Under the pieces are notes generated by a model. It saw only the letters and a list, made by a program, of their open reading frames with translations. It had not been told where the DNA came from and did no database searches. Source: Mesorhizobium loti R88b (GTDB lineage: Bacteria; Pseudomonadota; Alphaproteobacteria; Rhizobiales; Rhizobiaceae). From it: DNA of 64,000 nt. The position numbers were made by a program, and so were the translations under genes. The DNA lies in NCBI RefSeq assembly GCF_013170845.1, contig NZ_CP033367.1:6945001-7009000 (forward strand), in the 5' to 3' direction. Of this stretch, positions 1-64,000 are shown piece by piece (the stretch's first letter is position 1; each line of letters opens with the position of its first letter).

Positions 1-1250
1 TAGCGCTCCAGGAAGAACTGCAGCTGACTGCAATGGACGCCGAGTCCAAGGCGTCGACGTGCGATCTGAGCAAGAGCAGGTGGCAATGCGGTGATGATTT
101 TGCTTCGGTTGTAATCATACGGTGTACGGAACAATCGGCTGTAACCAGCAAAAATCTCATCGGCGCCCTCGCCCGTGAGTACGACTTTGTGCTCCTTCGA
201 AATCGCCTTTGCGAGCGTGAACATGGCGGTTTCGTTATGCATTCCAAGCGGATGTCCACGCAGGCGAACCAGCTCCGCTACAGCGTTGATATCGGAAGGT
301 TCTCCAATTGGGACGACCCGGTGAGTGAGCCCGAATTCGGCGGCGACCTCCATCGCATAGGCCGTTTCGTCATAATCGGGGGTCTCGACCTTGCCGGTAT
401 AGCAGACCGGACGGATTTGGGAGCGAGCGGATGCCTCATAGGCCAGGATGCTCGAGTCAAGTCCACCGGACAACAATGCGGCGACCGGTACGTCAGCCAC
501 CAGCTGACGTTCGACGGCGCTTCCAAATAGTCTCCTTATGTCGGAATAGTCCGGCTTCGATCGCGAAATTCGCGCGGACAGATTCCACCAACGTTCGGAC
601 GTGTGTCGCCCATTTCTTATTTCGAGGAGATGTCCGGGCTCTAACTTGGAGATCCCGGCGAACAGCGTTCTGGCGCCGACAACCGCGCGATAGGATAGAA
701 AGCTGAGCGCGCCGATCATGTCAGGTCCGTGCATTACGCCCGGCCAGCGAATGAGAGCGTTCGGCTGCGACGCAAACAGAAGCCCAACATCGCAAATCGT
801 GTAGTAGAGGGGTTTTACCCCCAAACGATCTCGGGCGATGAGAACAAGCGATTTCCGTGGATCGAAAAGCGCGAAGGCAAATATCCCGTCAAGGCGATTT
901 AGGAATGACTTTCCCCAAGCAATATAGCTAAGAATTAGAACCTCGGTGTCGGACACCGTCGAAAAGGAAAAGCCCATATCCCTCAATTCAGCTTTAATTT
1001 CCCGATAGTTGAATATCTCGCCGTTGTACGTTACCACCACTCCGGTATTGGCATCGCGATAGGGCTGATTGGCTCGAGAATGAGCGTCGACAATCGATAG
1101 CCGTCGATGCGCGAATGCTACCGATTGATTAATGTATAGGCCGCTGGCATCAGGTCCGCGATGAGCGAGAGCGTCAGCGCAACGCTCAACGGCCGCAGCA
1201 CAAACGGGTGTTCCCTCGTTTTTGAGGACTATCCCAAAGATTCCGCACAT
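1..1250 (-). CDS. Asparagine synthetase (glutamine-hydrolysing) family protein, 3' end outside window
   Basis: The protein begins MCGIFGIV, so Cys2 is the nucleophile of a class II glutamine amidotransferase domain. About residue 250 the synthase domain shows the PP-loop LLSGGLDSS that binds ATP. These enzymes make an amide from a carboxylate using glutamine nitrogen and an acyl-AMP intermediate. The reading frame runs off the left edge of the window, so about 416 residues are seen and the C-terminus is missing. It starts 32 bases after the methyltransferase gene and looks like the last visible gene of the phosphonomutase operon. Inference: it may amidate a carboxyl group of the operon's product rather than make free asparagine, since such stand-alone asnB-like genes are common in biosynthetic clusters. 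Confidence 0.85.
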   Translation of the reverse strand, partial: MCGIFGIVLKNEGTPVCAAAVERCADALAHRGPDASGLYINQSVAFAHRRLSIVDAHSRANQPYRDANTGVVVTYNGEIFNYREIKAELRDMGFSFSTVSDTEVLILSYIAWGKSFLNRLDGIFAFALFDPRKSLVLIARDRLGVKPLYYTICDVGLLFASQPNALIRWPGVMHGPDMIGALSFLSYRAVVGARTLFAGISKLEPGHLLEIRNGRHTSERWWNLSARISRSKPDYSDIRRLFGSAVERQLVADVPVAALLSGGLDSSILAYEASARSQIRPVCYTGKVETPDYDETAYAMEVAAEFGLTHRVVPIGEPSDINAVAELVRLRGHPLGMHNETAMFTLAKAISKEHKVVLTGEGADEIFAGYSRLFRTPYDYNRSKIITALPPALAQIARRRLGLGVHCSQLQFFLER

Positions 1251-1282
1251 TGGGGTCGCTCTCTTGGCACGAATAACGCCGA

Positions 1283-2197
1283 CTACGTGCTCGGCTTTTC
1301 GCCGATCATCTGGATGCAGCCATCGCCGAACCAGAAGCGGGCCAGCGGGTGGTCATAATGACGGTACATCGGAGCGAGAAAACGCCGAAGGTTATGGAAA
1401 TTTCTCGTATATCTTGAGATCCTGCGGATTTTCTCGAAGCCGCACTCGCCATACCAACCTCGGATTTGAGCCTCTGTGAAGGCGAACTCGTGATAGGTCG
1501 GCGCCTGGAAGCGATCCCGGATCGTCACGAACAAATCATCATCAAAAAGACTCCGAAAGAATTCGTTTTCGCCAGGTATATATTCCTTCTCTTCGCCGTC
1601 CTTTATTCTCAAGATCCAGTTGATGGCTTCGCGTGCGGTGGATGCATCCAGATTGTCAATGGAACTGCGGAATTGCTCGTCGCTTTGGTAGAGTTCTCGC
1701 AAGTGATTGATGCATCGGTAAATGACGCCGTTGGCGGTACCCATAATCGTCAAAAAGAAGCTGCCGCCGGGGCGGGTTACACGGGCAAGCTCTTCAAAGC
1801 CTTTTTTCGGATTGCTGGTGTGCGGCAAAACCCCTGCGCAATGGACAAAATCAAAACTGAAGTCGTCAAACGGCAGATCGAGCACACTACCAGCGACCAG
1901 TTCCGAGCGCGGCCCAAATCGGCTGAGCCGTTTGCGCGCGCAATCCATCCAATCATTGCTCAATTCAAGCGAAACAACGTTTCGTGCCCCCTTGTCGAGA
2001 AACGCATAGGACGCATTCGCGTTGGAGCCGCAGCCCGCGTCCAGGACATCAAGGCCGCGGAAGCTGCCGGTTGGCAGGCCGAAATATTCCTCCTCGATTA
2101 GAGAGACCAACCTGTCGAATATGTGGTCGTCATTCTCCTGCTGGCGCTGGTAGCGATCAAAGACGGTGCGAGTTTCGATCTCGAAAGAGTTTTCCAT
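1283..2197 (-). CDS. SAM-dependent class I methyltransferase
   Basis: A 304-residue protein with the SAM-binding motif I VLDAGCGSNANAS near residue 50, an acidic end of strand 2 (LELS), and the post-motif region FDFVHCAGVLPH followed by LARVTRPGG, as in Methyltransf_11/25 proteins. The start has a GGGAAGAG ribosome site. It lies 12 bases after the CDP-alcohol phosphatidyltransferase gene and 32 bases before the asparagine-synthetase-like gene, so it is very likely co-transcribed with them. The substrate cannot be read from the sequence. The operon suggests a phosphonate intermediate or its lipid or sugar carrier. The long C-terminal region after residue 190 is not recognised. Confidence 0.82.
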   Translation of the reverse strand: MENSFEIETRTVFDRYQRQQENDDHIFDRLVSLIEEEYFGLPTGSFRGLDVLDAGCGSNANASYAFLDKGARNVVSLELSNDWMDCARKRLSRFGPRSELVAGSVLDLPFDDFSFDFVHCAGVLPHTSNPKKGFEELARVTRPGGSFFLTIMGTANGVIYRCINHLRELYQSDEQFRSSIDNLDASTAREAINWILRIKDGEEKEYIPGENEFFRSLFDDDLFVTIRDRFQAPTYHEFAFTEAQIRGWYGECGFEKIRRISRYTRNFHNLRRFLAPMYRHYDHPLARFWFGDGCIQMIGEKPST

Positions 2198-2209
2198 GTA
2201 TTCTCTTCC

Positions 2210-2812
2210 CTATAGCTTTGTGAGCAAGGCGACAGATCCGGCTGCGGCGAGTGTAAGGTTGCCCAAGCGCAACGCACTGCCGGTACCCGGAAATTTGAAG
2301 TTTGAAAGATGCAGGACCGACAGCACAAACCCTGCACCGATCAATAGGTTGCCCAGGCCCTTCACCGGCAAGTGACGGTCGGCGACGAACAGCAATGCCA
2401 ACACGAAGAGGTTATTGTTCAACGGCAATCCTCTGCCGAATCCGTCAGCGTCCAGTCCGAACGTCGAAAAATAGCTGAGGCGCAGAGCCCCTGACAGGAT
2501 GAGGCAATTGGCAGCCAACAATGCGGGAACGGAGAACGCGTTGAAGGACAAAATGAGAACCGCTGGAAAGACGGCTGCGTAGACCAAATCAAGCAGCCCG
2601 TCCAACGTGCCACCCAGCTGTGCCATCAAAGCGGACCGGTTCGGGGAACTCTTCGCAACCATGCCGTCGGCATCATCCGCCAAAAGAGCCCACAAGCCGA
2701 AACAGATGCCAATCTCGAAGCGCCCGATCAAAGCAAAGTAGATCGCCGTGGTGGCCAAGATCAGCCCAAGGGCCGTAATGGCATTTGCAGCATCGAACAG
2801 ATAGCGGATCAT
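2210..2812 (-). CDS. CDP-alcohol phosphatidyltransferase family membrane protein
   Basis: A 200-residue hydrophobic protein with several predicted membrane helices. Residues 46-75 carry the catalytic signature of the family: D46-x2-D49-G50-x2-A53-K54, then G67-x3-D71-x3-D75. Two points differ from the usual motif: Lys54 replaces the common Arg, and the spacer between the halves is longer. Family members move a phospho-alcohol from a CDP-activated donor onto an alcohol acceptor in the membrane. The start codon overlaps the stop of the nucleotidyltransferase gene (ATGA) and uses a GGAGG site inside it, which implies translational coupling. Inference: the nucleotidyltransferase makes a CMP-activated phosphonate and this enzyme transfers it to a lipid or polyol. 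Confidence 0.83.
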   Translation of the reverse strand: MIRYLFDAANAITALGLILATTAIYFALIGRFEIGICFGLWALLADDADGMVAKSSPNRSALMAQLGGTLDGLLDLVYAAVFPAVLILSFNAFSVPALLAANCLILSGALRLSYFSTFGLDADGFGRGLPLNNNLFVLALLFVADRHLPVKGLGNLLIGAGFVLSVLHLSNFKFPGTGSALRLGNLTLAAAGSVALLTKL

Positions 2813-3636
2813 CCTCCTACCCCCGCAACGGCGGCCGGCGCGCCGGCACTGTGTCTGTGAGGTCGCTCGAGGGCGAAAATTCTTTCCGCCACCCGCAGGT
2901 CCTGTTCACTGTCGATCTCGTACCATCGCAAATCGTCACATCGCGCCGCGGCGAGTTGCAGCCCGCGCTGCTCGATGAGATGCGCGAGCAACTCCTCCGT
3001 ATAGGCTTTGATCGCGCCCGAGCCGATCAGGTCGTGGAGGACCGGGACGATCACCGTTTGGAGTTCGGCGCCAGAGAACCGGATGAGGTTCATCATCTTG
3101 AAGAGCACCGGGGTGCCTGATGCCAGATTTGCTGCCGTCTGCTTCAACCGGACTTCGGATATGAAGCCGTTGCCGGAAAGGACGGCCGCGGACCCTTCCA
3201 TGGATGGATCGAACGGCGCGACCGCGGCGGCATTGGCCGCCTCCACCCTGATCAGGTGGCGCAGCGCATCTTCTTCGAAGAAGACGTCACCTTCGAGGAG
3301 ATAACAGTCGCCGGAAAGAAGCGTGTCGCGTGCCAGCCAGAGCGAGTAGGCGCTCCCTGTCTTGTCGAAGACCGAGGACTCGACATAGTTGATTTCAAGT
3401 CTGCCGAAGCGTTTGCCACAGGCATGGCGTATGGCATCCTTGCGATAGCCGACAACAATCGTTACCTCTTCGACTCCCACCGCCTGAAGGTTCCACAGTG
3501 CATTGTGAAGTATCGGTGTGCCGTTGACTTCGACGAGGGGCTTGGGACACAGATCGGTCAGCGGACGCAGGCGGGAGCCGAAGCCGGCAGCGAGAATGAC
3601 GGCTTTCCTGGGAGCAGCGGGAGGCATCTCATTCAC
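2809..3636 (-). CDS. NTP transferase (sugar-phosphate/phosphocholine-type nucleotidyltransferase)
   Basis: A 275-residue Rossmann-like nucleotidyltransferase. Residues 14-27 hold the nucleotide loop ILAAGFGSRLRPLT and residues 31-39 PKPLVEVNG, both standard for the NTP_transferase family. An acidic metal site LLEGDVFFEED follows near residue 113. Its closest functional relatives are LicC-like CTP:phosphocholine and CTP:phosphonate cytidylyltransferases, judged by size and by pairing with a CDP-alcohol transferase. The start is set by AGAGGTGA just upstream. Family knowledge: phosphonate cytidylyltransferases (PntC type) activate 2-aminoethylphosphonate as a CMP ester for phosphonolipids. That this protein does so here is inference from its neighbours, the phosphonomutase gene above all. 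Sugar-1-phosphate activation is the main alternative. Confidence 0.83.
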   Translation of the reverse strand: MNEMPPAAPRKAVILAAGFGSRLRPLTDLCPKPLVEVNGTPILHNALWNLQAVGVEEVTIVVGYRKDAIRHACGKRFGRLEINYVESSVFDKTGSAYSLWLARDTLLSGDCYLLEGDVFFEEDALRHLIRVEAANAAAVAPFDPSMEGSAAVLSGNGFISEVRLKQTAANLASGTPVLFKMMNLIRFSGAELQTVIVPVLHDLIGSGAIKAYTEELLAHLIEQRGLQLAAARCDDLRWYEIDSEQDLRVAERIFALERPHRHSAGAPAAVAGVGG

Positions 3637-3657
3637 CTCTTTCGTTGTGTTGCGGTG

Positions 3658-4848
3658 TCATTTCCAGGCGTTGAGGAATTCGACGAGCCGGGCCAGGCCG
3701 GTCGCGAGTTTTTCAGGTGGAATTCCATAGGACAGGCGCAGGCCGGCGGGGTCGCCGAACGCGGTGCCCGACACAGCTGCGACGCCAGCTTCGGCAAGCA
3801 GACCCGTCACGATATCGTCGGCTGTCGTTGAGGCGCCGTCTTCCGCTCCCGGTCGCAGCAGATGGGAAAGGTCGAGATAGAAATAAAAGCCCCCTTGCGC
3901 CCTGGCGACCGGGACACGCGTCAACGAAGAAAGCACGTCGAGACCGACCCGTCTGGCGCTTGTCAGGCGTGAACGCAGCTTGCCTTCATAGTCCGAGCCA
4001 CCCCTTTGCAAATGGGCGAGCACCGCGTGCTGGGCAATTACGTTTGGATTCGAAGTGGTGTGCGATTGCAGGGCCTTGACGGCATTGATCACCCCTTTTG
4101 GACCCGCCAGATAACCGATGCGCCAGCCGGTCAATGCTAGCGATTTGCTGAAGGAGTTGACGATCAGCGCGCGTGCTCGAATTTCGGGAGCGACCGAGAC
4201 GATCGGATGGTGGGTATGACCCCCATGCACGAAGTCACCATAGCACTCGTCGAAAATGATCCACAGGTTGCGGCTGACCGCCAATTCAGCGATGGCCATC
4301 AGAGTCTCAACATCGTAGACCGCACCGGCCGGATTGCTGGGCGTGTTGACGACGATCGCCCGCGTGCGTTCGGTGACCGCCTCCTTGATGTGTTCGGGGC
4401 GCGGGACGTAACCGTTGGACTTGGTGTCGACGAAGACCGGTGTGCCGCCGGCGATTAGCACCTGGGCCGGAAACGTTGTCCAGTAGGGCGCCGGGATGAT
4501 GACCTCGTCGCCCGGATTTAGCAGCACCATTGCGGCATTGAACAAGGCCTGCTTCGCTCCGGACGTCACGGCAACTTCCTCGGCCTTCCAGATCTGTCCG
4601 GTATCGAGGGAGATCTTCCGCGCCAGTGCCTCGCGCAACTCCACCATGCCAACGCTATCAGTGTAGCGATTGACGCCCTTATTGATGGCGTCGATCGCGC
4701 CGTCGCGAATCGTGGGTGCAAGCTCGCTCCAGATCTCGCCGGCGGTCAGATCGATGATCTCCTTGCCAGCATCGGCCGCCGCTTTTGCGGCAGCGCGCGC
4801 CGCGGCGGTACCCGATGTACCGAACAGATTTGTCCGATGCGCAAGCAT
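3658..4848 (-). CDS. Class I/II PLP aminotransferase (aspartate-aminotransferase-like)
   Basis: A 396-residue fold-type I aminotransferase. The PLP lysine lies in NSFSKSLALTGWR and substrate-binding features include VNTPSNPAG and FDECYGDF. I chose the start at 4848 because CAGGAG lies at the right distance; an upstream ATG at 4878 lacks a site. It lies 47 bases after the phosphonomutase gene. PEP mutase strongly favours phosphoenolpyruvate, so a pulling step is needed. No phosphonopyruvate decarboxylase gene is visible, and an aminotransferase next to pepM could pull by making phosphonoalanine, as known in phosphonoalanine-peptide producers. This assignment is inference; aspartate or alanine transamination is the default family activity. 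Confidence 0.85.
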   Translation of the reverse strand: MLAHRTNLFGTSGTAAARAAAKAAADAGKEIIDLTAGEIWSELAPTIRDGAIDAINKGVNRYTDSVGMVELREALARKISLDTGQIWKAEEVAVTSGAKQALFNAAMVLLNPGDEVIIPAPYWTTFPAQVLIAGGTPVFVDTKSNGYVPRPEHIKEAVTERTRAIVVNTPSNPAGAVYDVETLMAIAELAVSRNLWIIFDECYGDFVHGGHTHHPIVSVAPEIRARALIVNSFSKSLALTGWRIGYLAGPKGVINAVKALQSHTTSNPNVIAQHAVLAHLQRGGSDYEGKLRSRLTSARRVGLDVLSSLTRVPVARAQGGFYFYLDLSHLLRPGAEDGASTTADDIVTGLLAEAGVAAVSGTAFGDPAGLRLSYGIPPEKLATGLARLVEFLNAWK

Positions 4849-4895
4849 GTGCGCTCCTGTTTTCGTTTTGCTTTTCAAAAGACGGGCTGGGCCTG

Positions 4896-5804
4896 CTACC
4901 GCACGCTGGTCGCCGTCTGCGGCAGATATTTCTCTTCCGCCGCTGAGAGTTCCTGGTAGTTGAGGAGATCGAAGAGTTCGTCGAGCGTCGCCACCTCGTC
5001 CTCGATACCGGCGATACTTTCTTCGCGGAGGATGCGGTCGCAGACCTGGCGCATGGCCGAGATCGCCGCGCGCATGTTATGGTTCGCCCATATGACCGTG
5101 GAGATTCCGGCCGCCCGATACGCGGAGACCGGTGTGCGGTAATATTTCGTAGGCACGATCACGACCGGAAGGTGGTTCTGCCAGGCGCGCGTGAAGGCGA
5201 AAATCTGCTCAGCGTTGGACTTGCGGGAATGAATCAGAATAGCATCGGCGCCGGCCTCAGCGTAGGCTTGTGCTCGCGCCAGCGCCTCATCCTCTCCGCG
5301 GCCGGCGATGAGCGCCTCGATCCGGGCGACCAGAACGAACTCCGCATCCGGCACTTGGTCCTTCACCGCCTTAAGCCGGCCGCAGAACTCGGGAATATCG
5401 GCCAACGGGTGCCGATCACCGATGAACGAGTTCATTTTCGGGAACGCCGTGTCCTCGAGACATATGCCGCTCGCGCCATGTTGGCGCAGCTTGCGGGCGA
5501 CCAAACGGGCATTGTTGAAGTTCCCGAACCCGCTGTCCCCGTCGACGAGGACTGGAATGTCCACCGTGTCGGAAATTCGCTCAACGACATCGACGAGTTG
5601 GGACCAGGAAGCTTCGTTCGCATCTCGATATCCGAGACTGGATGAAATCGAGAGGCCGGACGCCCAGAGCGCCTTGAAGCCAGCGCGCTCGGCAATCGCC
5701 GCCGAAAGGCCGTCATGAGCCTCCATTGCGAAGGCGAGTTCACTGGACGCGATCATTCGGCGCAAGCTCTCTCGCGTCTGCGCACCAGACTGCCTCTCCA
5801 CCAT
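4896..5804 (-). CDS. pepM: Phosphoenolpyruvate phosphomutase (PepM), C-P bond formation
   Basis: A 302-residue protein of the isocitrate lyase/PEP mutase superfamily. Visible features are the nucleophile region SLGYRDANE (Asp61), the Mg site LVDGDSGFGN (88-95) and the signature EDTAFPKMNS (117-126). PEP mutases usually read EDK-x5-NS; here Thr replaces Lys but the diagnostic Asn-Ser is kept, which argues against the oxaloacetase, isocitrate lyase and 2-methylisocitrate lyase branches. The enzyme isomerises phosphoenolpyruvate to phosphonopyruvate, the entry step to almost all natural phosphonates. The start is firm: a perfect GGAGGTGA lies six bases upstream. It is the first gene of a six-gene operon behind a NifA-type promoter. 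Phosphonopyruvate hydrolase is the main alternative. Confidence 0.85.
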   Translation of the reverse strand: MVERQSGAQTRESLRRMIASSELAFAMEAHDGLSAAIAERAGFKALWASGLSISSSLGYRDANEASWSQLVDVVERISDTVDIPVLVDGDSGFGNFNNARLVARKLRQHGASGICLEDTAFPKMNSFIGDRHPLADIPEFCGRLKAVKDQVPDAEFVLVARIEALIAGRGEDEALARAQAYAEAGADAILIHSRKSNAEQIFAFTRAWQNHLPVVIVPTKYYRTPVSAYRAAGISTVIWANHNMRAAISAMRQVCDRILREESIAGIEDEVATLDELFDLLNYQELSAAEEKYLPQTATSVR

Positions 5805-5937
5805 GCGGTCTCACCTCCACCAACGCTATCCAGCCGACAAGCCTGTCATCGCTGCCGCACGAAGTACTTTCAGTGACGCACGCTCTGCCCGCCGATTGGC
5901 GATCCGCCACTGTCGTGCACCCATACAGAATCAATGA

Positions 5938-6055
5938 AGCAAGGCGCGTGCCGAATTGGCGAACCACCTGCGCCGCACCAGTTCTCCATACCGGCGCGCC
6001 AGGTCCCCTCTCGACCATTTGTCGGGCTTCCGACATCCTCGTCCAACTTCGGACA
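5938..6055 (-). promoter_or_regulatory. Sigma-54 (-24/-12) promoter with paired NifA upstream sites for the pepM operon
   Basis: Reading the minus strand, CGGCACGCGCCTTGCT (5953 to 5938) matches the -24/-12 consensus except for the first base. Upstream lies a canonical TGT-N10-ACA palindrome at 6020-6035 (TGTCGGGCTTCCGACA) and a second, weaker copy at 6040-6055 with CGT in the first half. The two sites are spaced exactly 20 bases. The next gene downstream is pepM at 5804. The stretch 5805-6312 holds no gene that I can support; this control region is its content. Confidence 0.68.
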
Positions 6056-6312
6056 CAAGAAGGGTCGCGGGAGTGGCTATTCGTCTACGCCATGGCGGCC
6101 GTTCCGGGCTGCCGATCAACGGTCTCAAGCGAGATGGCCAGGGAGCGGAAGACCGGCGGTCCGTGCAGGCAAGGACGGACGACGTTGGTCTTCGATCCCG
6201 GCAATCGCCAGTCGGCTTGATTATTTACCCATGCCTCATGGACGAAGTGTCGAGCATCGGCATACGAGATTTCAACACCCCCAGGGGCCCGCCCCAAGCT
6301 TCAAGCCTTGAC

Positions 6313-7356
6313 CTAACCAAGCGACTTGTTGATCGCTGGAATGATCTTGTCTCCCCAGAGCTCAATCTGGCGTAGCATCGTCTTTTGGTCGAAATCTCCC
6401 AATTGGGTCTGAATTGCGATCTGGTCCGGCTTCAGGATACTTATCTCTTCCAGCAGGCGATCGATGACGCGACTTACGCTGCCGATCGGCAGGTTCTGGC
6501 GCATGGTCTCGAACGACAGATCCTGCTTCGTCGGTGTTTCCTGCAGCAGATAGCCGTCCCGGCTCTGCTGGCGGCGCTGATGAAGTGCTTCAGATAGCCG
6601 GCGCTGGAAGCGGGCGTTGTCGAGATAGCTGTCGAACTCCGCCTGATCGTCGCTGGCATAGCAGCAGCGCAGAAGCCCTACCTTGGCGGCAGTGACATCC
6701 TTACCCCGCGAGGCCGCTGCTGCCTCGATGGTCTCACGCAGCGTTCTCAAGTTTTCCAAGCCGTTGTGGAACGCCGTGACGAAAAGATTGTGGCCCTCAC
6801 GATAGGCCCGGCACATGCTTCGCGCGGACCCGCAGGCGATCCAGATCGGTGGGGCTGGCCTTTGGATGGTGCGCAGCGAAATCGCCGTTAAAGGTATTTT
6901 CTCATACTGGCCATTGTGCTCGAAGACCTTCTGGTTAAGGCCCTTGAGAAGGATATCCAGGTATTCCGCAAACACGGCCGGCGCCTGATCGACATCGACG
7001 CCGAAGCGCTCGAACTCGAACTGCTGGTATCCCGAGCCGACGCCGAGTTCGAGGCGGCCGTTCGAAACGATATCGGCAAAGCCGATCTCGGAGAGCAGGC
7101 GCTGCGGTTGATATAGCGGCAGCACACACACACCGGTGCCAAGGCGAATGGTGCTCGTAAGGCCAGCACAGTGCGCCACCATCATCAAGGGCGAGGGAAC
7201 CAGGCTGTAATTGTTGAAGTGGTGCTCGGCGAACCAAGCGGTGTTGAAGCCAGCCTGCTCCGAAGCGATTGTCTGTTCTATGGAATTACCGATGACGCTG
7301 TCGCACGATTGATGATAGCCTCGCTGGGCCGCCAAGATGAACGTCGCGAATTCCAT
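6313..7356 (-). CDS. LLM-class flavin-dependent (luciferase-like) monooxygenase
   Basis: A 347-residue TIM-barrel protein of the bacterial luciferase family. It shows the N-terminal pattern EQAGFNTAWFAEHHF with the conserved His-His pair, RLGTGVCVLPLYQP, and NGRLELGVGSGYQQFEFERFG typical of the F420/FMN-binding pocket. The start at 7356 is chosen because GAGG lies at the right distance and because the family begins with a short strand just before EFATFIL; an in-frame extension to 7470 has no family match. It is the last gene of the P450 cluster. It would use reduced flavin and oxygen to oxidise an unknown, probably small organic substrate; the partner flavin reductase is not seen here. Confidence 0.82.
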   Translation of the reverse strand: MEFATFILAAQRGYHQSCDSVIGNSIEQTIASEQAGFNTAWFAEHHFNNYSLVPSPLMMVAHCAGLTSTIRLGTGVCVLPLYQPQRLLSEIGFADIVSNGRLELGVGSGYQQFEFERFGVDVDQAPAVFAEYLDILLKGLNQKVFEHNGQYEKIPLTAISLRTIQRPAPPIWIACGSARSMCRAYREGHNLFVTAFHNGLENLRTLRETIEAAAASRGKDVTAAKVGLLRCCYASDDQAEFDSYLDNARFQRRLSEALHQRRQQSRDGYLLQETPTKQDLSFETMRQNLPIGSVSRVIDRLLEEISILKPDQIAIQTQLGDFDQKTMLRQIELWGDKIIPAINKSLG

Positions 7357-7606
7357 GGCGTGTCCCTCGTTTACACAAAGTGGCCAATCAAGCCTTCGAC
7401 TTGTGCCGATTGCGGGTGGGCCGCGGTATCGATCCGGCCTGGCGGCGACGTAGTCGACGATCTTGCGCAAAGCCGCTTATCGTTCGGCGGCCGCAGGCAA
7501 GCGCCAAAACCTGGCTAGTGATTCGACCCTGATGACGAGTTTTCCGTCACCGATGAAGACGATCACTTGGCAAGCCGTGCTTGGCACGTGCCTTGCAGCC
7601 GCAGTC

Positions 7607-9247
7607 TCAATCCTCGAACCTCGTCGGCTTCGACGAACCGCAACCGGTCGCCGGCGAACATTCGGTTGGATTTTCTTGATCGGTTGGCTGGGCGTTTCGC
7701 GCGTCAGCCAACGAGGTCAAGCCGCCGTCCACGTAGAGGGTCGAGCCGTTTACGTATGAGGCATCAGGCGAGGCCAGAAAGAACACTGCCTCGGCGACGT
7801 CTTCGGGCTCTCCCATCCGCCCCATCGGGATGCGCCGTTTGATCGCTACGGAATCGATGCAGCCGGACTCGATCAGCTGAGCAATGTCAGGCGTACGGAT
7901 ATAGCCAAGAGCGACGGTGGCCGTTCGGATGCCGACCGACCCGAGTTCGGCCGCCATGCACCGGGTCAGAATGTTCATACCCGCCCTGGACGCCCCATAG
8001 GCATGGCGCGGCACGAAGGGCAGGAAACTATTGATCGATCCAAGATTGAGGATTACGCCGCCGGCGTCCATCGACTTGATCGCCTCGCGCGCGCAGGTGA
8101 AGGTGCCGGTGAGATTGACGTCCAGTACCCGCTCGATCTGTCGCGGGATTTCGATCCCTCGCACAAACGTATCGGCAATAGCAGCACAGTTGACGAGGAT
8201 CTCGATGCGACCGAAGCGCCCCCGTATTTCCTCGAACAGGGCCACCACCTCGCTCTCGACCGCCAAGTCGGCGGATTTCGCCACGTGCCTGCCGCCCAGC
8301 AAACCAGCGAGTTCTGCCGCCCCAGCACCATCTTTATCAGCAATCACGACTGTGTCGGAGTTCGCGGCAAAGCGGCGAACGACGGCGGCGCCTATACCGT
8401 TCGCGCCGCCCGTCACGACCACTGTGCGCGCGCCAGTTCGTTCGGCCGGCCGGAAGAGTTCGGCTCGAGGCGTCTCGTCGACCGGCGGGTGCGCGTCGCC
8501 CGGCTGGTTGAACGACATCCAACCGCCGTCGACCGTCAGCACCGATCCTGTGATGTAGCCCGTCTGTGCGCTGGCCAAAAAACGCACGGCCCGAGCGATC
8601 TCGTCGGGGCGCGCCATTCGCCCCATGGGCACGCGGCGGCGCACGGCCGCGAGGTCCATCTTGCCCGCACGTTCCAGTTCCGCCACCATCGGCGTGCGCA
8701 CGTATCCTGGCGCTACCGCCGTTACGCGGATGCCGCGCGAGGCCCACTCGCATGCAAGCGATCTCGTGAGAGCGATCAAGCCTGCCTTCGAGCTGGCATA
8801 GGCGTTGCGCTTGGGATTGCCGAGCACGCCCGCCAGCGAAGCGACGTTGACAATGGCAGCGCCGGGCTGCATGCGGCTCGCCGCTTCGCCGGCCATGATG
8901 AAAGGCCCGATCAGATTTGTTGCCAGCACGCGTCGGAAGGCCTCGAAACCGGTGTCGATAGTCGCAGCCATGGCGGGTCCTATCGCCGCGTTGTTGACGA
9001 GAACATCGATTTTCGCGAACTGCGCTTCGATGTGGCCGTATAGGGCGACAATGTCCTCTTCTCGTGAGACATCGCATTCGAGGCCCAGATGCGGATGGCC
9101 GAGACCGCCGGCCAGTTCAAGAACGCCGCTGCCAGGAAGGTCCACCGCAACGACGATGTCTCCATCGGCGGCAACGATCTCGACCAGCGCACGGCCGATT
9201 CCGCCTGCCGCTCCCGTTATGATGACGACCCGTCCTGCCTGCTTCAT
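7607..9247 (-). CDS. Tandem (double-domain) short-chain dehydrogenase/reductase
   Basis: A 546-residue protein made of two complete SDR domains in one frame. Domain 1 (about 1-250) has TGAAGGIG for NAD(P) and the YASSK catalytic motif. Domain 2 (about 280-525) has TGGANGIG but YGASR where YxxxK is expected, so the catalytic lysine is replaced by arginine and this half may be inactive, altered or structural. Each half ends with the usual SDR tail (ITGSVLTVDGGW and VNGSTLYVDGGL). The start at 9247 has GAGAGG upstream; the longer open frame to 9388 does not look coding. It belongs to the P450 cluster and would oxidise or reduce a hydroxyl made by the P450. Confidence 0.86.
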   Translation of the reverse strand: MKQAGRVVIITGAAGGIGRALVEIVAADGDIVVAVDLPGSGVLELAGGLGHPHLGLECDVSREEDIVALYGHIEAQFAKIDVLVNNAAIGPAMAATIDTGFEAFRRVLATNLIGPFIMAGEAASRMQPGAAIVNVASLAGVLGNPKRNAYASSKAGLIALTRSLACEWASRGIRVTAVAPGYVRTPMVAELERAGKMDLAAVRRRVPMGRMARPDEIARAVRFLASAQTGYITGSVLTVDGGWMSFNQPGDAHPPVDETPRAELFRPAERTGARTVVVTGGANGIGAAVVRRFAANSDTVVIADKDGAGAAELAGLLGGRHVAKSADLAVESEVVALFEEIRGRFGRIEILVNCAAIADTFVRGIEIPRQIERVLDVNLTGTFTCAREAIKSMDAGGVILNLGSINSFLPFVPRHAYGASRAGMNILTRCMAAELGSVGIRTATVALGYIRTPDIAQLIESGCIDSVAIKRRIPMGRMGEPEDVAEAVFFLASPDASYVNGSTLYVDGGLTSLADARNAQPTDQENPTECSPATGCGSSKPTRFED

Positions 9248-9430
9248 ATGAACCTCTCCGCAGCCAGCGTCAGAGATATCGACGCGAGTCAGCCGCAAGA
9301 CCGGTCGCGGACGTCCTGGTGACGGCGAGTTTCCATACCGGGTAGACGTGTTGCGTTCCGCGACCGCTCCCGCGACGCGGCTCCGCAATTGGGAGCCTTG
9401 GAAAGCATTGTGGTGACATGCATGGCATTT

Positions 9431-9970
9431 TCATTTTGATGACGAGCTGCGGCGCTTCCTGAGCGCGTAAACCGGGTCATTGGGATGCGCTGCTCCGATC
9501 GGTTGCCGCAAGCCGAACCGTTCTGCCTCGGGGACCGCTGGTGGGGTCTGCTCTTCGATCCAATCGTAAACGACGGTCCGTTCGGCGATGCGCCACGCCC
9601 CTTCCCTCTTCTGAAAAAGATCGCAGTAACGGCCGCAGAGAAGCACCTGGCGTGCTTCTCCGTCATTGTCTGGTCCGCGTTGCAGCGCGGTGAAATAGCT
9701 TTCGACCACTGCCTCCGGCGGGTCGATGAATTCGATCAAGACGTTCGTGATCTGGTGGATTAAGCGCGGTCCGGTTTTGAAGAGACCAAGCGCAAACTCA
9801 AAGAAGCCCTCGGCTGAGCCGCGATAGGCACCGTGATTGTCATGCGCATCGGGCCAATATGCACTGCGCAGCGCAGCCTCATCCGCGCGGTCTATGCCGC
9901 GGCAGTACCGATAAAGGCAGTCGCGGATCGCCTCGCGGTCGCGCAGTTCGGTGATTTTTGCCTGGCCCAT
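9431..9970 (-). CDS. SnoaL-like / NTF2-fold protein (nuclear transport factor 2 family)
   Basis: A 179-residue protein of the SnoaL_4/NTF2-like fold. Typical features are [24 protein letters not shown] at the N-terminus, an acidic WPDAHD loop and RTVVYDW near the end of the cone-shaped fold. Such proteins include small hydratases, isomerases and ring-hydroxylating-dioxygenase beta-like subunits, and often sit with oxygenases acting on aromatic or terpenoid substrates. The start at 9970 gives the usual family length; the site upstream is weak (GACAGAG). It lies between the ferredoxin and SDR genes of the P450 cluster, with the same strand and no other gene between. Exact role unknown. Confidence 0.78.
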
Positions 9971-10181
9971 CGCTCTGTCGCAAATTTGAGATTGGAAGAG
10001 GCGTTTCGTGCCTCTAGGTGCGTGCAAGGTCGAACCGATCGGCAACTGAAGAAGCCAGAACGGAGACGAACTTCACGTGTTGCGTGCGTGTCATTGAGGT
10101 CTCGACGCCGGAGAGAAGGTAGGCAGGGAAGCGGCCGGACATCTTGCTTTGCGGTGTGGGGCCACGTCTCGTCGATTCCAC

Positions 10182-10427
10182 CTAAGCTTCCCCAGTTCTT
10201 GGTTGCATGGCGGCTGGTCCGAACCGCGCTGCCGATGTGCGATCGACTTCCAGCGCACGTTCGGGGCAGGATCGCGCGCCTTGTGACGCAAGCAGTTGCT
10301 CCCCCTCCGCAACCTGAATGTCACCGGGCAGGATGTAGCCATCGTCATCAAGCTTGAAGATGTCCGGCGCTTGCGCCCAGCATCGCGCGTGACCCTGGCA
10401 TTTGGCATTGTGGACGATAATGCGCAT
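10182..10427 (-). CDS. Small 3Fe-4S-type ferredoxin, P450 partner
   Basis: An 81-residue ferredoxin with C10-x5-C16 and a late CPERAL motif (Cys54), the three-cysteine arrangement of ferredoxins that feed bacterial P450s (CxGxAxC, then APDIF, then CP). The start at 10427 is supported by TGGAGG upstream. It follows the P450 gene by 38 bases, so the pair is almost surely co-transcribed and the protein most likely passes electrons to that P450. The C-terminal 20 residues (RTSAARF onward) are not part of the fold and may be a tail. Confidence 0.86.
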   Translation of the reverse strand: MRIIVHNAKCQGHARCWAQAPDIFKLDDDGYILPGDIQVAEGEQLLASQGARSCPERALEVDRTSAARFGPAAMQPRTGEA

Positions 10428-10465
10428 AGCGCTGCCTCCATTGTCTTGGCATGGCTCGGCGATGG

Positions 10466-11683
10466 TCATGACCAGTCCAAGATCAGATTTTCGATCCCGA
10501 ACACATGGCCGCCACAGGTGATGGGCGCTGTACCCTCCTTGATCCGGAAGGTCGGTATGCGCGCCAGCCACTCCTCCAGGCCAATGACAATCTCGCGCCG
10601 GGCAAGGTGTGAGCCAAGGCAACGGTGGGGACCATAGCCAAAGGCGGCGTGGCGGTTGTGCTCTCGCGCCAGATCGACCGTGTTGGGGGATTCGAATTCC
10701 TCCGGGTCGCGATTTGCAATCATCGTGGCGCACGAAACATAGTCTCCCTTTCGGATCGGCGCGCCTTCGAAGTCGATATCTTTCGTAGCCACGCGGATCA
10801 ACTGAATGGGCGGATAGGCCCGCAGCAACTCTTCGGTTGCGAGCAGGATGCGGTCCGGTTCGCTGCGCAGCAGTTCCTGATCCTTGAGGTTGCGCGCTAG
10901 ATAAGCCAGGTCAAAGCCAATAGCTGCTGCGACAGTGTCAAGTCCCGCGACGAACACAAGCACGCCGATGCCACGGATCTCCCCGTCGGTTAGCCGGCGG
11001 CCTTCGATCTGTGCCTGCACGATGAAGGTCATGAGATCGTCGACCGGATCCTTGCGGCGATTGGTTGCAAGTTCATCGATGAAAGCCACAATCTTGCGGG
11101 CAGCCACAGGTCGTTCCACATCGTCGCCGTGGAGCAGATCTTTCGCCCAGCCGACAAATGTATCGAGTCCCTGATCCGGCAACCCCAGAAAGCGAAGGAA
11201 GATGCTGACAGTGAACGGAAAGGCAAAATCCTTCATGACGTCGCAGCTCGTGGCCGATGCGGTGATCCGGTCGATCAGGGCTATCGCTCGCTCACGGACA
11301 GCCGGTTCCAGTGCCGTCACCCGCTTGGGCGAAAGCAGCGGACTGAGCAGTGAGCGAAATGCGCCATGGGCCGGTGGATCGAGCTCAAGCGGGATCGTCG
11401 GCCAGGTTTCGCCCAGTATGGAGGAGAAGATGCTGCGATGGCTGGAAAAAGTTTCAGTGTCCTGCAGCACCTTACGCTGGTCTGCGGCGCGGGTGATGAC
11501 CCAGGTGCCCCGGCCATCTTGCGTGTTGTAGGGGGAATAGAAGATCGGAGGCCCGTCATGGGCGCAAGCGACGGCTGCGTGTGGATCCCCGTTGGGCGTT
11601 GGTGGCATGCCTGGCGATGTGAACAGGCTGAAGTCTCTCACCATTTCGGGCGGGACATGATCTGGAACCGGGTTGATCGCCAT
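10466..11683 (-). CDS. Cytochrome P450, symbiosis-island type (CYP127-like)
   Basis: A 405-residue soluble bacterial P450. The I-helix oxygen motif is AGLDT (246-250), the K-helix ExxR is E285-L-L-R288, and the haem loop is FGYGPHRCLG (348-357) with Cys355 as the haem ligand. The start has AGGAG at good distance. It heads a cluster with a ferredoxin, a SnoaL-like protein, a double SDR and a flavin monooxygenase, together a likely oxidative pathway. Rhizobial symbiotic regions carry several P450 families; the resemblance to CYP127A is from memory of gene setting, not alignment. It is not the gibberellin operon, since the CYP112/114/117, cyclase and synthase genes are absent. Confidence 0.88.
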   Translation of the reverse strand: MAINPVPDHVPPEMVRDFSLFTSPGMPPTPNGDPHAAVACAHDGPPIFYSPYNTQDGRGTWVITRAADQRKVLQDTETFSSHRSIFSSILGETWPTIPLELDPPAHGAFRSLLSPLLSPKRVTALEPAVRERAIALIDRITASATSCDVMKDFAFPFTVSIFLRFLGLPDQGLDTFVGWAKDLLHGDDVERPVAARKIVAFIDELATNRRKDPVDDLMTFIVQAQIEGRRLTDGEIRGIGVLVFVAGLDTVAAAIGFDLAYLARNLKDQELLRSEPDRILLATEELLRAYPPIQLIRVATKDIDFEGAPIRKGDYVSCATMIANRDPEEFESPNTVDLAREHNRHAAFGYGPHRCLGSHLARREIVIGLEEWLARIPTFRIKEGTAPITCGGHVFGIENLILDWS

Positions 11684-11707
11684 TGCATTTCTCCTGCCGT
11701 CTAACCA

Positions 11708-12133
11708 CTAACCAGGCCGCGCACCATGGCATCTTGGCCATCCAGCAAGCTTGTTGCCCTCTTGGCCAGACCGCTGCCTGTCCGCCAAAGAGCCGACGAG
11801 CGAAATCGTCGGAGACGCGGCGTTTTCCAGCTTCGAACGGCGAACCGGAATGAAGCTCTTGCTCCACAGCGGTTCGGGGTCGATCATCTCTTCGAGGATA
11901 TCCGCAGCGCGGCACGCGAAAGACCGGCTGGCCGCCGAAGTGCTCGCCGGTCTCCTCAAGCGCCGGCGAGAGGACAGGAGCAAGCACATTCTGGTCGAAC
12001 CGTATCTGCAGGTCGATCGGTGGCCATTGGCCGGTGCCGGGCGGTTGTGACGGTGACGCCAGTCACGCCGGTCGATATTGCATTCCGCGGGCAATGCCCG
12101 TTTCGGATAGAAACTGAACTGACGCTGACCTGA
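11708..12133 (-). pseudogene. Decayed nifQ N-terminal fragment behind a NifA-type promoter
   Basis: Translation starts well (MSGQRQFSF at 12133, GGAAG upstream) but the frame then shifts. The middle part in another frame reads GQWPPIDLQIRFDQNVLA, then PVLSPALEE, which lines up with SQWPPTDQAAAFDRHVLA and CVFYLAFEE of the intact NifQ at 15.2-15.9 kb; in the first frame again RAADILEEMI resembles RADLRDVMT. DNA similarity is also visible around CAATGGCC and TGTGCTTGC. I infer a nifQ copy with at least two frameshifts and no cysteine-rich end. It lies between the promoter at 12.2 kb and the P450 gene, so transcription may pass through it. Confidence 0.5.
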
Positions 12134-12210
12134 CATGTCGTCTTCCTTCATTGCATTGAGCACTCACGAATGGACGCCAGTCGGTATCTCCTGCCGTCTC
12201 ACATGAGAGC

Positions 12211-12333
12211 TTCAAAAGTCGTGCCAACGGCGCGGAAAGAGCCCTGCAGGAGATTTTCTACATATCATTCAACAGCTTGAACGAATGCGCAGCCGCAAGC
12301 CTGGCGGAGCAAAGCCGTGTCCCGGACATGACA
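12211..12333 (-). promoter_or_regulatory. NifA site plus -24/-12-like promoter upstream of the P450 cluster
   Basis: Minus-strand reading: TGGCACGACTTTTGAA (12226 to 12211) has a perfect -24 element; the -12 element is TTGA in place of TTGC. A canonical TGT-N10-ACA site lies at 12318-12333, 92 bases further upstream, inside the longer shared motif CGGGTTTGTC-N8-GACACG. The same layout and spacing recur at 16.9 and 19.1 kb. Confidence 0.6.
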
Positions 12334-12692
12334 AACCCGACGGCAAAGTCGCGGCAGCTTCAAAATGCTCCGAGAGCACAAGGCGGTCTTCCCGTCACTT
12401 CAGGACCGTGCCCGCCTCACGCAAGCGCAGTTCAGGAAGATGGGCATGGCCAGCTTGCTAATGGACGTGCTGGCTTTTTTGTACCCGTTGTCGATTTCGA
12501 AGCGGTCTCGCGGGCGTCGGTAGGGCGAAGCGCGTGGGCCTGTCAGCCGTCTCAATCCTGAGAACGGAGGCCATAGGGACCCTCGTCAGGTTAACCCCGA
12601 TCGACTCCTGTCCCTCGTTCCGAGTTTGAGCCCAGATTTTCGCTTCGAATACGAGCCACGTGTTCGCCGACCCGGCGACCCGGCGACCCTCC

Positions 12693-12907
12693 GGTCCGAC
12701 TTCCGACATTTTTGTCCAGCTTCGGACAAAGAGGGGGCGCGGCTTGATACGCATAAACGGGATCTCCTCTGCCCAGAGCTCACGATCAGATGATTATGGG
12801 CGCGCTCGCTCTCGGCGAAGGCACGGTCTTGGCCGCTCAAGGCAAAGAGTGTCGCTGCAAAAAACAGTGTGAACCCCCAGCCTAAAATCAAATGGCACGG
12901 CGCTTGC
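12693..12907 (+). promoter_or_regulatory. Sigma-54 promoter and NifA sites for prxS-rpoN2
   Basis: TGGCACGGCGCTTGC at 12893-12907 is a perfect -24/-12 promoter on the plus strand. A canonical site TGTCCAGCTTCGGACA lies at 12713-12728, with a weaker copy 20 bases before it at 12693-12708 (GGT in the first half). The stretch 12334-13167 holds these sites and no supported gene. Confidence 0.75.
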
Positions 12908-13167
12908 GTCGTACTCGGCAGAACCCATCACAAGGTGGCCAGGAGTAAGACCATTGCTGACATCGCGACGCCCCGTACAAGCGCGTAGTGAAACCGTTCT
13001 CGTGCCGCCACAAATCGAGAACGCCCGTGCTCGCGAGCGGTTTTGCCATGGCTGATCCAAGGTCGACGCAAAACGCGCGGCGCTCGACCGAATTGCCGGC
13101 CGCGGTCGATGCCGTGTCAGTTTCAACCGAAAAAGCAGCGCACCAGTTTTCCTCCAGGAGCACATTG

Positions 13168-13716
13168 ATGACGGTCAAAAAAAAGGTTCCTTTTGTCACC
13201 TTTCGCACGCGTGTTCGCGATGAGTCCATCGAGGGGCCAAACCCGTACCGCTGGGAAGACAAGACATCCGACGACTATTTCAGCGGCAAGCGCATCATCC
13301 TGTTCTCGCTGCCCGGTGCCTTCACCCCGACCTGCTCGACCTTGCAGTTGCCCGATTTCGAAATGCTCTACGACGAGTTCGAGAAGGAGGGAATTGACGC
13401 GATCTACTGCGTTTCCGTCAACGATGCGTTCGTCATGAATGCGTGGGGCAAGGCCCTGGGGCTGAAGAAAGTCCAGCTCATACCAGACGGCTCGGGCGAA
13501 TTCACCCGCAAGATGGGCATGCTGGTTGCCAAGGACAATCTCGGCTTCGGCATGCGCTCCTGGCGCTACGCTGCCGTGATCAACAATGGCGTAGTGGAGC
13601 AGTGCTTCGAGGAGAACGGTTTCTGCGACAACAGCGAGGCCGACCCCTATGGCGTATCGTCGCCGCAGAACGTCCTTGAAACGCTGAGAGCCGCCAAAGC
13701 CGTGACGGCTGCATGA
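13168..13716 (+). CDS. prxS: Peroxiredoxin PrxS (PrxV / type II family)
   Basis: A 182-residue peroxiredoxin. The active-site peroxidatic cysteine is Cys56 in LPGAFTPTCS, the hallmark of the type II (Prx5-like) group, followed by a resolving region further on. It reduces hydrogen and organic peroxides with thiol donors. The start is set by CCAGGAG seven bases upstream. It is followed after 74 bases by rpoN2, the order known from Rhizobium etli prxS-rpoN2, where prxS is expressed in nodules under NifA and RpoN. Here the perfect -24/-12 promoter at 12.9 kb supports the same control. The role would be to protect bacteroids that carry out nitrogen fixation. Confidence 0.9.
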   Translation: MTVKKKVPFVTFRTRVRDESIEGPNPYRWEDKTSDDYFSGKRIILFSLPGAFTPTCSTLQLPDFEMLYDEFEKEGIDAIYCVSVNDAFVMNAWGKALGLKKVQLIPDGSGEFTRKMGMLVAKDNLGFGMRSWRYAAVINNGVVEQCFEENGFCDNSEADPYGVSSPQNVLETLRAAKAVTAA

Positions 13717-13790
13717 TCTAGACGAGTCAACGTCTCGAAAATCCCCTTGCACAAGGCGAAGGGTCGCTCGGTAGGAGTTTCACGCTAACC

Positions 13791-15245
13791 ATGGAGTCCT
13801 CAGCAAGCCTGCTTCAGCGTCAGAAGCAATCGTTGGTTTTGACGCCGCAAATGATGGAATCCATTCGCCTGTTGCAACTGGCGCATCCCGAACTGCATCA
13901 GTTCGTCGAGCAGGAAATCGAGAAGAACCCCTTTCTGGAACGGGCATCAAACCGGGCGCCGAAGGACATTCCGTCGATTTCGGCCGGGAAGCCGCGCATC
14001 GGGCCGACCACGGGCGGAATATCGGATCAGGCCTCGCAGTGGAAATCAATCCGCGGCAAAAACAATGTCCAACCGGGGGGAAACCATGCGTTCGAAGATA
14101 CCTGGACGTCCATCGAAACATTGCACGACCATGTCGCTCGTCAGATCGCTCTCAGCGCATTCGCGCCGCTGGAGCGGCGAATAGCTGGCGAGCTTGCCGG
14201 TCATCTGGAAGACACCGGATACCTTCCGGTGAACCTTGCGGAACTGGCCCGCAGCCTGAATGTCCGGGAGGCTGTTGTGGAACGGGTTCTCGGAACCTTG
14301 CAGCAGTTCGATCCACCGGGTATTTTTGCGCGAACTCTCAGCGAATGCCTTGAGATACAATTGCGGCAGCTAGACAGATTCGACCCGGCAATGGCAGCGC
14401 TGGTCGCCAATCTTGAAGCGCTGGCGCGACGCGATTTTCAATCATTGAAGCGCCATTGCGGTGTCGATGAAGACGACCTTCTCGACATGTTGCACGAAAT
14501 CCGCGCGCTCGATCCCAAGCCTGGAAATCGATTCCAATCCGGAGGGCCTGAATCGATCATTCCCGACGTCTTGGTCCAGCCCTCTCCCGGAGGTGGGTGG
14601 CAAATCGAACTCAATCCAGACACGCTGCCCAGGCTGCTGATGAACCAAAACTATTTTGCCCAGGTCTCCCGCCTAAGCGCCCAAAATTCGAAAGACCAGT
14701 CATTTCTCAACGAATGCCTCCAAAACGCGAACTGGCTAATCCGCAGCCTTGATCAGCGCGCCAAGACGATCCTCAAGGTAGCGGCTGAAATCATCCGCCA
14801 GCAGGACGCCTTTTTTGAACATGGGGTCGCCCACCTGCGGCCTCTCAATCTCAGGACTGTCGCGGATGCGATCAACGTGCACCAGTCGACGGTAAGCCGG
14901 GTAACGTCGAACAAGTACATGCTGACCCCGCGCGGCGTGTTCGAACTGAAGTATTTTTTCACTGTCGCGATCGGCTCCTCCGAAGGCGGCGACGCGTACT
15001 CCGCCGAAGCTGTGCGCCATCAAATCAAGGCGATGGTTGCCGTGGAATTGCCCGACGAAGTGCTTTCCGACGACGACATCGCCACGCGGCTCAAGGAAAC
15101 CGGGATCGACATTGCTCGCCGCACCGTTGCGAAATATCGTGAGGCGCTGAACATCCCGTCCTCCGCGCGACGTCGCCGGGAAAAGCGCGTGCGGCTTCGA
15201 TGCCAATCAAGCCCGGACGGCGGCGGCGACGAAAGCAGCTCTTAA
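13791..15245 (+). CDS. rpoN: RNA polymerase sigma-54 factor RpoN (second, symbiotic copy)
   Basis: A 484-residue sigma-54. The N-terminus has the glutamine-rich activator-binding region (LLQRQKQSLVLTPQMMESIRLLQL read in parts), the core-binding domain follows, and the RpoN box ARRTVAKYREAL sits at 442-453 for the -24 element. The acidic middle linker is short. It is co-directional with prxS and probably shares its promoter, giving NifA-dependent self-supply of sigma-54 in the nodule. A housekeeping rpoN with its usual neighbours (an ABC gene and a hibernation factor) is not here, so this is the extra symbiotic copy. Its last bases overlap the end of nifQ on the other strand by four. Confidence 0.96.
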   Translation: MESSASLLQRQKQSLVLTPQMMESIRLLQLAHPELHQFVEQEIEKNPFLERASNRAPKDIPSISAGKPRIGPTTGGISDQASQWKSIRGKNNVQPGGNHAFEDTWTSIETLHDHVARQIALSAFAPLERRIAGELAGHLEDTGYLPVNLAELARSLNVREAVVERVLGTLQQFDPPGIFARTLSECLEIQLRQLDRFDPAMAALVANLEALARRDFQSLKRHCGVDEDDLLDMLHEIRALDPKPGNRFQSGGPESIIPDVLVQPSPGGGWQIELNPDTLPRLLMNQNYFAQVSRLSAQNSKDQSFLNECLQNANWLIRSLDQRAKTILKVAAEIIRQQDAFFEHGVAHLRPLNLRTVADAINVHQSTVSRVTSNKYMLTPRGVFELKYFFTVAIGSSEGGDAYSAEAVRHQIKAMVAVELPDEVLSDDDIATRLKETGIDIARRTVAKYREALNIPSSARRRREKRVRLRCQSSPDGGGDESSS

Positions 15246-15895
15246 TCCAAAGCGAACCCGTTCTTGATCCGTGCCAAATGGCTTTCGCCTTCCTCCGGGC
15301 CAAAACAGCTTTCGAAATCGCCGCATTCCTGACAACTGGGCGCGGTGCATAGCGAAAAGCCTTCAGCCTCGCAGAGCTTACGATAGAAATACTTCTTCCA
15401 TTTCATGTTTTTGGTGTTGCCGGCCGCCAGCGCCGGGAAATGCCTGGCCATTAAGCGGCTGAGTTCGGCCCGATTGAAAAGGCCAAGGTCCTGCCACAGA
15501 TGGTCATTGCGCAAACTGCGCCTGGCGATGATCTTGGCGAAGAGGGTGCTCGCCGGATCGCCTGGTCTGGCATGCCCAATAAGCAAGCCGCGCAGAAGCC
15601 CTTCCTCCATATCCGGCTCGGGATCGGTCAGCTTTTCCAGCGCGAAGGCGTTGACGGGAACAGCCGGGAAATAGCGTGTCATGACATCTCGCAGGTCGGC
15701 ACGCGAAAGGCCGGTTGCTTCGGTCGCGGTCGCCTTGCCGGCCTCGACCTCCTCGAACGCGAGGTAGAAAACACAGGCAAGCACATGCCGGTCGAACGCC
15801 GCCGCCTGGTCTGTCGGCGGCCATTGGCTGGTGCTGAAACAGCCACGGTGATGGGCGAATGTGGCGCCGTTCTGCTGGTCTTGTCCCCAGCTCAT
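15242..15895 (-). CDS. nifQ: NifQ, molybdenum donor for FeMo-cofactor
   Basis: A 217-residue NifQ. The C-terminus has the family cysteine motif C183-x4-C188-x2-C191-x5-C197 that binds an Fe-S or Mo-Fe-S cluster and delivers molybdenum to the NifEN/NifH stage. The start codon overlaps the stop of fdxB (ATGA), so the two are coupled. It is the last gene of DUF683-fdxB-nifQ and ends convergently against rpoN with a four-base overlap. A broken partial copy lies at about 11.7-12.1 kb. Confidence 0.92.
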   Translation of the reverse strand: MSWGQDQQNGATFAHHRGCFSTSQWPPTDQAAAFDRHVLACVFYLAFEEVEAGKATATEATGLSRADLRDVMTRYFPAVPVNAFALEKLTDPEPDMEEGLLRGLLIGHARPGDPASTLFAKIIARRSLRNDHLWQDLGLFNRAELSRLMARHFPALAAGNTKNMKWKKYFYRKLCEAEGFSLCTAPSCQECGDFESCFGPEEGESHLARIKNGFALD

Positions 15896-16209
15896 GCAGC
15901 AAGCTTGTCGGCCGCAAGGTGGGTCTGGCAGTTCTTCGGGCAGACGCGGCCGCAGGCGCCGCAGCCGATGCAGCGGCCGGCATGGTCGACGATCATGACC
16001 ATGCGGTTGAGCTCGCCGTCGAAGTCGTCGTCCTCGCCCGCGCAGATGCCGAGGATTTCGCCTGCGTCATCGACGCCATGAAGGTGCATGACCTCGCGCG
16101 AGCAGACCTTGAAGCAGCGGCCGCAGCCGATGCAGGTCGCGCCATCGATCGCCGTCAGATAGTGCGGCGTCCAGGGAGAGCCGTCGCGGGTGACGAAAGC
16201 GCCCGTCAT
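15892..16209 (-). CDS. fdxB: Nif-associated 2[4Fe-4S] ferredoxin FdxB (ferredoxin III)
   Basis: A 105-residue ferredoxin with two cluster motifs: C26-x2-C29-x2-C32-x3-C36 and C80-x2-C83-x2-C86-x3-C90. A 40-residue acidic insert (AGEDDDFDGE) separates them, as in nif-specific ferredoxin III. It would give electrons during nitrogenase cofactor assembly or to nitrogenase itself. It overlaps the DUF683 gene upstream and nifQ downstream by four bases each, so the three genes form one translational unit. Confidence 0.92.
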   Translation of the reverse strand: MTGAFVTRDGSPWTPHYLTAIDGATCIGCGRCFKVCSREVMHLHGVDDAGEILGICAGEDDDFDGELNRMVMIVDHAGRCIGCGACGRVCPKNCQTHLAADKLAA

Positions 16210-16409
16210 TGTGAATTCTCCAACGCTGCGAGTTCTTCCTTTGCCGCATCCAACTCGGCAAAAACCTCGAAGGCTTTCCAGGCGACCGCCTCGATCTCGG
16301 TCCAGTTGACCGGAAGGTCCTCGGCAAGGTCGTGCAATTCCATCTTGGCGGCTCCCGCGCGCGACTGCAGCTTGCGGACCTTCTTCTGCAACAGCGCAAG
16401 GTCTGACAT
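16206..16409 (-). CDS. NifX-associated small protein, DUF683 / CCE_0567 family
   Basis: A 67-residue, mainly helical protein: MSDLALLQKKVRKLQSRAGA, then MELHDLAEDLPVNW, then a C-terminal charged helix. This is the pattern of the DUF683 proteins found after nifX in most nif clusters and thought to bind metal or assist cofactor assembly. The start at 16409 has GGGGA upstream; a longer in-frame extension to 16649 belongs to a decayed upstream gene, not to this family. It overlaps fdxB by four bases. Confidence 0.85.
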   Translation of the reverse strand: MSDLALLQKKVRKLQSRAGAAKMELHDLAEDLPVNWTEIEAVAWKAFEVFAELDAAKEELAALENSQ

Positions 16410-16785
16410 GATCCCCTTCCTCGCAAGCCGGTCGTTACGCCCGCGCCATGTCGGGACGCGCTTCGATGGCCACGACCGCATCGCCGGCGCGCCGGCCTCG
16501 GCGGGTTTCCGGAACGTCTCGAAGCCGAGCCGGTGATGCCGATGGTAGGCGAGACGCTGCAGCCAGCTTATGCAATCCCGCGCGGCGAGACGCAGGTCCG
16601 TATCCTGCACCTCGAGTTCGGCATAAGAGCGGTTGAGCGCAGACGACAATCAAGATCTTGTTCCCGACGTCGACGCGGGCGGTGAGCGCATATTGTGAGG
16701 GTGTCGATTTGGCGACACCCATATGCCAGAGAAGGCGGATCTCGCGTGGACCCGGCGCGTTGCTTTCCTTCGCTCCATTGATCGC
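16410..16785 (-). pseudogene. Frameshifted unknown gene with lost start codon, upstream of DUF683-fdxB-nifQ
   Basis: Minus-strand translation gives a coherent peptide in two frames: APGPREIRLLWHMGVAKS, then TPSQYALTARVDVGNKILIV, then a shift near 16650 to SALNRSYAELEVQDTDLRLA and QRLAYHRHHRLGFETFRKP. At the place where the paralogous leader at 19.0 kb has the ATG of the ABC gene, this copy has GCG (around 16762). I do not recognise the family. It may be a rearranged nif-region gene whose start was lost after promoter duplication. Confidence 0.4.
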
Positions 16786-16836
16786 ATCAACCAGGATCTA
16801 AATGATCGCGCGGCGGCCGCCGCCTCAGGAGGAAGC

Positions 16837-16959
16837 CCCAAGCGCCGTGCCGGGAACGCAGGACGCAGCTCATAAAAAATTGTCTTCATCCCATTCATTG
16901 GTTTGCTCAAGAGCGCGTCAGGAAGACAGGCCGGCACCAAGCGTGTCGTGGATTGGACA
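16837..16959 (-). promoter_or_regulatory. NifA site and degenerate -24/-12 element upstream of DUF683-fdxB-nifQ
   Basis: A canonical TGT-N10-ACA (TGTCGTGGATTGGACA) lies at 16944-16959. On the minus strand, CGGCACGGCGCTTGGG (16852 to 16837) occupies the -24/-12 position 92 bases downstream, but the first T and the GC at -12 are changed, so activity is doubtful. The stretch aligns with the promoter of the ABC exporter at 19.1 kb. 16786-17040 holds no other gene. Confidence 0.5.
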
Positions 16960-17040
16960 AACCCGACGACAGGTTGGGGCCGCCCGTTCAGGAACGGCCC
17001 GACAGGATTGCTGGGGAGGCAAGCTGAATTCACGCCGCGT

Positions 17041-18972
17041 TCAACCGTGTTGCACATTGGTCTCATCCCACCCCTTTGTCAGTTCCAAGGCCTGCCGCTC
17101 GAACAGGCGGCGGTAGATGCCGTCGCGACGGATCAGCGCGTCATGGTCGCCCTGCTCGGTGATGCAACCACGGTCGAAGACAAGCAGCCGGTCGAGTGCC
17201 CGCACCGTCGAGAGCCGGTGCGCAATGACGAGCGTGGTGCGCCCGACCATGAGCCGCTCCATCGCCTTCTGGATCAGCACCTCCGATTCCGAGTCGAGGC
17301 TTGATGTCGCCTCGTCCAGAATGAGGATCGGGGCATCGGCGAGGAAGGCGCGCGCTATCGCCACACGCTGGCGCTCGCCGCCTGAGAGCTTCACGCCGCG
17401 TTCGCCGACCAGCGTACCGTAGCCGTTCGGCAGGCGCGCAATGAAGTCATGCGCGCTGGCGAGCCGCGCCGCCTGCTCGACATCGGACCGAGAAGCACCC
17501 GGCCGCCCATAGGCTATGTTCTCGGCCAGCGAGCGGTGGAACAGGAGGGGCTCCTGCTGTACGATCGCGATCTGCGAGCGTAGCGAACCCTGCGTCACCC
17601 GCGAAATGTCCTGCCCATCGATCAAGATTCGTCCAGCATCCAGGTCGTAAAGCCGCTGGATGAGCTTGACGAAGGTGGTCTTGCCGGAGCCAGAGGGGCC
17701 GACCAGACCGACCCGCGCGCCGGCCTCAATCGAAATCGACAAGTCGCTGTAAAAGGGCGACCAATGATTGCCGTAGTGGAAGTGGACGCTCTCAAAATCG
17801 ATGTGACCCTTCGTGATCCGGATCGGCTTGGCGCCCGGATCATCGGCCACGTCGGGCGGCTGGCTGTAGGTTTGGACCAGTTCCTCCATCTCATTTACAG
17901 AGCGCTGGATGTTGCGCACGTGTATGGAAACATCACGCAAGTAGCCATATAGGACGGTGAAAGAGGCGAGCACCAAGGCGATGTCACCTGGGGTAGTCTG
18001 GCCGCGCGACCACAAAAATAAGGCATAGCCAATCAAAGCCGCTCTCATCGCAAGAAGCATGATCCCCTGGAATGCAGCACTGACCGTCCCGCGCACCCAG
18101 GTCCGGAGGGTGCGGTGCCGCCACTTGGAGATGACTTTCGCAAGGCGATGATCTTCCCGCACCTCGGCGCCGAAGCCTTTGACCACCGCGTTACAGCTGA
18201 TCGCGTCCGCAAGCGAGCCGCCAAGCCTCGTATCCCAGTTGTTGGCGAGGTTTGCGGCTGGCGCCACATAGCCGAGCGACAGGATAATGATCAGCGCCAC
18301 ATAGCCAACCGAGCCGCAAGCGATGATCAGCCCCATCATCGGCCAATACCAGCCGAGCAGAACGCTCGACCCCACGAGCATGATAAGCGACGGGAACAAG
18401 GCAAGAAGGATCGTGTCGTTAAGGAGGCAGAACGCCCACATGCCGCGCGTGATCTTGCGCACCGTAGAGCCGGCGAAGGTTTTCGCATGCCAATCGGTCG
18501 AAAAGCGCTGGACGCGATGGAACGCGTCGCTGGCGATGTCCGACATCATCTTCAGAATGAAGTCATTGACGGCAATGAAGGCGATGTTGCGCATGACGAC
18601 GGCGCCGAGTGCGAGCGCGATCAACATTGAAAAGGCCGCAAGAGCCGCATCCCACACGACGGCGTCGGCTGCCGCTCCTTGGGCGACCGCGTTTACGAGC
18701 CGTCCGGAATAGAGCGGCGTCAGAACGTCAAGGAGCGTTGCCACCAGCACCGCGATCATAATGATCGCGAGCCGGACCGGCTGCTTGCTCCAGTGGCGCA
18801 TGGTGAAGGCGAAAACGTCGCGAAAGGCGGCGCCGCGTAGATCGATGTGAAAACGCCGCGTGGCTTTGTACGAGCGCAGCAGGCCGCTCGGTCTCAAGAA
18901 ACCCGAAATGGAAGGTCTGCGTGAGGACGAAAACATCGCTCGGAATGCGGGTGGCTGATCTGGACCTGACAT
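17041..18972 (-). CDS. ABC exporter, fused transmembrane and ATPase domains (MsbA-like)
   Basis: A 643-residue half-transporter. The first 350 residues are a type I exporter membrane domain with six helices; the last 250 form the ATPase with Walker A GPSGSGKTT, signature LSGGERQ and Walker B ILILDEATSSLD. The start at 18972 (MSGPDQPP) has AAGGAAAG upstream; the in-frame extension to 19011 is leader sequence shared with two other promoters. A NifA-type promoter lies directly upstream, so expression in bacteroids is likely. The exported substrate is unknown; family relatives move lipids, oligosaccharides or peptides. It stands alone between nifQ and nifS groups, with no accessory periplasmic gene. 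Confidence 0.88.
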   Translation of the reverse strand: MSGPDQPPAFRAMFSSSRRPSISGFLRPSGLLRSYKATRRFHIDLRGAAFRDVFAFTMRHWSKQPVRLAIIMIAVLVATLLDVLTPLYSGRLVNAVAQGAAADAVVWDAALAAFSMLIALALGAVVMRNIAFIAVNDFILKMMSDIASDAFHRVQRFSTDWHAKTFAGSTVRKITRGMWAFCLLNDTILLALFPSLIMLVGSSVLLGWYWPMMGLIIACGSVGYVALIIILSLGYVAPAANLANNWDTRLGGSLADAISCNAVVKGFGAEVREDHRLAKVISKWRHRTLRTWVRGTVSAAFQGIMLLAMRAALIGYALFLWSRGQTTPGDIALVLASFTVLYGYLRDVSIHVRNIQRSVNEMEELVQTYSQPPDVADDPGAKPIRITKGHIDFESVHFHYGNHWSPFYSDLSISIEAGARVGLVGPSGSGKTTFVKLIQRLYDLDAGRILIDGQDISRVTQGSLRSQIAIVQQEPLLFHRSLAENIAYGRPGASRSDVEQAARLASAHDFIARLPNGYGTLVGERGVKLSGGERQRVAIARAFLADAPILILDEATSSLDSESEVLIQKAMERLMVGRTTLVIAHRLSTVRALDRLLVFDRGCITEQGDHDALIRRDGIYRRLFERQALELTKGWDETNVQHG

Positions 18973-19063
18973 GTTGCTTTCTTTCCTTCGTTCCATCGAT
19001 CGCGATGTCACCCGCGAGATGAATATCGGCCGCGGGCACGCGCTGCCCTACGAGGAGAGAACC

Positions 19064-19184
19064 GCAAAAGCCGCGCCAAAGGCTCAGAAAGAAGCTCAGA
19101 AGAATTTTCTGCATATTCTACAATGACAAACGAGATCTCAGCAGGGCAACGGGGGCGTAACAGTGCCGTGTCGCGCACGCGACA
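19064..19184 (-). promoter_or_regulatory. NifA site and -24/-12 promoter for the ABC exporter
   Basis: Minus-strand reading: TGGCGCGGCTTTTGC (19078 to 19064) is a good -24/-12 promoter. TGTCGCGCACGCGACA, a canonical TGT-N10-ACA site, lies at 19169-19184, 90 bases upstream. This is the least decayed of the three related promoter copies. The divergent nifS promoter begins about 130 bases further on. Confidence 0.7.
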
Positions 19185-19311
19185 AACCCGACAGGACGCC
19201 TCGGTCGCGCGGGCATCCTTGGCGAACGGCCCGACAGGATTGCTCCTCACGCGAGGCGGAATCTACGCCCGCCCGATTCAACGGCGTTCCGCGTTGAACA
19301 ATTCCCGCCGA

Positions 19312-19388
19312 TGTCGGACATGCGACATAGCAGTGTTAGAGCCATCATGTTGTTTTGAAATGATTCCCTTCTTTGGCACGGTCCATGC
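19312..19388 (+). promoter_or_regulatory. NifA site and -24/-12 promoter for (iscN)-nifS-nifW
   Basis: TGTCGGACATGCGACA at 19312-19327 is a canonical NifA site. TGGCACGGTCCATGC at 19374-19388 is a -24/-12 promoter with a perfect -24 element and ATGC at -12. It lies just before the iscN relic and nifS on the plus strand. Confidence 0.75.
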
Positions 19389-19431
19389 GTAGCTGTTCGC
19401 GAACGCGTCCGGCCTGAAGGAGAGACAGTCC

Positions 19432-19587
19432 ATGATCAAGCGCACCGAAAACGCCGTGGCCTAAAGACCGCGCTTGCCGGGGGCCGAGCCGGCGCAACGC
19501 TGGCGCACCAAGGTCGAGGCGGGTTGCCGCGCCGGCGCCAAGAAGCGCGCAGGCCGAATGTGGCGGCGGCAACTCCTTCGGCTAACC
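19432..19587 (+). pseudogene. iscN/hesB-like (A-type Fe-S carrier) relic
   Basis: The open frame starts MIKRTENAVA, stops at once, then continues GAEPAQRW and KVEAGCRAG, and in another frame ends ECGGGNSFG followed by a stop. Intact HesB/IscA proteins of rhizobia read TENAVA near the start, EPAQGLR and VEAGGCAG in the middle, and CGCG-SFG at the end. Most of the central part is missing. It sits between the NifA-type promoter and nifS, the place of iscN in Rhizobium etli. nifU, which normally follows, is absent. Confidence 0.6.
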
Positions 19588-19611
19588 ATCATCATCATCA
19601 TCATCATCATG
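19587..19611 (+). repeat. Perfect CAT trinucleotide run, eight units
   Basis: Eight CAT units in a row lie between the iscN relic and nifS. The run is directly after the relic stop codon and 53 bases before the nifS start. It is probably a slippage microsatellite; no reading frame that matters crosses it. Confidence 0.85.
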
Positions 19612-19663
19612 ACAGACCGGGCGTGCGCCTTGTGTGATTGCGCTCAGCAGAAGGATCACATCC

Positions 19664-20920
19664 ATGAGACCTGTTTATCTGGACAACAACGCAACGACAC
19701 GGGTCGATCCTGAAGTCGTTCAAGCAGTGCTGCCGTTTTTTACCGACCAATTCGGCAACCCTTCGTCGAGCCACGATTTTGGCGCTTCCGCCGGGGCGGC
19801 GGTGAGAAAGGCGCGCCTGCGGGTGCAAACGCTGATCGGAGCGGAGTTCGAGGACGAGATCACCTTCACCTCGGGCGGGACGGAAAGCGACAACGCCGCG
19901 ATCCTTTCTGCGCTCGAGGTGATGCCTGAGCGCACAGAGATCGTGACTTCCGCAGTCGAGCATTCGGCCGTGCTGACGCTTTGCGCCCACCTTGAGAAGA
20001 CGCGCGGCATCAAGGTGCATAGGATCCCGGTGGATCGCCACGGCCGGCTCGACCTCGACACTTATAAGGCCGCCCTCACCCCGCGCGTGGCGATCGTCTC
20101 GATCATGTCGGCGAACAACGAGACCGGAACGATCTTCCCGGTGGTCGAGCTTGCTGAGTTGGCCAAGGAAGTCGGCGCCCTTTTTCATACCGACGCGGTG
20201 CAAGCGGTCGGCAAGCTTGCGATCGACTTGAAATCGACGGCAATCGATATGCTGTCTCTCTCCGGTCATAAATTACACGGACCGAAAGGGGTCGGCGCAC
20301 TTTATGTAAAACGCGGCGTGCGCTTCTGTCCGCTGATCAAGGGGGGAGGCCAGGAGGGCAACCGCCGCGCCGGCACGGAGAATACGCCAGGCATCGTCGG
20401 TCTCGGCGTGGCAGCCGATCTTGCCTTGAAATTCATGGACGACGCGAACACACGGGTAAAGGCGTTGCGCGACCGCCTGGAGAAGGAACTTCTCCAGCGC
20501 ATCCCACACGCCTTCGTCGCCGGCGATTTGCTAAAGCGGTTGCCGAACACCGCAAACATCGCCTTTGGAGATATCGAAGGTGAGGGCATACTGCATTTCC
20601 TTAATCGCGAGGGCATCGCCTGCTCCTCCGGCTCTGCTTGCGCCTGCGGCTCGCTGGAGCCGAGCCACGTCTTGGTGGCGATGAACATCCCCAATAGCGC
20701 GGCACACGGGGCAATCCGTTTCTCCTTTTCGCGCAACAACGGCGAGGAGGACGTCGACCGCGTGCTCGAGGTCATGCCCGGGATCGTTAAGAAGCTGCGT
20801 GAGCTTTCCCCATCTGCCAGCCAGGCGAGAGGACTTCAATCAGCTCCAGGCCTGGGCGACAAGGCAAACCCGACCACCGTTTCCGGCCCAGGAGAATGCA
20901 ATGCGCAGTTGTTTCGCTGA
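19664..20920 (+). CDS. nifS: Cysteine desulfurase NifS
   Basis: A 418-residue class V aminotransferase-fold desulfurase. The PLP lysine is Lys203 in SLSGHKLHG and the catalytic persulfide cysteine is Cys326 in SSGSACACGS. It takes sulfur from cysteine for nitrogenase Fe-S clusters. The start at 19664 has AGAAGGA upstream and gives the family N-terminus VYLDNNATT. It follows an iscN relic without nifU, and its 3' end overlaps nifW by 20 bases. The last 40 residues (after SPSASQAR) go beyond the usual family end, perhaps because the original stop was lost. Expression is expected from the promoter at 19.37 kb. Confidence 0.95.
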   Translation: MRPVYLDNNATTRVDPEVVQAVLPFFTDQFGNPSSSHDFGASAGAAVRKARLRVQTLIGAEFEDEITFTSGGTESDNAAILSALEVMPERTEIVTSAVEHSAVLTLCAHLEKTRGIKVHRIPVDRHGRLDLDTYKAALTPRVAIVSIMSANNETGTIFPVVELAELAKEVGALFHTDAVQAVGKLAIDLKSTAIDMLSLSGHKLHGPKGVGALYVKRGVRFCPLIKGGGQEGNRRAGTENTPGIVGLGVAADLALKFMDDANTRVKALRDRLEKELLQRIPHAFVAGDLLKRLPNTANIAFGDIEGEGILHFLNREGIACSSGSACACGSLEPSHVLVAMNIPNSAAHGAIRFSFSRNNGEEDVDRVLEVMPGIVKKLRELSPSASQARGLQSAPGLGDKANPTTVSGPGECNAQLFR

Positions 20921-21284
20921 AAGCCGCGCCATCGATGTCACCGACATCCTCGCCCGGCTGAAGAGCCTGTCGGCTGCGGAGGAGTTCTTCGCAGCCCTTG
21001 GCATCTCTTATGATCCGAAGGTGCTCAATGTCTCACGGCTGCATATCCTGAAGCGCATGGGCCAATATCTCGCTGAAGAGGATTTCGCCGGCCTTCCCGA
21101 CGGGGTGATCGCCGCGCGGGCGCGTGCGACGTTGGAACGCGCTTATGAGGATTTCGCGACATCCTCGCCACTCACCCAACGGGTCTTCAAGGTGCTCAAA
21201 GAGCACGATCCCGACAAACCGGCCACTCGGGACCACACCTTTGTCCCGTTCGAGTCGATCCTGAGGCGGTTCGGGACAGAATAA
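20901..21284 (+). CDS. nifW: NifW, nitrogenase-protective protein
   Basis: A 127-residue NifW: residues near 12-30 read DILARLKSLSAAEEFF and the next part GISYDPKVLNVSRLHILKRM, which are standard for the family; the end VFPFE-like FVPFESI is also present. NifW helps maintain or mature the MoFe protein and protects it from oxygen. The start at 20901 has GGAG upstream and overlaps the end of nifS by 20 bases. Confidence 0.93.
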   Translation: MRSCFAESRAIDVTDILARLKSLSAAEEFFAALGISYDPKVLNVSRLHILKRMGQYLAEEDFAGLPDGVIAARARATLERAYEDFATSSPLTQRVFKVLKEHDPDKPATRDHTFVPFESILRRFGTE

Positions 21285-21308
21285 CGCGACACGAGTGCGA
21301 CGCGACAA

Positions 21309-21413
21309 TGTCGAAAAGCCGACAAACCCGGTCATCACGACGGCACCTTCGGAAGAAAACAACCCATGTCAAAAGGAACAGAGCAACGCAAAATGGTTGG
21401 CACGAATGATGCT
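21309..21413 (+). promoter_or_regulatory. NifA site and -24/-12 promoter for fixABCX
   Basis: TGTCGAAAAGCCGACA at 21309-21324 is a canonical NifA site, followed by AACCCGG as in the other copies. TGGCACGAATGATGCT at 21398-21413 is a -24/-12 promoter 54 bases before the fixA start. Confidence 0.78.
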
Positions 21414-21466
21414 GCGAAGGAGATGAACGCCAGGGCCGCTTGCGGATTGGAGCCGAGAAAGACGCA

Positions 21467-22318
21467 ATGCACATTGTAATCTGTATCAAGCAGGTGCCGG
21501 ACTCCGCGCAGATACGTGTCCACCCGGTGACGAACACGATCATGCGCCAGGGCGTGCCGACCATCATCAACCCTTACGACCTGTTCGCCCTCGAAGAGGC
21601 ACTGAAATTGCGCGGCGCCCATGGCGGCGAGGTCACCGTGCTTACGATGGGTCCGCCGATGGCAGAAGATGCGCTGCGCAAGGCGCTCACCTATGGCGCC
21701 GACCGAGCGGTACTCTTGACCGACCGCTGTTTTGCCGGCTCCGACACGCTGGCGACCTCCTTCGCGCTTTCTCGGGCAATCGTGAGAATTGCCGAGACCT
21801 TCGGCGCGCCGGACATCGTCTTCGCCGGCAAGCAGACGATTGACGGCGATACCGCCCAGGTCGGGCCCGGCATCGCCAAGCGCCTCGGCCTCCTGCAGTT
21901 CACCTATGTGGCGAAGATCGACTCTATCGATGTCGATGCGCGCGAGATCACCGTCAAGCGCCGTTCGGAAGGCGGTACGCAGATGCTGAAAAGCAGGCTG
22001 CCTTGCCTCATCACAATGCTGGAAGGCACCAACGAAATCCGCAGGGGCTCGCTCGACGACGCCATGCGCGCCGCGCGCAGCCAGATCGTGAAATGGAGCG
22101 CGGCCGAAGCTGGCATTGAGGACCTCAACAAATGCGGCCTGCGCGGCTCGCCGACGGTCGTCAAGCGCGTTTTCGCCCCAACCACGAAGGCGGAAAAGGC
22201 GACGCAGATCGACATGACCGACAAGACGCAGCACGACCTCGCTGACGAACTGATCGCCGCAATCTTTACCCGCCAGCCAGCGCTGGAACACGAACTCGCC
22301 TTCGACGGCGGCCAGTGA
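21467..22318 (+). CDS. fixA: FixA, electron transfer flavoprotein beta subunit
   Basis: A 283-residue ETF-beta homologue beginning [18 protein letters not shown], with the AMP/FAD-contacting segment [18 protein letters not shown]. FixA and FixB form the bifurcating flavoprotein that, with FixC and FixX, passes electrons from NADH to quinone and to ferredoxin or nitrogenase. The start at 21467 matches the family N-terminus; an upstream in-frame extension has no match. It is the first gene of fixABCX behind a NifA/sigma-54 promoter. Confidence 0.95.
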
Positions 22319-22338
22319 CGGGACGGCAAGGAGAGATG

Positions 22339-23445
22339 ATGTCGAACGCGAACCGCGAAGCCCCTCCTTCCGCCGGCCGTGCCGGCATCAAGAGGGAATT
22401 GCCTGAGCACTTTAGGGACTATCGGCACGTCTGGGTTTTCATCGAACTGGAACGCGGCGAGGTCCATCCCGTGTCCTTCGAACTGCTTGGCGAAGGCCGC
22501 AAGCTCGCCGACAAGCTAGGCATCCAGCTTGCGGGGATCGTGCTCGGACCGCCGGGCGAGGCCACGCAGCATGCCGTTGCCGAGGCCTTTGCTTACGGCG
22601 CCGACCTTGTCTACCTCGTCGAGGCACCGCTGCTTGCCGACTATCGCAACGAGCCTTTCACCAAGGCGATGACGGATCTGGTCAATACCCACAAACCGGA
22701 GATCCTGCTTCTCGGTGCGACCACGCTCGGCAGGGATCTCGCTGGCTCAGTAGCGACGACCTTGCTGACAGGGCTCACTGCCGACTGTACCGAACTCGAT
22801 GTAGATGTCGACGGTTCGCTCGCCGCGACCCGTCCGACTTTCGGCGGTTCCTTGCTATGCACGATCTATACGCTCAACTACCGGCCGCAGATGGCCACGG
22901 TACGACCGAGGGTTATGGCCATGCCACCGCGGACGGACAAGCCGGTCGGGCGTGTCATCCGGCACAAGCTGTCAATGACCGAGGAAGAGATCATCACTAA
23001 AGTCCTTGGCTTCAACCTCGATCGCCAATCGGCAAAGGCAAATCTCGCCTACGCCGACATCGTGGTTGCCGGAGGCCTCGGTCTCGGCTCAGCGGAGAAT
23101 TTGCAGCTTGTGAAGAATCTAGCGCGGGCAATCGGCGCCGAATATGGCTGTTCGCGCCCGTTGGTCCAGAAGGGCTGGATGCCTGCCGATCGGCAGGTTG
23201 GCCAAACTGGCAAGACCATCCGGCCAAAGCTTTACATAGCGGCCGGGATTTCCGGCGCCATTCAGCATCGGGTTGGCGTGGAGGGGGCTGATTTGATCGT
23301 GGCCATCAACACCGACCCGAACGCCCCGATCTTCGAATTTGCCCATCTCGGCATCGTCACCGACGCAATCCGTTTCCTGCCGGCATTGACGGAAGCTTTC
23401 ACCCGGCGGCTGTCGCCGCACAGCCACGACAAGCTTGCGAGCTAA
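22339..23445 (+). CDS. fixB: FixB, electron transfer flavoprotein alpha subunit
   Basis: A 368-residue ETF-alpha homologue. The C-terminal FAD domain has [34 protein letters not shown] in part, and [13 protein letters not shown] with [10 protein letters not shown], all typical FAD contacts. Two ATG codons are adjacent; 22339 is preferred because AGGAG is then at a usable distance. It follows fixA by about 20 bases and forms a heterodimer with FixA. Confidence 0.95.
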
Positions 23446-23457
23446 AGGGAGAGGGCC

Positions 23458-24765
23458 ATGATCGAGCAAGAATTCGACGCCATCGTCGTCGGGGCCGGTA
23501 TGTCCGGAAACGCGGCCGCCTACACCATGGCAAGCCAGGGCCTGACGGTGCTGCAGTTGGAGCGCGGCGAGTATCCGGGCTCCAAGAATGTCCAGGGCGC
23601 CATCATGTACGCCGACATGTTGGAGCAAATCATTCCGGATTTCCGGGATGATGCGCCTCTCGAGCGGCATCTGGTCGAGCAGCGATTCTGGGTGATGGAC
23701 GACACCTCCCACACCGGGATGCAGTATCGATCGGACGATTTCAACGAGGCGAAGCCCAATCGCTACACGATCATCCGCGCCCAATTCGACAAGTGGTTTT
23801 CGCGCAAGGTGCGCCAAGCCGGCGCGACGGTGCTGTGCGAGACGACGGTGACCGAACTTGTCCGCAGTGCCAGCGGCAAGGTGATCGGCGTGCGCACCGA
23901 CCGGGCTGGCGGGCCGATCTACGCGGACGTCGTCGTGCTCGCAGAAGGTGTCAACGGGCTGCTCGGTACACGGGCCGGCCTGCGCAAGATGCCGAAGCCA
24001 GAAAGCGTGGCGCTCGCTGTCAAGGAAATGCATTTTCTACCCGATGAGGTCATTGAGCAGCGGTTCGGCCTCCAGGGCGACGAAGGCTGCGTGATCGAAG
24101 CGGCGGGCACGATTTCCCGCAGCATGGCCGGACTGGCCTTCCTCTACACCAACAAGGAGTCGATCTCTCTCGGCATCGGCTGCCTCGTCTCCGATTTCGC
24201 CCAGACAATGGAGAGCCCTTACGTCCTCCTCGACAACTTCAAAAACCATCCTTCGATCCGGCCGCTGATCGCGGGCTCGGAAGTCAAGGAGTATTCCGCG
24301 CATCTCATTCCCGAAGGTGGCTACAAGGCAATTCCGCAGCTCTTCGGCGACGGCTGGGTGGCGGTCGGTGATGCCGCCCAACTGAACAACGCTATCCACC
24401 GCGAGGGTTCGAACCTCGCCATGACTTCCGGCCGCATCGCGGGCGAGGCAATCATTGAGATCAAGGGCCGCAACCAGCCGATGATCAGGAGGAACCTCGC
24501 CCTCTACAAGACCATGCTGGACAAGTCCTTCGTAGTCAAAGACCTGATGAAATATAAGGACATGCCGGCCCTGATACACACCAATTCCCGCAATTTCTTC
24601 ATGACATACCCGCAGTTGATGTCGCAGGCCGCGCAGAACTTCATGCGGGTCGACGGCACCCCGAAAATCGAGAAGGAAAAGGCGACCACTGCTGCCTTCA
24701 TCAAGGCGCGTTCGCGCTGGGGGCTGATCAGCGATGTGGTCCGCCTGGCACTCGCGTGGCGCTGA
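23458..24765 (+). CDS. fixC: FixC, ETF-quinone oxidoreductase-like flavoprotein
   Basis: A 435-residue FAD protein. The N-terminal dinucleotide loop reads [12 protein letters not shown] and the second FAD motif [15 protein letters not shown] is near residue 300. It resembles ETF:ubiquinone oxidoreductase without the C-terminal Fe-S part, which FixX provides. It sits 12 bases after fixB and 12 before fixX, in the normal fix order, and is expected at the inner membrane. Confidence 0.95.
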
Positions 24766-24777
24766 AGGAGAAACAGG

Positions 24778-25077
24778 ATGACGATGGCCGTGACGAAGTT
24801 ACGAGTCGAGGAGAAGCTTTATCAGAACCGCTATCTGGTCGATCCGGGCCGCCCGCATATCAAAGTGCGACCGCACGAGAGGCCGAGCGCGAACCTGCTC
24901 GCGCTGACACACATCTGCCCGGCCAAGTGCTATGAGTTGAACGACAAGGGACAGGTGGAGACCACTTCCGACGGCTGCATGGAATGCGGCACCTGTCGCG
25001 TGTTGTGCGAGGCCAACGGTGAGATCGTATGGAATTACCCGCGCGGCGGCTTTGGCGTACTCTTCAAGTTTGGATGA
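24778..25077 (+). CDS. fixX: FixX, ferredoxin-like subunit
   Basis: A 99-residue ferredoxin-like protein. The cluster cysteines are in HICPAKCYE and [12 protein letters not shown], and the end [13 protein letters not shown] is diagnostic. It supplies the Fe-S centres of the FixCX quinone-reducing module. AAGGAG precedes the start. Confidence 0.95.
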
Positions 25078-25233
25078 CTGGCGCAAAGAGCGAGAACGAG
25101 AGGCTCGCAATTGCGGTCAAGACCGCCAATATTGTTCACAATTGCCGAAAAGCTGAAAATACTATGTTTCTGGAACTCGAAGTACAAAAAAGGGGTTGGG
25201 AGGAGCACCTTGGACAACCCTTGAGGTGTTTGC

Positions 25234-26994
25234 ATGGCTCACATGCTTCCAGATCAGGTCGGTGAAATTGTATCTCGGAACACTCCGCCTGAACCTGCGG
25301 TCGAAGCGGCGCGCAATGCGGACAGCTTGCTCAGGGGAATCTACGAGATATCGAAGATTCTGACTGCCCCGACCCGGCTGGAGATTACGCTTGCCAATGT
25401 CGCGAATATCCTCTCCTCGTTTGTGCAAATGCGTGATGGCGCAATCGTCGTCCTGGACGCTGAAGGAGAGCCGCAGATTAGCGCAACTACCGGCGGTGCT
25501 GTGCCTAAGTCAGCCGCCGGCAGCGTCATACCCCAGGCTGTAATAGACAAAATCGTCGCTACTGGAGTTCCGATCGTCATACAAGACACAAGCACGTCCG
25601 AGCTATTTCAGGCTGATCCTCAATCGAGCAGCGGCACGGTCGCAACTGCGTTTATCGGTGTCCCGCTAAAGGCTGAGGAAAAGATCTTCGGGACGCTGTC
25701 GATCGACCGCGTCAGGAACGGTACCACCAGGTTCCGCTACGAGGAGGACTTACGTTTCCTGGCCATGGTCGCCAATCTGGTCGGCCGGACCATCCGCCTG
25801 CATCGCACTTTGAGCACGGCTGGTCAGCGACTTATCGAGAAGCAACCGAGACCAGAGCAGTCGCTCGACGAGGACAGGACCCATTCGGCCCGACATCCGC
25901 ATGTCAAGATCGACGGAATCATAGGAGAAAGTCCCGCGCTCAAGCAAGTGCTGGAGATCGTCTCGGTCGTGGCCAGGACCAATTCCACCGTGCTTCTTCG
26001 AGGCGAAAGCGGTACCGGCAAGGAGTTCTTTGCACAGGCCATCCATAAGCTTTCACATCGGAGGGAGAAATCCTTCGTCAAATTGAACTGCGCGGCACTG
26101 CCCGAAAGCGTTTTGGAATCGGAGCTCTTTGGCCACGAGAAGGGCGCCTTCACCGGGGCTATCCTGCAGCGCGCTGGCCGGTTCGAATTGGCAAATGGCG
26201 GAACCCTGCTGCTTGATGAAATCGGCGAGATTTCGCCTGCCTTTCAAGCCAAGCTGTTGCGCGTCTTGCAGGAAGGAGAACTGGAGCGAGTGGGCGGCAC
26301 CAGGACCCTAAAAGTTGACGTGCGGCTCATATGCGCCACCAACAAGGACCTCGAGACGGCTGTCCGGAATGGAGAGTTCAGGGCCGACCTTTATTACCGC
26401 ATCAATGTGGTGCCAATAGTCCTGCCTCCCCTCAGAGAACGACCGGGCGATATTCCACGCCTTGCGAACGCTCTCCTCGACCGATTCAACAAGGAGAACC
26501 ATCGCGATCTTGGCTTCACGCCGTCGGCGCTTGACCTGATGTCGCAATGCTATTTCCCTGGCAACGTGCGTGAGTTGGAGAATTGTGTGAGACGGACGGC
26601 CACACTTGCGCGTTCAACGACAATAACTGCGTCGGATTTCGCCTGCAAGAACAGCCAGTGCCTGTCTTCGCTTCTGTGGAAAGGAGTCGACCGTTCGCAC
26701 GGCGCCTATGCCGTCGACGAGTTCGCACGTGGCAATATGATGCCGGTTGGATCGCCGCTGCCTGCCATGCGAGTCGGCCCCTCACAGAATGAGGCATCGC
26801 CCGGCGAGACCTGCGACCCCCACCATCCCGTTTGCCCTGCAATGAACCCGCGTCTGACGGAACGCGACCGGCTGATTGATGCGATGGAGAAAGCCGGCTG
26901 GGTTCAGGCCAAGGCGGCTCGTGTTCTTGGTCTCACGCCGCGGCAGGTCGGCTATGCTTTGCGCCGGCATCGTATCGGAGTGAAGAAGTTCTAA
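25234..26994 (+). CDS. nifA: NifA, sigma-54 activator of nif/fix genes (copy next to fixABCX)
   Basis: A 586-residue enhancer-binding protein with an N-terminal GAF domain (about 36-170), an AAA+ domain with Walker A GESGTGKE and the sigma-54 contact GAFTGA, and a C-terminal helix-turn-helix (QAKAARVLGLTPRQVGYAL). At the end of the AAA+ domain the oxygen-sensing cysteines C-x11-C-x19-C-x4-C are complete, the mark of oxygen-sensitive rhizobial NifA. It follows fixX by 156 bases with no clear promoter between, so it is probably read from the fixA promoter, giving positive feedback. A second NifA lies at 45.3-47.0 kb. Start chosen as the only ATG giving the normal N-terminus. Confidence 0.95.
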   Translation: MAHMLPDQVGEIVSRNTPPEPAVEAARNADSLLRGIYEISKILTAPTRLEITLANVANILSSFVQMRDGAIVVLDAEGEPQISATTGGAVPKSAAGSVIPQAVIDKIVATGVPIVIQDTSTSELFQADPQSSSGTVATAFIGVPLKAEEKIFGTLSIDRVRNGTTRFRYEEDLRFLAMVANLVGRTIRLHRTLSTAGQRLIEKQPRPEQSLDEDRTHSARHPHVKIDGIIGESPALKQVLEIVSVVARTNSTVLLRGESGTGKEFFAQAIHKLSHRREKSFVKLNCAALPESVLESELFGHEKGAFTGAILQRAGRFELANGGTLLLDEIGEISPAFQAKLLRVLQEGELERVGGTRTLKVDVRLICATNKDLETAVRNGEFRADLYYRINVVPIVLPPLRERPGDIPRLANALLDRFNKENHRDLGFTPSALDLMSQCYFPGNVRELENCVRRTATLARSTTITASDFACKNSQCLSSLLWKGVDRSHGAYAVDEFARGNMMPVGSPLPAMRVGPSQNEASPGETCDPHHPVCPAMNPRLTERDRLIDAMEKAGWVQAKAARVLGLTPRQVGYALRRHRIGVKKF

Positions 26995-27088
26995 ACGTCC
27001 CTGATGACATCAAACGTGGGGGCGCGCTTGCTGCCCGCACCGGGCGTAACTGAGACAAGACGTCACTTTTCGCATTGCTTTTGACCGT

Positions 27089-27204
27089 TGTCGGCGACCT
27101 GACAAAACCGTGTCGCAGGAAACGGACACAATTGGACACAAAAGGCCGACGTAAAAGCCAACATGACGGATAAGACCGCTTTTGGGGTTGGCATATCTCT
27201 TGCG
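27089..27204 (+). promoter_or_regulatory. NifA site and -24/-12 promoter for nifB operon
   Basis: TGTCGGCGACCTGACA at 27089-27104 is a canonical NifA site. TGGCATATCTCTTGC at 27189-27203 has the correct GG/GC spacing for sigma-54. nifB starts 42 bases further on. Confidence 0.78.
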
Positions 27205-27244
27205 CTCTGAAGTGCGATGTTCACATCACGCACGGAGCCGCTCC

Positions 27245-28726
27245 ATGTCCGCACCGATGATTTCGCTACAGGGCCTTTCCGGCACGACAGTCTTCGATCA
27301 GTCGCCGGCGAGAGCGAAATCCGGTGGCTGCGCATCTTCATCCTGCGGCTCCTCCGCGAAGCCGCACGAGATGGACTCGGCCGTCTGGGAGAAGATCAAG
27401 GATCATCCCTGCTTTTCAGAGGAAGCGCACCACTATTTCGCGCGCATGCATGTGGCGGTCGCCCCAGCCTGCAATATTCAATGCAACTACTGCAATCGCA
27501 AATTTGACTGCGCCAACGAAAGCCGGCCTGGGGTCGTTTCGGAAAGGCTGACGCCCGACCAGGCGCTGCGCAAGGTGATCGGGGTTGCCAACGAAGTGCC
27601 GCAGCTTTCCGTGCTTGGCATCGCCGGACCGGGCGATGCCTGTTACGACTGGAAGAACACAAAGGCGACATTCCAACGGGTCGCCAAGGAAATCGCCGAC
27701 ATCAAGCTGTGCATCTCAACCAACGGGCTCGCGCTGCCAGACCGCGTCGCCGAGCTTGCCGAAATGAATGTCGATCACGTGACGATCACCATCAACATGG
27801 TCGACCCGCGGATCGGTGCCAAGATCTATCCGTGGATCTTCTATGACAACCGCCGTTATACCGGCGTTGAGGCAGCCACGATCCTGCACGAACGACAGAT
27901 GTCGGGGCTGGAGATGCTGACGGCGCGCGGCATCCTCACCAAGATCAATTCGGTAATGATCCCCGGCGTAAACGATGAGCACCTGATCGAGGTGAATAAA
28001 TGGGTCAAGGAGCGCGGCGCGTTCCTGCACAATGTCATGCCGCTGATTTCCGACCCGGCGCACGGTACGCATTACGGCCTGAGTGGGCAGCGCGGCCCCA
28101 AGGCAATGGAGCTGAAGGCCCTTCAGGATCGTCTCGAAGGCGGCGCCAAGTTGATGCGCCACTGCCGGCAGTGCCGGGCCGATGCTGTCGGCCTGCTCGG
28201 CGAGGATCGTGGCCAGGAATTCACGCTCGACCGGCTTCCCGACAAGGTCACGTACGACGCCAGCAAGCGCGAGACATATCGGGCAGTGGTCGCGCGCGAG
28301 CGGGGCGATCGCCTGGCGGCCAAGAGCGAGGCGCTCGGGATGGTCAAGACCGCAGGCTCCGGCAAATCGCTTCTGGTAGCGGTGGCGACCAAGGGTGGCG
28401 GCCGCATCAACGAGCATTTCGGCCATGCGAAGGAATTCCAGGTTTATGAGGCCTCTCCGAAAGGGATCAGTTTCGTCGGTCATCGCAAGGTCGAACAGTA
28501 TTGCCTCGGCGGCCGGGCCGAGGACAAGAGGCTCGACGGCGTCATCTCTACGCTCGAAGGCGTAGACATCGTGCTGTGCGCGAGAATTGGAAATTGCCCC
28601 GAGGATCGTCTCAAGGAAGGTGGGATCCGAGCAACAGACGCTTACGGGTATGACTACATCGAGACCGCGATCGGCGCGCTTTACGCCGCCGAGTTTGGGA
28701 GTGAGCCACTGGCTGCGACGGCCTGA
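27245..28726 (+). CDS. nifB: NifB, FeMo-cofactor radical SAM synthase
   Basis: A 493-residue NifB. The radical SAM motif C-x3-C-x2-C is in [16 protein letters not shown], and further cluster ligands lie in the [11 protein letters not shown] segment. The last 120 residues form a NifX-like domain (from [17 protein letters not shown]). It builds the Fe8S9C NifB-co precursor. The start at 27245 has GGAGC upstream; a nearby ATG at 27257 is possible. It leads the operon nifB-fdxN-nifZ-nifT-SIR2. Confidence 0.96.
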
Positions 28727-28758
28727 GCCGCCTCATTCTAACCGAACCGGAGTTGAAA

Positions 28759-28953
28759 ATGGCCTTTAAGATCATCGCTTCCCAATGCACCCAGTGCGGT
28801 GCCTGTGAGTTTGAATGCCCTTCGGGCGCGATTAAGTTCAAGGGCGAGATCTACGTGATCGATCCGAAAAAGTGCACCGAATGCGAGGGGACCTTCGAAA
28901 CGCAGCAATGCGCCTCGGTATGTCCGGTGTCGAAGACTTGCGTCCCTGCCTGA
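28759..28953 (+). CDS. fdxN: FdxN, 2[4Fe-4S] ferredoxin
   Basis: A 64-residue bacterial ferredoxin with C-x2-C-x2-C-x3-C in [11 protein letters not shown] and a second site with the eight-residue insert typical of nif ferredoxins ([13 protein letters not shown], then CPVSKTC). It donates electrons to nitrogenase or NifB. The ATG at 28759 has GGAG upstream. It lies 32 bases after nifB. Confidence 0.94.
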
Positions 28954-29043
28954 CCTCCATTTCGGCTACCGACACGGTCGAGGCGCCTCCGCAGGACTAT
29001 TGACCTCCTGTTGGAAAGCTGCAGCCGAGAGAAAGGAACGGCC

Positions 29044-29370
29044 ATGAGCCTCGGACGCGAACAGGACATCGAAATCCGTACACCCCCGCGATTCATGCCG
29101 GGTGAGCGGGTCCGCGCCACACGCCACATAAAAAATGACGGCACCTATCCGGGCAAGGAGATCGGTGAAAATCTGGTGCGCAAAGGCGACGAGGGCTATG
29201 TGCGCGACATCGGCACCTTTCTCCAGCAGTTCTACATCTATGCGGTCGAATGGGTCGATCGCGGCACCGTCGTCGGCATGCGTGCGCGTGAACTCATGAG
29301 CCTTGAGACGGCCCGGACTCCTTCCAGTGCCGAAATCGGTGCTGGCTTTAACAAAGGAACGGCCCGATGA
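29044..29370 (+). CDS. nifZ: NifZ, P-cluster maturation protein
   Basis: A 108-residue NifZ with FMPGERVRATRHIKNDGTYP and the SH3-like segment RKGDEGYVRDIGTFLQQFYI in sequence. NifZ acts as a chaperone in forming the second P-cluster of the MoFe protein. Start at 29044 has AAGGA upstream. It overlaps nifT by four bases. Confidence 0.93.
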   Translation: MSLGREQDIEIRTPPRFMPGERVRATRHIKNDGTYPGKEIGENLVRKGDEGYVRDIGTFLQQFYIYAVEWVDRGTVVGMRARELMSLETARTPSSAEIGAGFNKGTAR

Positions 29371-29579
29371 GGGTAATGATCCGCAGGACCGGTGCTGGCT
29401 TGTCGGCATATATTCCCAAAAAGGATCTCGAAGAGCCGATCATCAAGGTCGACAACGAACACTTATGGGGCGGGGCTGTGACGCTGAAGAACGGCTGGCG
29501 GTTAGTTCTGCCCGACCTTCCGTGGGACACGCCTTTGCCGATTACCGTCGAGGCAAGGAAGATTTCCGGCGAGGACTGA
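29367..29579 (+). CDS. nifT: NifT/FixU
   Basis: A 70-residue NifT/FixU family protein: MRVMIRRTGAGLSAYIPKKD, then the conserved WGGAVTLKNGW. The function is not known; the gene often accompanies nifZ. Its start overlaps the nifZ stop (ATGA). Confidence 0.93.
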   Translation: MRVMIRRTGAGLSAYIPKKDLEEPIIKVDNEHLWGGAVTLKNGWRLVLPDLPWDTPLPITVEARKISGED

Positions 29580-29620
29580 CCTTCGGGTTGACACAAAGAG
29601 AGCGGCAAAGGGATACGAGC

Positions 29621-30532
29621 ATGAACACAATGACCTCGGGCCATCTCGTCGTCATTCGGGACAGTTTTGCCGAAAGGCAGCTTGACCTTTTGAAGAAAGC
29701 GCTCGCGGCCGATCAGGTCATTCCCTATCTCGGCCCGGGTCTGCTTGAGATCCGCTCCGCGGGACCGCCCGTACCGCATACCCCCGAAGCCGTTGCCGCA
29801 GCGCTCAACAAGCGCACGCCAGCCCCTTCGAAGATTCGCACCAACATGTGGTCGGTAGCGCAGTATATCGAACAGCGCCGGCACCGCCGGACGCTTCAAG
29901 CTTGGATGGCCGAAATATTCGCGGCCCCGGTGGTGCCGACCATCTTGCATGCCTGGCTTGCAACGCTGCCGCTCTCCGTGATCGTCGACAGCTGGTACGA
30001 CGGTGCCATGCGCGCGGCTCTAATACAGACCCGCCGAACGGACGTCGTCGAAATACAGGGCGTAACACGGGCGCACGAGATCGGTGACATTTGGACGAAA
30101 GCCTACGATTTGTCCGGGATATTACTCGAATCCGCACCAGCGGCGAAGACGGTTCTCTACGCCCCTCACGGCGGTGCCAGGCCGGCCGCAAACTTCCTCG
30201 TCGCAGATTCCGACTACGTTGAAGTGCTGAGCGAAATCGACATCCAGACGCCGATCCCTGACCTGGTGAAGGAACGGCGAGCCAGCCGTGGTCTTTTCTT
30301 CATCGGCTGCCGCTTCAACGATCAGATGCTGCGCACCTATGCCCGGCAGATCATGAAGCGCTCCAATGGCCCACATTTTGCGGCAATCGATACAGCGACG
30401 CTGACCAAGAACGAGCGTCGTTTCCTTGCGGCAAGCGCAATCACGGTCATTGACATGCCGACGGGTCAGGCCGCAGCCCGTCTCGTCGGACTGGGCGAGA
30501 CATTGCATGAAGCCAAACGGGGTATCGTTTGA
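29621..30532 (+). CDS. SIR2-like domain protein at the end of the nif operon
   Basis: A 303-residue protein with two features of the SIR2_2 fold: an N-terminal nucleotide loop VIPYLGPGLLE and, near residue 225, the segment LFFIGCRFNDQMLR, which in this family closes the NAD site. A defining deacetylase zinc finger is not visible. It lies 41 bases after nifT with AAAGGG before the start, so it is likely in the nifB operon. SIR2-like proteins of this kind can be NADases, often in defence; similar genes near nif clusters have no assigned role that I can name. A part in NAD or redox control of nitrogenase, or an unrelated passenger, are both possible. Confidence 0.72.
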   Translation: MNTMTSGHLVVIRDSFAERQLDLLKKALAADQVIPYLGPGLLEIRSAGPPVPHTPEAVAAALNKRTPAPSKIRTNMWSVAQYIEQRRHRRTLQAWMAEIFAAPVVPTILHAWLATLPLSVIVDSWYDGAMRAALIQTRRTDVVEIQGVTRAHEIGDIWTKAYDLSGILLESAPAAKTVLYAPHGGARPAANFLVADSDYVEVLSEIDIQTPIPDLVKERRASRGLFFIGCRFNDQMLRTYARQIMKRSNGPHFAAIDTATLTKNERRFLAASAITVIDMPTGQAAARLVGLGETLHEAKRGIV

Positions 30533-31589
30533 GCCATTCTCAGACGCCTCAACATTGCCGAAAAGGTAAAACGGGCAATTGACTTCCGGGTTTTTCAACA
30601 ACTCCGAGAGGCGCTCTGAAAAGCTACGACGGTTATTTCATTCGAGGCTGCAGTGGATATGGCATTCGATGCTGCGGATGAACACAGCGGCGACGGGCTC
30701 GAACCAGCCGAGCAGAGCATAGTCTGGCGCCAGGGTTGTCGCGGCGAGCGGTCGCAGCTGATCGGCTTCACTTGGCGGTAAAAGCTGTGGCACGGCGCGA
30801 TGACCAGGGCCGGTTGGGGTCGATGCCAATCGAGCTAAGGCCAAGCGTGCTCACCGCATAGGCGGTCACCTGCCACTGCCATCCCAGAGTGTCAGGATGA
30901 TCGCGTTGCGACAGCTTGGCGCGCCGCAGACGCGAGCGATTGGTTCAGGGCAGCCCGCTTCGCCATCAACGAGACCCACTGCTGCATGAGTTGTAAACGC
31001 CCGCACCACGGCGCCGCGAATCCGCGCTTGTGGCGCCATGACCTTGAGGCGAGTGAGTTCGGCGCTAACAACGCAGACTGAACCAATCCGATCAGCCCGG
31101 CCCATGCCGGAGAGCACGGCGACCAATGCCGCCAGCTCCACCACGCAGGGGGACACGATCCCGCCTGCGGCTAAGCGCGAGTTGAAAAGCATACGTCGAC
31201 GCCCGCCATTTCCGCATGCACCGCCTTGGATAAGGCCTGCCTCGAGGCATGATGCGGGCCTGGTTGGCCTTCCTGTCGATGCCAGCTTCGTAAGCAGCGG
31301 CTCCCGCGAGGTCGAGCAGTTCTAACTGGCGGCTTGAGTTGACGGCGCTCACGCACAGCCGTTCCAGTGCGGCCGGTTATGCGGCCTTCCTTCCCTTCCC
31401 ATTTGGCTTGGGCAAGCTTCTGGGTGATCCTCTGCATCGCCGGTCGCAGAGAGGTCCGGTCTGCAACGTCAGCACAGGCCACTATTGCGGCCGCCTCGGG
31501 ATGTATGCGTCCCTCTCATCTGTTTGGCCGGACTGGGCGAGCTTGCACCCGGTCGGACATGCAGTCCAACCTGGATGCGCGCTTCCACA
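30533..31589. other. Gene-free stretch with decayed coding fragments
   Basis: No intact gene is supported. Minus-strand fragments at about 30.9-31.5 kb (for example MQRITQKLAQAKWEGKEG, then GITGRT-like text, and AAYEAGIDRKANQ in another frame) look like remnants of mobile-element or recombinase genes broken by frameshifts, but I cannot name the element. It marks the right end of the nif/fix block. Confidence 0.35.
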
Positions 31590-32558
31590 TCAAGCCGCAT
31601 GAAGGCGAAGAAAATCCTCATACGTCGCTTGCAACCCGGCACCAAGAGACGTTTTGGCTTTCCAGCCAAGGTTACGCAAGCGCGTTACGTCCAGTAGCTT
31701 GCGCGGAGTACCGTCTGGCTTCGTCGTGTCGAACACCAAATTGCCCTCCCAGCAGACCGCCGCCTTGACGAGTTCCGCCACCTCGCGAATTGTGACGTCC
31801 TCACCAACGCCAACATTAATCAGGGGCGCAGTGTCGGGGGCTGTCAAGGCGTCAAAATCCGAATCTGGCAGGCCAAGCAGGAACGCAATGGCATCTCCTA
31901 CATCCGACGAATACATAAACTCTCGCCGAGGATTTCCGGATCCCCAGACCCCCACAGAGGAGTCGCCGTTCATTTTAGCTTGATGAAAGCGGCGTATCAG
32001 AGCAGGCAGAACGTGACAATTTTCGGGGTGATAATTATCGCCGGGACCATATAAATTGGTCGGCATCAACGCGAGATAGCGCGCCTTGTACTGCCGGTTG
32101 AAAGACCAGCACGATTCGACACCTGCGATTTTTGCCAAAGCGTAGGGACGATTCGTCGCTTCAAGCGGACCGGTGAGAAGGTATTCCTCCCGTATCGGCT
32201 GCGGACAGTCGCGTGGATAGATACACGAGGAGCCAAGAAAAATCATCCGTTCGACGCCGGAAGCGTAAGCGGCATCAAAAACACTGACTTGAATCGCGAG
32301 GTTGTTATGAAGGAAATCGACAGGGGAGCTGGCGTTCGCCAGTATACCACCAACCTTTGCGGCGCACATAACGACGTAATCTGGCCGCTGCGACATGAAG
32401 AACCTGCGCGTCTCGCTCCGGTCAAATAGATCCAGTTCGTCGTGAGTACGTGTTATTATCTCATAGGATCCTAATGCCTCGAGGGCTCTCATTGTGGCGG
32501 ATCCAACAAGGCCGCGATGGCCTGCCACATAGACTTTCTTCATCTTTTTGTTTTCCAT
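31590..32558 (-). CDS. nolK: GDP-L-fucose synthase NolK (epimerase/reductase)
   Basis: A 322-residue extended SDR enzyme. It has the NADP loop [10 protein letters not shown] at the N-terminus, the substrate segment [17 protein letters not shown] and the catalytic YALAKIAG. It turns GDP-4-keto-6-deoxymannose into GDP-L-fucose, the donor for NodZ. It lies 72 bases after noeL in a nodZ-noeL-nolK series on the minus strand. Two ATG starts (32558, 32543) are possible; neither has a strong ribosome site. Confidence 0.92.
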
Positions 32559-32630
32559 TGTTAACGCTCTGGGCGCTCCTTAAGAAGGCCACCATAGCAC
32601 TGACAACAACCCAGCATGGCGCCGCCGTTG

Positions 32631-33731
32631 TCAGCATAACTCTCGTGGACTGTGTGAATAATAACCCTGCTTCATCAGCACTGCTTCACGCTCAGCCATG
32701 CGCAAATCTTCCCGAACCATCTCCCTAACCAATTCGATGAAGGAGATTTTGGGCTCCCACCCAAGTTTTTCTTTCGCCTTGCGGGCATCGCCGAGAAGTG
32801 TCTCGACTTCTGCAGGACGAAAATAACGGGGATCTACTTTTACGATCAGAGCTCCCGTCTTTGCATCGTACCCCTCTTCGTCGACCCCTTCCCCCACCCA
32901 ACGAACATCGATGCCGAGTTCAGCGGCCGCGACGGTGACGAATTCGCGCACCGAATGTTGCTCACCGCTAGCGATCACAAAGTCTTCAGGTTGCTCCTGC
33001 TGCAGCATCAACCACTGCATCTGGACGTAGTCTCGAGCGTGCCCCCAATCGCGACGCGCATTAAGGTTGCCCAGAAATAGAGTGCGCTGCATTCCAAGCT
33101 TAATCCGAGTCAAGGCGCGCGTGATTTTGCGAGTTACAAATGTTTCTCCGCGCGCAGGTGACTCATGATTAAATAAAATGCCGTTACACGCATACAAATT
33201 GTAAGATTCTCGATAGTTTACGGTGATCCAGTGAGCATACAATTTGGCAACAGCGTAGGGGGACCGGGGGTAGAACGGTGTCGTCTCGGTCTGTGGCGTT
33301 TCCCGCACCAGCCCGTAGAGCTCAGACGTCGAGGCTTGGTAGTAGCGCGTATGCTTGACGAGCCCCAGGATCCGAATTGCCTCGAGGATACGCAGCGCAC
33401 CCAAGGCATCGGAGTTCGCGGTGTATTCTGGTTCTTCAAAGGAGACTGCAACGTGGCTCTGAGCTGCCAAATTGTAAATTTCGTCCGGCTGAACCAGTTG
33501 GATGACGCGCGTAAGGCTCGACGAGTCTGTCAAGTCCCCGTGGTGAAGTGTAAGATCAACGCCACTTTCATGAGGGTCATGATAGAGATGGTCTATACGG
33601 CCCGTATTAAAAAGAGACGATCGTCTCTTTATCCCATGCACGGAATAGCCCTTTTCTAAAAGCAATTCTGCGAGGTAGGAACCGTCTTGCCCCGTAACCC
33701 CGGTGATTAAAGCTACTTTTCTCTTTGACAA
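32631..33731 (-). CDS. noeL: GDP-mannose 4,6-dehydratase NoeL/Gmd, TTG start
   Basis: A 366-residue enzyme beginning [20 protein letters not shown], with the catalytic region STSELYG and [11 protein letters not shown]. It makes GDP-4-keto-6-deoxymannose for Nod-factor fucose. No ATG is available near the family N-terminus; a TTG at 33731 with AAGGA seven bases upstream gives exactly the expected start, so I use it. The longer frame to 33845 has no family match. It is between nodZ and nolK, which use the same sugar pathway. Confidence 0.92.
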
Positions 33732-33873
33732 GCTTGAATCCTTTTGATTTTGACGCGCCCATGAAAACGCTCGCGTGCGGCGGGATTGCGTGGCGAGAAA
33801 GGGGCGTATTGGGCAGGGCGAACGGGGGCCTCTGCGCGAAGGCAAGTGAGAGTTCGAGCGGGATGCCAGCCTT

Positions 33874-34863
33874 TCATGGAGCCGGGGGACGTTCGAAAGA
33901 GTTGTCGATCAAGATCAAACGACGCGGGTCATTCAAATCGAATTCGACAATTCGTGGCACGAAGAGGCGGGCATAGCGGGTGAAGGCGCTAGTCGGAGGA
34001 AAGCGAATAACAGTGTCGCATCGACCGAGGAGATACATCTCAACGAGCGCGGAAAACCCCCCGTCGGTGCCCAGTGCTGCACTGTGTAAGGGGCCGGCCT
34101 GATCCTCCTGGAAGCGTTTTGGGACGGTGAAAAGTTCGGGAAATACGCCCGACAGGTGATCAACAACCTTGGCGCTGTCTGTACACAAGAACACCCTTAC
34201 AGGTCTTGAATGCGGTTGCGCCTTGGCCATACGAATGGCAGTGCATACCTGCTCTAAGGCAACCTTTGGATCAGCCCAGTAAGGTGCGTGATCCATAATA
34301 TCTTCGCCGTTGCCGTGGCGGACATGGACTCCAATTATGCTGTGCCCGTCAAAATGTTCCTGGTAGAGCGCTTCAATGCGATCCTCAATTTCGACCCTCG
34401 GTGTGATGCTCCTAAATATGGTTCGCTCCGCCTTTTCATCGCAGCGCCACATCAAGCAAGCATCACACACTACCGTGTTGGCTTCACAATCATCTTGGGC
34501 CTGGAAAAGATCGTTAAGCTCGTCACGTTCTTGGAAAATCTGTTCATCCGGACGGTACACGCAGTCGATGGATGGCTTGTTCCACCACGACGGGAAGAAG
34601 GGACCAGGGAATGAGACGTGGTTGATCTGGTCATCGCAAATGACCCGTACACCACCGATATCCGCAATTGGCTTGAAGAAAGCTGGAAAGGCATTCGCAA
34701 ACGGGTTGTCAAGGTAACAAGAGCCGCGCCAATCTATTGCTAAAGCGCGTCCCGTCCGATGTGCGTAGTCCCAAGCCGACGCGAGAGACCACAGGCAATC
34801 ACCGAGACCCGTGCGCCGTCGAGAAACAACGAACCGATCGTTCCTTGAGCGATCAACAAGCAT
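33874..34863 (-). CDS. nodZ: NodZ, alpha-1,6-fucosyltransferase for Nod factor
   Basis: A 329-residue fucosyltransferase. The N-terminus [20 protein letters not shown] and the donor-binding [12 protein letters not shown] (His-x-Arg) are typical of NodZ. It adds fucose to the reducing-end N-acetylglucosamine of the lipochitooligosaccharide. GAGAGG lies eight bases before the start. A nod box 265 bases upstream should place it under NodD control with noeL and nolK. The gene next to the donor-sugar genes points to fucosylated (then possibly acetylated) Nod factors as in Lotus symbionts. Confidence 0.94.
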
Positions 34864-35127
34864 CTAAATTGCCTCTCTCCAGAACACCACAAGCCTCAGC
34901 TTTGCTGCTGCGTTTGAGGCAAGCGCCTGCGCAATTCGGGGAAGATTGTCGTGCTGTGCCAATGCGATGTAGCTTGCGTCTGTCGCGGAAGTGCCTGGCC
35001 GCGATGGACGCGCGCCTGGGCTGGTCTTCCGCGCAGACCAGAAAATGCTCTTCGGAGCCAACGCAAACATCAACCACTTTCCTTAAGGCTGCTACATTCT
35101 TGAATTCTTTCTATGCATCGTGCCGTA

Positions 35128-35175
35128 ACATCGGTAAAATCGTCTGTTTCGATGAAACGCATCCACGCCATGGAT
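35128..35175 (-). promoter_or_regulatory. nod box upstream of nodZ-noeL-nolK
   Basis: On the minus strand the site begins ATCCATGGCGTGGATG, continues ATCGAAACAGACGATTTTA and ends ACCGATG, a close match to the rhizobial nod box bound by NodD. It points towards nodZ. Confidence 0.88.
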
Positions 35176-35299
35176 GGCTAGGGACATGGGTTCCAGAGCG
35201 TTGGCTGTGAACCCGCTCGCTGTGCTCGACGCACCGCTAACCCCAGCGGAACCTCACGGTGACAGCACGCAGCATCGACCTAAGTGAGCCGGCCATGAG

Positions 35300-35735
35300 C
35301 GCGGGCCGCGGCCACGAAGCTTCGACTGGGCCAGGTTCTGCACGGGAGCGCCACAAAGAAAGAGGCGATGCGTCGAGCTGTAAGCGAGCCTGAGCTCGCT
35401 TTCGAAGCGCTATGCCATCAACCCCAAGACGGTCGCGAAGTGGAGGAGCGGAGTTCGACCGCCGATCTGCCCACCGGCCCCAGGGAGCCGAGATCGAAGG
35501 TTCTGTCTGCCGTAGAAGAGGACTGTTGTTGTGGCCTTCCGCCGCAACACACTGCTGCCGCTGGACGATTGCCTCTACGGCCTTGCAGCCGACGATCCCG
35601 CATCTGACGCGCTCTTCATTGCACCGATGTCTGCAGAGCAAGCATCGGCTTCTTCCACATTGATATTGCGGAGATCCCAACCGAACAGGGCAAGCTAAAC
35701 ATCAAGGCCTTTGTACCGCGGCACCGCCTGTCGCG
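35300..35735 (+). pseudogene. IS481-type transposase relic, left copy
   Basis: Frame-hopping plus-strand translation gives LGQVLHGSATKKEAMRRAV, then DLPTGPREPRSKVLS, then LQPTIPHLTRSSLHRCLQ and FHIDIAEIPTEQGKL: the helix-turn-helix end and the start of the DDE core of an IS481-family transposase. Several frameshifts and a missing C-terminus make it dead. The same element lies inverted at 37.8-38.3 kb. Confidence 0.75.
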
Positions 35736-35793
35736 AACCTTCGCGCCCCTCTGTCCCGCCGGCACCAAAGGAGCCGTCGCGGCGCCGTTGTTG

Positions 35794-36960
35794 CTAGATC
35801 ACATTCAATTCCCTAAACGCCCGCCCTTCGGCGACACGGATGTACCCAAACGCGGAGCAATCGACCGTGCGGTAGCCGCCATGCACGAGAAGCTCGGCCA
35901 GCGCCTTGCCGACCGCCGGGGCCTGCTGCAGACCGTGGCCTGAAAATCCGTTGGCGAAGAGGAAATTTTTCACCTGCGGATGCGGGCCGATGACCGCGTT
36001 CTGGTCGAGGGTGTTGTAGTCGTAATGGCCGGCCCAGGCGCGTGTCGGCTTGATCGCCTCGAAGGCCGGAATGCGGGTCGCCAGCACCGGCCAGATGACC
36101 TCTTCGAACAGCGGCCAGTCGACCTCGAAATCCTGGGGATCGGCCGGGCCGTCGCCCTCTTCCGGCTCGGCGCCGCCGGTGAGATAGACCGAGCCTTCCG
36201 GCCTGACATAGATGCCGGAGGGATCGACCAGCAGCGGCATGTCGGCATATTTTTCGCGCGCCTCGAAGACGAAGACATTGCGCTTGCGCGGCTCGACCGG
36301 CAGCGCCAGCCCGGCGAGAGCGGCGACCTTGCCGGCATTCGGCCCGGCGGAATTGAGGACGGTGCCGGCTTCGATCGTCTCGGCATTGTCGAGCCTGACG
36401 CTGGTGACACGGTGGCCCTGCCGCTCGATGCCGATGACCGAGGCGGTCATAAAGTCCACGTTCTTGCCGCGCAGCGCCTTGCGGAACAGCGTCAGCATCG
36501 CATGCGCGTCGAACCAGCCTTCGCCGCTGCGGCCGTAGGAGCCGGCGGATATACCTTCGGTCGACAGCCAAGGGAAGCGGCGCGTCAGCTGATCCGCGTC
36601 CTCGAGCAGGATGTCGGCCCCCTCGGCGACCTGCGCTTCGTGATTGGCATACAGGATCGGCAGCCCGTTCTCGCTAGCGAGAATGAGAAAGCCGCCCTCG
36701 CGAAAACCGATGTCGGCGTCCGCGCCGAATTCTTCCTTCAGCCGCCGGAACAGTTTCATGGTGAACTGCGACAGGCGGATGTTCTGCGGGATCGAGAATT
36801 GCTGGCGAATGGAGGCGCAGGACAACGTCGTTGCCGCGTGCGCGAACTGCGGATCGCGCTCGATCAGCGCGATCGAGCCGGAAAACCCTTCATCGCGCAG
36901 ATAGTAGGCGATCGAGGAGCCGACGATGGCTCCTCCGATGATAACGATGTCGTAACGCAC
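35794..36960 (-). CDS. FAD-dependent oxidoreductase of the D-amino-acid oxidase (DAO) family
   Basis: A 388-residue flavoprotein. The N-terminal dinucleotide loop is DIVIIGGAIVGSSIAYYLR and the C-terminal FAD segment NGFSGHGLQQAPAVG; both are typical of DAO, sarcosine-oxidase and glycine-oxidase relatives. It would oxidise an amine or N-methyl amino acid with FAD. I take the GTG at 36960, where the family N-terminus VRYDIVIIGG begins and GGAAAGG lies upstream; the GTG at 36999 is the alternative. It is intact between two decayed inverted IS481 copies and next to a metK relic, so it may be a passenger brought in with them. Substrate unknown. Confidence 0.86.
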   Translation of the reverse strand: MRYDIVIIGGAIVGSSIAYYLRDEGFSGSIALIERDPQFAHAATTLSCASIRQQFSIPQNIRLSQFTMKLFRRLKEEFGADADIGFREGGFLILASENGLPILYANHEAQVAEGADILLEDADQLTRRFPWLSTEGISAGSYGRSGEGWFDAHAMLTLFRKALRGKNVDFMTASVIGIERQGHRVTSVRLDNAETIEAGTVLNSAGPNAGKVAALAGLALPVEPRKRNVFVFEAREKYADMPLLVDPSGIYVRPEGSVYLTGGAEPEEGDGPADPQDFEVDWPLFEEVIWPVLATRIPAFEAIKPTRAWAGHYDYNTLDQNAVIGPHPQVKNFLFANGFSGHGLQQAPAVGKALAELLVHGGYRTVDCSAFGYIRVAEGRAFRELNVI

Positions 36961-37092
36961 TTTTTTGTCGCCTTTCCGGTAACCGCCCGTGTCGATCACA
37001 CAGCCGTCAGCATGATGTCGAAGCGCGTGCCGCGGCGGGCGCGGGCCTAGCGAGTTGAAAAGGGTTGCCGCATGCGCTTGATCCAGCGGCGC

Positions 37093-37640
37093 TCACGCAG
37101 CTGCCGGTCCTGCCTCACGCAGCAAGTCGTCGGCTCTGTCCTTCTTCTCCCAGGTGAACTCAGGCTCTTCACGGCCGAAGTGTCCGTATGTCGCCGTGTT
37201 GCGGTATATCGGGCGTACGAGATCAAGCATCTTGATGATGCCTTTCGGTCGGAGATCGAAAACATGCGAATCCAAACATGAGGCCCTGATCCCGCCCTTG
37301 CTCGAGATCCTGCCATCGTCCTTCATCAACGCCCTGGCTGATGTCGGGCGACTGCCCGGTGAGAGCCAGAACGACGGCGCAATTTCGACCATCAAAGCCG
37401 ATGGCATCGTCGTAGCCAATATCGAGTATCGTATCGCGGGCGACTTGGGTGTAATCGATGTGCGCATGGCTGGTACCCTCGTCCTGCTGGCTTTGTCATT
37501 TCGCGCTCTTCGCAAATGCTGTTTGGCGGCGGAACATAAAACGGCACCAGATTTCTGCCGCCACTGATCTCGCAAGTTGTGATGAGCGTACCATTGACAG
37601 CGATTTGCGCTCGCAACGATTCCATGAATTTCTTTGAAGG
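37093..37640 (-). pseudogene. metK (S-adenosylmethionine synthetase) relic
   Basis: The C-terminal end is clear: [20 protein letters not shown], then [12 protein letters not shown]. Upstream in other frames [20 protein letters not shown] and [15 protein letters not shown] can be read, both well-known MetK segments. Frameshifts and an in-frame deletion rule out function. The chromosomal metK must be elsewhere. Confidence 0.8.
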
Positions 37641-37799
37641 ATCTGTTGCAACGCTAAACAACAACGCAACGAGATTGGCGGGGGCCTGGTAAGACGGCAA
37701 GCTGGAACTGGTTGGCCAAGAGGGAGGCGATCGGCGCACCTTTCCCCAGGCGACGTGCTAACTTGCATCGTGCACCTCATCCGCCATTTGCTAAATGTT

Positions 37800-38335
37800 T
37801 AGTCCCGGCATTTGCTGGAGCGGATTGAAAGTGAACGCTCGGGCTGGGAAGCCCATGCCTTCCAGATGAACTCGCAGGGCGTGAGGCCCTTGAGGGTCTT
37901 CAGCTTGCGGCCGAAATTGTAGGCCGCGACGAAGTCGGCAAGATGCCGACGCAGTTGGTCGCGATCGTCGTAGTGGAAGCGCTTGACGGTTGCGTCTTGA
38001 TGGTCCGGTTCATTCTCTCGACTCTTCTCGCCGGCCTGTCGCCGTCGACATCTGGCAATCGGCCGATGCTTGCCTGCAGACAGTGGTGGGAGCGCGTCAG
38101 ATGCGGGACGTCGGCTGCAACGCGTAGAGGCAATCGTCGAGCGGCAGCAGCCTTGTTGCGGCGGAAGGCCACAACAACGGTTTTCCTCGACACACAGAAC
38201 TGTCGACTCCCTGGAGCCGGTGGACAGATCGGCGGTCGAATTCCGCTTCTCCACTTCGCGACCGTCTTGGGGTTGATGCCATAGCGCTCCGAAAGCGACC
38301 TCAGGCTCGCTTCACCTAGCCCATAGTGCATCCTT
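37800..38335 (-). pseudogene. IS481-type transposase relic, right copy (inverted)
   Basis: Minus-strand fragments include SLRSLSERYGINPKTVAKWR, LPLDDCLYALQPTS and, near the end, LKTLKGLTPCEFIWKAW. Long runs of DNA match the left copy at 35.3-35.7 kb in opposite orientation. It keeps the C-terminus that the left copy lost and lacks part of the core. Confidence 0.75.
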
Positions 38336-38390
38336 TGAGTCGGACGAGAATGGCGAAATTTCTTTTCCGCGACATGCAAGCAAGAAGGCT

Positions 38391-39758
38391 TCAGCCAATG
38401 GCGGTTTTTCGATAATCGGCCGTGTCTATCCCATGCCGTTTCAGCTTGTCGTAGAAGGTCTTGCGGGGAACTCCCAGGACTTCGATCGTGCGCCTCACGT
38501 CGCCGCCGCATTCCTGCAAGGCATCGCGGATGACAGTCGCCTCATAAAGGCTGACCTTCTCGGACAAGTGGAGGCTTGATACCGCTTGTTCCTTTCGACC
38601 TGATGCAATGGGCGTGCCTAGCCTTTCAAGTCCCAATGCAACGCGATCGGCGAAATGCACGAGTTCACGGACATTGCCGGGCCAATTGTGGCTCACGAGG
38701 CGATCGCGCACGCCAGCGCTTATGTCCGGAACTGGCCTGCTGAAGCGTTTGGAGGCGCGTTCCAGGAAATGCCCAAAGAGCATCGGGATGTCTTCGCGCC
38801 TTTCGCGAAGCGGCGGGATGCGGAGCGTCACCACATTCAGCCGGAAATAAAGGTCTTCCCGGAAATCTCCGCGGGCGGCCGGATCGCCGAGATCGGCCTT
38901 GGTAGCCGACACGACACGAAGGTCGATGCTGCGGGTTTCGTTCGTGCCAAGCGGCGTGATCTGTCGGGTCTCAAGCACCCTCAGAAGCTTCACCTGGAGT
39001 GCTGGCGGCATCGACTCGATTTCGTCGAGGAAGAGCGTCCCTCTGTTCGAATGCTCGATGCGACCGGTCCTGCGCCTCTGCGCGCCAGTAAAGGCGCCTG
39101 CCTCGTGCCCGAAAAGTTCGCTATCGATGACGCTTTCGGGCAGCGCTCCACAATTCAGGGCAACGAAGGGCTTCGTGCGTCGTCTGCTCCAGCGGTGAAG
39201 CAGATCCGCGACCACCTCCTTGCCCGTGCCCGTCTCGCCTTCCACAAGGACATCCACATCAGTATCGGCGATCTGGCGGAGAGTTTCGCGCAATCGAATC
39301 ATGGTCGGTGCCTCCCCGATCAGCGGGATATCGCCCGCAGATCGGACAACCGCATCCCTAAGACGTCTGTTTTCCAGGACCAGGCGCCGTTTTTCCGAAG
39401 CGCGATGCAGCGTCACGAGAAGCCGGTCGTTCGCATATGGCTTCGAGATGAAATCGTAGGCGCCATCCTTGATGGCGGCAACGGCCAGCTCGACGTCGGC
39501 ATGCCCGGTGATCAGGACAACCGGAATTTCCGGGTCGATCGCCTTCACTCGCTCGAAGAGCTGAAGTCCGTTCAGCCCGGGCATACGGATGTCACTCACG
39601 ACAGGGCCATCGAAGTTCCCGTCGATTCTGGCGAGTGCGGCCTCGGCCGAACCGAACACGCTCGGTGAGAACGAGGCAAGCTTCAGCATCTGCGTGGCTG
39701 CGCGAAGCACATCCTCGTCATCGTCGATAAAAATGACCGGTCCTGATTCAGCACTCAT
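38391..39758 (-). CDS. dctD: DctD, response regulator for C4-dicarboxylate transport
   Basis: A 455-residue NtrC-family regulator: receiver domain (1-120) with IFIDDDED and the phosphorylated aspartate in [12 protein letters not shown]+ domain with [14 protein letters not shown] and LFLDEI; and a Fis-type helix-turn-helix at the end ([20 protein letters not shown]). It activates dctA with sigma-54. Its start overlaps the dctB end by four bases. Confidence 0.94.
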
Positions 39759-41626
39759 GCCGCTCGCCTCAGCTCGACCGTGAAGGAAGTCCCTCTCCCG
39801 TGGCCGGCATCATCATGCCGCAACGAGCCGCCGAGCTCACGTGCGATCTCTTGCGAAATGACCAGGCCAAGACCGAGACCCTTTTCCTTGTTGGTAACGA
39901 ACGGCATGAAGAGGCTCCTGCGAATGTCGGGGGCAAGGCCGGGGCCGTTGTCCCGAAGGGAAATAGCGACCATTTCCCCGTTTTCGGCGAGCGCTATCTC
40001 GACGCGGGGCTTCGGTTGATCCTTCAGAGCGTCAAGCGCGTTCTGGAGAAGGTTGACGAGTATCTGCTCCAGTCGCATGCGGCTTGCCATGACAATTGGA
40101 GACGGATCGATCCGCTTCCGTTCAATCGTCACCCCGGAATCGCGAATTCGGCCTGAAAGAAGCGACAGAGCGCCGTCGATCGCGTCGTCCGCCAGTATCG
40201 GTCCCATCGATCCGCTGGCGCGGCGGGAAAAGGACCTTAGCGTTTCAGTGATCGTGCCGATCCTGCCGGTTATGGCGACGATCGAGGTCAGATTCTCGGC
40301 GGTTTCTTGCGACCGGCCGATCCCTAGAAGACGCGCGGCATTTTCAGCATAGGTGCGGATTGCGGCGACCGGCTGGTTGATCTCGTGGGCGACCCCGGCC
40401 GTTATCTGTCCCAGGATTGACAAGCGGTTCGCCTGGGCGAGTTCCTCGCGCAGGCGACGCACTCTTGCTTCAGCGTTCTCTCGCTCGGCGATCTCACCGG
40501 CGAGCGCTGCGTTCGAGCTCTGGAGCTCCGCCGTGCGCAGTTCGACGCGATGCTCCAGTTCCGCATTCAGCAATACAAGCACTTCTTGCCGCTGCCGGGC
40601 CGCCCGCCGCCGTCGAACAATGATGAAAATGACGAATCCAACGAGAACGAGGGCAAGCAGCGTTGTCACGCGGGCTGTCATGACCGCCGAGGAGATCTCG
40701 GTGTCGGCGGGGATGAGCAACGACATGCGCCAGCCCGGAACTGCTTTGCCGAGATCCTGCGAAACCGCAACGAAACCGGCTGATCGACTCTCAGGAGTTG
40801 CGGTGACCAGGTTGTCGCCGCGGCGGGAAAGCGGCACCGGCTCGAAAGTCACGCCCGGTAGCTGCAGACGATCGCGAGCGGTTTGCTTCTCCTTTGCGGA
40901 AAGCGGTGAGAGAGCGCCAAAACGCCATTGGGGCACGCTCGTGGCAAGAACCACGCCTCGCTCATCGGTCGTGAAGACCACGAAGCCGCTCTCCAGCCAA
41001 CGCGACTCGACGCGGTCGAGCTCCACCTTCACCACAACCACACCGAGCGGCCCCTCCGGCCCATCGACCCGGCTCGACAGATAGAGACCAGGGCGCGCGC
41101 TAACCGTGCCGAGCGCATATTGCATAGCCGCGCCATCCGCCATCGCCTCGGTGAAGTAGTGGCGAAAGCGGTAATCGCTGCCGACGAAACTGGTCGGCTC
41201 GCCGGCGTTGCTCGCAGCAACCGCTACGCCCTCAGGATTAATGATGTAGAGTATAGAAGAGCCGGCGTCGCGCGCGATGGCGCGAAGCTTCTCATCAAGC
41301 GCGGCTTCGTTGGCAGTGCTCGGACTGCGAAGCATCTCCTGAACGGCACCGTCGCGTGCCAGAACCAGCGGAATCATTCGCTGCTTCTCGATCTCTCCTT
41401 TCAAACTGTCGGCTGCAAGCGGGAACGCGGCAAGAGCACGGTCGCGTAGGGCATACTCTGCTCTGGTGCCGGCGATGCGTCCCGTTGCAAAGACGACGAA
41501 ACAGAGCGCCGCACCAAGAATTGCAAGCAAAACCACAAGCCAGAGAGATCGACCGCCGGATCTACCAGGGAAGACCAATGGGGCGCGCTGGAAGGCGCCA
41601 TTACCCATGTCTTCTTCTTCTGCCAT
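39755..41626 (-). CDS. dctB: DctB, sensor kinase for C4-dicarboxylates
   Basis: A sensor kinase of about 623 residues. One membrane helix lies near the N-terminus ([18 protein letters not shown]), then a periplasmic double-PAS sensing region, a second helix before a run of arginines ([13 protein letters not shown]), the phospho-histidine in [14 protein letters not shown], and an ATPase domain with RDNGPGL and GLGLGLVIS. It senses succinate, malate or fumarate and phosphorylates DctD. The start is uncertain among ATGs at 41647, 41626 and 41605; I chose 41626. It diverges from dctA. Confidence 0.92.
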
Positions 41627-41659
41627 CGTATTCTTAAAACCGATCATTGACGAACCATA

Positions 41660-41707
41660 GTGCGGGGTTCCGCCAGAAGGGAAGGCGATCCGTGCGGAAA
41701 ACCGCAC
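41660..41707 (+). promoter_or_regulatory. Two DctD-binding palindromes
   Basis: GTGCGGAAAACCGCAC at 41692-41707 is a perfect palindrome with the form of known DctD sites. A second, imperfect copy (GTGCGGGGTTCCGCCA) lies at 41660-41675, 32 bases away. Both are upstream of the dctA -24/-12 promoter. Confidence 0.8.
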
Positions 41708-41770
41708 AATCTTGCTGCGCGATTTGTTGAAGATACCTGAGGCTCCGGCGATTTCCGCGCTCTCTTGGCT

Positions 41771-41785
41771 TGGCACGGCTATTGC
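41771..41785 (+). promoter_or_regulatory. Sigma-54 (-24/-12) promoter of dctA
   Basis: TGGCACGGCTATTGC is a perfect -24/-12 element about 98 bases before the dctA start and about 64 bases after the nearer DctD site. Confidence 0.88.
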
Positions 41786-41882
41786 GGTCAACAACGCAGC
41801 AGCGTTCGACCGGGGCGCCGCGATGGGAGAAGCCGCGGGGAGGAACAGCCCGCCCCAAACCGGTCAGGGAGAGAAAACTTAC

Positions 41883-43316
41883 ATGTTGACCCCACTGGCT
41901 CCAAGCGTAAAGCGCGCACCCCGCAAGACCCTTTTTGCCAAGCCTTACGTGCAGGTGCTTGTCGCAATCCTCCTCGGAGTTGCGGTTGGCCATTTTTATC
42001 CGCAAATCGGAGAAAACCTGAAGCCGCTCGGCGATGCCTTCATCAAGCTCGTCAAGATGATCATCGCGCCCGTTATCTTTCTGACCGTGTCGACTGGAAT
42101 TGCCGGCATGAGCGATCTTCAGAAGGTCGGCCGTGTTGCCGGCAAGGCGATGGTCTATTTCTTCACCTTCTCGACGCTCGCGCTTATCGTCGGCCTCATC
42201 GTCGGCAATGTCATTCAGCCTGGCGCCGGCCTCAACATCGATCTGACCTCGCTCGACGTCCAAGCCGTCAATGGCTATGCCTCAAAGGCCCATGAGCAGT
42301 CCGTGACCGGCTTCCTCATGAACATGATCCCGACCACGATTGTCGGCGCCTTTGTGGAAGGCGACATTCTACAGGTGTTGTTTTTCTCCGTCCTCTTCGG
42401 CATCGCGCTGGCGATGGTCGGAGAATCGGGCAAATCGGTTCTTTCCTTCCTTCAGGACCTCACTGCACCCGTTTTCAAATTGGTCGGCATCCTGATGAAA
42501 GCCGCGCCGATCGGTGCTTTCGGAGCAATGGCCTTCACGATTGGCAAATATGGCATCGGTTCGGTAGCCAACCTTGCGATGCTGGTCGGGACCTTCTATC
42601 TCACGGCCTTCCTCTTCGTATTCGGGGTTCTCGGTGCAGTCTGTCGCTACAACGGCTTCTCGATCTTTTCTCTTATCCGCTACATAAAGGAAGAGCTGCT
42701 GCTGGTCCTCGGAACGTCCTCCTCCGAGGCTGCGCTGCCCTCTCTCATGGAGAAAATGGAAAAGGCCGGCGCCAAGCGCTCGGTCGTGGGCCTGGTTATC
42801 CCGACCGGATATTCCTTCAATCTGGATGGCACCAATATCTACATGACCCTCGCCGCCCTTTTCATCGCGCAGGCGACGAATACGGATTTGTCAGTTGGCG
42901 ATCAGGTCCTGCTGCTGCTCGTCGCGATGCTTTCCTCCAAGGGTGCAGCAGGTGTCACGGGTGCCGGCTTCGTCACGTTGGCCGCGACGCTCTCCGTAGT
43001 GCCGGCAGTTCCCGTTGCTGGAATGGCGCTGATCCTTGGCGTCGATCGCTTCATGTCGGAATGCCGGGCACTGACGAATTTGGTCGGTAACGCGGTGGCA
43101 TCGCTCGTCGTCGCCCGCTGGGAAGGCGAACTGGATCAGGCGCAATTGAAAGCTGCATTCTGCGGCCACCAGCCTGCCGAGACATCAACCGGCCAGCCAC
43201 TGAGAACGCCCGCGCCGAGCAACTCGGCAGCATCGCTGCCGGTTGAATCGCCTGGCTGGTCCCAAACGCCGGACGATCGGGCCGCGGGTTCCAAACAAAC
43301 TCTCGCGGGCCGATGA
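41883..43316 (+). CDS. dctA: DctA, C4-dicarboxylate/proton symporter
   Basis: A 477-residue glutamate-transporter-family symporter. The re-entrant loop serine-rich motif is in [18 protein letters not shown], followed by the conserved [13 protein letters not shown] and later [10 protein letters not shown]. It imports succinate, malate and fumarate, the carbon source of bacteroids. GGAGAG precedes the start. The C-terminus is longer than usual: about 45 residues rich in Pro, Ser and Thr follow the normal end near [12 protein letters not shown], perhaps a read-through into former non-coding DNA. Control is by DctB-DctD and sigma-54. Confidence 0.95.
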
Positions 43317-43607
43317 AATCAAGAATCCCGAAATGCAGTGGGTGCAAAATCATCTGCGCCTTGCGAAGGTCTTGCACCGGGCACGACACACAAGCCATCG
43401 ATGATGCGCTTAATGCCTCCGAAGTTTGCGACGGTTCGTGGAACCGGGCGTGGAGCTCGATCGGAGCCGTCGGCACGGCTGAACAATTCGCCCACGCTCT
43501 ACGTCTCGGCTTCTACCTCGCACCATGCCACGACAAGAATTCGGTAGCGAACAGGATCAATGCAGGAATGACAGATTTTACTGAATCGACCTTTGCCGGG
43601 ACTCTTG

Positions 43608-44663
43608 ATGTCGTTTAATCAGACTCGAACAATGGCGAAGCGACCCATAATTGCTGATATCGCCCGGGAAGCCGGGGTTAGTGTTGCCACCGTTGACCGA
43701 GTTCTGAATGCCCGTCATCCGGTGCGGAAGGAGACTGCGCAGCGGGTCTTAGCGGCGGCACAGGCCATCGGATATCACGCCGCAGGTCTTATCAAGCAGC
43801 GCCTGCAGCCGGACCTGCCGCAATATCGGCTTGGCTTCATCTTGAGAAAACCGACTCACCACTTCTACCAGGGCTTCGCGCGTGAGGTCGAAGCGGCGGT
43901 CAACGCGGCGAAGTGCTTCCATGGCACTTCGCTCATCGAATTCGCGCCGTCGCACATGCCATGCGACCTTATTCCATTGCTCAAGGAATTCGGAGCGCGC
44001 TGCCACGCGATCGCCATGGTGGCGCCGGACCATCCGGCGATCACGGCAGCCGTCCAAGAACTCAAGGCAAAAGGCATCCCCGTTTTCTCGCTGCTTTCCG
44101 ATTTCGCCGAAGGTGTTCGTGAGGGTTATATCGGCCTCGACAACCGCAAGGTCGGGCGGACGACAGCGTGGATGCTTTCAAAGGTCGCAAGACGGCCGGG
44201 CAAGGTGGCGGTTTTTGTCGGCAGCCACCGTTTTCAGGGGCAGGAGCTGCGGGAGGTCGGCTTTCGCTCCTATTTCCGTGAGAATGCACCGGCATTCGAG
44301 CTGCTCGATCCGCTCGTGAACCTTGAGGCACGGCAGATCACCTACGAGGCCACGCTGGATCTCATGCAACGGGAACCCGAACTCACCGGCTTCTATGTGG
44401 CCGGCGGAGGTATGGAGGGAGCGATCTCCGCGCTCCGTGAAGAAGGCGAAAGCCGGGGTCTCGTCGCGATCGTTAACGAGATCACGCCGGAGTCACGGGC
44501 TGCACTCGCAGATGGCATGATCACGATGTCGGTCGCCACGCCCCAGCGCCTGCTTTGCCAGGAACTGATGACGCTGATGGCCCAGGCCATCAAGGTCGGC
44601 ACTTCGGAGACGCTTGGGCAGACTTTTCTGCCGTTTGAGATCTATCTGCCGGAAAACATCTGA
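43608..44663 (+). CDS. fixV: LacI/GalR-family regulator, probably FixV
   Basis: A 351-residue regulator. The N-terminal helix-turn-helix reads IADIAREAGVSVATVDRVLN, with the LacI hinge after it; the rest is a periplasmic-binding-protein-like effector domain. It lies directly upstream of the second nifA. In Mesorhizobium loti R7A a LacI/GalR-type regulator named FixV activates the nifA2 gene beside it, so the identification rests on family plus position. The start at 43608 has GGGA six bases upstream; an ATG at 43632 gives the commoner LacI start (MAKRPIIAD). 43317-43607 holds no supported gene. Confidence 0.75.
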   Translation: MSFNQTRTMAKRPIIADIAREAGVSVATVDRVLNARHPVRKETAQRVLAAAQAIGYHAAGLIKQRLQPDLPQYRLGFILRKPTHHFYQGFAREVEAAVNAAKCFHGTSLIEFAPSHMPCDLIPLLKEFGARCHAIAMVAPDHPAITAAVQELKAKGIPVFSLLSDFAEGVREGYIGLDNRKVGRTTAWMLSKVARRPGKVAVFVGSHRFQGQELREVGFRSYFRENAPAFELLDPLVNLEARQITYEATLDLMQREPELTGFYVAGGGMEGAISALREEGESRGLVAIVNEITPESRAALADGMITMSVATPQRLLCQELMTLMAQAIKVGTSETLGQTFLPFEIYLPENI

Positions 44664-44844
44664 AAAACTGATAAAATACTATCATGAGAGCCTAATTTCC
44701 TTTCATTCATGAAAGAAAAGCAGCGGGAGTTTGATTGACTCACCTGCCTCATTCCGGTCTCGTTTAACAACGAATGATTGCTGCGCGGCGGAAGCCAGTC
44801 AGCCGAGAACGATGACCCGCACTTCATGAAGAGAGAGGAAAGCC

Positions 44845-45285
44845 ATGCGTCAAGCATCGCTCCGCTTTGCGATCGACCGCATGACGCCGCCCCATCTTGC
44901 CAGGGCCGCACTTGCTCGCGGCCCGGGCCTGACTGGCATCGACATTAGCTATCATCTCGATGGCAATTTCATTGCGCGCGAAAAGCCGGCTGCAGACGTC
45001 CGTCTTGCTGACGGATCAATCGTCACGACTATCTTCATCAACGCCTTTTCGTGTTTCAATGAATCCCCGCGTGCAAGGGCGAGGCGAGCAAACTCGTCGA
45101 TTGTGCAGCGGCCTGCGGAGCGAAGACGCCGACGAATGCGATTCGCCAAGGACATCCACGCGCTGGACAATAGGCGCACTTGCCTCGGGCATCGATTTCA
45201 TGGCGCGAGATGGATGATCACATGCACGATACTCGCAACTGCGAGCAAAGTGCCAGGCAGATCTCGTCACGCTGCATATCGCTTC
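44845..45285 (+). pseudogene. Decayed sugar isomerase/epimerase-like (TIM-barrel) gene
   Basis: It begins with AGGAAAG before ATG and reads RFAIDRMTPPHLARAAL, then IDISYHLDGNFIA and FINAFSCFNE, which resembles COG1082 sugar/inositol isomerases. After the FNE the match continues one frame over as KGEASKLVDCAAACGAKTP and ends at stops. It lies between fixV and nifA2, with 44664-44844 empty. It suggests that fixV was once a sugar or inositol catabolic regulator. Family inferred from pattern memory only. Confidence 0.5.
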
Positions 45286-45290
45286 CAAAA

Positions 45291-47033
<1,743 letters not shown>

Positions 47034-47606
47034 ACCGGCTCGCGGACCTCAAGCAGGGCCGCGAGATAGCGCGCGAGGAGAATAGCTGGGACAATGAGCG
47101 TTGATTGGTACGGCTCGGACCTCCGTCGGTGAGACGTTGCAGCCGTCCTGTTGGCGCCGGCCGCAATCCACGGCCCGCTCGACCGCACGGCGCTTGGTAT
47201 CCCAATCAAGTTGGCGAGAACGCAGCGCCGTCATGGTCGGTCCGATGGCCATGTCGCTCCGCCGGCCCCGTGCCGGATGTCTCGCGATTGAAACGGAGAA
47301 CAGTACGCCGTCAACCAGCCTAACCGGAGTGGTGTAGGTCGTCAGGCAGATAAGCGCCGTACTGCCTTTCGCGCACGGATATCCGGCGGCGTGATCGCCT
47401 TTCACGAACCAGCGACGCTCAATCGACGTCTCTCCTCACCCAGCGTCACCCACGGCGAGTGTCGCGTTTGGCATATTTTTGTGCAGGCGCGAAGAGGTAA
47501 AGTCGCCACAGCGCGTGGTGTTGACGCGACGATTGGTATGATACAGAACAGAACTAAATCGGTTTAGACAGTTCGCGCGGAGGCCTACCCAAGTGGGTCA
47601 GGAACC
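47034..47606. other. Intergenic stretch without a supported gene
   Basis: Only short open frames on both strands, the longest on the minus strand from 47405 (118 codons) without family match or ribosome site. The region probably contains the promoter of the NAD regulator gene, but I see no clear element. Confidence 0.4.
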
Positions 47607-48566
47607 ATGGATCAGGCCAAAGGACCAAGGAAAGGCAGAACCATAGGCAAGACCAACGATGTCAACGCCGACCTGATCGCAGTCGTGGTCGCCGTGAACG
47701 ACGCTGGACCATGTGTTCTGACCATCGAACAGGGGGCCGCTCTTCCCTCGGGCCCGTTTGAGCTCGCTCATCGTTCGCTCCAGTCGGGGCTCAGGGCATG
47801 GGTAGAACTGCAGACCGGTCAGCCTCTCGGTTATATCGAGCAGCTCTACACCTTTGCCGATCGCGATCGGGTCGGCGCCAACCAGCGCGTGATCTCGATC
47901 AGCTATCTCGCACTCACCCGCGAAGAAGATGCGGGCGCCTCGGGCAGGCGCAGTTGGGCCAGCTGGTACGACTATTTTCCGTGGGAGGATCATCGCTCCG
48001 GCAGGCCCCCGATAGTGCTGGAAGAATTGCGGCCGCGCCTTATCGAATGGGCGGACGGCGCGGACGACGGCGCGACGCGCTTCGATCGCCGACGGCGAGC
48101 GGCGGTTGCCTTTGCCTTGGACGGCCGGGCATGGAACGAAGAGCTCGCGCTGCAGCGCTACGAGCTGCTCTACGAAGCCGCCCTGGTGGAGGAAGCAAAG
48201 CGCGGCGGAGTTTTGGCCATCCTCGCTTCGGTGCCGGGCAGATCGATGATCGCCGATCACCGCCGCATTCTGGCAACGGCTATTGCGCGACTGCGCTCCA
48301 AAATCAAATACCGGCCTGTTGTGTTCGAACTGATGCCGCCGCTCTTCACGCTTTTGCAGCTACAGCGAACTGTGGAGGCGCTCTCCGGCAGGCTCATCAA
48401 CAAGCCGAACTTTCGCCGGCTCATAGAGCAGCAGGAACTGGTTGAGAAGACAGGGGCGACGACCGCCGAGACCGGCGGCCGGCCGGCGCAGCTCTACCGC
48501 TTCCACCATACTATTCTCGACGAGAGGCCTGTGGCCGGCACAAAATTGCCGATCGCACGGGCTTGA
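47607..48566 (+). CDS. NrtR-type (Nudix-related) transcriptional regulator of NAD synthesis
   Basis: A 319-residue protein: an N-terminal Nudix-like domain without a functional Nudix box (the RExxEE signature is missing) and a C-terminal winged-helix (from MPPLFTLLQLQRTVEALSG, ending FRRLIEQQELVEKTG and GRPAQLYRFH). This is the layout of NrtR/NadQ-like repressors that sense ADP-ribose or NAD-pathway products. It is followed at once by nadA-nadB-nadC and a palindromic operator, which fits local control. AGGA precedes the ATG. NrtR and NadQ are not separable from the sequence by eye. Confidence 0.82.
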   Translation: MDQAKGPRKGRTIGKTNDVNADLIAVVVAVNDAGPCVLTIEQGAALPSGPFELAHRSLQSGLRAWVELQTGQPLGYIEQLYTFADRDRVGANQRVISISYLALTREEDAGASGRRSWASWYDYFPWEDHRSGRPPIVLEELRPRLIEWADGADDGATRFDRRRRAAVAFALDGRAWNEELALQRYELLYEAALVEEAKRGGVLAILASVPGRSMIADHRRILATAIARLRSKIKYRPVVFELMPPLFTLLQLQRTVEALSGRLINKPNFRRLIEQQELVEKTGATTAETGGRPAQLYRFHHTILDERPVAGTKLPIARA

Positions 48567-48572
48567 CACCGC

Positions 48573-48619
48573 TTATAGTCACAACGATTATATACGCCTT
48601 ATAATCAGGTAGACTATAA
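48573..48619 (+). promoter_or_regulatory. Nested inverted repeats, probable operator for nadABC
   Basis: Outer arms TTATAGTC (48573-48580) and GACTATAA (48612-48619) are exact reverse complements. Inside lies a second palindrome GATTATA-N7-TATAATC (48586-48606). The element ends 11 bases before the nadA start, so bound repressor would block transcription or ribosome entry. Confidence 0.78.
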
Positions 48620-48630
48620 CTGGAGGCTCG

Positions 48631-49605
48631 ATGAGCGCCGTCCTGCCTTCGAGCGCCTCACTGTACGACCGCGTTCGGCGCGTTATCCCACCGATCGAGT
48701 GGCCGGTCTTCGTCGAGGATATCGATGCAATCCTGAAACTGAAGCGACAGCGCAATGCCGTCATCCTGGCGCATAACTACCAGACGCCGGAGATTTTTCA
48801 CTGCGTGGCTGACATCGTTGGCGACAGCCTGGCGCTGGCCCGCAAGGCCATGACGGTCGATGCGGACGTCATCGTGCTCGCGGGCGTGCATTTTATGGCC
48901 GAGACCGTCAAGCTGCTCAATCCGGACAAGACCGTGCTCATCCCGGATCTCGGCGCCGGCTGCTCGCTGGCGGACTCGATCACGGCCGAAGACGTGCGCA
49001 TGATGCGGCAGCGCTATCCGTCCGTTCCGGTCGTCACCTACGTCAACACCTCCGCCGCGGTGAAAGCCGAGTCAGACATTTGCTGTACCTCAGGCAACGC
49101 GCTTGCAGTCGTAAAGTCGCTCGGCGCGCCGCGTGTGATCATGCTGCCCGATGAATATCTGGCGAAGAACATCGCGGCGCAGACCAAGGTCGAGATCATT
49201 GCCTGGAAGGGGCGCTGCGAAGTGCATGAGCGTTTCTCGGCGGCCGACATCCGCGAGTTGCGTGAGGCCCATCCCGGCATCAGTGTACTTGCCCATCCCG
49301 AATGTCCGCCTGAAGTGGTCGCGGAAGCCGATTTCGCCGGCTCGACGGCGGCGATGTCCGACTATGTCGCTTGGCACAAGCCGGCGCGTGTGGCGCTGAT
49401 GACGGAATGTTCAATGAGCGACAATGTCGCGGTCGAGCATCCGGACGTGGATTTCGTGCGTCCCTGCAATCTGTGCCCACATATGAAGCGCATCACACTT
49501 CGTAACATCCGCACCGCGATCGAGGAGAACCGCCACGTCGTCACGATCGATCCTCATGTCGCTGAACGGGCCCGCTGGGCTGTGGAACGCATGCTCTTTG
49601 TATGA
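48631..49605 (+). CDS. nadA: NadA, quinolinate synthase
   Basis: A 324-residue quinolinate synthase. The three 4Fe-4S ligands are in [19 protein letters not shown] and [11 protein letters not shown]. It condenses iminoaspartate with dihydroxyacetone phosphate. GGAGG lies near the start, next to the palindromic operator. The stop overlaps the nadB start (ATGA). Confidence 0.95.
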
Positions 49606-51143
49606 CGGCGGACATTCATCACATTGGCGGAGCGCCGGTCATCATCGGGGCCGGTATCGCCGGGCTCATGACGGCGCTTCACCTGGCGCCGCAACCAGTC
49701 GTTCTGCTCTCCAGAAGCCCACTCGGGACGGAGGCCTCGAGCACCCTCGCGCAGGGCGGCCTCGCAGCGAGTCTTGGGGAGGACGACAGCCCCGACCTGC
49801 ACCTCGCCGATACGCTTGCTGCCGGCGATGGGCTTTGCGACGAACAAATGGCCAGGCGGGTGGTAGAGGCCGCACCTCAAGCCGTCGAGAACCTTATTCG
49901 TCTTGGTGCTCCTTTCGACCGGTCGCTGGACGGGAGGCTGCAGCTGGGCCTGGAAGCGGCGCATTCGCGTCGCCGCATCGTGCACGCCGCCGGCGACGCA
50001 ACCGGCCGCGAGTTGTTTCGGGCGCTACTCGGCGTGGCGCGGCGAACCCGTTCGATCACGATCATGGAAGGCATGACAGCGCTTCGCTTGGTTGTCGCGG
50101 AAGGGAGCATTGTAGGGGTGGTGGCTGCCCTGCACGGCGGCGTGTTCGCATTGCCCACACGCCGCGTGGTGCTGGCCACCGGTGGGATGGGCGGCCTGTT
50201 TTGCGACACAACCAATCCGCTCTCCACATTCGGGCATGGCCTGGCGCTGGCCGCCTGCGCGGGCGCGGAACTAGCCGATCTCGAATTCGTGCAATTCCAC
50301 CCAACGGCCCTCGACATTGCGCGCCGGCCAATGCCGCTTGTCAGCGAAGCAGTGCGTGGCGAAGGCGCGGTGCTGATCGATGAGCACGGCCATCGCTTCC
50401 TGGCAGATACGCCCGGGGCAGAACTCGCATCGCGCGATGTGGTCGCGCGCGCGATCTCGGATCAGCTCGCAGCCGGGCATGGCGTCTATCTCGATGCCCG
50501 ACATTGTCTCGGGCAGAAATTCGCAAGACGCTTTCCGGCAATCGACGCTATTTGCAAGCATGCCGGCATCGATCCGGCGGTGGAACCCATTCCCGTGCGG
50601 CCCGCTGCTCACTATCACATGGGCGGCGTGGCCGTTGACGCCGATGGGCGAACTTCCGTTAGCGGCCTGTGGGCCTGTGGCGAAGTCGCATGCACGGGAC
50701 TGCATGGCGCCAACCGGCTTGCCAGCAACTCGCTGACCGAAGCGGTTGCAACCGCCGCCTGGGTGGCTGAAAGCGTCGCGGCTACCGCTGCGGGTTGGCA
50801 GTGGCCTAGGCTTCCCGCAACTGTTCCCATTCGGCCCGACCCTTCACCTATTCGCCCGATTGTGTCCAATGCGCTTGGCATTGTTCGGAATGGGAAATCA
50901 CTGCGCGACACGGTCGCGACACTGCTGCCGATATCTGTTTGCGAGACGGCCGCGGCCGATCCGGCCCTGGTGGCATTGTTGATGGCGATCGCCGCGCTTC
51001 GGCGCGAGGAGAGCCGCGGCTCCCACTATCGATCCGATTTCCCTGGCCGCGATGCCGCCGCCCTCCCCTCACGACTGACGCTCTGCACAGCTTTTGAGAA
51101 TGCCGTCACGCTCAGATGGCAAGCATCCGAACGGAGCCTTTGA
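49602..51143 (+). CDS. nadB: NadB, L-aspartate oxidase
   Basis: A 513-residue FAD enzyme of the succinate dehydrogenase/fumarate reductase family. It has [15 protein letters not shown] for [17 protein letters not shown], and the active-site region [15 protein letters not shown]. It oxidises aspartate to iminoaspartate for NadA. Coupled to nadA by a four-base overlap and two bases before nadC. Confidence 0.95.
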
Positions 51144-51144
51144 C

Positions 51145-52026
51145 ATGACTTCACTTGCACCACTTCCCCAGATCATCATGGAGCCCATCGTGCGTTGTGC
51201 CCTACTTGAAGACCTGGGCAGAGCCGGCGACATCACGAGCGATGCGATCATTCCCGCCGATTGCAAAGCGACGCTGGCGTTGAATGCCCGGCAGGGAGGC
51301 GTTGTTGCCGGGCTCGACTTGGTCATGTTTGCCTTCCTGCTGGTCGATCCCGGGATCAGCATCCAGCTGCGTTGTCCTGAGGGCGGCAAGGTTTCGGCCG
51401 GCCAGACCATCGCGATCGTAAACGGGCCGGCGCGCAGCCTGCTGACGGCGGAGCGGACGGCGCTCAATTTCTTATGCAAACTCAGCGGCATCGCGACGGC
51501 AACGGCTACGCTCGTAAACGCGGTGAGGGGCCATCACGCAAAAATCGTGTGCACGCGAAAGACGACGCCGGGCCTGCGCGTCCTGGAAAAATATGCGGTA
51601 CGAGCGGGCGGCGGTGCCAATCACCGGTTCGCGCTCGACGACGCCGTGCTCATCAAGGACAACCACATCGCCATTGCCGGCGACATTCGCACTGCAATCG
51701 AGCGCGCGCGCAGCGCCATAGGTCACATGGTCAAGATCGAGGTCGAGGTGGACAGGCTGGACCAGTTGGAGATCGCGCTTACAGCGGGCGTCGACGCCGT
51801 GCTCCTCGACAACATGTCGGTCGAGGACCTTGCGCAGGCTGTGGCTATGGTCGGGGGCCGTGCGATCACCGAGGCTTCAGGCCGGGTGACGCGGGCGAGT
51901 GCCGCGGCAATTGCGGCGACCGGCGTCGACCTCATATCGGTCGGCTGGCTTACCCACAGCGCGCCCATTCTAGACATCGGTCTCGACATGCCGGCCGACC
52001 GAAATTGCAACAGGCATCTGAACTGA
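51145..52026 (+). CDS. nadC: NadC, quinolinate phosphoribosyltransferase
   Basis: A 293-residue type II phosphoribosyltransferase with EDLGRAGDITSDAI at the N-terminus, CTRKTTPGLRVLEKYAV and RFALDDAVLIKDNHI; catalytic Lys and Arg residues are in these segments. It makes nicotinate mononucleotide. Start is one base after the nadB stop, with GGAGCC upstream. Confidence 0.95.
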   Translation: MTSLAPLPQIIMEPIVRCALLEDLGRAGDITSDAIIPADCKATLALNARQGGVVAGLDLVMFAFLLVDPGISIQLRCPEGGKVSAGQTIAIVNGPARSLLTAERTALNFLCKLSGIATATATLVNAVRGHHAKIVCTRKTTPGLRVLEKYAVRAGGGANHRFALDDAVLIKDNHIAIAGDIRTAIERARSAIGHMVKIEVEVDRLDQLEIALTAGVDAVLLDNMSVEDLAQAVAMVGGRAITEASGRVTRASAAAIAATGVDLISVGWLTHSAPILDIGLDMPADRNCNRHLN

Positions 52027-52036
52027 TGGAGAGGAC

Positions 52037-52384
52037 ATGAGCCGGGATCGCAGGAACTCCTTTGGTCGCAGGCTAACCTGCATCGGCACGTCCCCGGTTC
52101 CACCAACAGCCGACGCAAGCCTGCTCGGCGACAAGCGCCACGCTTCAACAACGGAGGCGGGAACGACGGACCAGCAAGGCACAGAAAGCCGCGTCGCAGC
52201 CCTTGGCGTCATCATCTGCCGACTCGACGAGATGCGCCAGTTGGCGGCCTCTCACGGCCTGGAACTTCTGGGTTATCTGCTGGACGTCGCCTTCACCGAA
52301 TCCTGCGACGCGATCAGAAAGGAGCATTCCTGCGCTCAAAGTAAAACAACGGAAACCGAAATCCCCACGGATGACGTGAGTTGA
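52037..52384 (+). CDS. Small unknown protein between nadC and bioB
   Basis: A 115-residue frame with GGAGAGGAC before its ATG, ten bases after nadC and on the same strand, so it is probably translated. The first 60 residues are polar and low in structure; residues 56-95 (VIICRLDEMRQLAASHGLEL, then LGYLLDVAFTESCDAIR) form two likely helices. I do not recognise a family. It may be a degraded or diverged regulator-like peptide. Confidence 0.5.
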   Translation: MSRDRRNSFGRRLTCIGTSPVPPTADASLLGDKRHASTTEAGTTDQQGTESRVAALGVIICRLDEMRQLAASHGLELLGYLLDVAFTESCDAIRKEHSCAQSKTTETEIPTDDVS

Positions 52385-52530
52385 GCCTGCGGGCAGCAGT
52401 TGGAGAATCCGCTTCAAGCGCGCCACCGCTCGCGTTTCGATAGAAGACTTCCCGCTGGCATGCGCCTTGTCTTCAACATCCACTGCAACGCTCCAGGTCA
52501 AGGACGGAAGATTAGGAGAACAAGACCGTT

Positions 52531-53526
52531 ATGAACGAACTCAGCCCAGACCTGACCTCGGATCCAATCGGTTGGGCGCTTCCCCCCTGGACGCGAGCGG
52601 AAGCCCAGGCGGTCTACGACCTGCCTTTCAACGACCTTTTGTTTCAGGCGCAGACCCTTCACCGGCACAATTTCGATCCCAACAAGGTCCAGCTCAGCCG
52701 GCTTCTCAGCATCAAAACAGGCGGATGCCCGGAGGATTGCGGCTATTGCAGCCAATCGGCACATCACGAAAGCGGGTTGAAGGCGTCAAAGCTGATGGAG
52801 GTCCGGCACGTCATCGCCGAGGCGACCAAGGCCCGTGACGCCGGCGCCACCCGCTATTGCATGGGCGCTGCCTGGCGAAACCCGAAGGCGCGCGACATGG
52901 ACGCGGTGGTGGCGATGGTCGAGGGTGTCAAGGCACTCGGTATGGAGACCTGCATGACGCTCGGCATGCTCGATCTTGAGCAGGCCGCTCGTCTGAAAGA
53001 GGCCGGTCTCGACTACTACAACCACAACATCGACACCTCCGAGCGCTATTACTCAGAGATCATCTCGACGCGCACGTTTGCCGACCGGCTGGATACGCTC
53101 GCCAATGTCCGCGACAGCGGCATTAAGGTCTGTTGCGGCGGCATTGTCGGCATGGGCGAAGAGCCGGTGGACCGGATCGACATGCTGGTGACGCTGGCCA
53201 ACCTGCCGGAGCACCCGGAAAGCGTGCCGATCAACATGCTCATCCCGATCGAGGGCACCCCGCTTGCCGAGGCTAAACCCATCGAGCCGATCGAATTCGT
53301 GCGCGTCATCGCGCTGGCGCGCATCATGATGCCGAAATCGCATGTCCGACTCTCCGCCGGCCGCACCGCCATGACCGATGAGATGCAGGCGCTGTGCTTT
53401 TTTGCCGGCGCCAACTCGATCTTCGTCGGCGACACACTGCTGACGGCGGACAATCCCGGCGAAGACAAGGATACTCTGCTGTTCCAGCGTCTCGGCATCG
53501 AGCCGATGGACCTCGAGACGCAATGA
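52531..53526 (+). CDS. bioB: BioB, biotin synthase
   Basis: A 331-residue radical SAM enzyme; the C-x3-C-x2-C motif is in [11 protein letters not shown] and the 2Fe-2S ligands are around YCMGAAWR and [10 protein letters not shown]. It inserts sulfur into dethiobiotin. AGGAG lies before the ATG. First gene of bioB-bioF-bioD-bioA-bioZ; its stop overlaps bioF. Confidence 0.96.
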
Positions 53527-54662
53527 ACGAGGCACTTCTTGCCCGGTATGACGCGTCCTTGCGCGGACTGGCGCGCAAGGACCGGCTGCGGACGCTGTCG
53601 CCACGTGCCGGGCTCGACTTTTCCTCGAACGACTATCTCGGTCTAGCTGCCTCCAAACGACTTGGCGATGCGGTTGCGGCAGCAATTGCGCGAGGCACGC
53701 CGGTCGGCGCCACCGGGTCGCGGTTGTTAAGGGGCAACTCACCGGAGCACGAGGCCCTGGAGGCAGACGCCGCGGCGTTCTTCGGCGCCGAACGCGCGCT
53801 GTTCTTCGGCAGCGGCTATATCGCCAACTTCGCTCTGCTGACGACGCTGCCGCAAAAGGGCGACCTCTTGATCCTCGACGAGCTTGCTCATGCCAGCATG
53901 CATGAGGGGGCCCGCGCTGGCCGCGCCGAGTTCAAGCTCGCCGCGCATAACGACATCGATGCTGTCGAGGATGCGATCACCCGCTGGCGCGCCGAAGGCG
54001 GCATGGCCCGCATCTGGATCGCGGTCGAAAGCCTCTACAGCATGGATGGCGACCGCGCCCCGATGGCGCGCCTTATCGCGCTTGCCGATCGGCACGAGGC
54101 ATTCCTCGTCGTCGACGAGGCGCATGCCACCGGCATCTGGGGACCGGACGGCCGCGGGCTGGCCGCCGCTTTCGAGGGCCGCGACAACATTGTCGCACTT
54201 CACACATGCGGCAAGGCGCTCGGCGCGTCCGGCGCACTCGTCACCGGGCCGGGAACGCTATGCGACTATCTCGTCAACCGCTGCCGGCCATTCATCTACG
54301 CCACCGCGCCGTCGCCTCTGATGGCGGTGGCAGTGCGCGAAGCGCTGGCCATGCTATCCGACGAGCCCCAACGCCGTGTCCAGCTTCAGGAGCGCGTAGC
54401 CTTCGCGGGCCGCCAATTGGCCGAGCGCTGCGGCGTGAAGCCCAGCGGCTCGCAGATCCAGCCCTTTGTCATCGGCGACAACAGGCGCACCATGGCGGTG
54501 GCGGCGGCGCTGCAGACGCGCGGTTTCGACATACGCGGCATTCGTCCGCCGACCGTACCCGAGGGCACATCGCGACTGCGCATTTCGCTGACGCTCAACG
54601 TCGACGAAGCCGACATTTCCGCCATGGTCGAGGCGCTCGTCGAGGTGCTGGCCTCGACATGA
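53523..54662 (+). CDS. bioF: BioF, 8-amino-7-oxononanoate synthase
   Basis: A 379-residue PLP enzyme of the oxoamine synthase group, with [15 protein letters not shown] and the PLP lysine in [12 protein letters not shown]. It condenses pimeloyl thioester with alanine. The start overlaps the bioB stop by four bases and the stop overlaps bioD. Confidence 0.95.
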
Positions 54663-55294
54663 CCAAGCGCATCGTCATCACCGGAACAGATACCGGAATC
54701 GGCAAGACGGTGTTTTCGGCGGGATTGGCCGGCTTCCTCAACGGCTTCTACTGGAAGCCGGTGCAGTCGGGCCTCGACGGCGAGACCGACAGCGAGGTTG
54801 TTGCGCGGCTTGCCGGCCTTCCGCCGGGGCGCGTGCTGCCGGAAGTGTATCGCCTGAAGGAGCCGCTGTCGCCGCATCGTTCGGCCGAACTCGATGGCGT
54901 CGCGATAGACGTGGCAAGGCTCTCGCTTCCGGACTTGCCGGGTCCGATCGTCATCGAAGGTGCCGGGGGACTGATGGTGCCGCTCAACCGGCGGACCAAG
55001 TTCATCGACATATTCGCTCAGTGGCGGGTGCCGGTCATCCTGTGCGCCCGTACCAAGCTCGGCACCATCAATCACACCTTGTTGTCGATCGAGGCCCTGC
55101 GGGCTCGCTCGATCCCGCTCGTCGGCATCGCCTTCATCGGCGATGAAGTGGCCGATACGCAAAGGACAATCGTGGAATTCAGCGGCATACGCCAGCTTGG
55201 CAGGCTGCCGCTGCTCGATCCGCTGACGAGTGAGACGCTGAGGGAAGCGATGGTTGCCGGCTTCGACCTCGCAGCGATCGCAGGAGGCGAGTGA
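54659..55294 (+). CDS. bioD: BioD, dethiobiotin synthetase
   Basis: A 211-residue ATPase with the P-loop ITGTDTGIGKTVFSAGL and the substrate segment WKPVQSG, then IEGAGGLMVPL. It closes the ureido ring of dethiobiotin. Overlaps bioF by four bases. Confidence 0.95.
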   Translation: MTKRIVITGTDTGIGKTVFSAGLAGFLNGFYWKPVQSGLDGETDSEVVARLAGLPPGRVLPEVYRLKEPLSPHRSAELDGVAIDVARLSLPDLPGPIVIEGAGGLMVPLNRRTKFIDIFAQWRVPVILCARTKLGTINHTLLSIEALRARSIPLVGIAFIGDEVADTQRTIVEFSGIRQLGRLPLLDPLTSETLREAMVAGFDLAAIAGGE

Positions 55295-56559
55295 TGTCGC
55301 AGTCTCAAGTCTGGCATCCGTTCACCCAGCACGCGCTCGAGCCGGCTATCCCTGAAATCGTCAGGACGGAAGGCGCCTATCTCTACAAGGCTGACGGCAC
55401 ACGTATCCTGGACGCCATTTCGTCCTGGTGGGTCGTCACGCATGGCCACCGCCATCCCCGCATCATCAGGGCCATCGAGACGACCGCGTCGAGCCTCGAC
55501 CAGATCATCTTCGCGGGCTTCACCCACGAGCCAGCCGAACGCTTGGCCAGGGCGCTTGTCGGGCTCGCTCCCACCGGTCTCGACTGGGTGTTTTATTCCG
55601 ACAGCGGCTCGACCTCAGTCGAAGTCGCGCTGAAGATGGCGCTCGGCTATTTCCGCAACATCGGCGCGCCGCGCTCGCGCATCGTCGTCATGGAGCACAG
55701 CTATCATGGCGACACCATCGGCACGATGAGCGTCGGCGCCCGAGGCGTGTTCAACGCCGCCTACGAGCCCTTGCTGTTCGAGGTCGACACAATCCCCTTC
55801 CCGGCCTCCGGGCGCGAGCAGGAAACGCTGGATCGTTTCGAGGCCGTCAGCCGTGACCGGCGCGCGGCCGCGCTGATCGTCGAGCCGCTCGTGCTTGGCG
55901 CCGGCGGCATGCTGATGTATCCGGCCTCGGTTCTCACCGAATTGAAGAAGATCGCAGAAACCTCCGGAACTCTGCTGATCGCCGACGAGGTGATGACCGG
56001 CTGGGGGCGCACCGGGACCATGTTCGCCTGCGAGCAGGCGTCCATATCTCTTGATATCCTGTGCACCTCGAAGGGCTTGACCGGCGGTGCCATCCCGCTG
56101 GCCGCCACACTTGCCACCGATGCCATCTTCCAGGCCCATTATTCCGAGGACCGCACGAAGACGTTCTTCCACTCGAGTTCCTACACCGCCAATCCGATTG
56201 CCTGCGCGGCAGCACTTGCCAATGTCGAGATCTGGCGCGACGAGCCGGTGGCCGAACGGATCGCGACCTTGAGCGCGAAGCAGGCCGCCGGGCTGCAACG
56301 CTTCCGGGACAATCCATATTTCACCGACTGCCGGGCGACCGGCACGATCGCGGCACTCGATCTGCGCACCGGCTCAGCCGGCTATCTGGCCGAGATCGGA
56401 CCGAAGCTCCGCGCCTTCTTCCTCGAGCGCGGCCTGCTAGTGCGCCCGCTCGGCAATGTCCTCTATCTTCTGCCGCCCTATTGCATCACCGGCGAGGAAT
56501 TGGACGGGCTCCATGACGCCATCGAGGAGGCCGGCGAACGCTTCGGCACAAAGCCATGA
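55294..56559 (+). CDS. bioA: BioA, adenosylmethionine-8-amino-7-oxononanoate aminotransferase
   Basis: A 421-residue class III aminotransferase: WHPFTQHA near the start, [13 protein letters not shown], and the PLP lysine in [17 protein letters not shown]. It makes diaminononanoate, normally with SAM as amino donor. ATG at 55294 (or GTG at 55291) has AGGAGG upstream. Confidence 0.95.
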
Positions 56560-57539
56560 GCCGATCGTCGCGCGTCCTCGGGTTTGGTCATCATGCGCCG
56601 TCGCGCAAGGTCGAGAACCCGGAAATCGAAAACCGTCTCGGGCTAGAACCCGGCTGGATCGAGCGGCGCACCGGGATACGTTCGCGCTTCTGGGCAACGG
56701 ACCAAGACACGCTGTCTGGTCTTGCCACGCAGGCTGGCGACATGGCTTTGGCGAACGCCGGCATCGACCGCAGCGACATCGGTCTTTTGTTGCTTGCCAC
56801 CTCGACACCCGACCACCTTCTGCCGCCCAGCGCACCCCTGGTCGCGCACAAACTCGGCCTTGGCCGCGCCGGCGCCGTCGATCTGACCGGCGCTTGCGCC
56901 GGCTTCATCTATGCGCTGATGTTTGCCGACGGCTTCACTCGTCTGCATGGGAAGGCGAGCCTTGTCATTGCCGCCAACATCCTCAGCCGCCGCATCAATC
57001 CGGCCGAGCGCGCAAGTTCGGTCCTTTTCGCCGATGCCGCCGGCGCCCTGGTGATTGGTGCGTGCGAGGACCCTGATCTAGGTATTCTCGGCGCTTCGGT
57101 GGATTCGGACGGCTCGCGCTACGGGCTGATCCAGATCCCGGCCGGCGGAAGCAGCATCCCATTCCATGACGATCTGGATCTCGGGCAAACTCGGATGACG
57201 ATGACCGACGGACGCGAAGTGTTCGCCAAAGCTGTTGAGATGATGACCGATTGCTCTACAAGCGCGCTTGCCGTTGCCGGAGTGCGACCACAGGACATCG
57301 ATCGGTTTGTGCCGCACCAGGCCAATGCCCGCATTTTCGATGCGGTCGGGCGAAACCTCGGCATCGCCGATGAAGCGATCGTCAAGACGATCGCCGAGTA
57401 TGGCAACTCTTCCGCCGCGACGATCCCGCTCTCGCTGTCGCTCGCCCATCGGGCGGCGCCGTTCCGGCCAGGGGAGAAGGTTCTTCTGGCGGCCGCGGGT
57501 GCGGGTCTTAGCGGCGGTGCGATCGTCGTTGGAATTTAG
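56556..57539 (+). CDS. bioZ: BioZ, 3-oxoacyl-ACP synthase III-like enzyme of biotin precursor synthesis
   Basis: A 327-residue KAS III-fold enzyme. The Cys-His-Asn triad is in [19 protein letters not shown] and [10 protein letters not shown]. In rhizobia bioZ replaces BioC-BioH and makes a pimeloyl thioester precursor, reported from glutaryl-CoA in Agrobacterium. Position at the end of bioBFDA and the four-base overlap with bioA separate it from fabH. Known in the R7A symbiosis island. Confidence 0.92.
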
Positions 57540-57597
57540 CCGCGCGAACCGAACTGCCAAGACTGACCTTGAACGATGAATACAGGGACAACGACCA

Positions 57598-58050
57598 ATG
57601 CGAAAACTAGTCGCCGGCAAGCTGCACGGCATCCACGTCACCGAAGCGAACCTCAACTACCATGGTTCGATAACGCTCGACCCCGACCACTGCGAGGCAG
57701 CCGGGATCCTGCCGATGGAATTCGTGGAGATATGGAACAAGAATTCCGGTGCGCGGATTTCGACCTATGTCATCCTCGGCGAGCGCGGTTCACGGTGCTG
57801 CATCCTCAACGGAGCGGCGGCTCGCACCTGTCAGCCCGACGACCCAATTATCGTCTGCAACTCCATCTACCTGGACGAAGCGCATATCACCTCGCTGAAG
57901 CCGCGCATCGTCACGTTCGACCAGGATAACTACATACTCGACCGCCTGAGCTACTCCGTCGATCTTGACACAGACGGCCGTTACAGTTTCTCGATCCTTG
58001 ATGAGGCGAATGAAGCTTTGGCAATTCCAGCCTTGGTTTCCGGGGCGTGA
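57598..58050 (+). CDS. panD: PanD, aspartate 1-decarboxylase proenzyme
   Basis: A 150-residue proenzyme; self-cleavage between Gly and Ser in YHGSITLD makes the pyruvoyl group. It gives beta-alanine for pantothenate and CoA. AGGGAC precedes the start. It lies 58 bases after bioZ, the same order as in the known Mesorhizobium island locus. panB and panC are not in the window. Confidence 0.93.
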   Translation: MRKLVAGKLHGIHVTEANLNYHGSITLDPDHCEAAGILPMEFVEIWNKNSGARISTYVILGERGSRCCILNGAAARTCQPDDPIIVCNSIYLDEAHITSLKPRIVTFDQDNYILDRLSYSVDLDTDGRYSFSILDEANEALAIPALVSGA

Positions 58051-58485
58051 GCCGCGCTCCGCAGATGTGCGAGCCTCGGCACTGAAGAGCGTCTGGTCTA
58101 AGACTCGACGAAGTTGCTGAAAAAGGCCGATGCCCACTGCGCCTTGGGCACCGTGGGCCTTCGTGGGATGGCGCAATGTCTCGCAGCTGCTGATCCGCGA
58201 ACAGCGGTTTGCATGTCTGACCCTTGTCTCAGGTTACTTGCGGTGGCGGCTTGCAAATTCTCTCTGCTTTCTCAAGCGCCGCGGCTGGGTCCTTGACGAC
58301 CTGGCTTTTCATGATCTTTGCCGCCGTGTCGATCAAGCAGGCCACCGTCTTCCGCATCGGCAGCGGTGCCAACCATCATCGCGAATATGGCTAGCCGAAC
58401 GGCCGCAAGCAGCATTGAGGTGGGCCTTCGGCAAAGTGTTTCTCGCCGGCGCCAAGGCTCGCCAGCCATCCGACGCCTGATCGCG
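58051..58485. other. Intergenic stretch without a supported gene
   Basis: Only overlapping short frames on both strands, none with family motifs. A plus-strand frame from 58130 is open for 116 codons but has no ribosome site and unusual composition. I see no promoter or repeat that I can name. Confidence 0.4.
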
Positions 58486-58689
58486 TTACATATCAGGTTC
58501 GTCGATCGGTGGCTTGGCAGCAAGACCGAGCCTGGCTCGTTGGCCATCGGCGTAATTTTCGGCGGGAAACTGTGTCTTGAACCGAAGAACTGTCAGTTTG
58601 CCGTCCTCGACAATATGAACAACCCATCCCCCACTACAACGCTTGACCCGCACGTCATTAGGTTCGCCAGCCACCATTGCTGCCCTCAT
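58486..58689 (-). CDS. Small unknown protein downstream of an orphan nod box
   Basis: A 67-residue frame. Residues 14-52 (VKRCSGGWVVHIVEDGKLTV, then LRFKTQFPAENYADGQRARL) look like a compact beta-rich module and have coding-like residue use. No family recognised. The only nod box that points at it is 326 bases upstream, further than normal. Confidence 0.45.
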   Translation of the reverse strand: MRAAMVAGEPNDVRVKRCSGGWVVHIVEDGKLTVLRFKTQFPAENYADGQRARLGLAAKPPIDEPDM

Positions 58690-59014
58690 TTTCGTTGCCC
58701 TTGGGCTGAGACTGGAAGTCGTTCCCGCACATCGGAAAACATAGGACCTTACGTAACGTCAAGCCCCGATTTTGGGATAGCCGATGCCTTGTCGATTTCA
58801 GGGTGACGGCGATTCTGGTCCGCAACGTCCGTGAGTGCTCAAATCGATTTAGATGCGCAGATTCTGCATGTTAATTCAGCCTTGTTATCCACAACTAACG
58901 TGAATGGGAACGCGTATTCAGTCCGAGTACCTCTGCAAAAAATCTGCCGCTCTGGTGAGGGGAGCGGGCGATCAGGGCGTGTGAGGTGCTGACGTCAAAC
59001 GCGAGATTCCGGAA

Positions 59015-59061
59015 GATTGATAAAATCGTTTGTTTCGATGAGATGCATCCACCCTGTGGAT
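59015..59061 (-). promoter_or_regulatory. Orphan nod box
   Basis: Minus-strand reading: ATCCACAGGGTGGATG, then ATCGAAACAAACGATTTTA and TCAATC, close to the rhizobial consensus and to the box at 35.1 kb. No nod gene follows; the first frame in its direction is the 67-residue one at 58.5-58.7 kb. Confidence 0.82.
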
Positions 59062-59213
59062 AGAAATACAGTCCCATGAACGGGCAAGCCTCTGGTGCGG
59101 GAGATGATGCTAAAGGAGACATCCCGCATGGCCACTCCACGCAAAAGCTCGGCACGTCTCGGCGCTACCAAATGCTCAGCCCCTCACCTCGCTCTCTACG
59201 GTGCGACGAAGCG

Positions 59214-59339
59214 CGCTGGCAGATCGCGGAAGGCACAATGGTTACCGATCCGCAGGGTGGATTCATCCTGTGGGTCGAGCCTCCGAACACCATCGATTGG
59301 CTCGACTCTTTCAGGGCTGCATCGTCCGGAAAATCGTGA
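59214..59339 (+). pseudogene. MocR/PdxR-like aminotransferase-domain fragment
   Basis: A 40-residue plus-strand piece reads WQIAEGTMVTDPQGGFILWV, then EPPNTIDWLDSFRAA, which resembles the C-terminal aminotransferase part of MocR-type GntR regulators (PQGGFVLWVE...). The rest of such a gene is missing. Confidence 0.4.
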
Positions 59340-59394
59340 TCGCCCACCCTCTTGTCTTGACTAGCCCCCGCCTGGGGCTTATCTCGTCGCATTG

Positions 59395-59421
59395 TTAGCG
59401 CTCGCCCTTGGTGAGTGCTAA
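59395..59421 (+). promoter_or_regulatory. CIRCE element of groESL (HrcA operator)
   Basis: TTAGCGCTC-N9-GAGTGCTAA, one mismatch from the perfect CIRCE inverted repeat. It lies 83 bases before groES. About 25-40 bases upstream, CTTGAC followed by TTATCTC could be a sigma-32-type promoter. Confidence 0.92.
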
Positions 59422-59503
59422 CCGCAGGCCGGCATAGCCGAGCTTTGTAAGTTATCCGGCGTCGCCGGACGCTTTTCTCACCGTTCTCATCGAGGAAGAA
59501 AAA

Positions 59504-59800
59504 ATGGCAAAGTCGAAGTTCCGCCCGCTTCATGACCGCGTGGTCGTTCGCCGGGTCGAATCCGAATCCAAGACCGCCGGCGGGATCATCATCCCGGATA
59601 CGGCAAAGGAAAAGCCGCAGGAAGGCGAGATCATTGCTGTCGGCTCCGGCGCTCGTGACGAAGCCGGCAAGCTCGTCCCGCTGGACGTCAAGGCCGGCGA
59701 CCGCATCCTGTTCGGCAAGTGGTCGGGCACCGAAGTCAAGCTCAATGGCGAAGACCTTCTGATCATGAAGGAATCCGACATCATGGGCATCATCGGCTGA
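59504..59800 (+). CDS. groES: GroES co-chaperonin
   Basis: A 98-residue Gro[22 protein letters not shown], the mobile loop [13 protein letters not shown], and the end DIMGIIG. It caps GroEL. GAGGAAG lies before the start. This is one of several groESL copies that rhizobia usually have. Confidence 0.97.
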
Positions 59801-59823
59801 TATCAGGCCTTTCCGTCAACTGA

Positions 59824-61521
<1,698 letters not shown>

Positions 61522-61550
61522 TCTAGCCTCTATCAGCTTTCAAATACCGA

Positions 61551-61581
61551 GAGGGCGGCAGCGACGCCGCCCCCTTTTTTT
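61551..61581 (+). terminator. Rho-independent terminator after groEL
   Basis: Stem GGGCGGC (61553-61559), loop of six, GCCGCCC (61566-61572), then a run of seven T. Confidence 0.88.
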
Positions 61582-61605
61582 GGGACGGAGCCGGTCGGAA
61601 AAGGT

Positions 61606-61965
61606 TTGGGCTCGCGTGATATTGTAGTGCGCGCGCCTACACGGCCACACTACATCGTCGCAGTGGAGCTTTCGGGTGGCGAACTGAACAAACATGGCTT
61701 TGTGCGCGACTATCAAGACTTAGCAGCGCTCAAGCCACTACATCGATGGCACGTTCGACCATGGCGGTCGGTTTTCGATATGCCTGATATGAGCGGCCGT
61801 GGAAGCCGCTCAAAGAATGATACCGCAGTGCTGTTGCCAACGTCGGCGATTTCGATGATCGACTCCGCCTATGCCAGCTCTTCACGAGCTCTATCCGCGC
61901 TTGCCTACTATGGAGCGAAAGCCTTAGCGCGACTCGTGATTGAGGCTGTCATTGCTATGGGCTAA
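61606..61965 (+). pseudogene. QueD / 6-pyruvoyl-tetrahydropterin-synthase-like relic
   Basis: The frame reads HYIVAVELSGGELNKHGFVRD and YQDL, the pattern of the PTPS/QueD fold, then shifts: the next frame gives HYIDGTFDHGGRF, followed by stops. No other family part is intact. The rest of 61582-62071 holds only the possible gabD promoter. Confidence 0.6.
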
Positions 61966-62023
61966 TCAGTCGGGAAGCTGCGCTTGCAATGACGGAGGGC
62001 CGGAACGATCTCGTCCGATCATC

Positions 62024-62038
62024 TGGCACAAGGTGTGC
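62024..62038 (+). promoter_or_regulatory. Possible sigma-54 promoter before gabD
   Basis: TGGCACAAGGTGTGC has -24 TGGCAC and -12 GTGC with correct GG/GC spacing. No TGT-N10-ACA site was found upstream, so the activator would be unknown. Confidence 0.35.
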
Positions 62039-62071
62039 TTATTAGTACGTTGCGAAGCTAGTAACTTAACC

Positions 62072-63565
62072 ATGAAGGGGGACGACGGTTTGACCGTGAC
62101 ACAGTCGCTGACGAGACGTCTCAAAAATCCCGAGCTATTTGACGATCTGGCCGGTGTGCCTGGTCGGAAGGCGGAGCAATCCACGAGGCGTTTTTCGGTG
62201 TTCAATCCCTCAACGGGCGAGCTGTTGGCTGAGCTTCCAGATATGGATGTCCGGGACGTTTCCAAGGCAATCGATAAGGCTGAAGCTGCGCAGGAACATT
62301 GGGCGGCGCTCACCGCGCGCGAGCGCTCCGACATCTTATGGGAATGGCACCAACTGATCCTCGACCACAGCGAGGATCTTGCAGCCATTTTGACGGCTGA
62401 AATGGGTAAGCCGCTTGCAGAGGCGAAGTCTGAAATCGCCCATGCCGCAGCCTACCTCCAATGGTATGCCGAGGAGGCCAATCGCATCTATGGCGAGACG
62501 ATTTCACCGCCTTCTAACGACAGGCGTATGCTGGTAATCAAACAGCCGATCGGTGTTGTCGGCGCCATTACTCCTTGGAATTTTCCCGCCTCGATGGTGG
62601 CTCGCAAGATTTCGCCTGCGCTTGCCGCCGGCTGCGCGATTGTTCTGAAACCCGCGGAGCAAACACCGCTTGTCGCGGGTGCTATGTTCACGCTTGCCCG
62701 GATGGCAGGTTTTCCCGATGGCGTTCTAAACTTGATCTACGCATCGGAAGGCGATGCGGTTGGGCGTGAACTTTGCTCGAACCCGAAGGTCCGCAAGATC
62801 AGCTTCACTGGGTCGACCGAGGTCGGGCGGCTGCTCATGAGGGAGTGTTCGGATCAGATCAAAAGAACTAGCTTCGAACTTGGTGGTAACGCTCCTTTCA
62901 TTGTTTTTGATGATGCAGACGTCGACGCTGCCGTCGATGGTGCGCTACAGGCAAAGTTTCGGAATGCAGGCCAGACCTGCGTTTCAGCCAATCGGCTTTA
63001 CGTACAGTCCAGCGTGTATAATGAATTCTGCGACAAATTCACCAAGCGCGTCAGTGCATTGCGCGTCGGTGACGGTTTCGAGCCAGAAGTTGCGATCGGT
63101 CCCCTGATCGATAAGTGCGCGCTTGCAAAGATTGAAGATCATATTCGCGATGCTGTGCGGCAGGGTGGGAAGATCCGTTGCGGTGGCAACCGTATCGGCG
63201 AATCGGGAACCTTCTTCGAGCCAACGGTGATCACCGACGTCGAAAGGACAATGCGGGTCGCTCAGGAAGAAACCTTCGGACCGCTGGCTCCCATAATCCG
63301 CTTCAACGATCCCGACCAGGTGGTGCGCGAGGCGAATGACACGATTTACGGTCTTGCAGCCTACTTCTACGCTTCCAATCTAAAGCGCGTGTGGCGCGTG
63401 GCTGAAACCCTCGAATACGGAATGGTCGGCATCAATACGGGACGCATGTCATCCGAGGCCGCACCCTTTGGCGGAATGAAGCAATCAGGGATCGGTCGTG
63501 AGGGGTCGCGCCACGGCCTCGAGGATTATCTCGAAATGAAGTACCTGTGCATGGGTGGGCTATAA
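62072..63565 (+). CDS. gabD: NAD(P)-dependent succinate-semialdehyde dehydrogenase (GabD-like aldehyde dehydrogenase)
   Basis: A 497-residue aldehyde dehydrogenase: TPWNFPASMVARKISPALAA, the catalytic Glu in FELGGNAPF and the catalytic Cys in NAGQTCVSANRLYVQ. The C-terminus SSEAAPFGGMKQSGIGREGS is typical of SSADH. It turns succinate semialdehyde into succinate, joining GABA use to the TCA cycle. The start is open: ATG 62072 lacks a ribosome site, while TTG 62090 has AAGGGGG upstream and gives the usual N-terminus (TVTQSLTRRL). The N-terminal 45 residues differ more than the rest from family members. Confidence 0.88.
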   Translation: MKGDDGLTVTQSLTRRLKNPELFDDLAGVPGRKAEQSTRRFSVFNPSTGELLAELPDMDVRDVSKAIDKAEAAQEHWAALTARERSDILWEWHQLILDHSEDLAAILTAEMGKPLAEAKSEIAHAAAYLQWYAEEANRIYGETISPPSNDRRMLVIKQPIGVVGAITPWNFPASMVARKISPALAAGCAIVLKPAEQTPLVAGAMFTLARMAGFPDGVLNLIYASEGDAVGRELCSNPKVRKISFTGSTEVGRLLMRECSDQIKRTSFELGGNAPFIVFDDADVDAAVDGALQAKFRNAGQTCVSANRLYVQSSVYNEFCDKFTKRVSALRVGDGFEPEVAIGPLIDKCALAKIEDHIRDAVRQGGKIRCGGNRIGESGTFFEPTVITDVERTMRVAQEETFGPLAPIIRFNDPDQVVREANDTIYGLAAYFYASNLKRVWRVAETLEYGMVGINTGRMSSEAAPFGGMKQSGIGREGSRHGLEDYLEMKYLCMGGL

Positions 63566-63872
63566 TCCCACAGCATCGGCGTCCCATTGACTTCGCCCTG
63601 ACAATCCGCCGCGGCCATCGATGGAATGGTGGCCTTCGATCAAGGCCCAGTGTAAAACCTTGATGCTGTCATCCTTGCCTTCGGCCGCATTCACCGATCC
63701 CTGATTGACACGTGCTTGCCATGTACCGCTTCAATCCGCCGGGAGTGGTTTTTCCTGTCTCGGCCGCGACAGATCAGGGTGCTGGTGAACAAAATCTCCG
63801 TCCATCCGACAGCCGGCGAGCCTTCGATCACAGTTCTACCGTATGGGTCGAATGGCGGCATCTTCTGAAGCC

Positions 63873-64000
63873 TTATTGCAGCCCTAGCTTCCTCTTCAGT
63901 TCCGCGTTCTCTGTGCGCAGGCGTTCCGCGAGCAGGCTCTTCAATCGCTTGTTTTCTTTCTCGAGCGCGACCAGGTCCTTCAGATCGTCACCATCGGATC
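63873..64000 (-). CDS. C-terminal end of a transposase (IS3-type OrfA-like), cut by window edge
   Basis: Minus-strand translation gives DLKDLVALEKENKRLKSLLA, then ERLRTENAELKRKLGLQ and a stop: a leucine-zipper coiled coil like the end of IS3-family OrfA. Only about 42 residues are in the window. 63566-63872 next to it has no intact gene and may be part of the same element. Confidence 0.5.
   Translation of the reverse strand, partial: SDGDDLKDLVALEKENKRLKSLLAERLRTENAELKRKLGLQ

Follow-up and report, generated by a model that had tools for sequence, protein, structure and literature searches.

What would a nodule symbiont gain from making a compound with a carbon-phosphorus (C-P) bond? The question is raised by a run of genes at one end of the window, the 64,000-nucleotide stretch of Mesorhizobium loti R88b analysed here. 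An earlier note on this DNA had described six minus-strand genes of named families, with gaps of at most 47 bases, as a phosphonate operon in a symbiosis island. Open reading frames and family matches agreed on all six, phosphonate biosynthesis was supported by gene families and gene order, and the island location was likewise supported; the gaps were at most 32 bases with the starts of the window's reading frames and up to 47 with the annotated starts of the orthologue. From PepM onwards, the genes are as follows.

4896..5804, minus strand: PepM, phosphoenolpyruvate (PEP) mutase, orthologue of msi327 (TIGR02320; PDB 1m1b)
3658..4878, minus strand: aspartate-type aminotransferase aatA, orthologue of msi326 (PF00155), the proposed transaminase from phosphonopyruvate to phosphonoalanine
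2809..3636, minus strand: nucleotidyltransferase (NTase; PF00483/PF12804), a proposed CTP:phosphonate cytidylyltransferase, PntC/LicC-like
2210..2812, minus strand: CDP-alcohol phosphotransferase, by motif and family fold
1283..2197, minus strand: SAM-dependent methyltransferase (PF08241/PF13649)
1..1250, minus strand: N-terminal two thirds of an AsnB-like glutamine-dependent amidotransferase (full gene at 14358-16250 of locus L005)

The AsnB gene, read from 1250 on the minus strand, crosses the window edge; the complete protein in L005 has 630 aa and scored 393.0 bits against TIGR01536 (cut-off 267.1). AsnB was ruled out as the last gene of the operon, since 143 bases past it, outside the window, L005 continues with a gene for a PLP enzyme of 569 aa whose C-terminal part is CobD-like. 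Matches to PDB 6oux and TIGR01140 would fit a phosphonoalanine decarboxylase forming AEP, a reading of the CobD-like enzyme that was demoted because loci L115 and L116 contain both this enzyme and a probable phosphonopyruvate hydrolase (PPH).

By curated family the window PepM is a PEP mutase, with predicted activity: it scored 357.6 bits against the equivalog TIGR02320 (cut-off 319.55), the other models listed remained below their cut-offs, and the PEP mutase 1m1b was its top PDB match. Its catalytic residues are retained and EDK is changed to EDT (EDTAFPKMNS), so that it departs from the motif EDKXXXXXNS, which a published phosphonate survey used as a filter (EDKX5NS; PMC6697681, in part). 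Among 82 aligned PepMs, the window's included, residue 116 was K in 38, S in 34 and T in 10, while D58, D85, D87, E114, K120, N122, S123, R159 and H190 were retained in 80-82 and K120, N122 and S123 in all 82. With the K of EDK absent in 44 of the 82, the survey filter would discard these 44 proteins.

A Ppd pathway was rejected for R88b, as a profile search of its genome found no Ppd over the cut-off (best 32.1 bits against 312.5), and for the same reason transamination is the likely pull on phosphonopyruvate. AatA matched PF00155 and scored under the cut-offs of the aspartate aminotransferase models; an aspartate-type aminotransferase comes after PepM in many diverged loci. R88b has an AAT-family enzyme adjoining pepM and no Ppd over cut-off, which fits a putative PnaA-like transaminase. 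The 50 PDB matches of the NTase were headed by a nucleotidyl transferase family protein and two mannose-1-phosphate guanylyltransferases, with LicC (1jyk) fourth and PntC (6pd1) seventh; its orthologue is annotated as phosphocholine cytidylyltransferase family, and the NTase was detected in 64 of 80 pepM loci. For the CDP-alcohol transferase, a PDB sequence search gave nothing significant and a fold search was significant, with phosphatidylserine synthase as the closest fold; the protein combines the DxxDGxxAR...GxxxDxxxD motif with the family fold.

Downstream of the synthetic genes, the same strand encodes an ABC importer of the Opp type, a phosphodiesterase, PhnF (twice) and all of C-P lyase. 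The second phnJ of the genome lies 21.9 kb from pepM, on the same strand and amid phnGHIKLM, and the core phnGHIJKLM is complete (PhnJ 478.2 bits; PhnG, H, K, L and M over cut-off; PhnI 495.8 bits by PF05861). The proposal that the operon is the source of a bacteroid C-P compound held for the biosynthetic families and failed for the operon alone as the unit. Because import and C-P breakdown genes adjoin it, we favour a diffusible, recaptured compound over a membrane lipid or surface group.

The importer-to-C-P-lyase order is retained, at 64-86% identity, on plasmids of Rhizobium and Sinorhizobium, from permease to PhnI in S. meliloti M270, from permease to PhnK in R. gallicum, and from the substrate-binding protein (SBP) to PhnL in S. 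mexicanum, whose stretch ends at the SBP. A different breaker recurs within Mesorhizobium: 23 of 41 PepM-bearing genomes have a PPH-like gene no more than 25 kb away from PepM, and five others, with no overlap, have an extra phnJ within 50 kb. Neither breaker was nearby in 13 of the 41, and 11 of these 13 belong to the 16 genomes whose PepM reaches at least 97%. Counted over whole genomes, the PPH-like gene occurs in 24 of the 41 with PepM and in one of the 105 others; the corresponding counts are 10 of 41 and 1 of 105 for an extra phnJ, and 37 of 41 and 64 of 105 for nodC. The p-values of these comparisons overstate independence because genomes share elements by transfer. In all ten paralogues tested (10 of 14 fetched) the PPH model beat the PepM model by at least 83 bits, and with TIGR02321 five of these proteins scored over the cut-off of 374.4 and five 358.9-373.1. 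An aminotransferase adjoins PPH in 10 of 14 stretches, and in L116 a LysR gene, an Opp SBP and a phosphodiesterase also stand beside it.

PepM and nifH share a contig in 23 genomes and lie within 50 kb of each other in 16 of these. Four PepM genomes are nodC-negative, all with PPH beside PepM, and in the methanotroph Methylosinus (L027) phnGHIJKLM adjoin pepM; the make/break pair is therefore not nodule-specific. Of the 64 loci of the NTase class, 34 have an importer, a phosphodiesterase or a C-P gene no more than 10 kb away, and of the 16 other loci three do. Near the pepM of R. gallicum and S. mexicanum a search for the CDP-alcohol transferase was negative, but the same search overlooked the one annotated in L092. 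An SBP weakly resembling UgpB and a gene annotated as glycerophosphodiester phosphodiesterase are found near some pepM copies. The pepM of Agrobacterium vitis (L111) adjoins a citrate-synthase-like gene and seems to belong to another pathway, and in B. guangxiense p53363 pepM is accompanied by a short aminotransferase remnant.

Nodule expression, on which the earlier note had made its case depend, is strong in published data for the R7A orthologues, and the NifA dependence that it proposed had already been published for them. In the excerpted data of PMC3538637, lacZ fusions in nodules gave 827 units for pepM, 2456 for aatA and 862 for asnB, compared to 7.7, 16.2 and 22.0 in a nifA2 mutant and under 20 in broth, and the pepM, aatA and asnB mutants were all Fix+. 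In the same excerpts no NifA promoter was seen for these genes, and direct NifA activation was called highly unlikely. The region upstream of pepM holds the following elements.

5938..5954, minus strand: candidate sigma-54 -24/-12 element TCGGCACGCGCCTTGCT, read as TCGGCACG-CGCC-TTGCT, from a matrix scan
6020..6035, minus strand: candidate NifA upstream activator sequence (UAS) TGTCGGAAGCCCGACA, TGTCGG-N4-CCGACA, an exact TGT-N10-ACA, 65 bases upstream of the -24/-12 element
6313..11683, minus strand: LLM, double SDR, NTF2-like and P450 genes, plus a ferredoxin gene known from the annotation of an orthologue; the set co-travels with pepM
12211..12227, minus strand: published NifA promoter of msi332 (P450), identical to Table 1 of PMC3538637 (in part)

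Of the -24/-12 element and two TGT-N10-ACA sites claimed earlier, the near-consensus -24/-12 and one UAS stood and the second UAS fell, its nearest equivalent, on the downstream side of the -24/-12 at 5927-5911, having the spacing TGT-N11-ACA. The element scored 8.7 bits and ranked 15 among all positions on both window strands, with a matrix built from 15 of 16 published island sites (lowest training site 17.9 bits), some of which sit in the window and hence outrank it by construction. It differs from all 15 training sites by C for T at position 2 and by one spacer base, and it is identical in nine of nine island relatives aligned; the UAS is exact in four of the nine. Near-consensus sites (TGGCACG-N4-TTGCW) also precede pepM in L036-L038, L041, L043, L044, L094 and L110, the exact UAS being absent in L036; among diverged Mesorhizobium copies there are textbook examples. 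With a softer matrix (-24/-12 of at least 10 bits, UAS 50-180 bases upstream), such pairs occurred in 14 of 98 PepM upstreams, compared with 55 of 6000 stretches drawn at random from these loci, and in none of 13 plasmid copies from Rhizobium, Sinorhizobium, Agrobacterium and Bradyrhizobium. All 14 site-bearing upstreams are from Mesorhizobium, several of them near-identical. These candidate sites argue against the view that direct NifA activation is highly unlikely, without proving direct control. A sigma-70 scan from the P450 set to pepM found no promoter, and terminators were at chance level; transcription from the msi332 promoter could therefore read through to pepM. The intervening LLM/SDR/NTF2-like/P450/ferredoxin set is near pepM in L093, L104 and L106 as well, with three of the five in L109, and its role in the phosphonate is putative.

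Taken together, we lean towards a mobile make-and-break cluster for a phosphonate, of which the operon would be the synthetic, NifA-dependent half. PepM would convert PEP to phosphonopyruvate, which the aspartate-type aminotransferase would pull to L-phosphonoalanine as PnaA does; the NTase would form CMP-phosphonoalanine, from which the CDP-alcohol transferase would make a phosphonate ester by transfer to an alcohol. The phosphonoalanine ester is suggested here because no Ppd was above cut-off. The methyltransferase, AsnB and the CobD-like enzyme may tailor this ester, which would exit the bacteroid. Kin with the same element would use the neighbouring Opp-type ABC transporter for uptake, cleave the ester with the phosphodiesterase next to it, and free the phosphate by C-P lyase (R88b) or by aminotransferase and phosphonopyruvate hydrolase (many other Mesorhizobium), provided that both halves share a substrate. 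Counted against make-and-break were the Fix+ mutants, the departure of PepM from EDKX5NS, the fact that no product has been observed, the finding of clear NifA sites in Mesorhizobium only, the two plasmid copies near which no CDP-alcohol transferase was found and the 13 of 41 genomes without a nearby breaker; the nodC-negative genomes and the methanotroph speak against a purely nodule role.

More tentatively, the compound might be a phosphonate rhizopine, on which bacteroids would spend PEP and CTP; it would be closed to neighbours lacking the importer and phosphodiesterase, and element-bearing free-living kin would regain the phosphorus in it, along with carbon and nitrogen. What lowers the odds of this possibility is that C-P lyase is common (PhnJ in 132 of the 146 genomes) and so not private in itself; only the importer and phosphodiesterase could be.

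A bacteroid phosphonolipid or surface decoration, in which diacylglycerol or a glycan would be the acceptor for CMP-phosphonoalanine, and the importer, phosphodiesterase and C-P genes nearby would do no more than recycle head groups from lipid turnover or scavenge environmental phosphonate, is unlikely yet deserves weight. The phosphatidylserine synthase-like fold fits it, as do the UgpB-like SBP and glycerophosphodiester phosphodiesterase of some copies; an NTase with a CDP-alcohol transferase has been termed phosphonolipid logic in a lichen Nostoc (PMC5987646, in part), and surface phosphonates have been predicted for most pepM clusters (PMC6697681, in part). However, phosphonoalanine-type breakdown genes and phosphodiesterases stand repeatedly beside the operon, and the two plasmid copies in which no CDP-alcohol transferase was found, at limited sensitivity, keep importer, phosphodiesterase and C-P lyase. 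We consider improbable a diffusible bioactive phosphonate, such as a phosphonoalanine amide or ester antimetabolite aimed at plant enzymes or competing organisms, the catabolic genes then providing self-protection or phosphate recovery: Streptomyces phosphonoalanine peptides are antimicrobial (PMC11867202, in part) and AsnB and the methyltransferase would suit tailoring, whereas no peptide ligase or resistance gene was recognised among the island genes scanned and the breakdown genes are linked across lineages.

That aatA and asnB supply aspartate and asparagine for housekeeping nitrogen metabolism, next to an EDT-type PepM without working mutase and under indirect NifA control, is very improbable; AsnB does exceed the asparagine synthase cut-off, NifA control was judged indirect by the authors of PMC3538637 (in part) and EDK is changed, but position 116 varies among PepMs that retain the other catalytic residues, and aminotransferase and NTase accompany PepM outside nodulators, as in Methylosinus L027. 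Hardly credible is a chance gathering of unrelated synthesis and breakdown genes in the same mobile elements, since, although accessory regions collect metabolic genes and barely more than half of the NTase-class loci have import or breakdown genes within 10 kb, two different breakers, mutually exclusive near PepM, lie at 5-25 and 20-44 kb and the order is conserved in three genera.

Among the matches listed in the open-licence PMC literature, we found no 31P NMR of this system, no rhizopine-phosphonate link in substance and no pairing of synthesis and breakdown like the one here; the two phosphonate passages of an M. huakuii transcriptome (PMC3973600, in part) concern phnN and phnG, not pepM. 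If true, the phosphonate rhizopine would be the first C-P opine-like mediator within the literature searched and an unrecognised nodule phosphorus channel, which exists in two or more versions, one with C-P lyase and another with phosphonopyruvate hydrolase. Under the make-and-break proposal, a cluster of strongly nodule-expressed genes without symbiotic phenotype would gain one coherent, testable purpose. Should the compound be real, nodules may export phosphorus in a kin-favouring form, which bears on rhizobial cooperation, nodulation competitiveness and phosphorus cycling under legumes.

Agrocinopine opines of Ti plasmids are phosphodiesters that are made by transformed plant cells and handled by an Opp-type importer and a phosphodiesterase. 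The R88b cluster shares these two functions, whereas its maker would be the bacteroids and its compound would have a C-P bond. As in the PnaA/PnaD phosphonoalamide branch (PMC11867202, in part), PepM is coupled to an aspartate-type aminotransferase, but an NTase and a CDP-alcohol transferase are seen here instead of an ATP-grasp ligase. The Pnt pathway, whose cytidylyltransferase PntC is the precedent for the NTase step, also has pepM adjoining an NTase, of the LicC kind to which the R88b enzyme may belong; R88b differs in having no Ppd over cut-off and an aminotransferase of class I/II (PMC6697681, in part). The phosphonolipid cluster of the Nostoc lichen cyanobiont likewise places pepM, an NTP transferase and a CDP-alcohol transferase in a symbiont, but with ppd and AEPT (PMC5987646, in part). 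Variovorax Pal phosphonoalanine degradation resembles the PPH-like, aminotransferase, LysR and transporter genes beside pepM in relatives, which here are joined to a synthetic operon and accompanied by a phosphodiesterase (PMC10574752, in part). The rhizopine mos/moc system (3-O-methyl-scyllo-inosamine) combines nodule synthesis under NifA with a producer that typically carries the catabolic genes (PMC10107442, in part). For the R7A orthologues NifA-dependent expression in nodules is published, and R88b carries linked uptake and breakdown genes that may act on the compound made; in contrast, the genes are unrelated and the candidate compound, known here from genes, is a phosphonate whose breakdown would give phosphorus.

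The upstream part of the phosphonate operon lies at the left end of the window, in a genome of 7.2 Mb, and all six minus-strand genes that the earlier note had assigned to it are present there. The operon runs on into L005, a stretch of R88b whose position 15001 equals window position 1, where the CobD-like gene is followed, in the same orientation, by an import and C-P breakdown half that extends into L097, a further R88b stretch.

Window, left end, minus strand: PepM, aspartate-type aminotransferase, nucleotidyltransferase (NTase), CDP-alcohol transferase, methyltransferase and AsnB
Window 4896-5804, minus strand: PepM
L005:14358-16250: complete AsnB gene, finished beyond the window
L005:12505-14214: 569-aa protein with a CobD-like C-terminal part (TIGR01140, 170.9 bits, below its cut-off)
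L005:11972-11988: -24/-12 element of a second methyltransferase, identical to the published msi321 site in passages of PMC3538637, with a candidate NifA upstream site (UAS) at 12072
L005:9463-10164: first PhnF (171.0, cut-off 156.8)
L005:8767 down to 3271: two permeases, family 5 solute-binding protein, two ATPases
L005:2016-3245: type I phosphodiesterase
L005:1246-1947: second PhnF (189.3)
L005:553-1008 down to L097:11148: PhnG, PhnH, PhnI, PhnJ, PhnK, PhnM and PhnL, in that order

The PhnG at L005:553-1008 and that at L097:16553-16975 are one and the same, and the other PhnJ of the genome lies at 2050144-2050959. Since R88b and M. loti CJ3sym (L006) have operon proteins of 100 percent identity, and one window promoter matches the msi332 promoter of ICEMlSymR7A letter for letter, the region is, judged by sequence identity, an R7A-type symbiosis island carrying pepM (msi327), aatA (msi326) and asnB (msi323) as named in passages of PMC3538637. 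By the numbering, the CobD-like gene would be msi322 and the next methyltransferase msi321. The best PDB match of the CobD-like protein is 6oux, named threonine phosphate decarboxylase-like. Pfam finds merely a trace of an NTP-transferase domain in its N-terminal part, which looks like a decayed version of that domain; both domains occur together in many of the 77 listed relatives (e.g., P0017, P0021-P0024). LLM, double SDR, NTF2-like, ferredoxin and P450 genes (window 6313-11683, minus strand) accompany pepM on the relatives' loci L093, L104 and L106, and three of the five do so on L109; the set is oriented opposite to pepM in L104, L106 and L109.

Phosphonate production by these enzymes is likely. 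In an alignment of 82 PepMs (the window's own and others from the best 80 loci), D58, D85, D87, E114, K120, N122, S123, R159 and H190 (M. edulis numbering), residues of functional importance, are conserved in 80-82. At position 116, 38 of the proteins have K, 34 have S and 10, R88b among them, have T; since EDK is thus replaced by EDT or EDS in 44/82, motif-filtered surveys overlook many rhizobial phosphonate clusters. No phosphonopyruvate decarboxylase (Ppd) scored above cut-off in the R88b genome, and no NTase was found at 16 of the 80 best loci. One of these, L030, carries a TPP enzyme above the Ppd cut-off (342.8 vs 312.5), and its family occurs near pepM in 10 of the 16, and also in L070; a predicted decarboxylase branch is therefore present in nearby relatives and absent in R88b. 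PepM can be pulled by an aspartate-type aminotransferase, as for PnaA (passages of PMC11867202). In the PDB ranking for the NTase, other NTases come first, and LicC and PntC take places four and seven. The CDP-alcohol transferase, unmatched in Pfam, has the family motif and a phosphatidylserine synthase fold. AsnB-like proteins near such operons form two distantly related families. A CMP-activated ester is probable; what the assignments settle is the type of chemistry and not its product.

The strongest hint that both halves may share a substrate is that two unrelated breakers alternate beside the same synthetic core. Among 146 Mesorhizobium genomes searched, 41 have PepM (72 percent identity or more); a gene like phosphonopyruvate hydrolase (PPH) lies within 25 kb in 23 of these, an extra PhnJ within 50 kb in 5 others (in G019, near a second PepM copy), and neither in 13. 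Overall, PPH-like genes occur in 24/41 PepM genomes compared with 1/105 others, and extra PhnJ in 10/41 compared with 1/105. Eleven of the 13 genomes without a nearby breaker are among the 16 whose PepM identity is at least 97 percent; 131-3-5, one annotated island of this type, retains importer and phosphodiesterase. Within 10 kb flanks, an importer, phosphodiesterase or C-P gene occurs at 34/64 NTase-class loci vs 3/16 others (p 0.023), a weaker link partly because the R88b importer lies more than 10 kb off.

The PepM paralogue near pepM in relatives (36-41 percent identity) is by its profile scores PPH-like: the PPH model exceeded the PepM model by at least 83 bits in all ten tested, five of which passed the PPH cut-off. 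An aminotransferase adjoins it in 10/14 stretches. Locus L116 holds a full set in 16.4 kb, with PPH, aminotransferase, LysR regulator, solute-binding protein (SBP), ATPases, permeases and phosphodiesterase on the breakdown side, followed by CobD-like, CDP-alcohol transferase, NTase, aminotransferase and PepM; in L117 a calcineurin-like phosphoesterase adjoins the importer. Such PPH-type sets match the Pal phosphonoalanine logic (passages of PMC10574752).

The pairing recurs on plasmids of other genera, where a module at 64-86 percent identity keeps its order next to pepM, aminotransferase and NTase: from permease to PhnI in S. meliloti M270 accessoryC, from permease to PhnK in R. gallicum IE4872 (nifH about 9 kb from pepM), and from SBP, where the stretch ends, to PhnL in S. 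mexicanum ITTG R7. S. meliloti AK83 has pepM, aminotransferase, NTase, CDP-alcohol transferase, formyltransferase, AsnB and a CobD-like enzyme, together with importer, alkaline-phosphatase-family protein, PhnF and PhnM. Among 16 plasmid records hand-picked from 85 with pepM, C-P lyase subunits or PPH fell within the stretch taken in four (M270, R. gallicum, S. mexicanum, R. indigoferae). Separately, Agrobacterium pAt2 (L092) carries pepM, aminotransferase, NTase and CDP-alcohol transferase with ornithine cyclodeaminase, alanine racemase and cysteine synthase-like genes, and the same pepM match appears in several plasmid records from Agrobacterium and R. rhizogenes.

In passages of Sullivan, Brown and Ronson 2013 (PMC3538637), lacZ fusions in nodules reached 827 units for pepM, 2456 for aatA and 862 for asnB, against 7.7, 16.2 and 22.0, respectively, when nifA2 was mutated and <20 in broth, and the mutants were fully effective symbiotically. 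Its abstract, section 3 and passages do not name a phosphonate pathway; they place the three genes among those without NifA/RpoN promoters and call direct NifA control highly unlikely. Of the pepM promoter proposed in the earlier note, one of the two candidate UAS stands (window 6035-6020, TGTCGG-N4-CCGACA), and the -24/-12-like element TCGGCACGCGCCTTGCT (window 5954-5938) holds as a low-scoring match: 8.7 bits, rank 15 in the window and below the lowest training site (17.9), with a matrix from 15/16 sites published in PMC3538637, some inside the window, or 11.2 bits with a softer matrix. The nine island relatives compared all retain this -24/-12 stretch without change despite flanking indels, and four of them have the exact UAS. 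Better sites, CTGGCATGGCTCTTGCT or close variants, occur in diverged Mesorhizobium loci L036, L037, L038, L041, L043 and L044, and two UAS accompany them in five of these six; the MAFF303099 pMLa copy has CTGGCATGGCGCTTGCT and two UAS, and the AR10 copy TTGGCACGACTTTTGAT and one. Composite sites precede 14/98 PepM genes, all Mesorhizobium, vs 55/6000 random windows, and none of 13 Rhizobium, Sinorhizobium, Agrobacterium or Bradyrhizobium plasmid copies. We lean towards direct NifA control of the operon. Around 6285-7100, L044 (M. waimense) also carries a second pepM-like stretch, split into two pieces, next to a full-length pepM. Across the window TGT-N10-ACA occurs at 17 places vs 6.3 expected (0/100 shuffles reach 17), and strong sigma-54-like sites lie at 7581-7597 and 41770-41786 (plus strand; 21.3 and 18.1 bits), the former directly past the SDR gene end and pointing antisense into it.

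nodC passed its cut-off in 37/41 PepM genomes vs 64/105 others (Fisher p 0.0006, not corrected for relatedness). In 23 genomes one contig holds both pepM and nifH, 16 of them with the two no more than 50 kb apart; in 13 the genes are on separate contigs. Since PPH lies beside pepM in all four nodC-negative PepM genomes, phnGHIJKLM adjoins pepM in Methylosinus (L027) and PhnJ is present in 132/146 genomes, make-and-break would reach beyond nodulation, with NifA control apparently recruited within Mesorhizobium.

On balance, we narrowly favour make-and-break of one compound; by analogy, a rhizopine-like role is a tentative possibility. These gradings, like those for production, ester and NifA control, are judgements rather than computed values. 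Agrocinopines follow an importer-plus-phosphodiesterase logic, which the R88b cluster shares. Its overall plan, in which nodule-controlled synthesis sits beside import and mineralisation within mobile symbiosis elements, is that of the rhizopine system (passages of PMC10107442).
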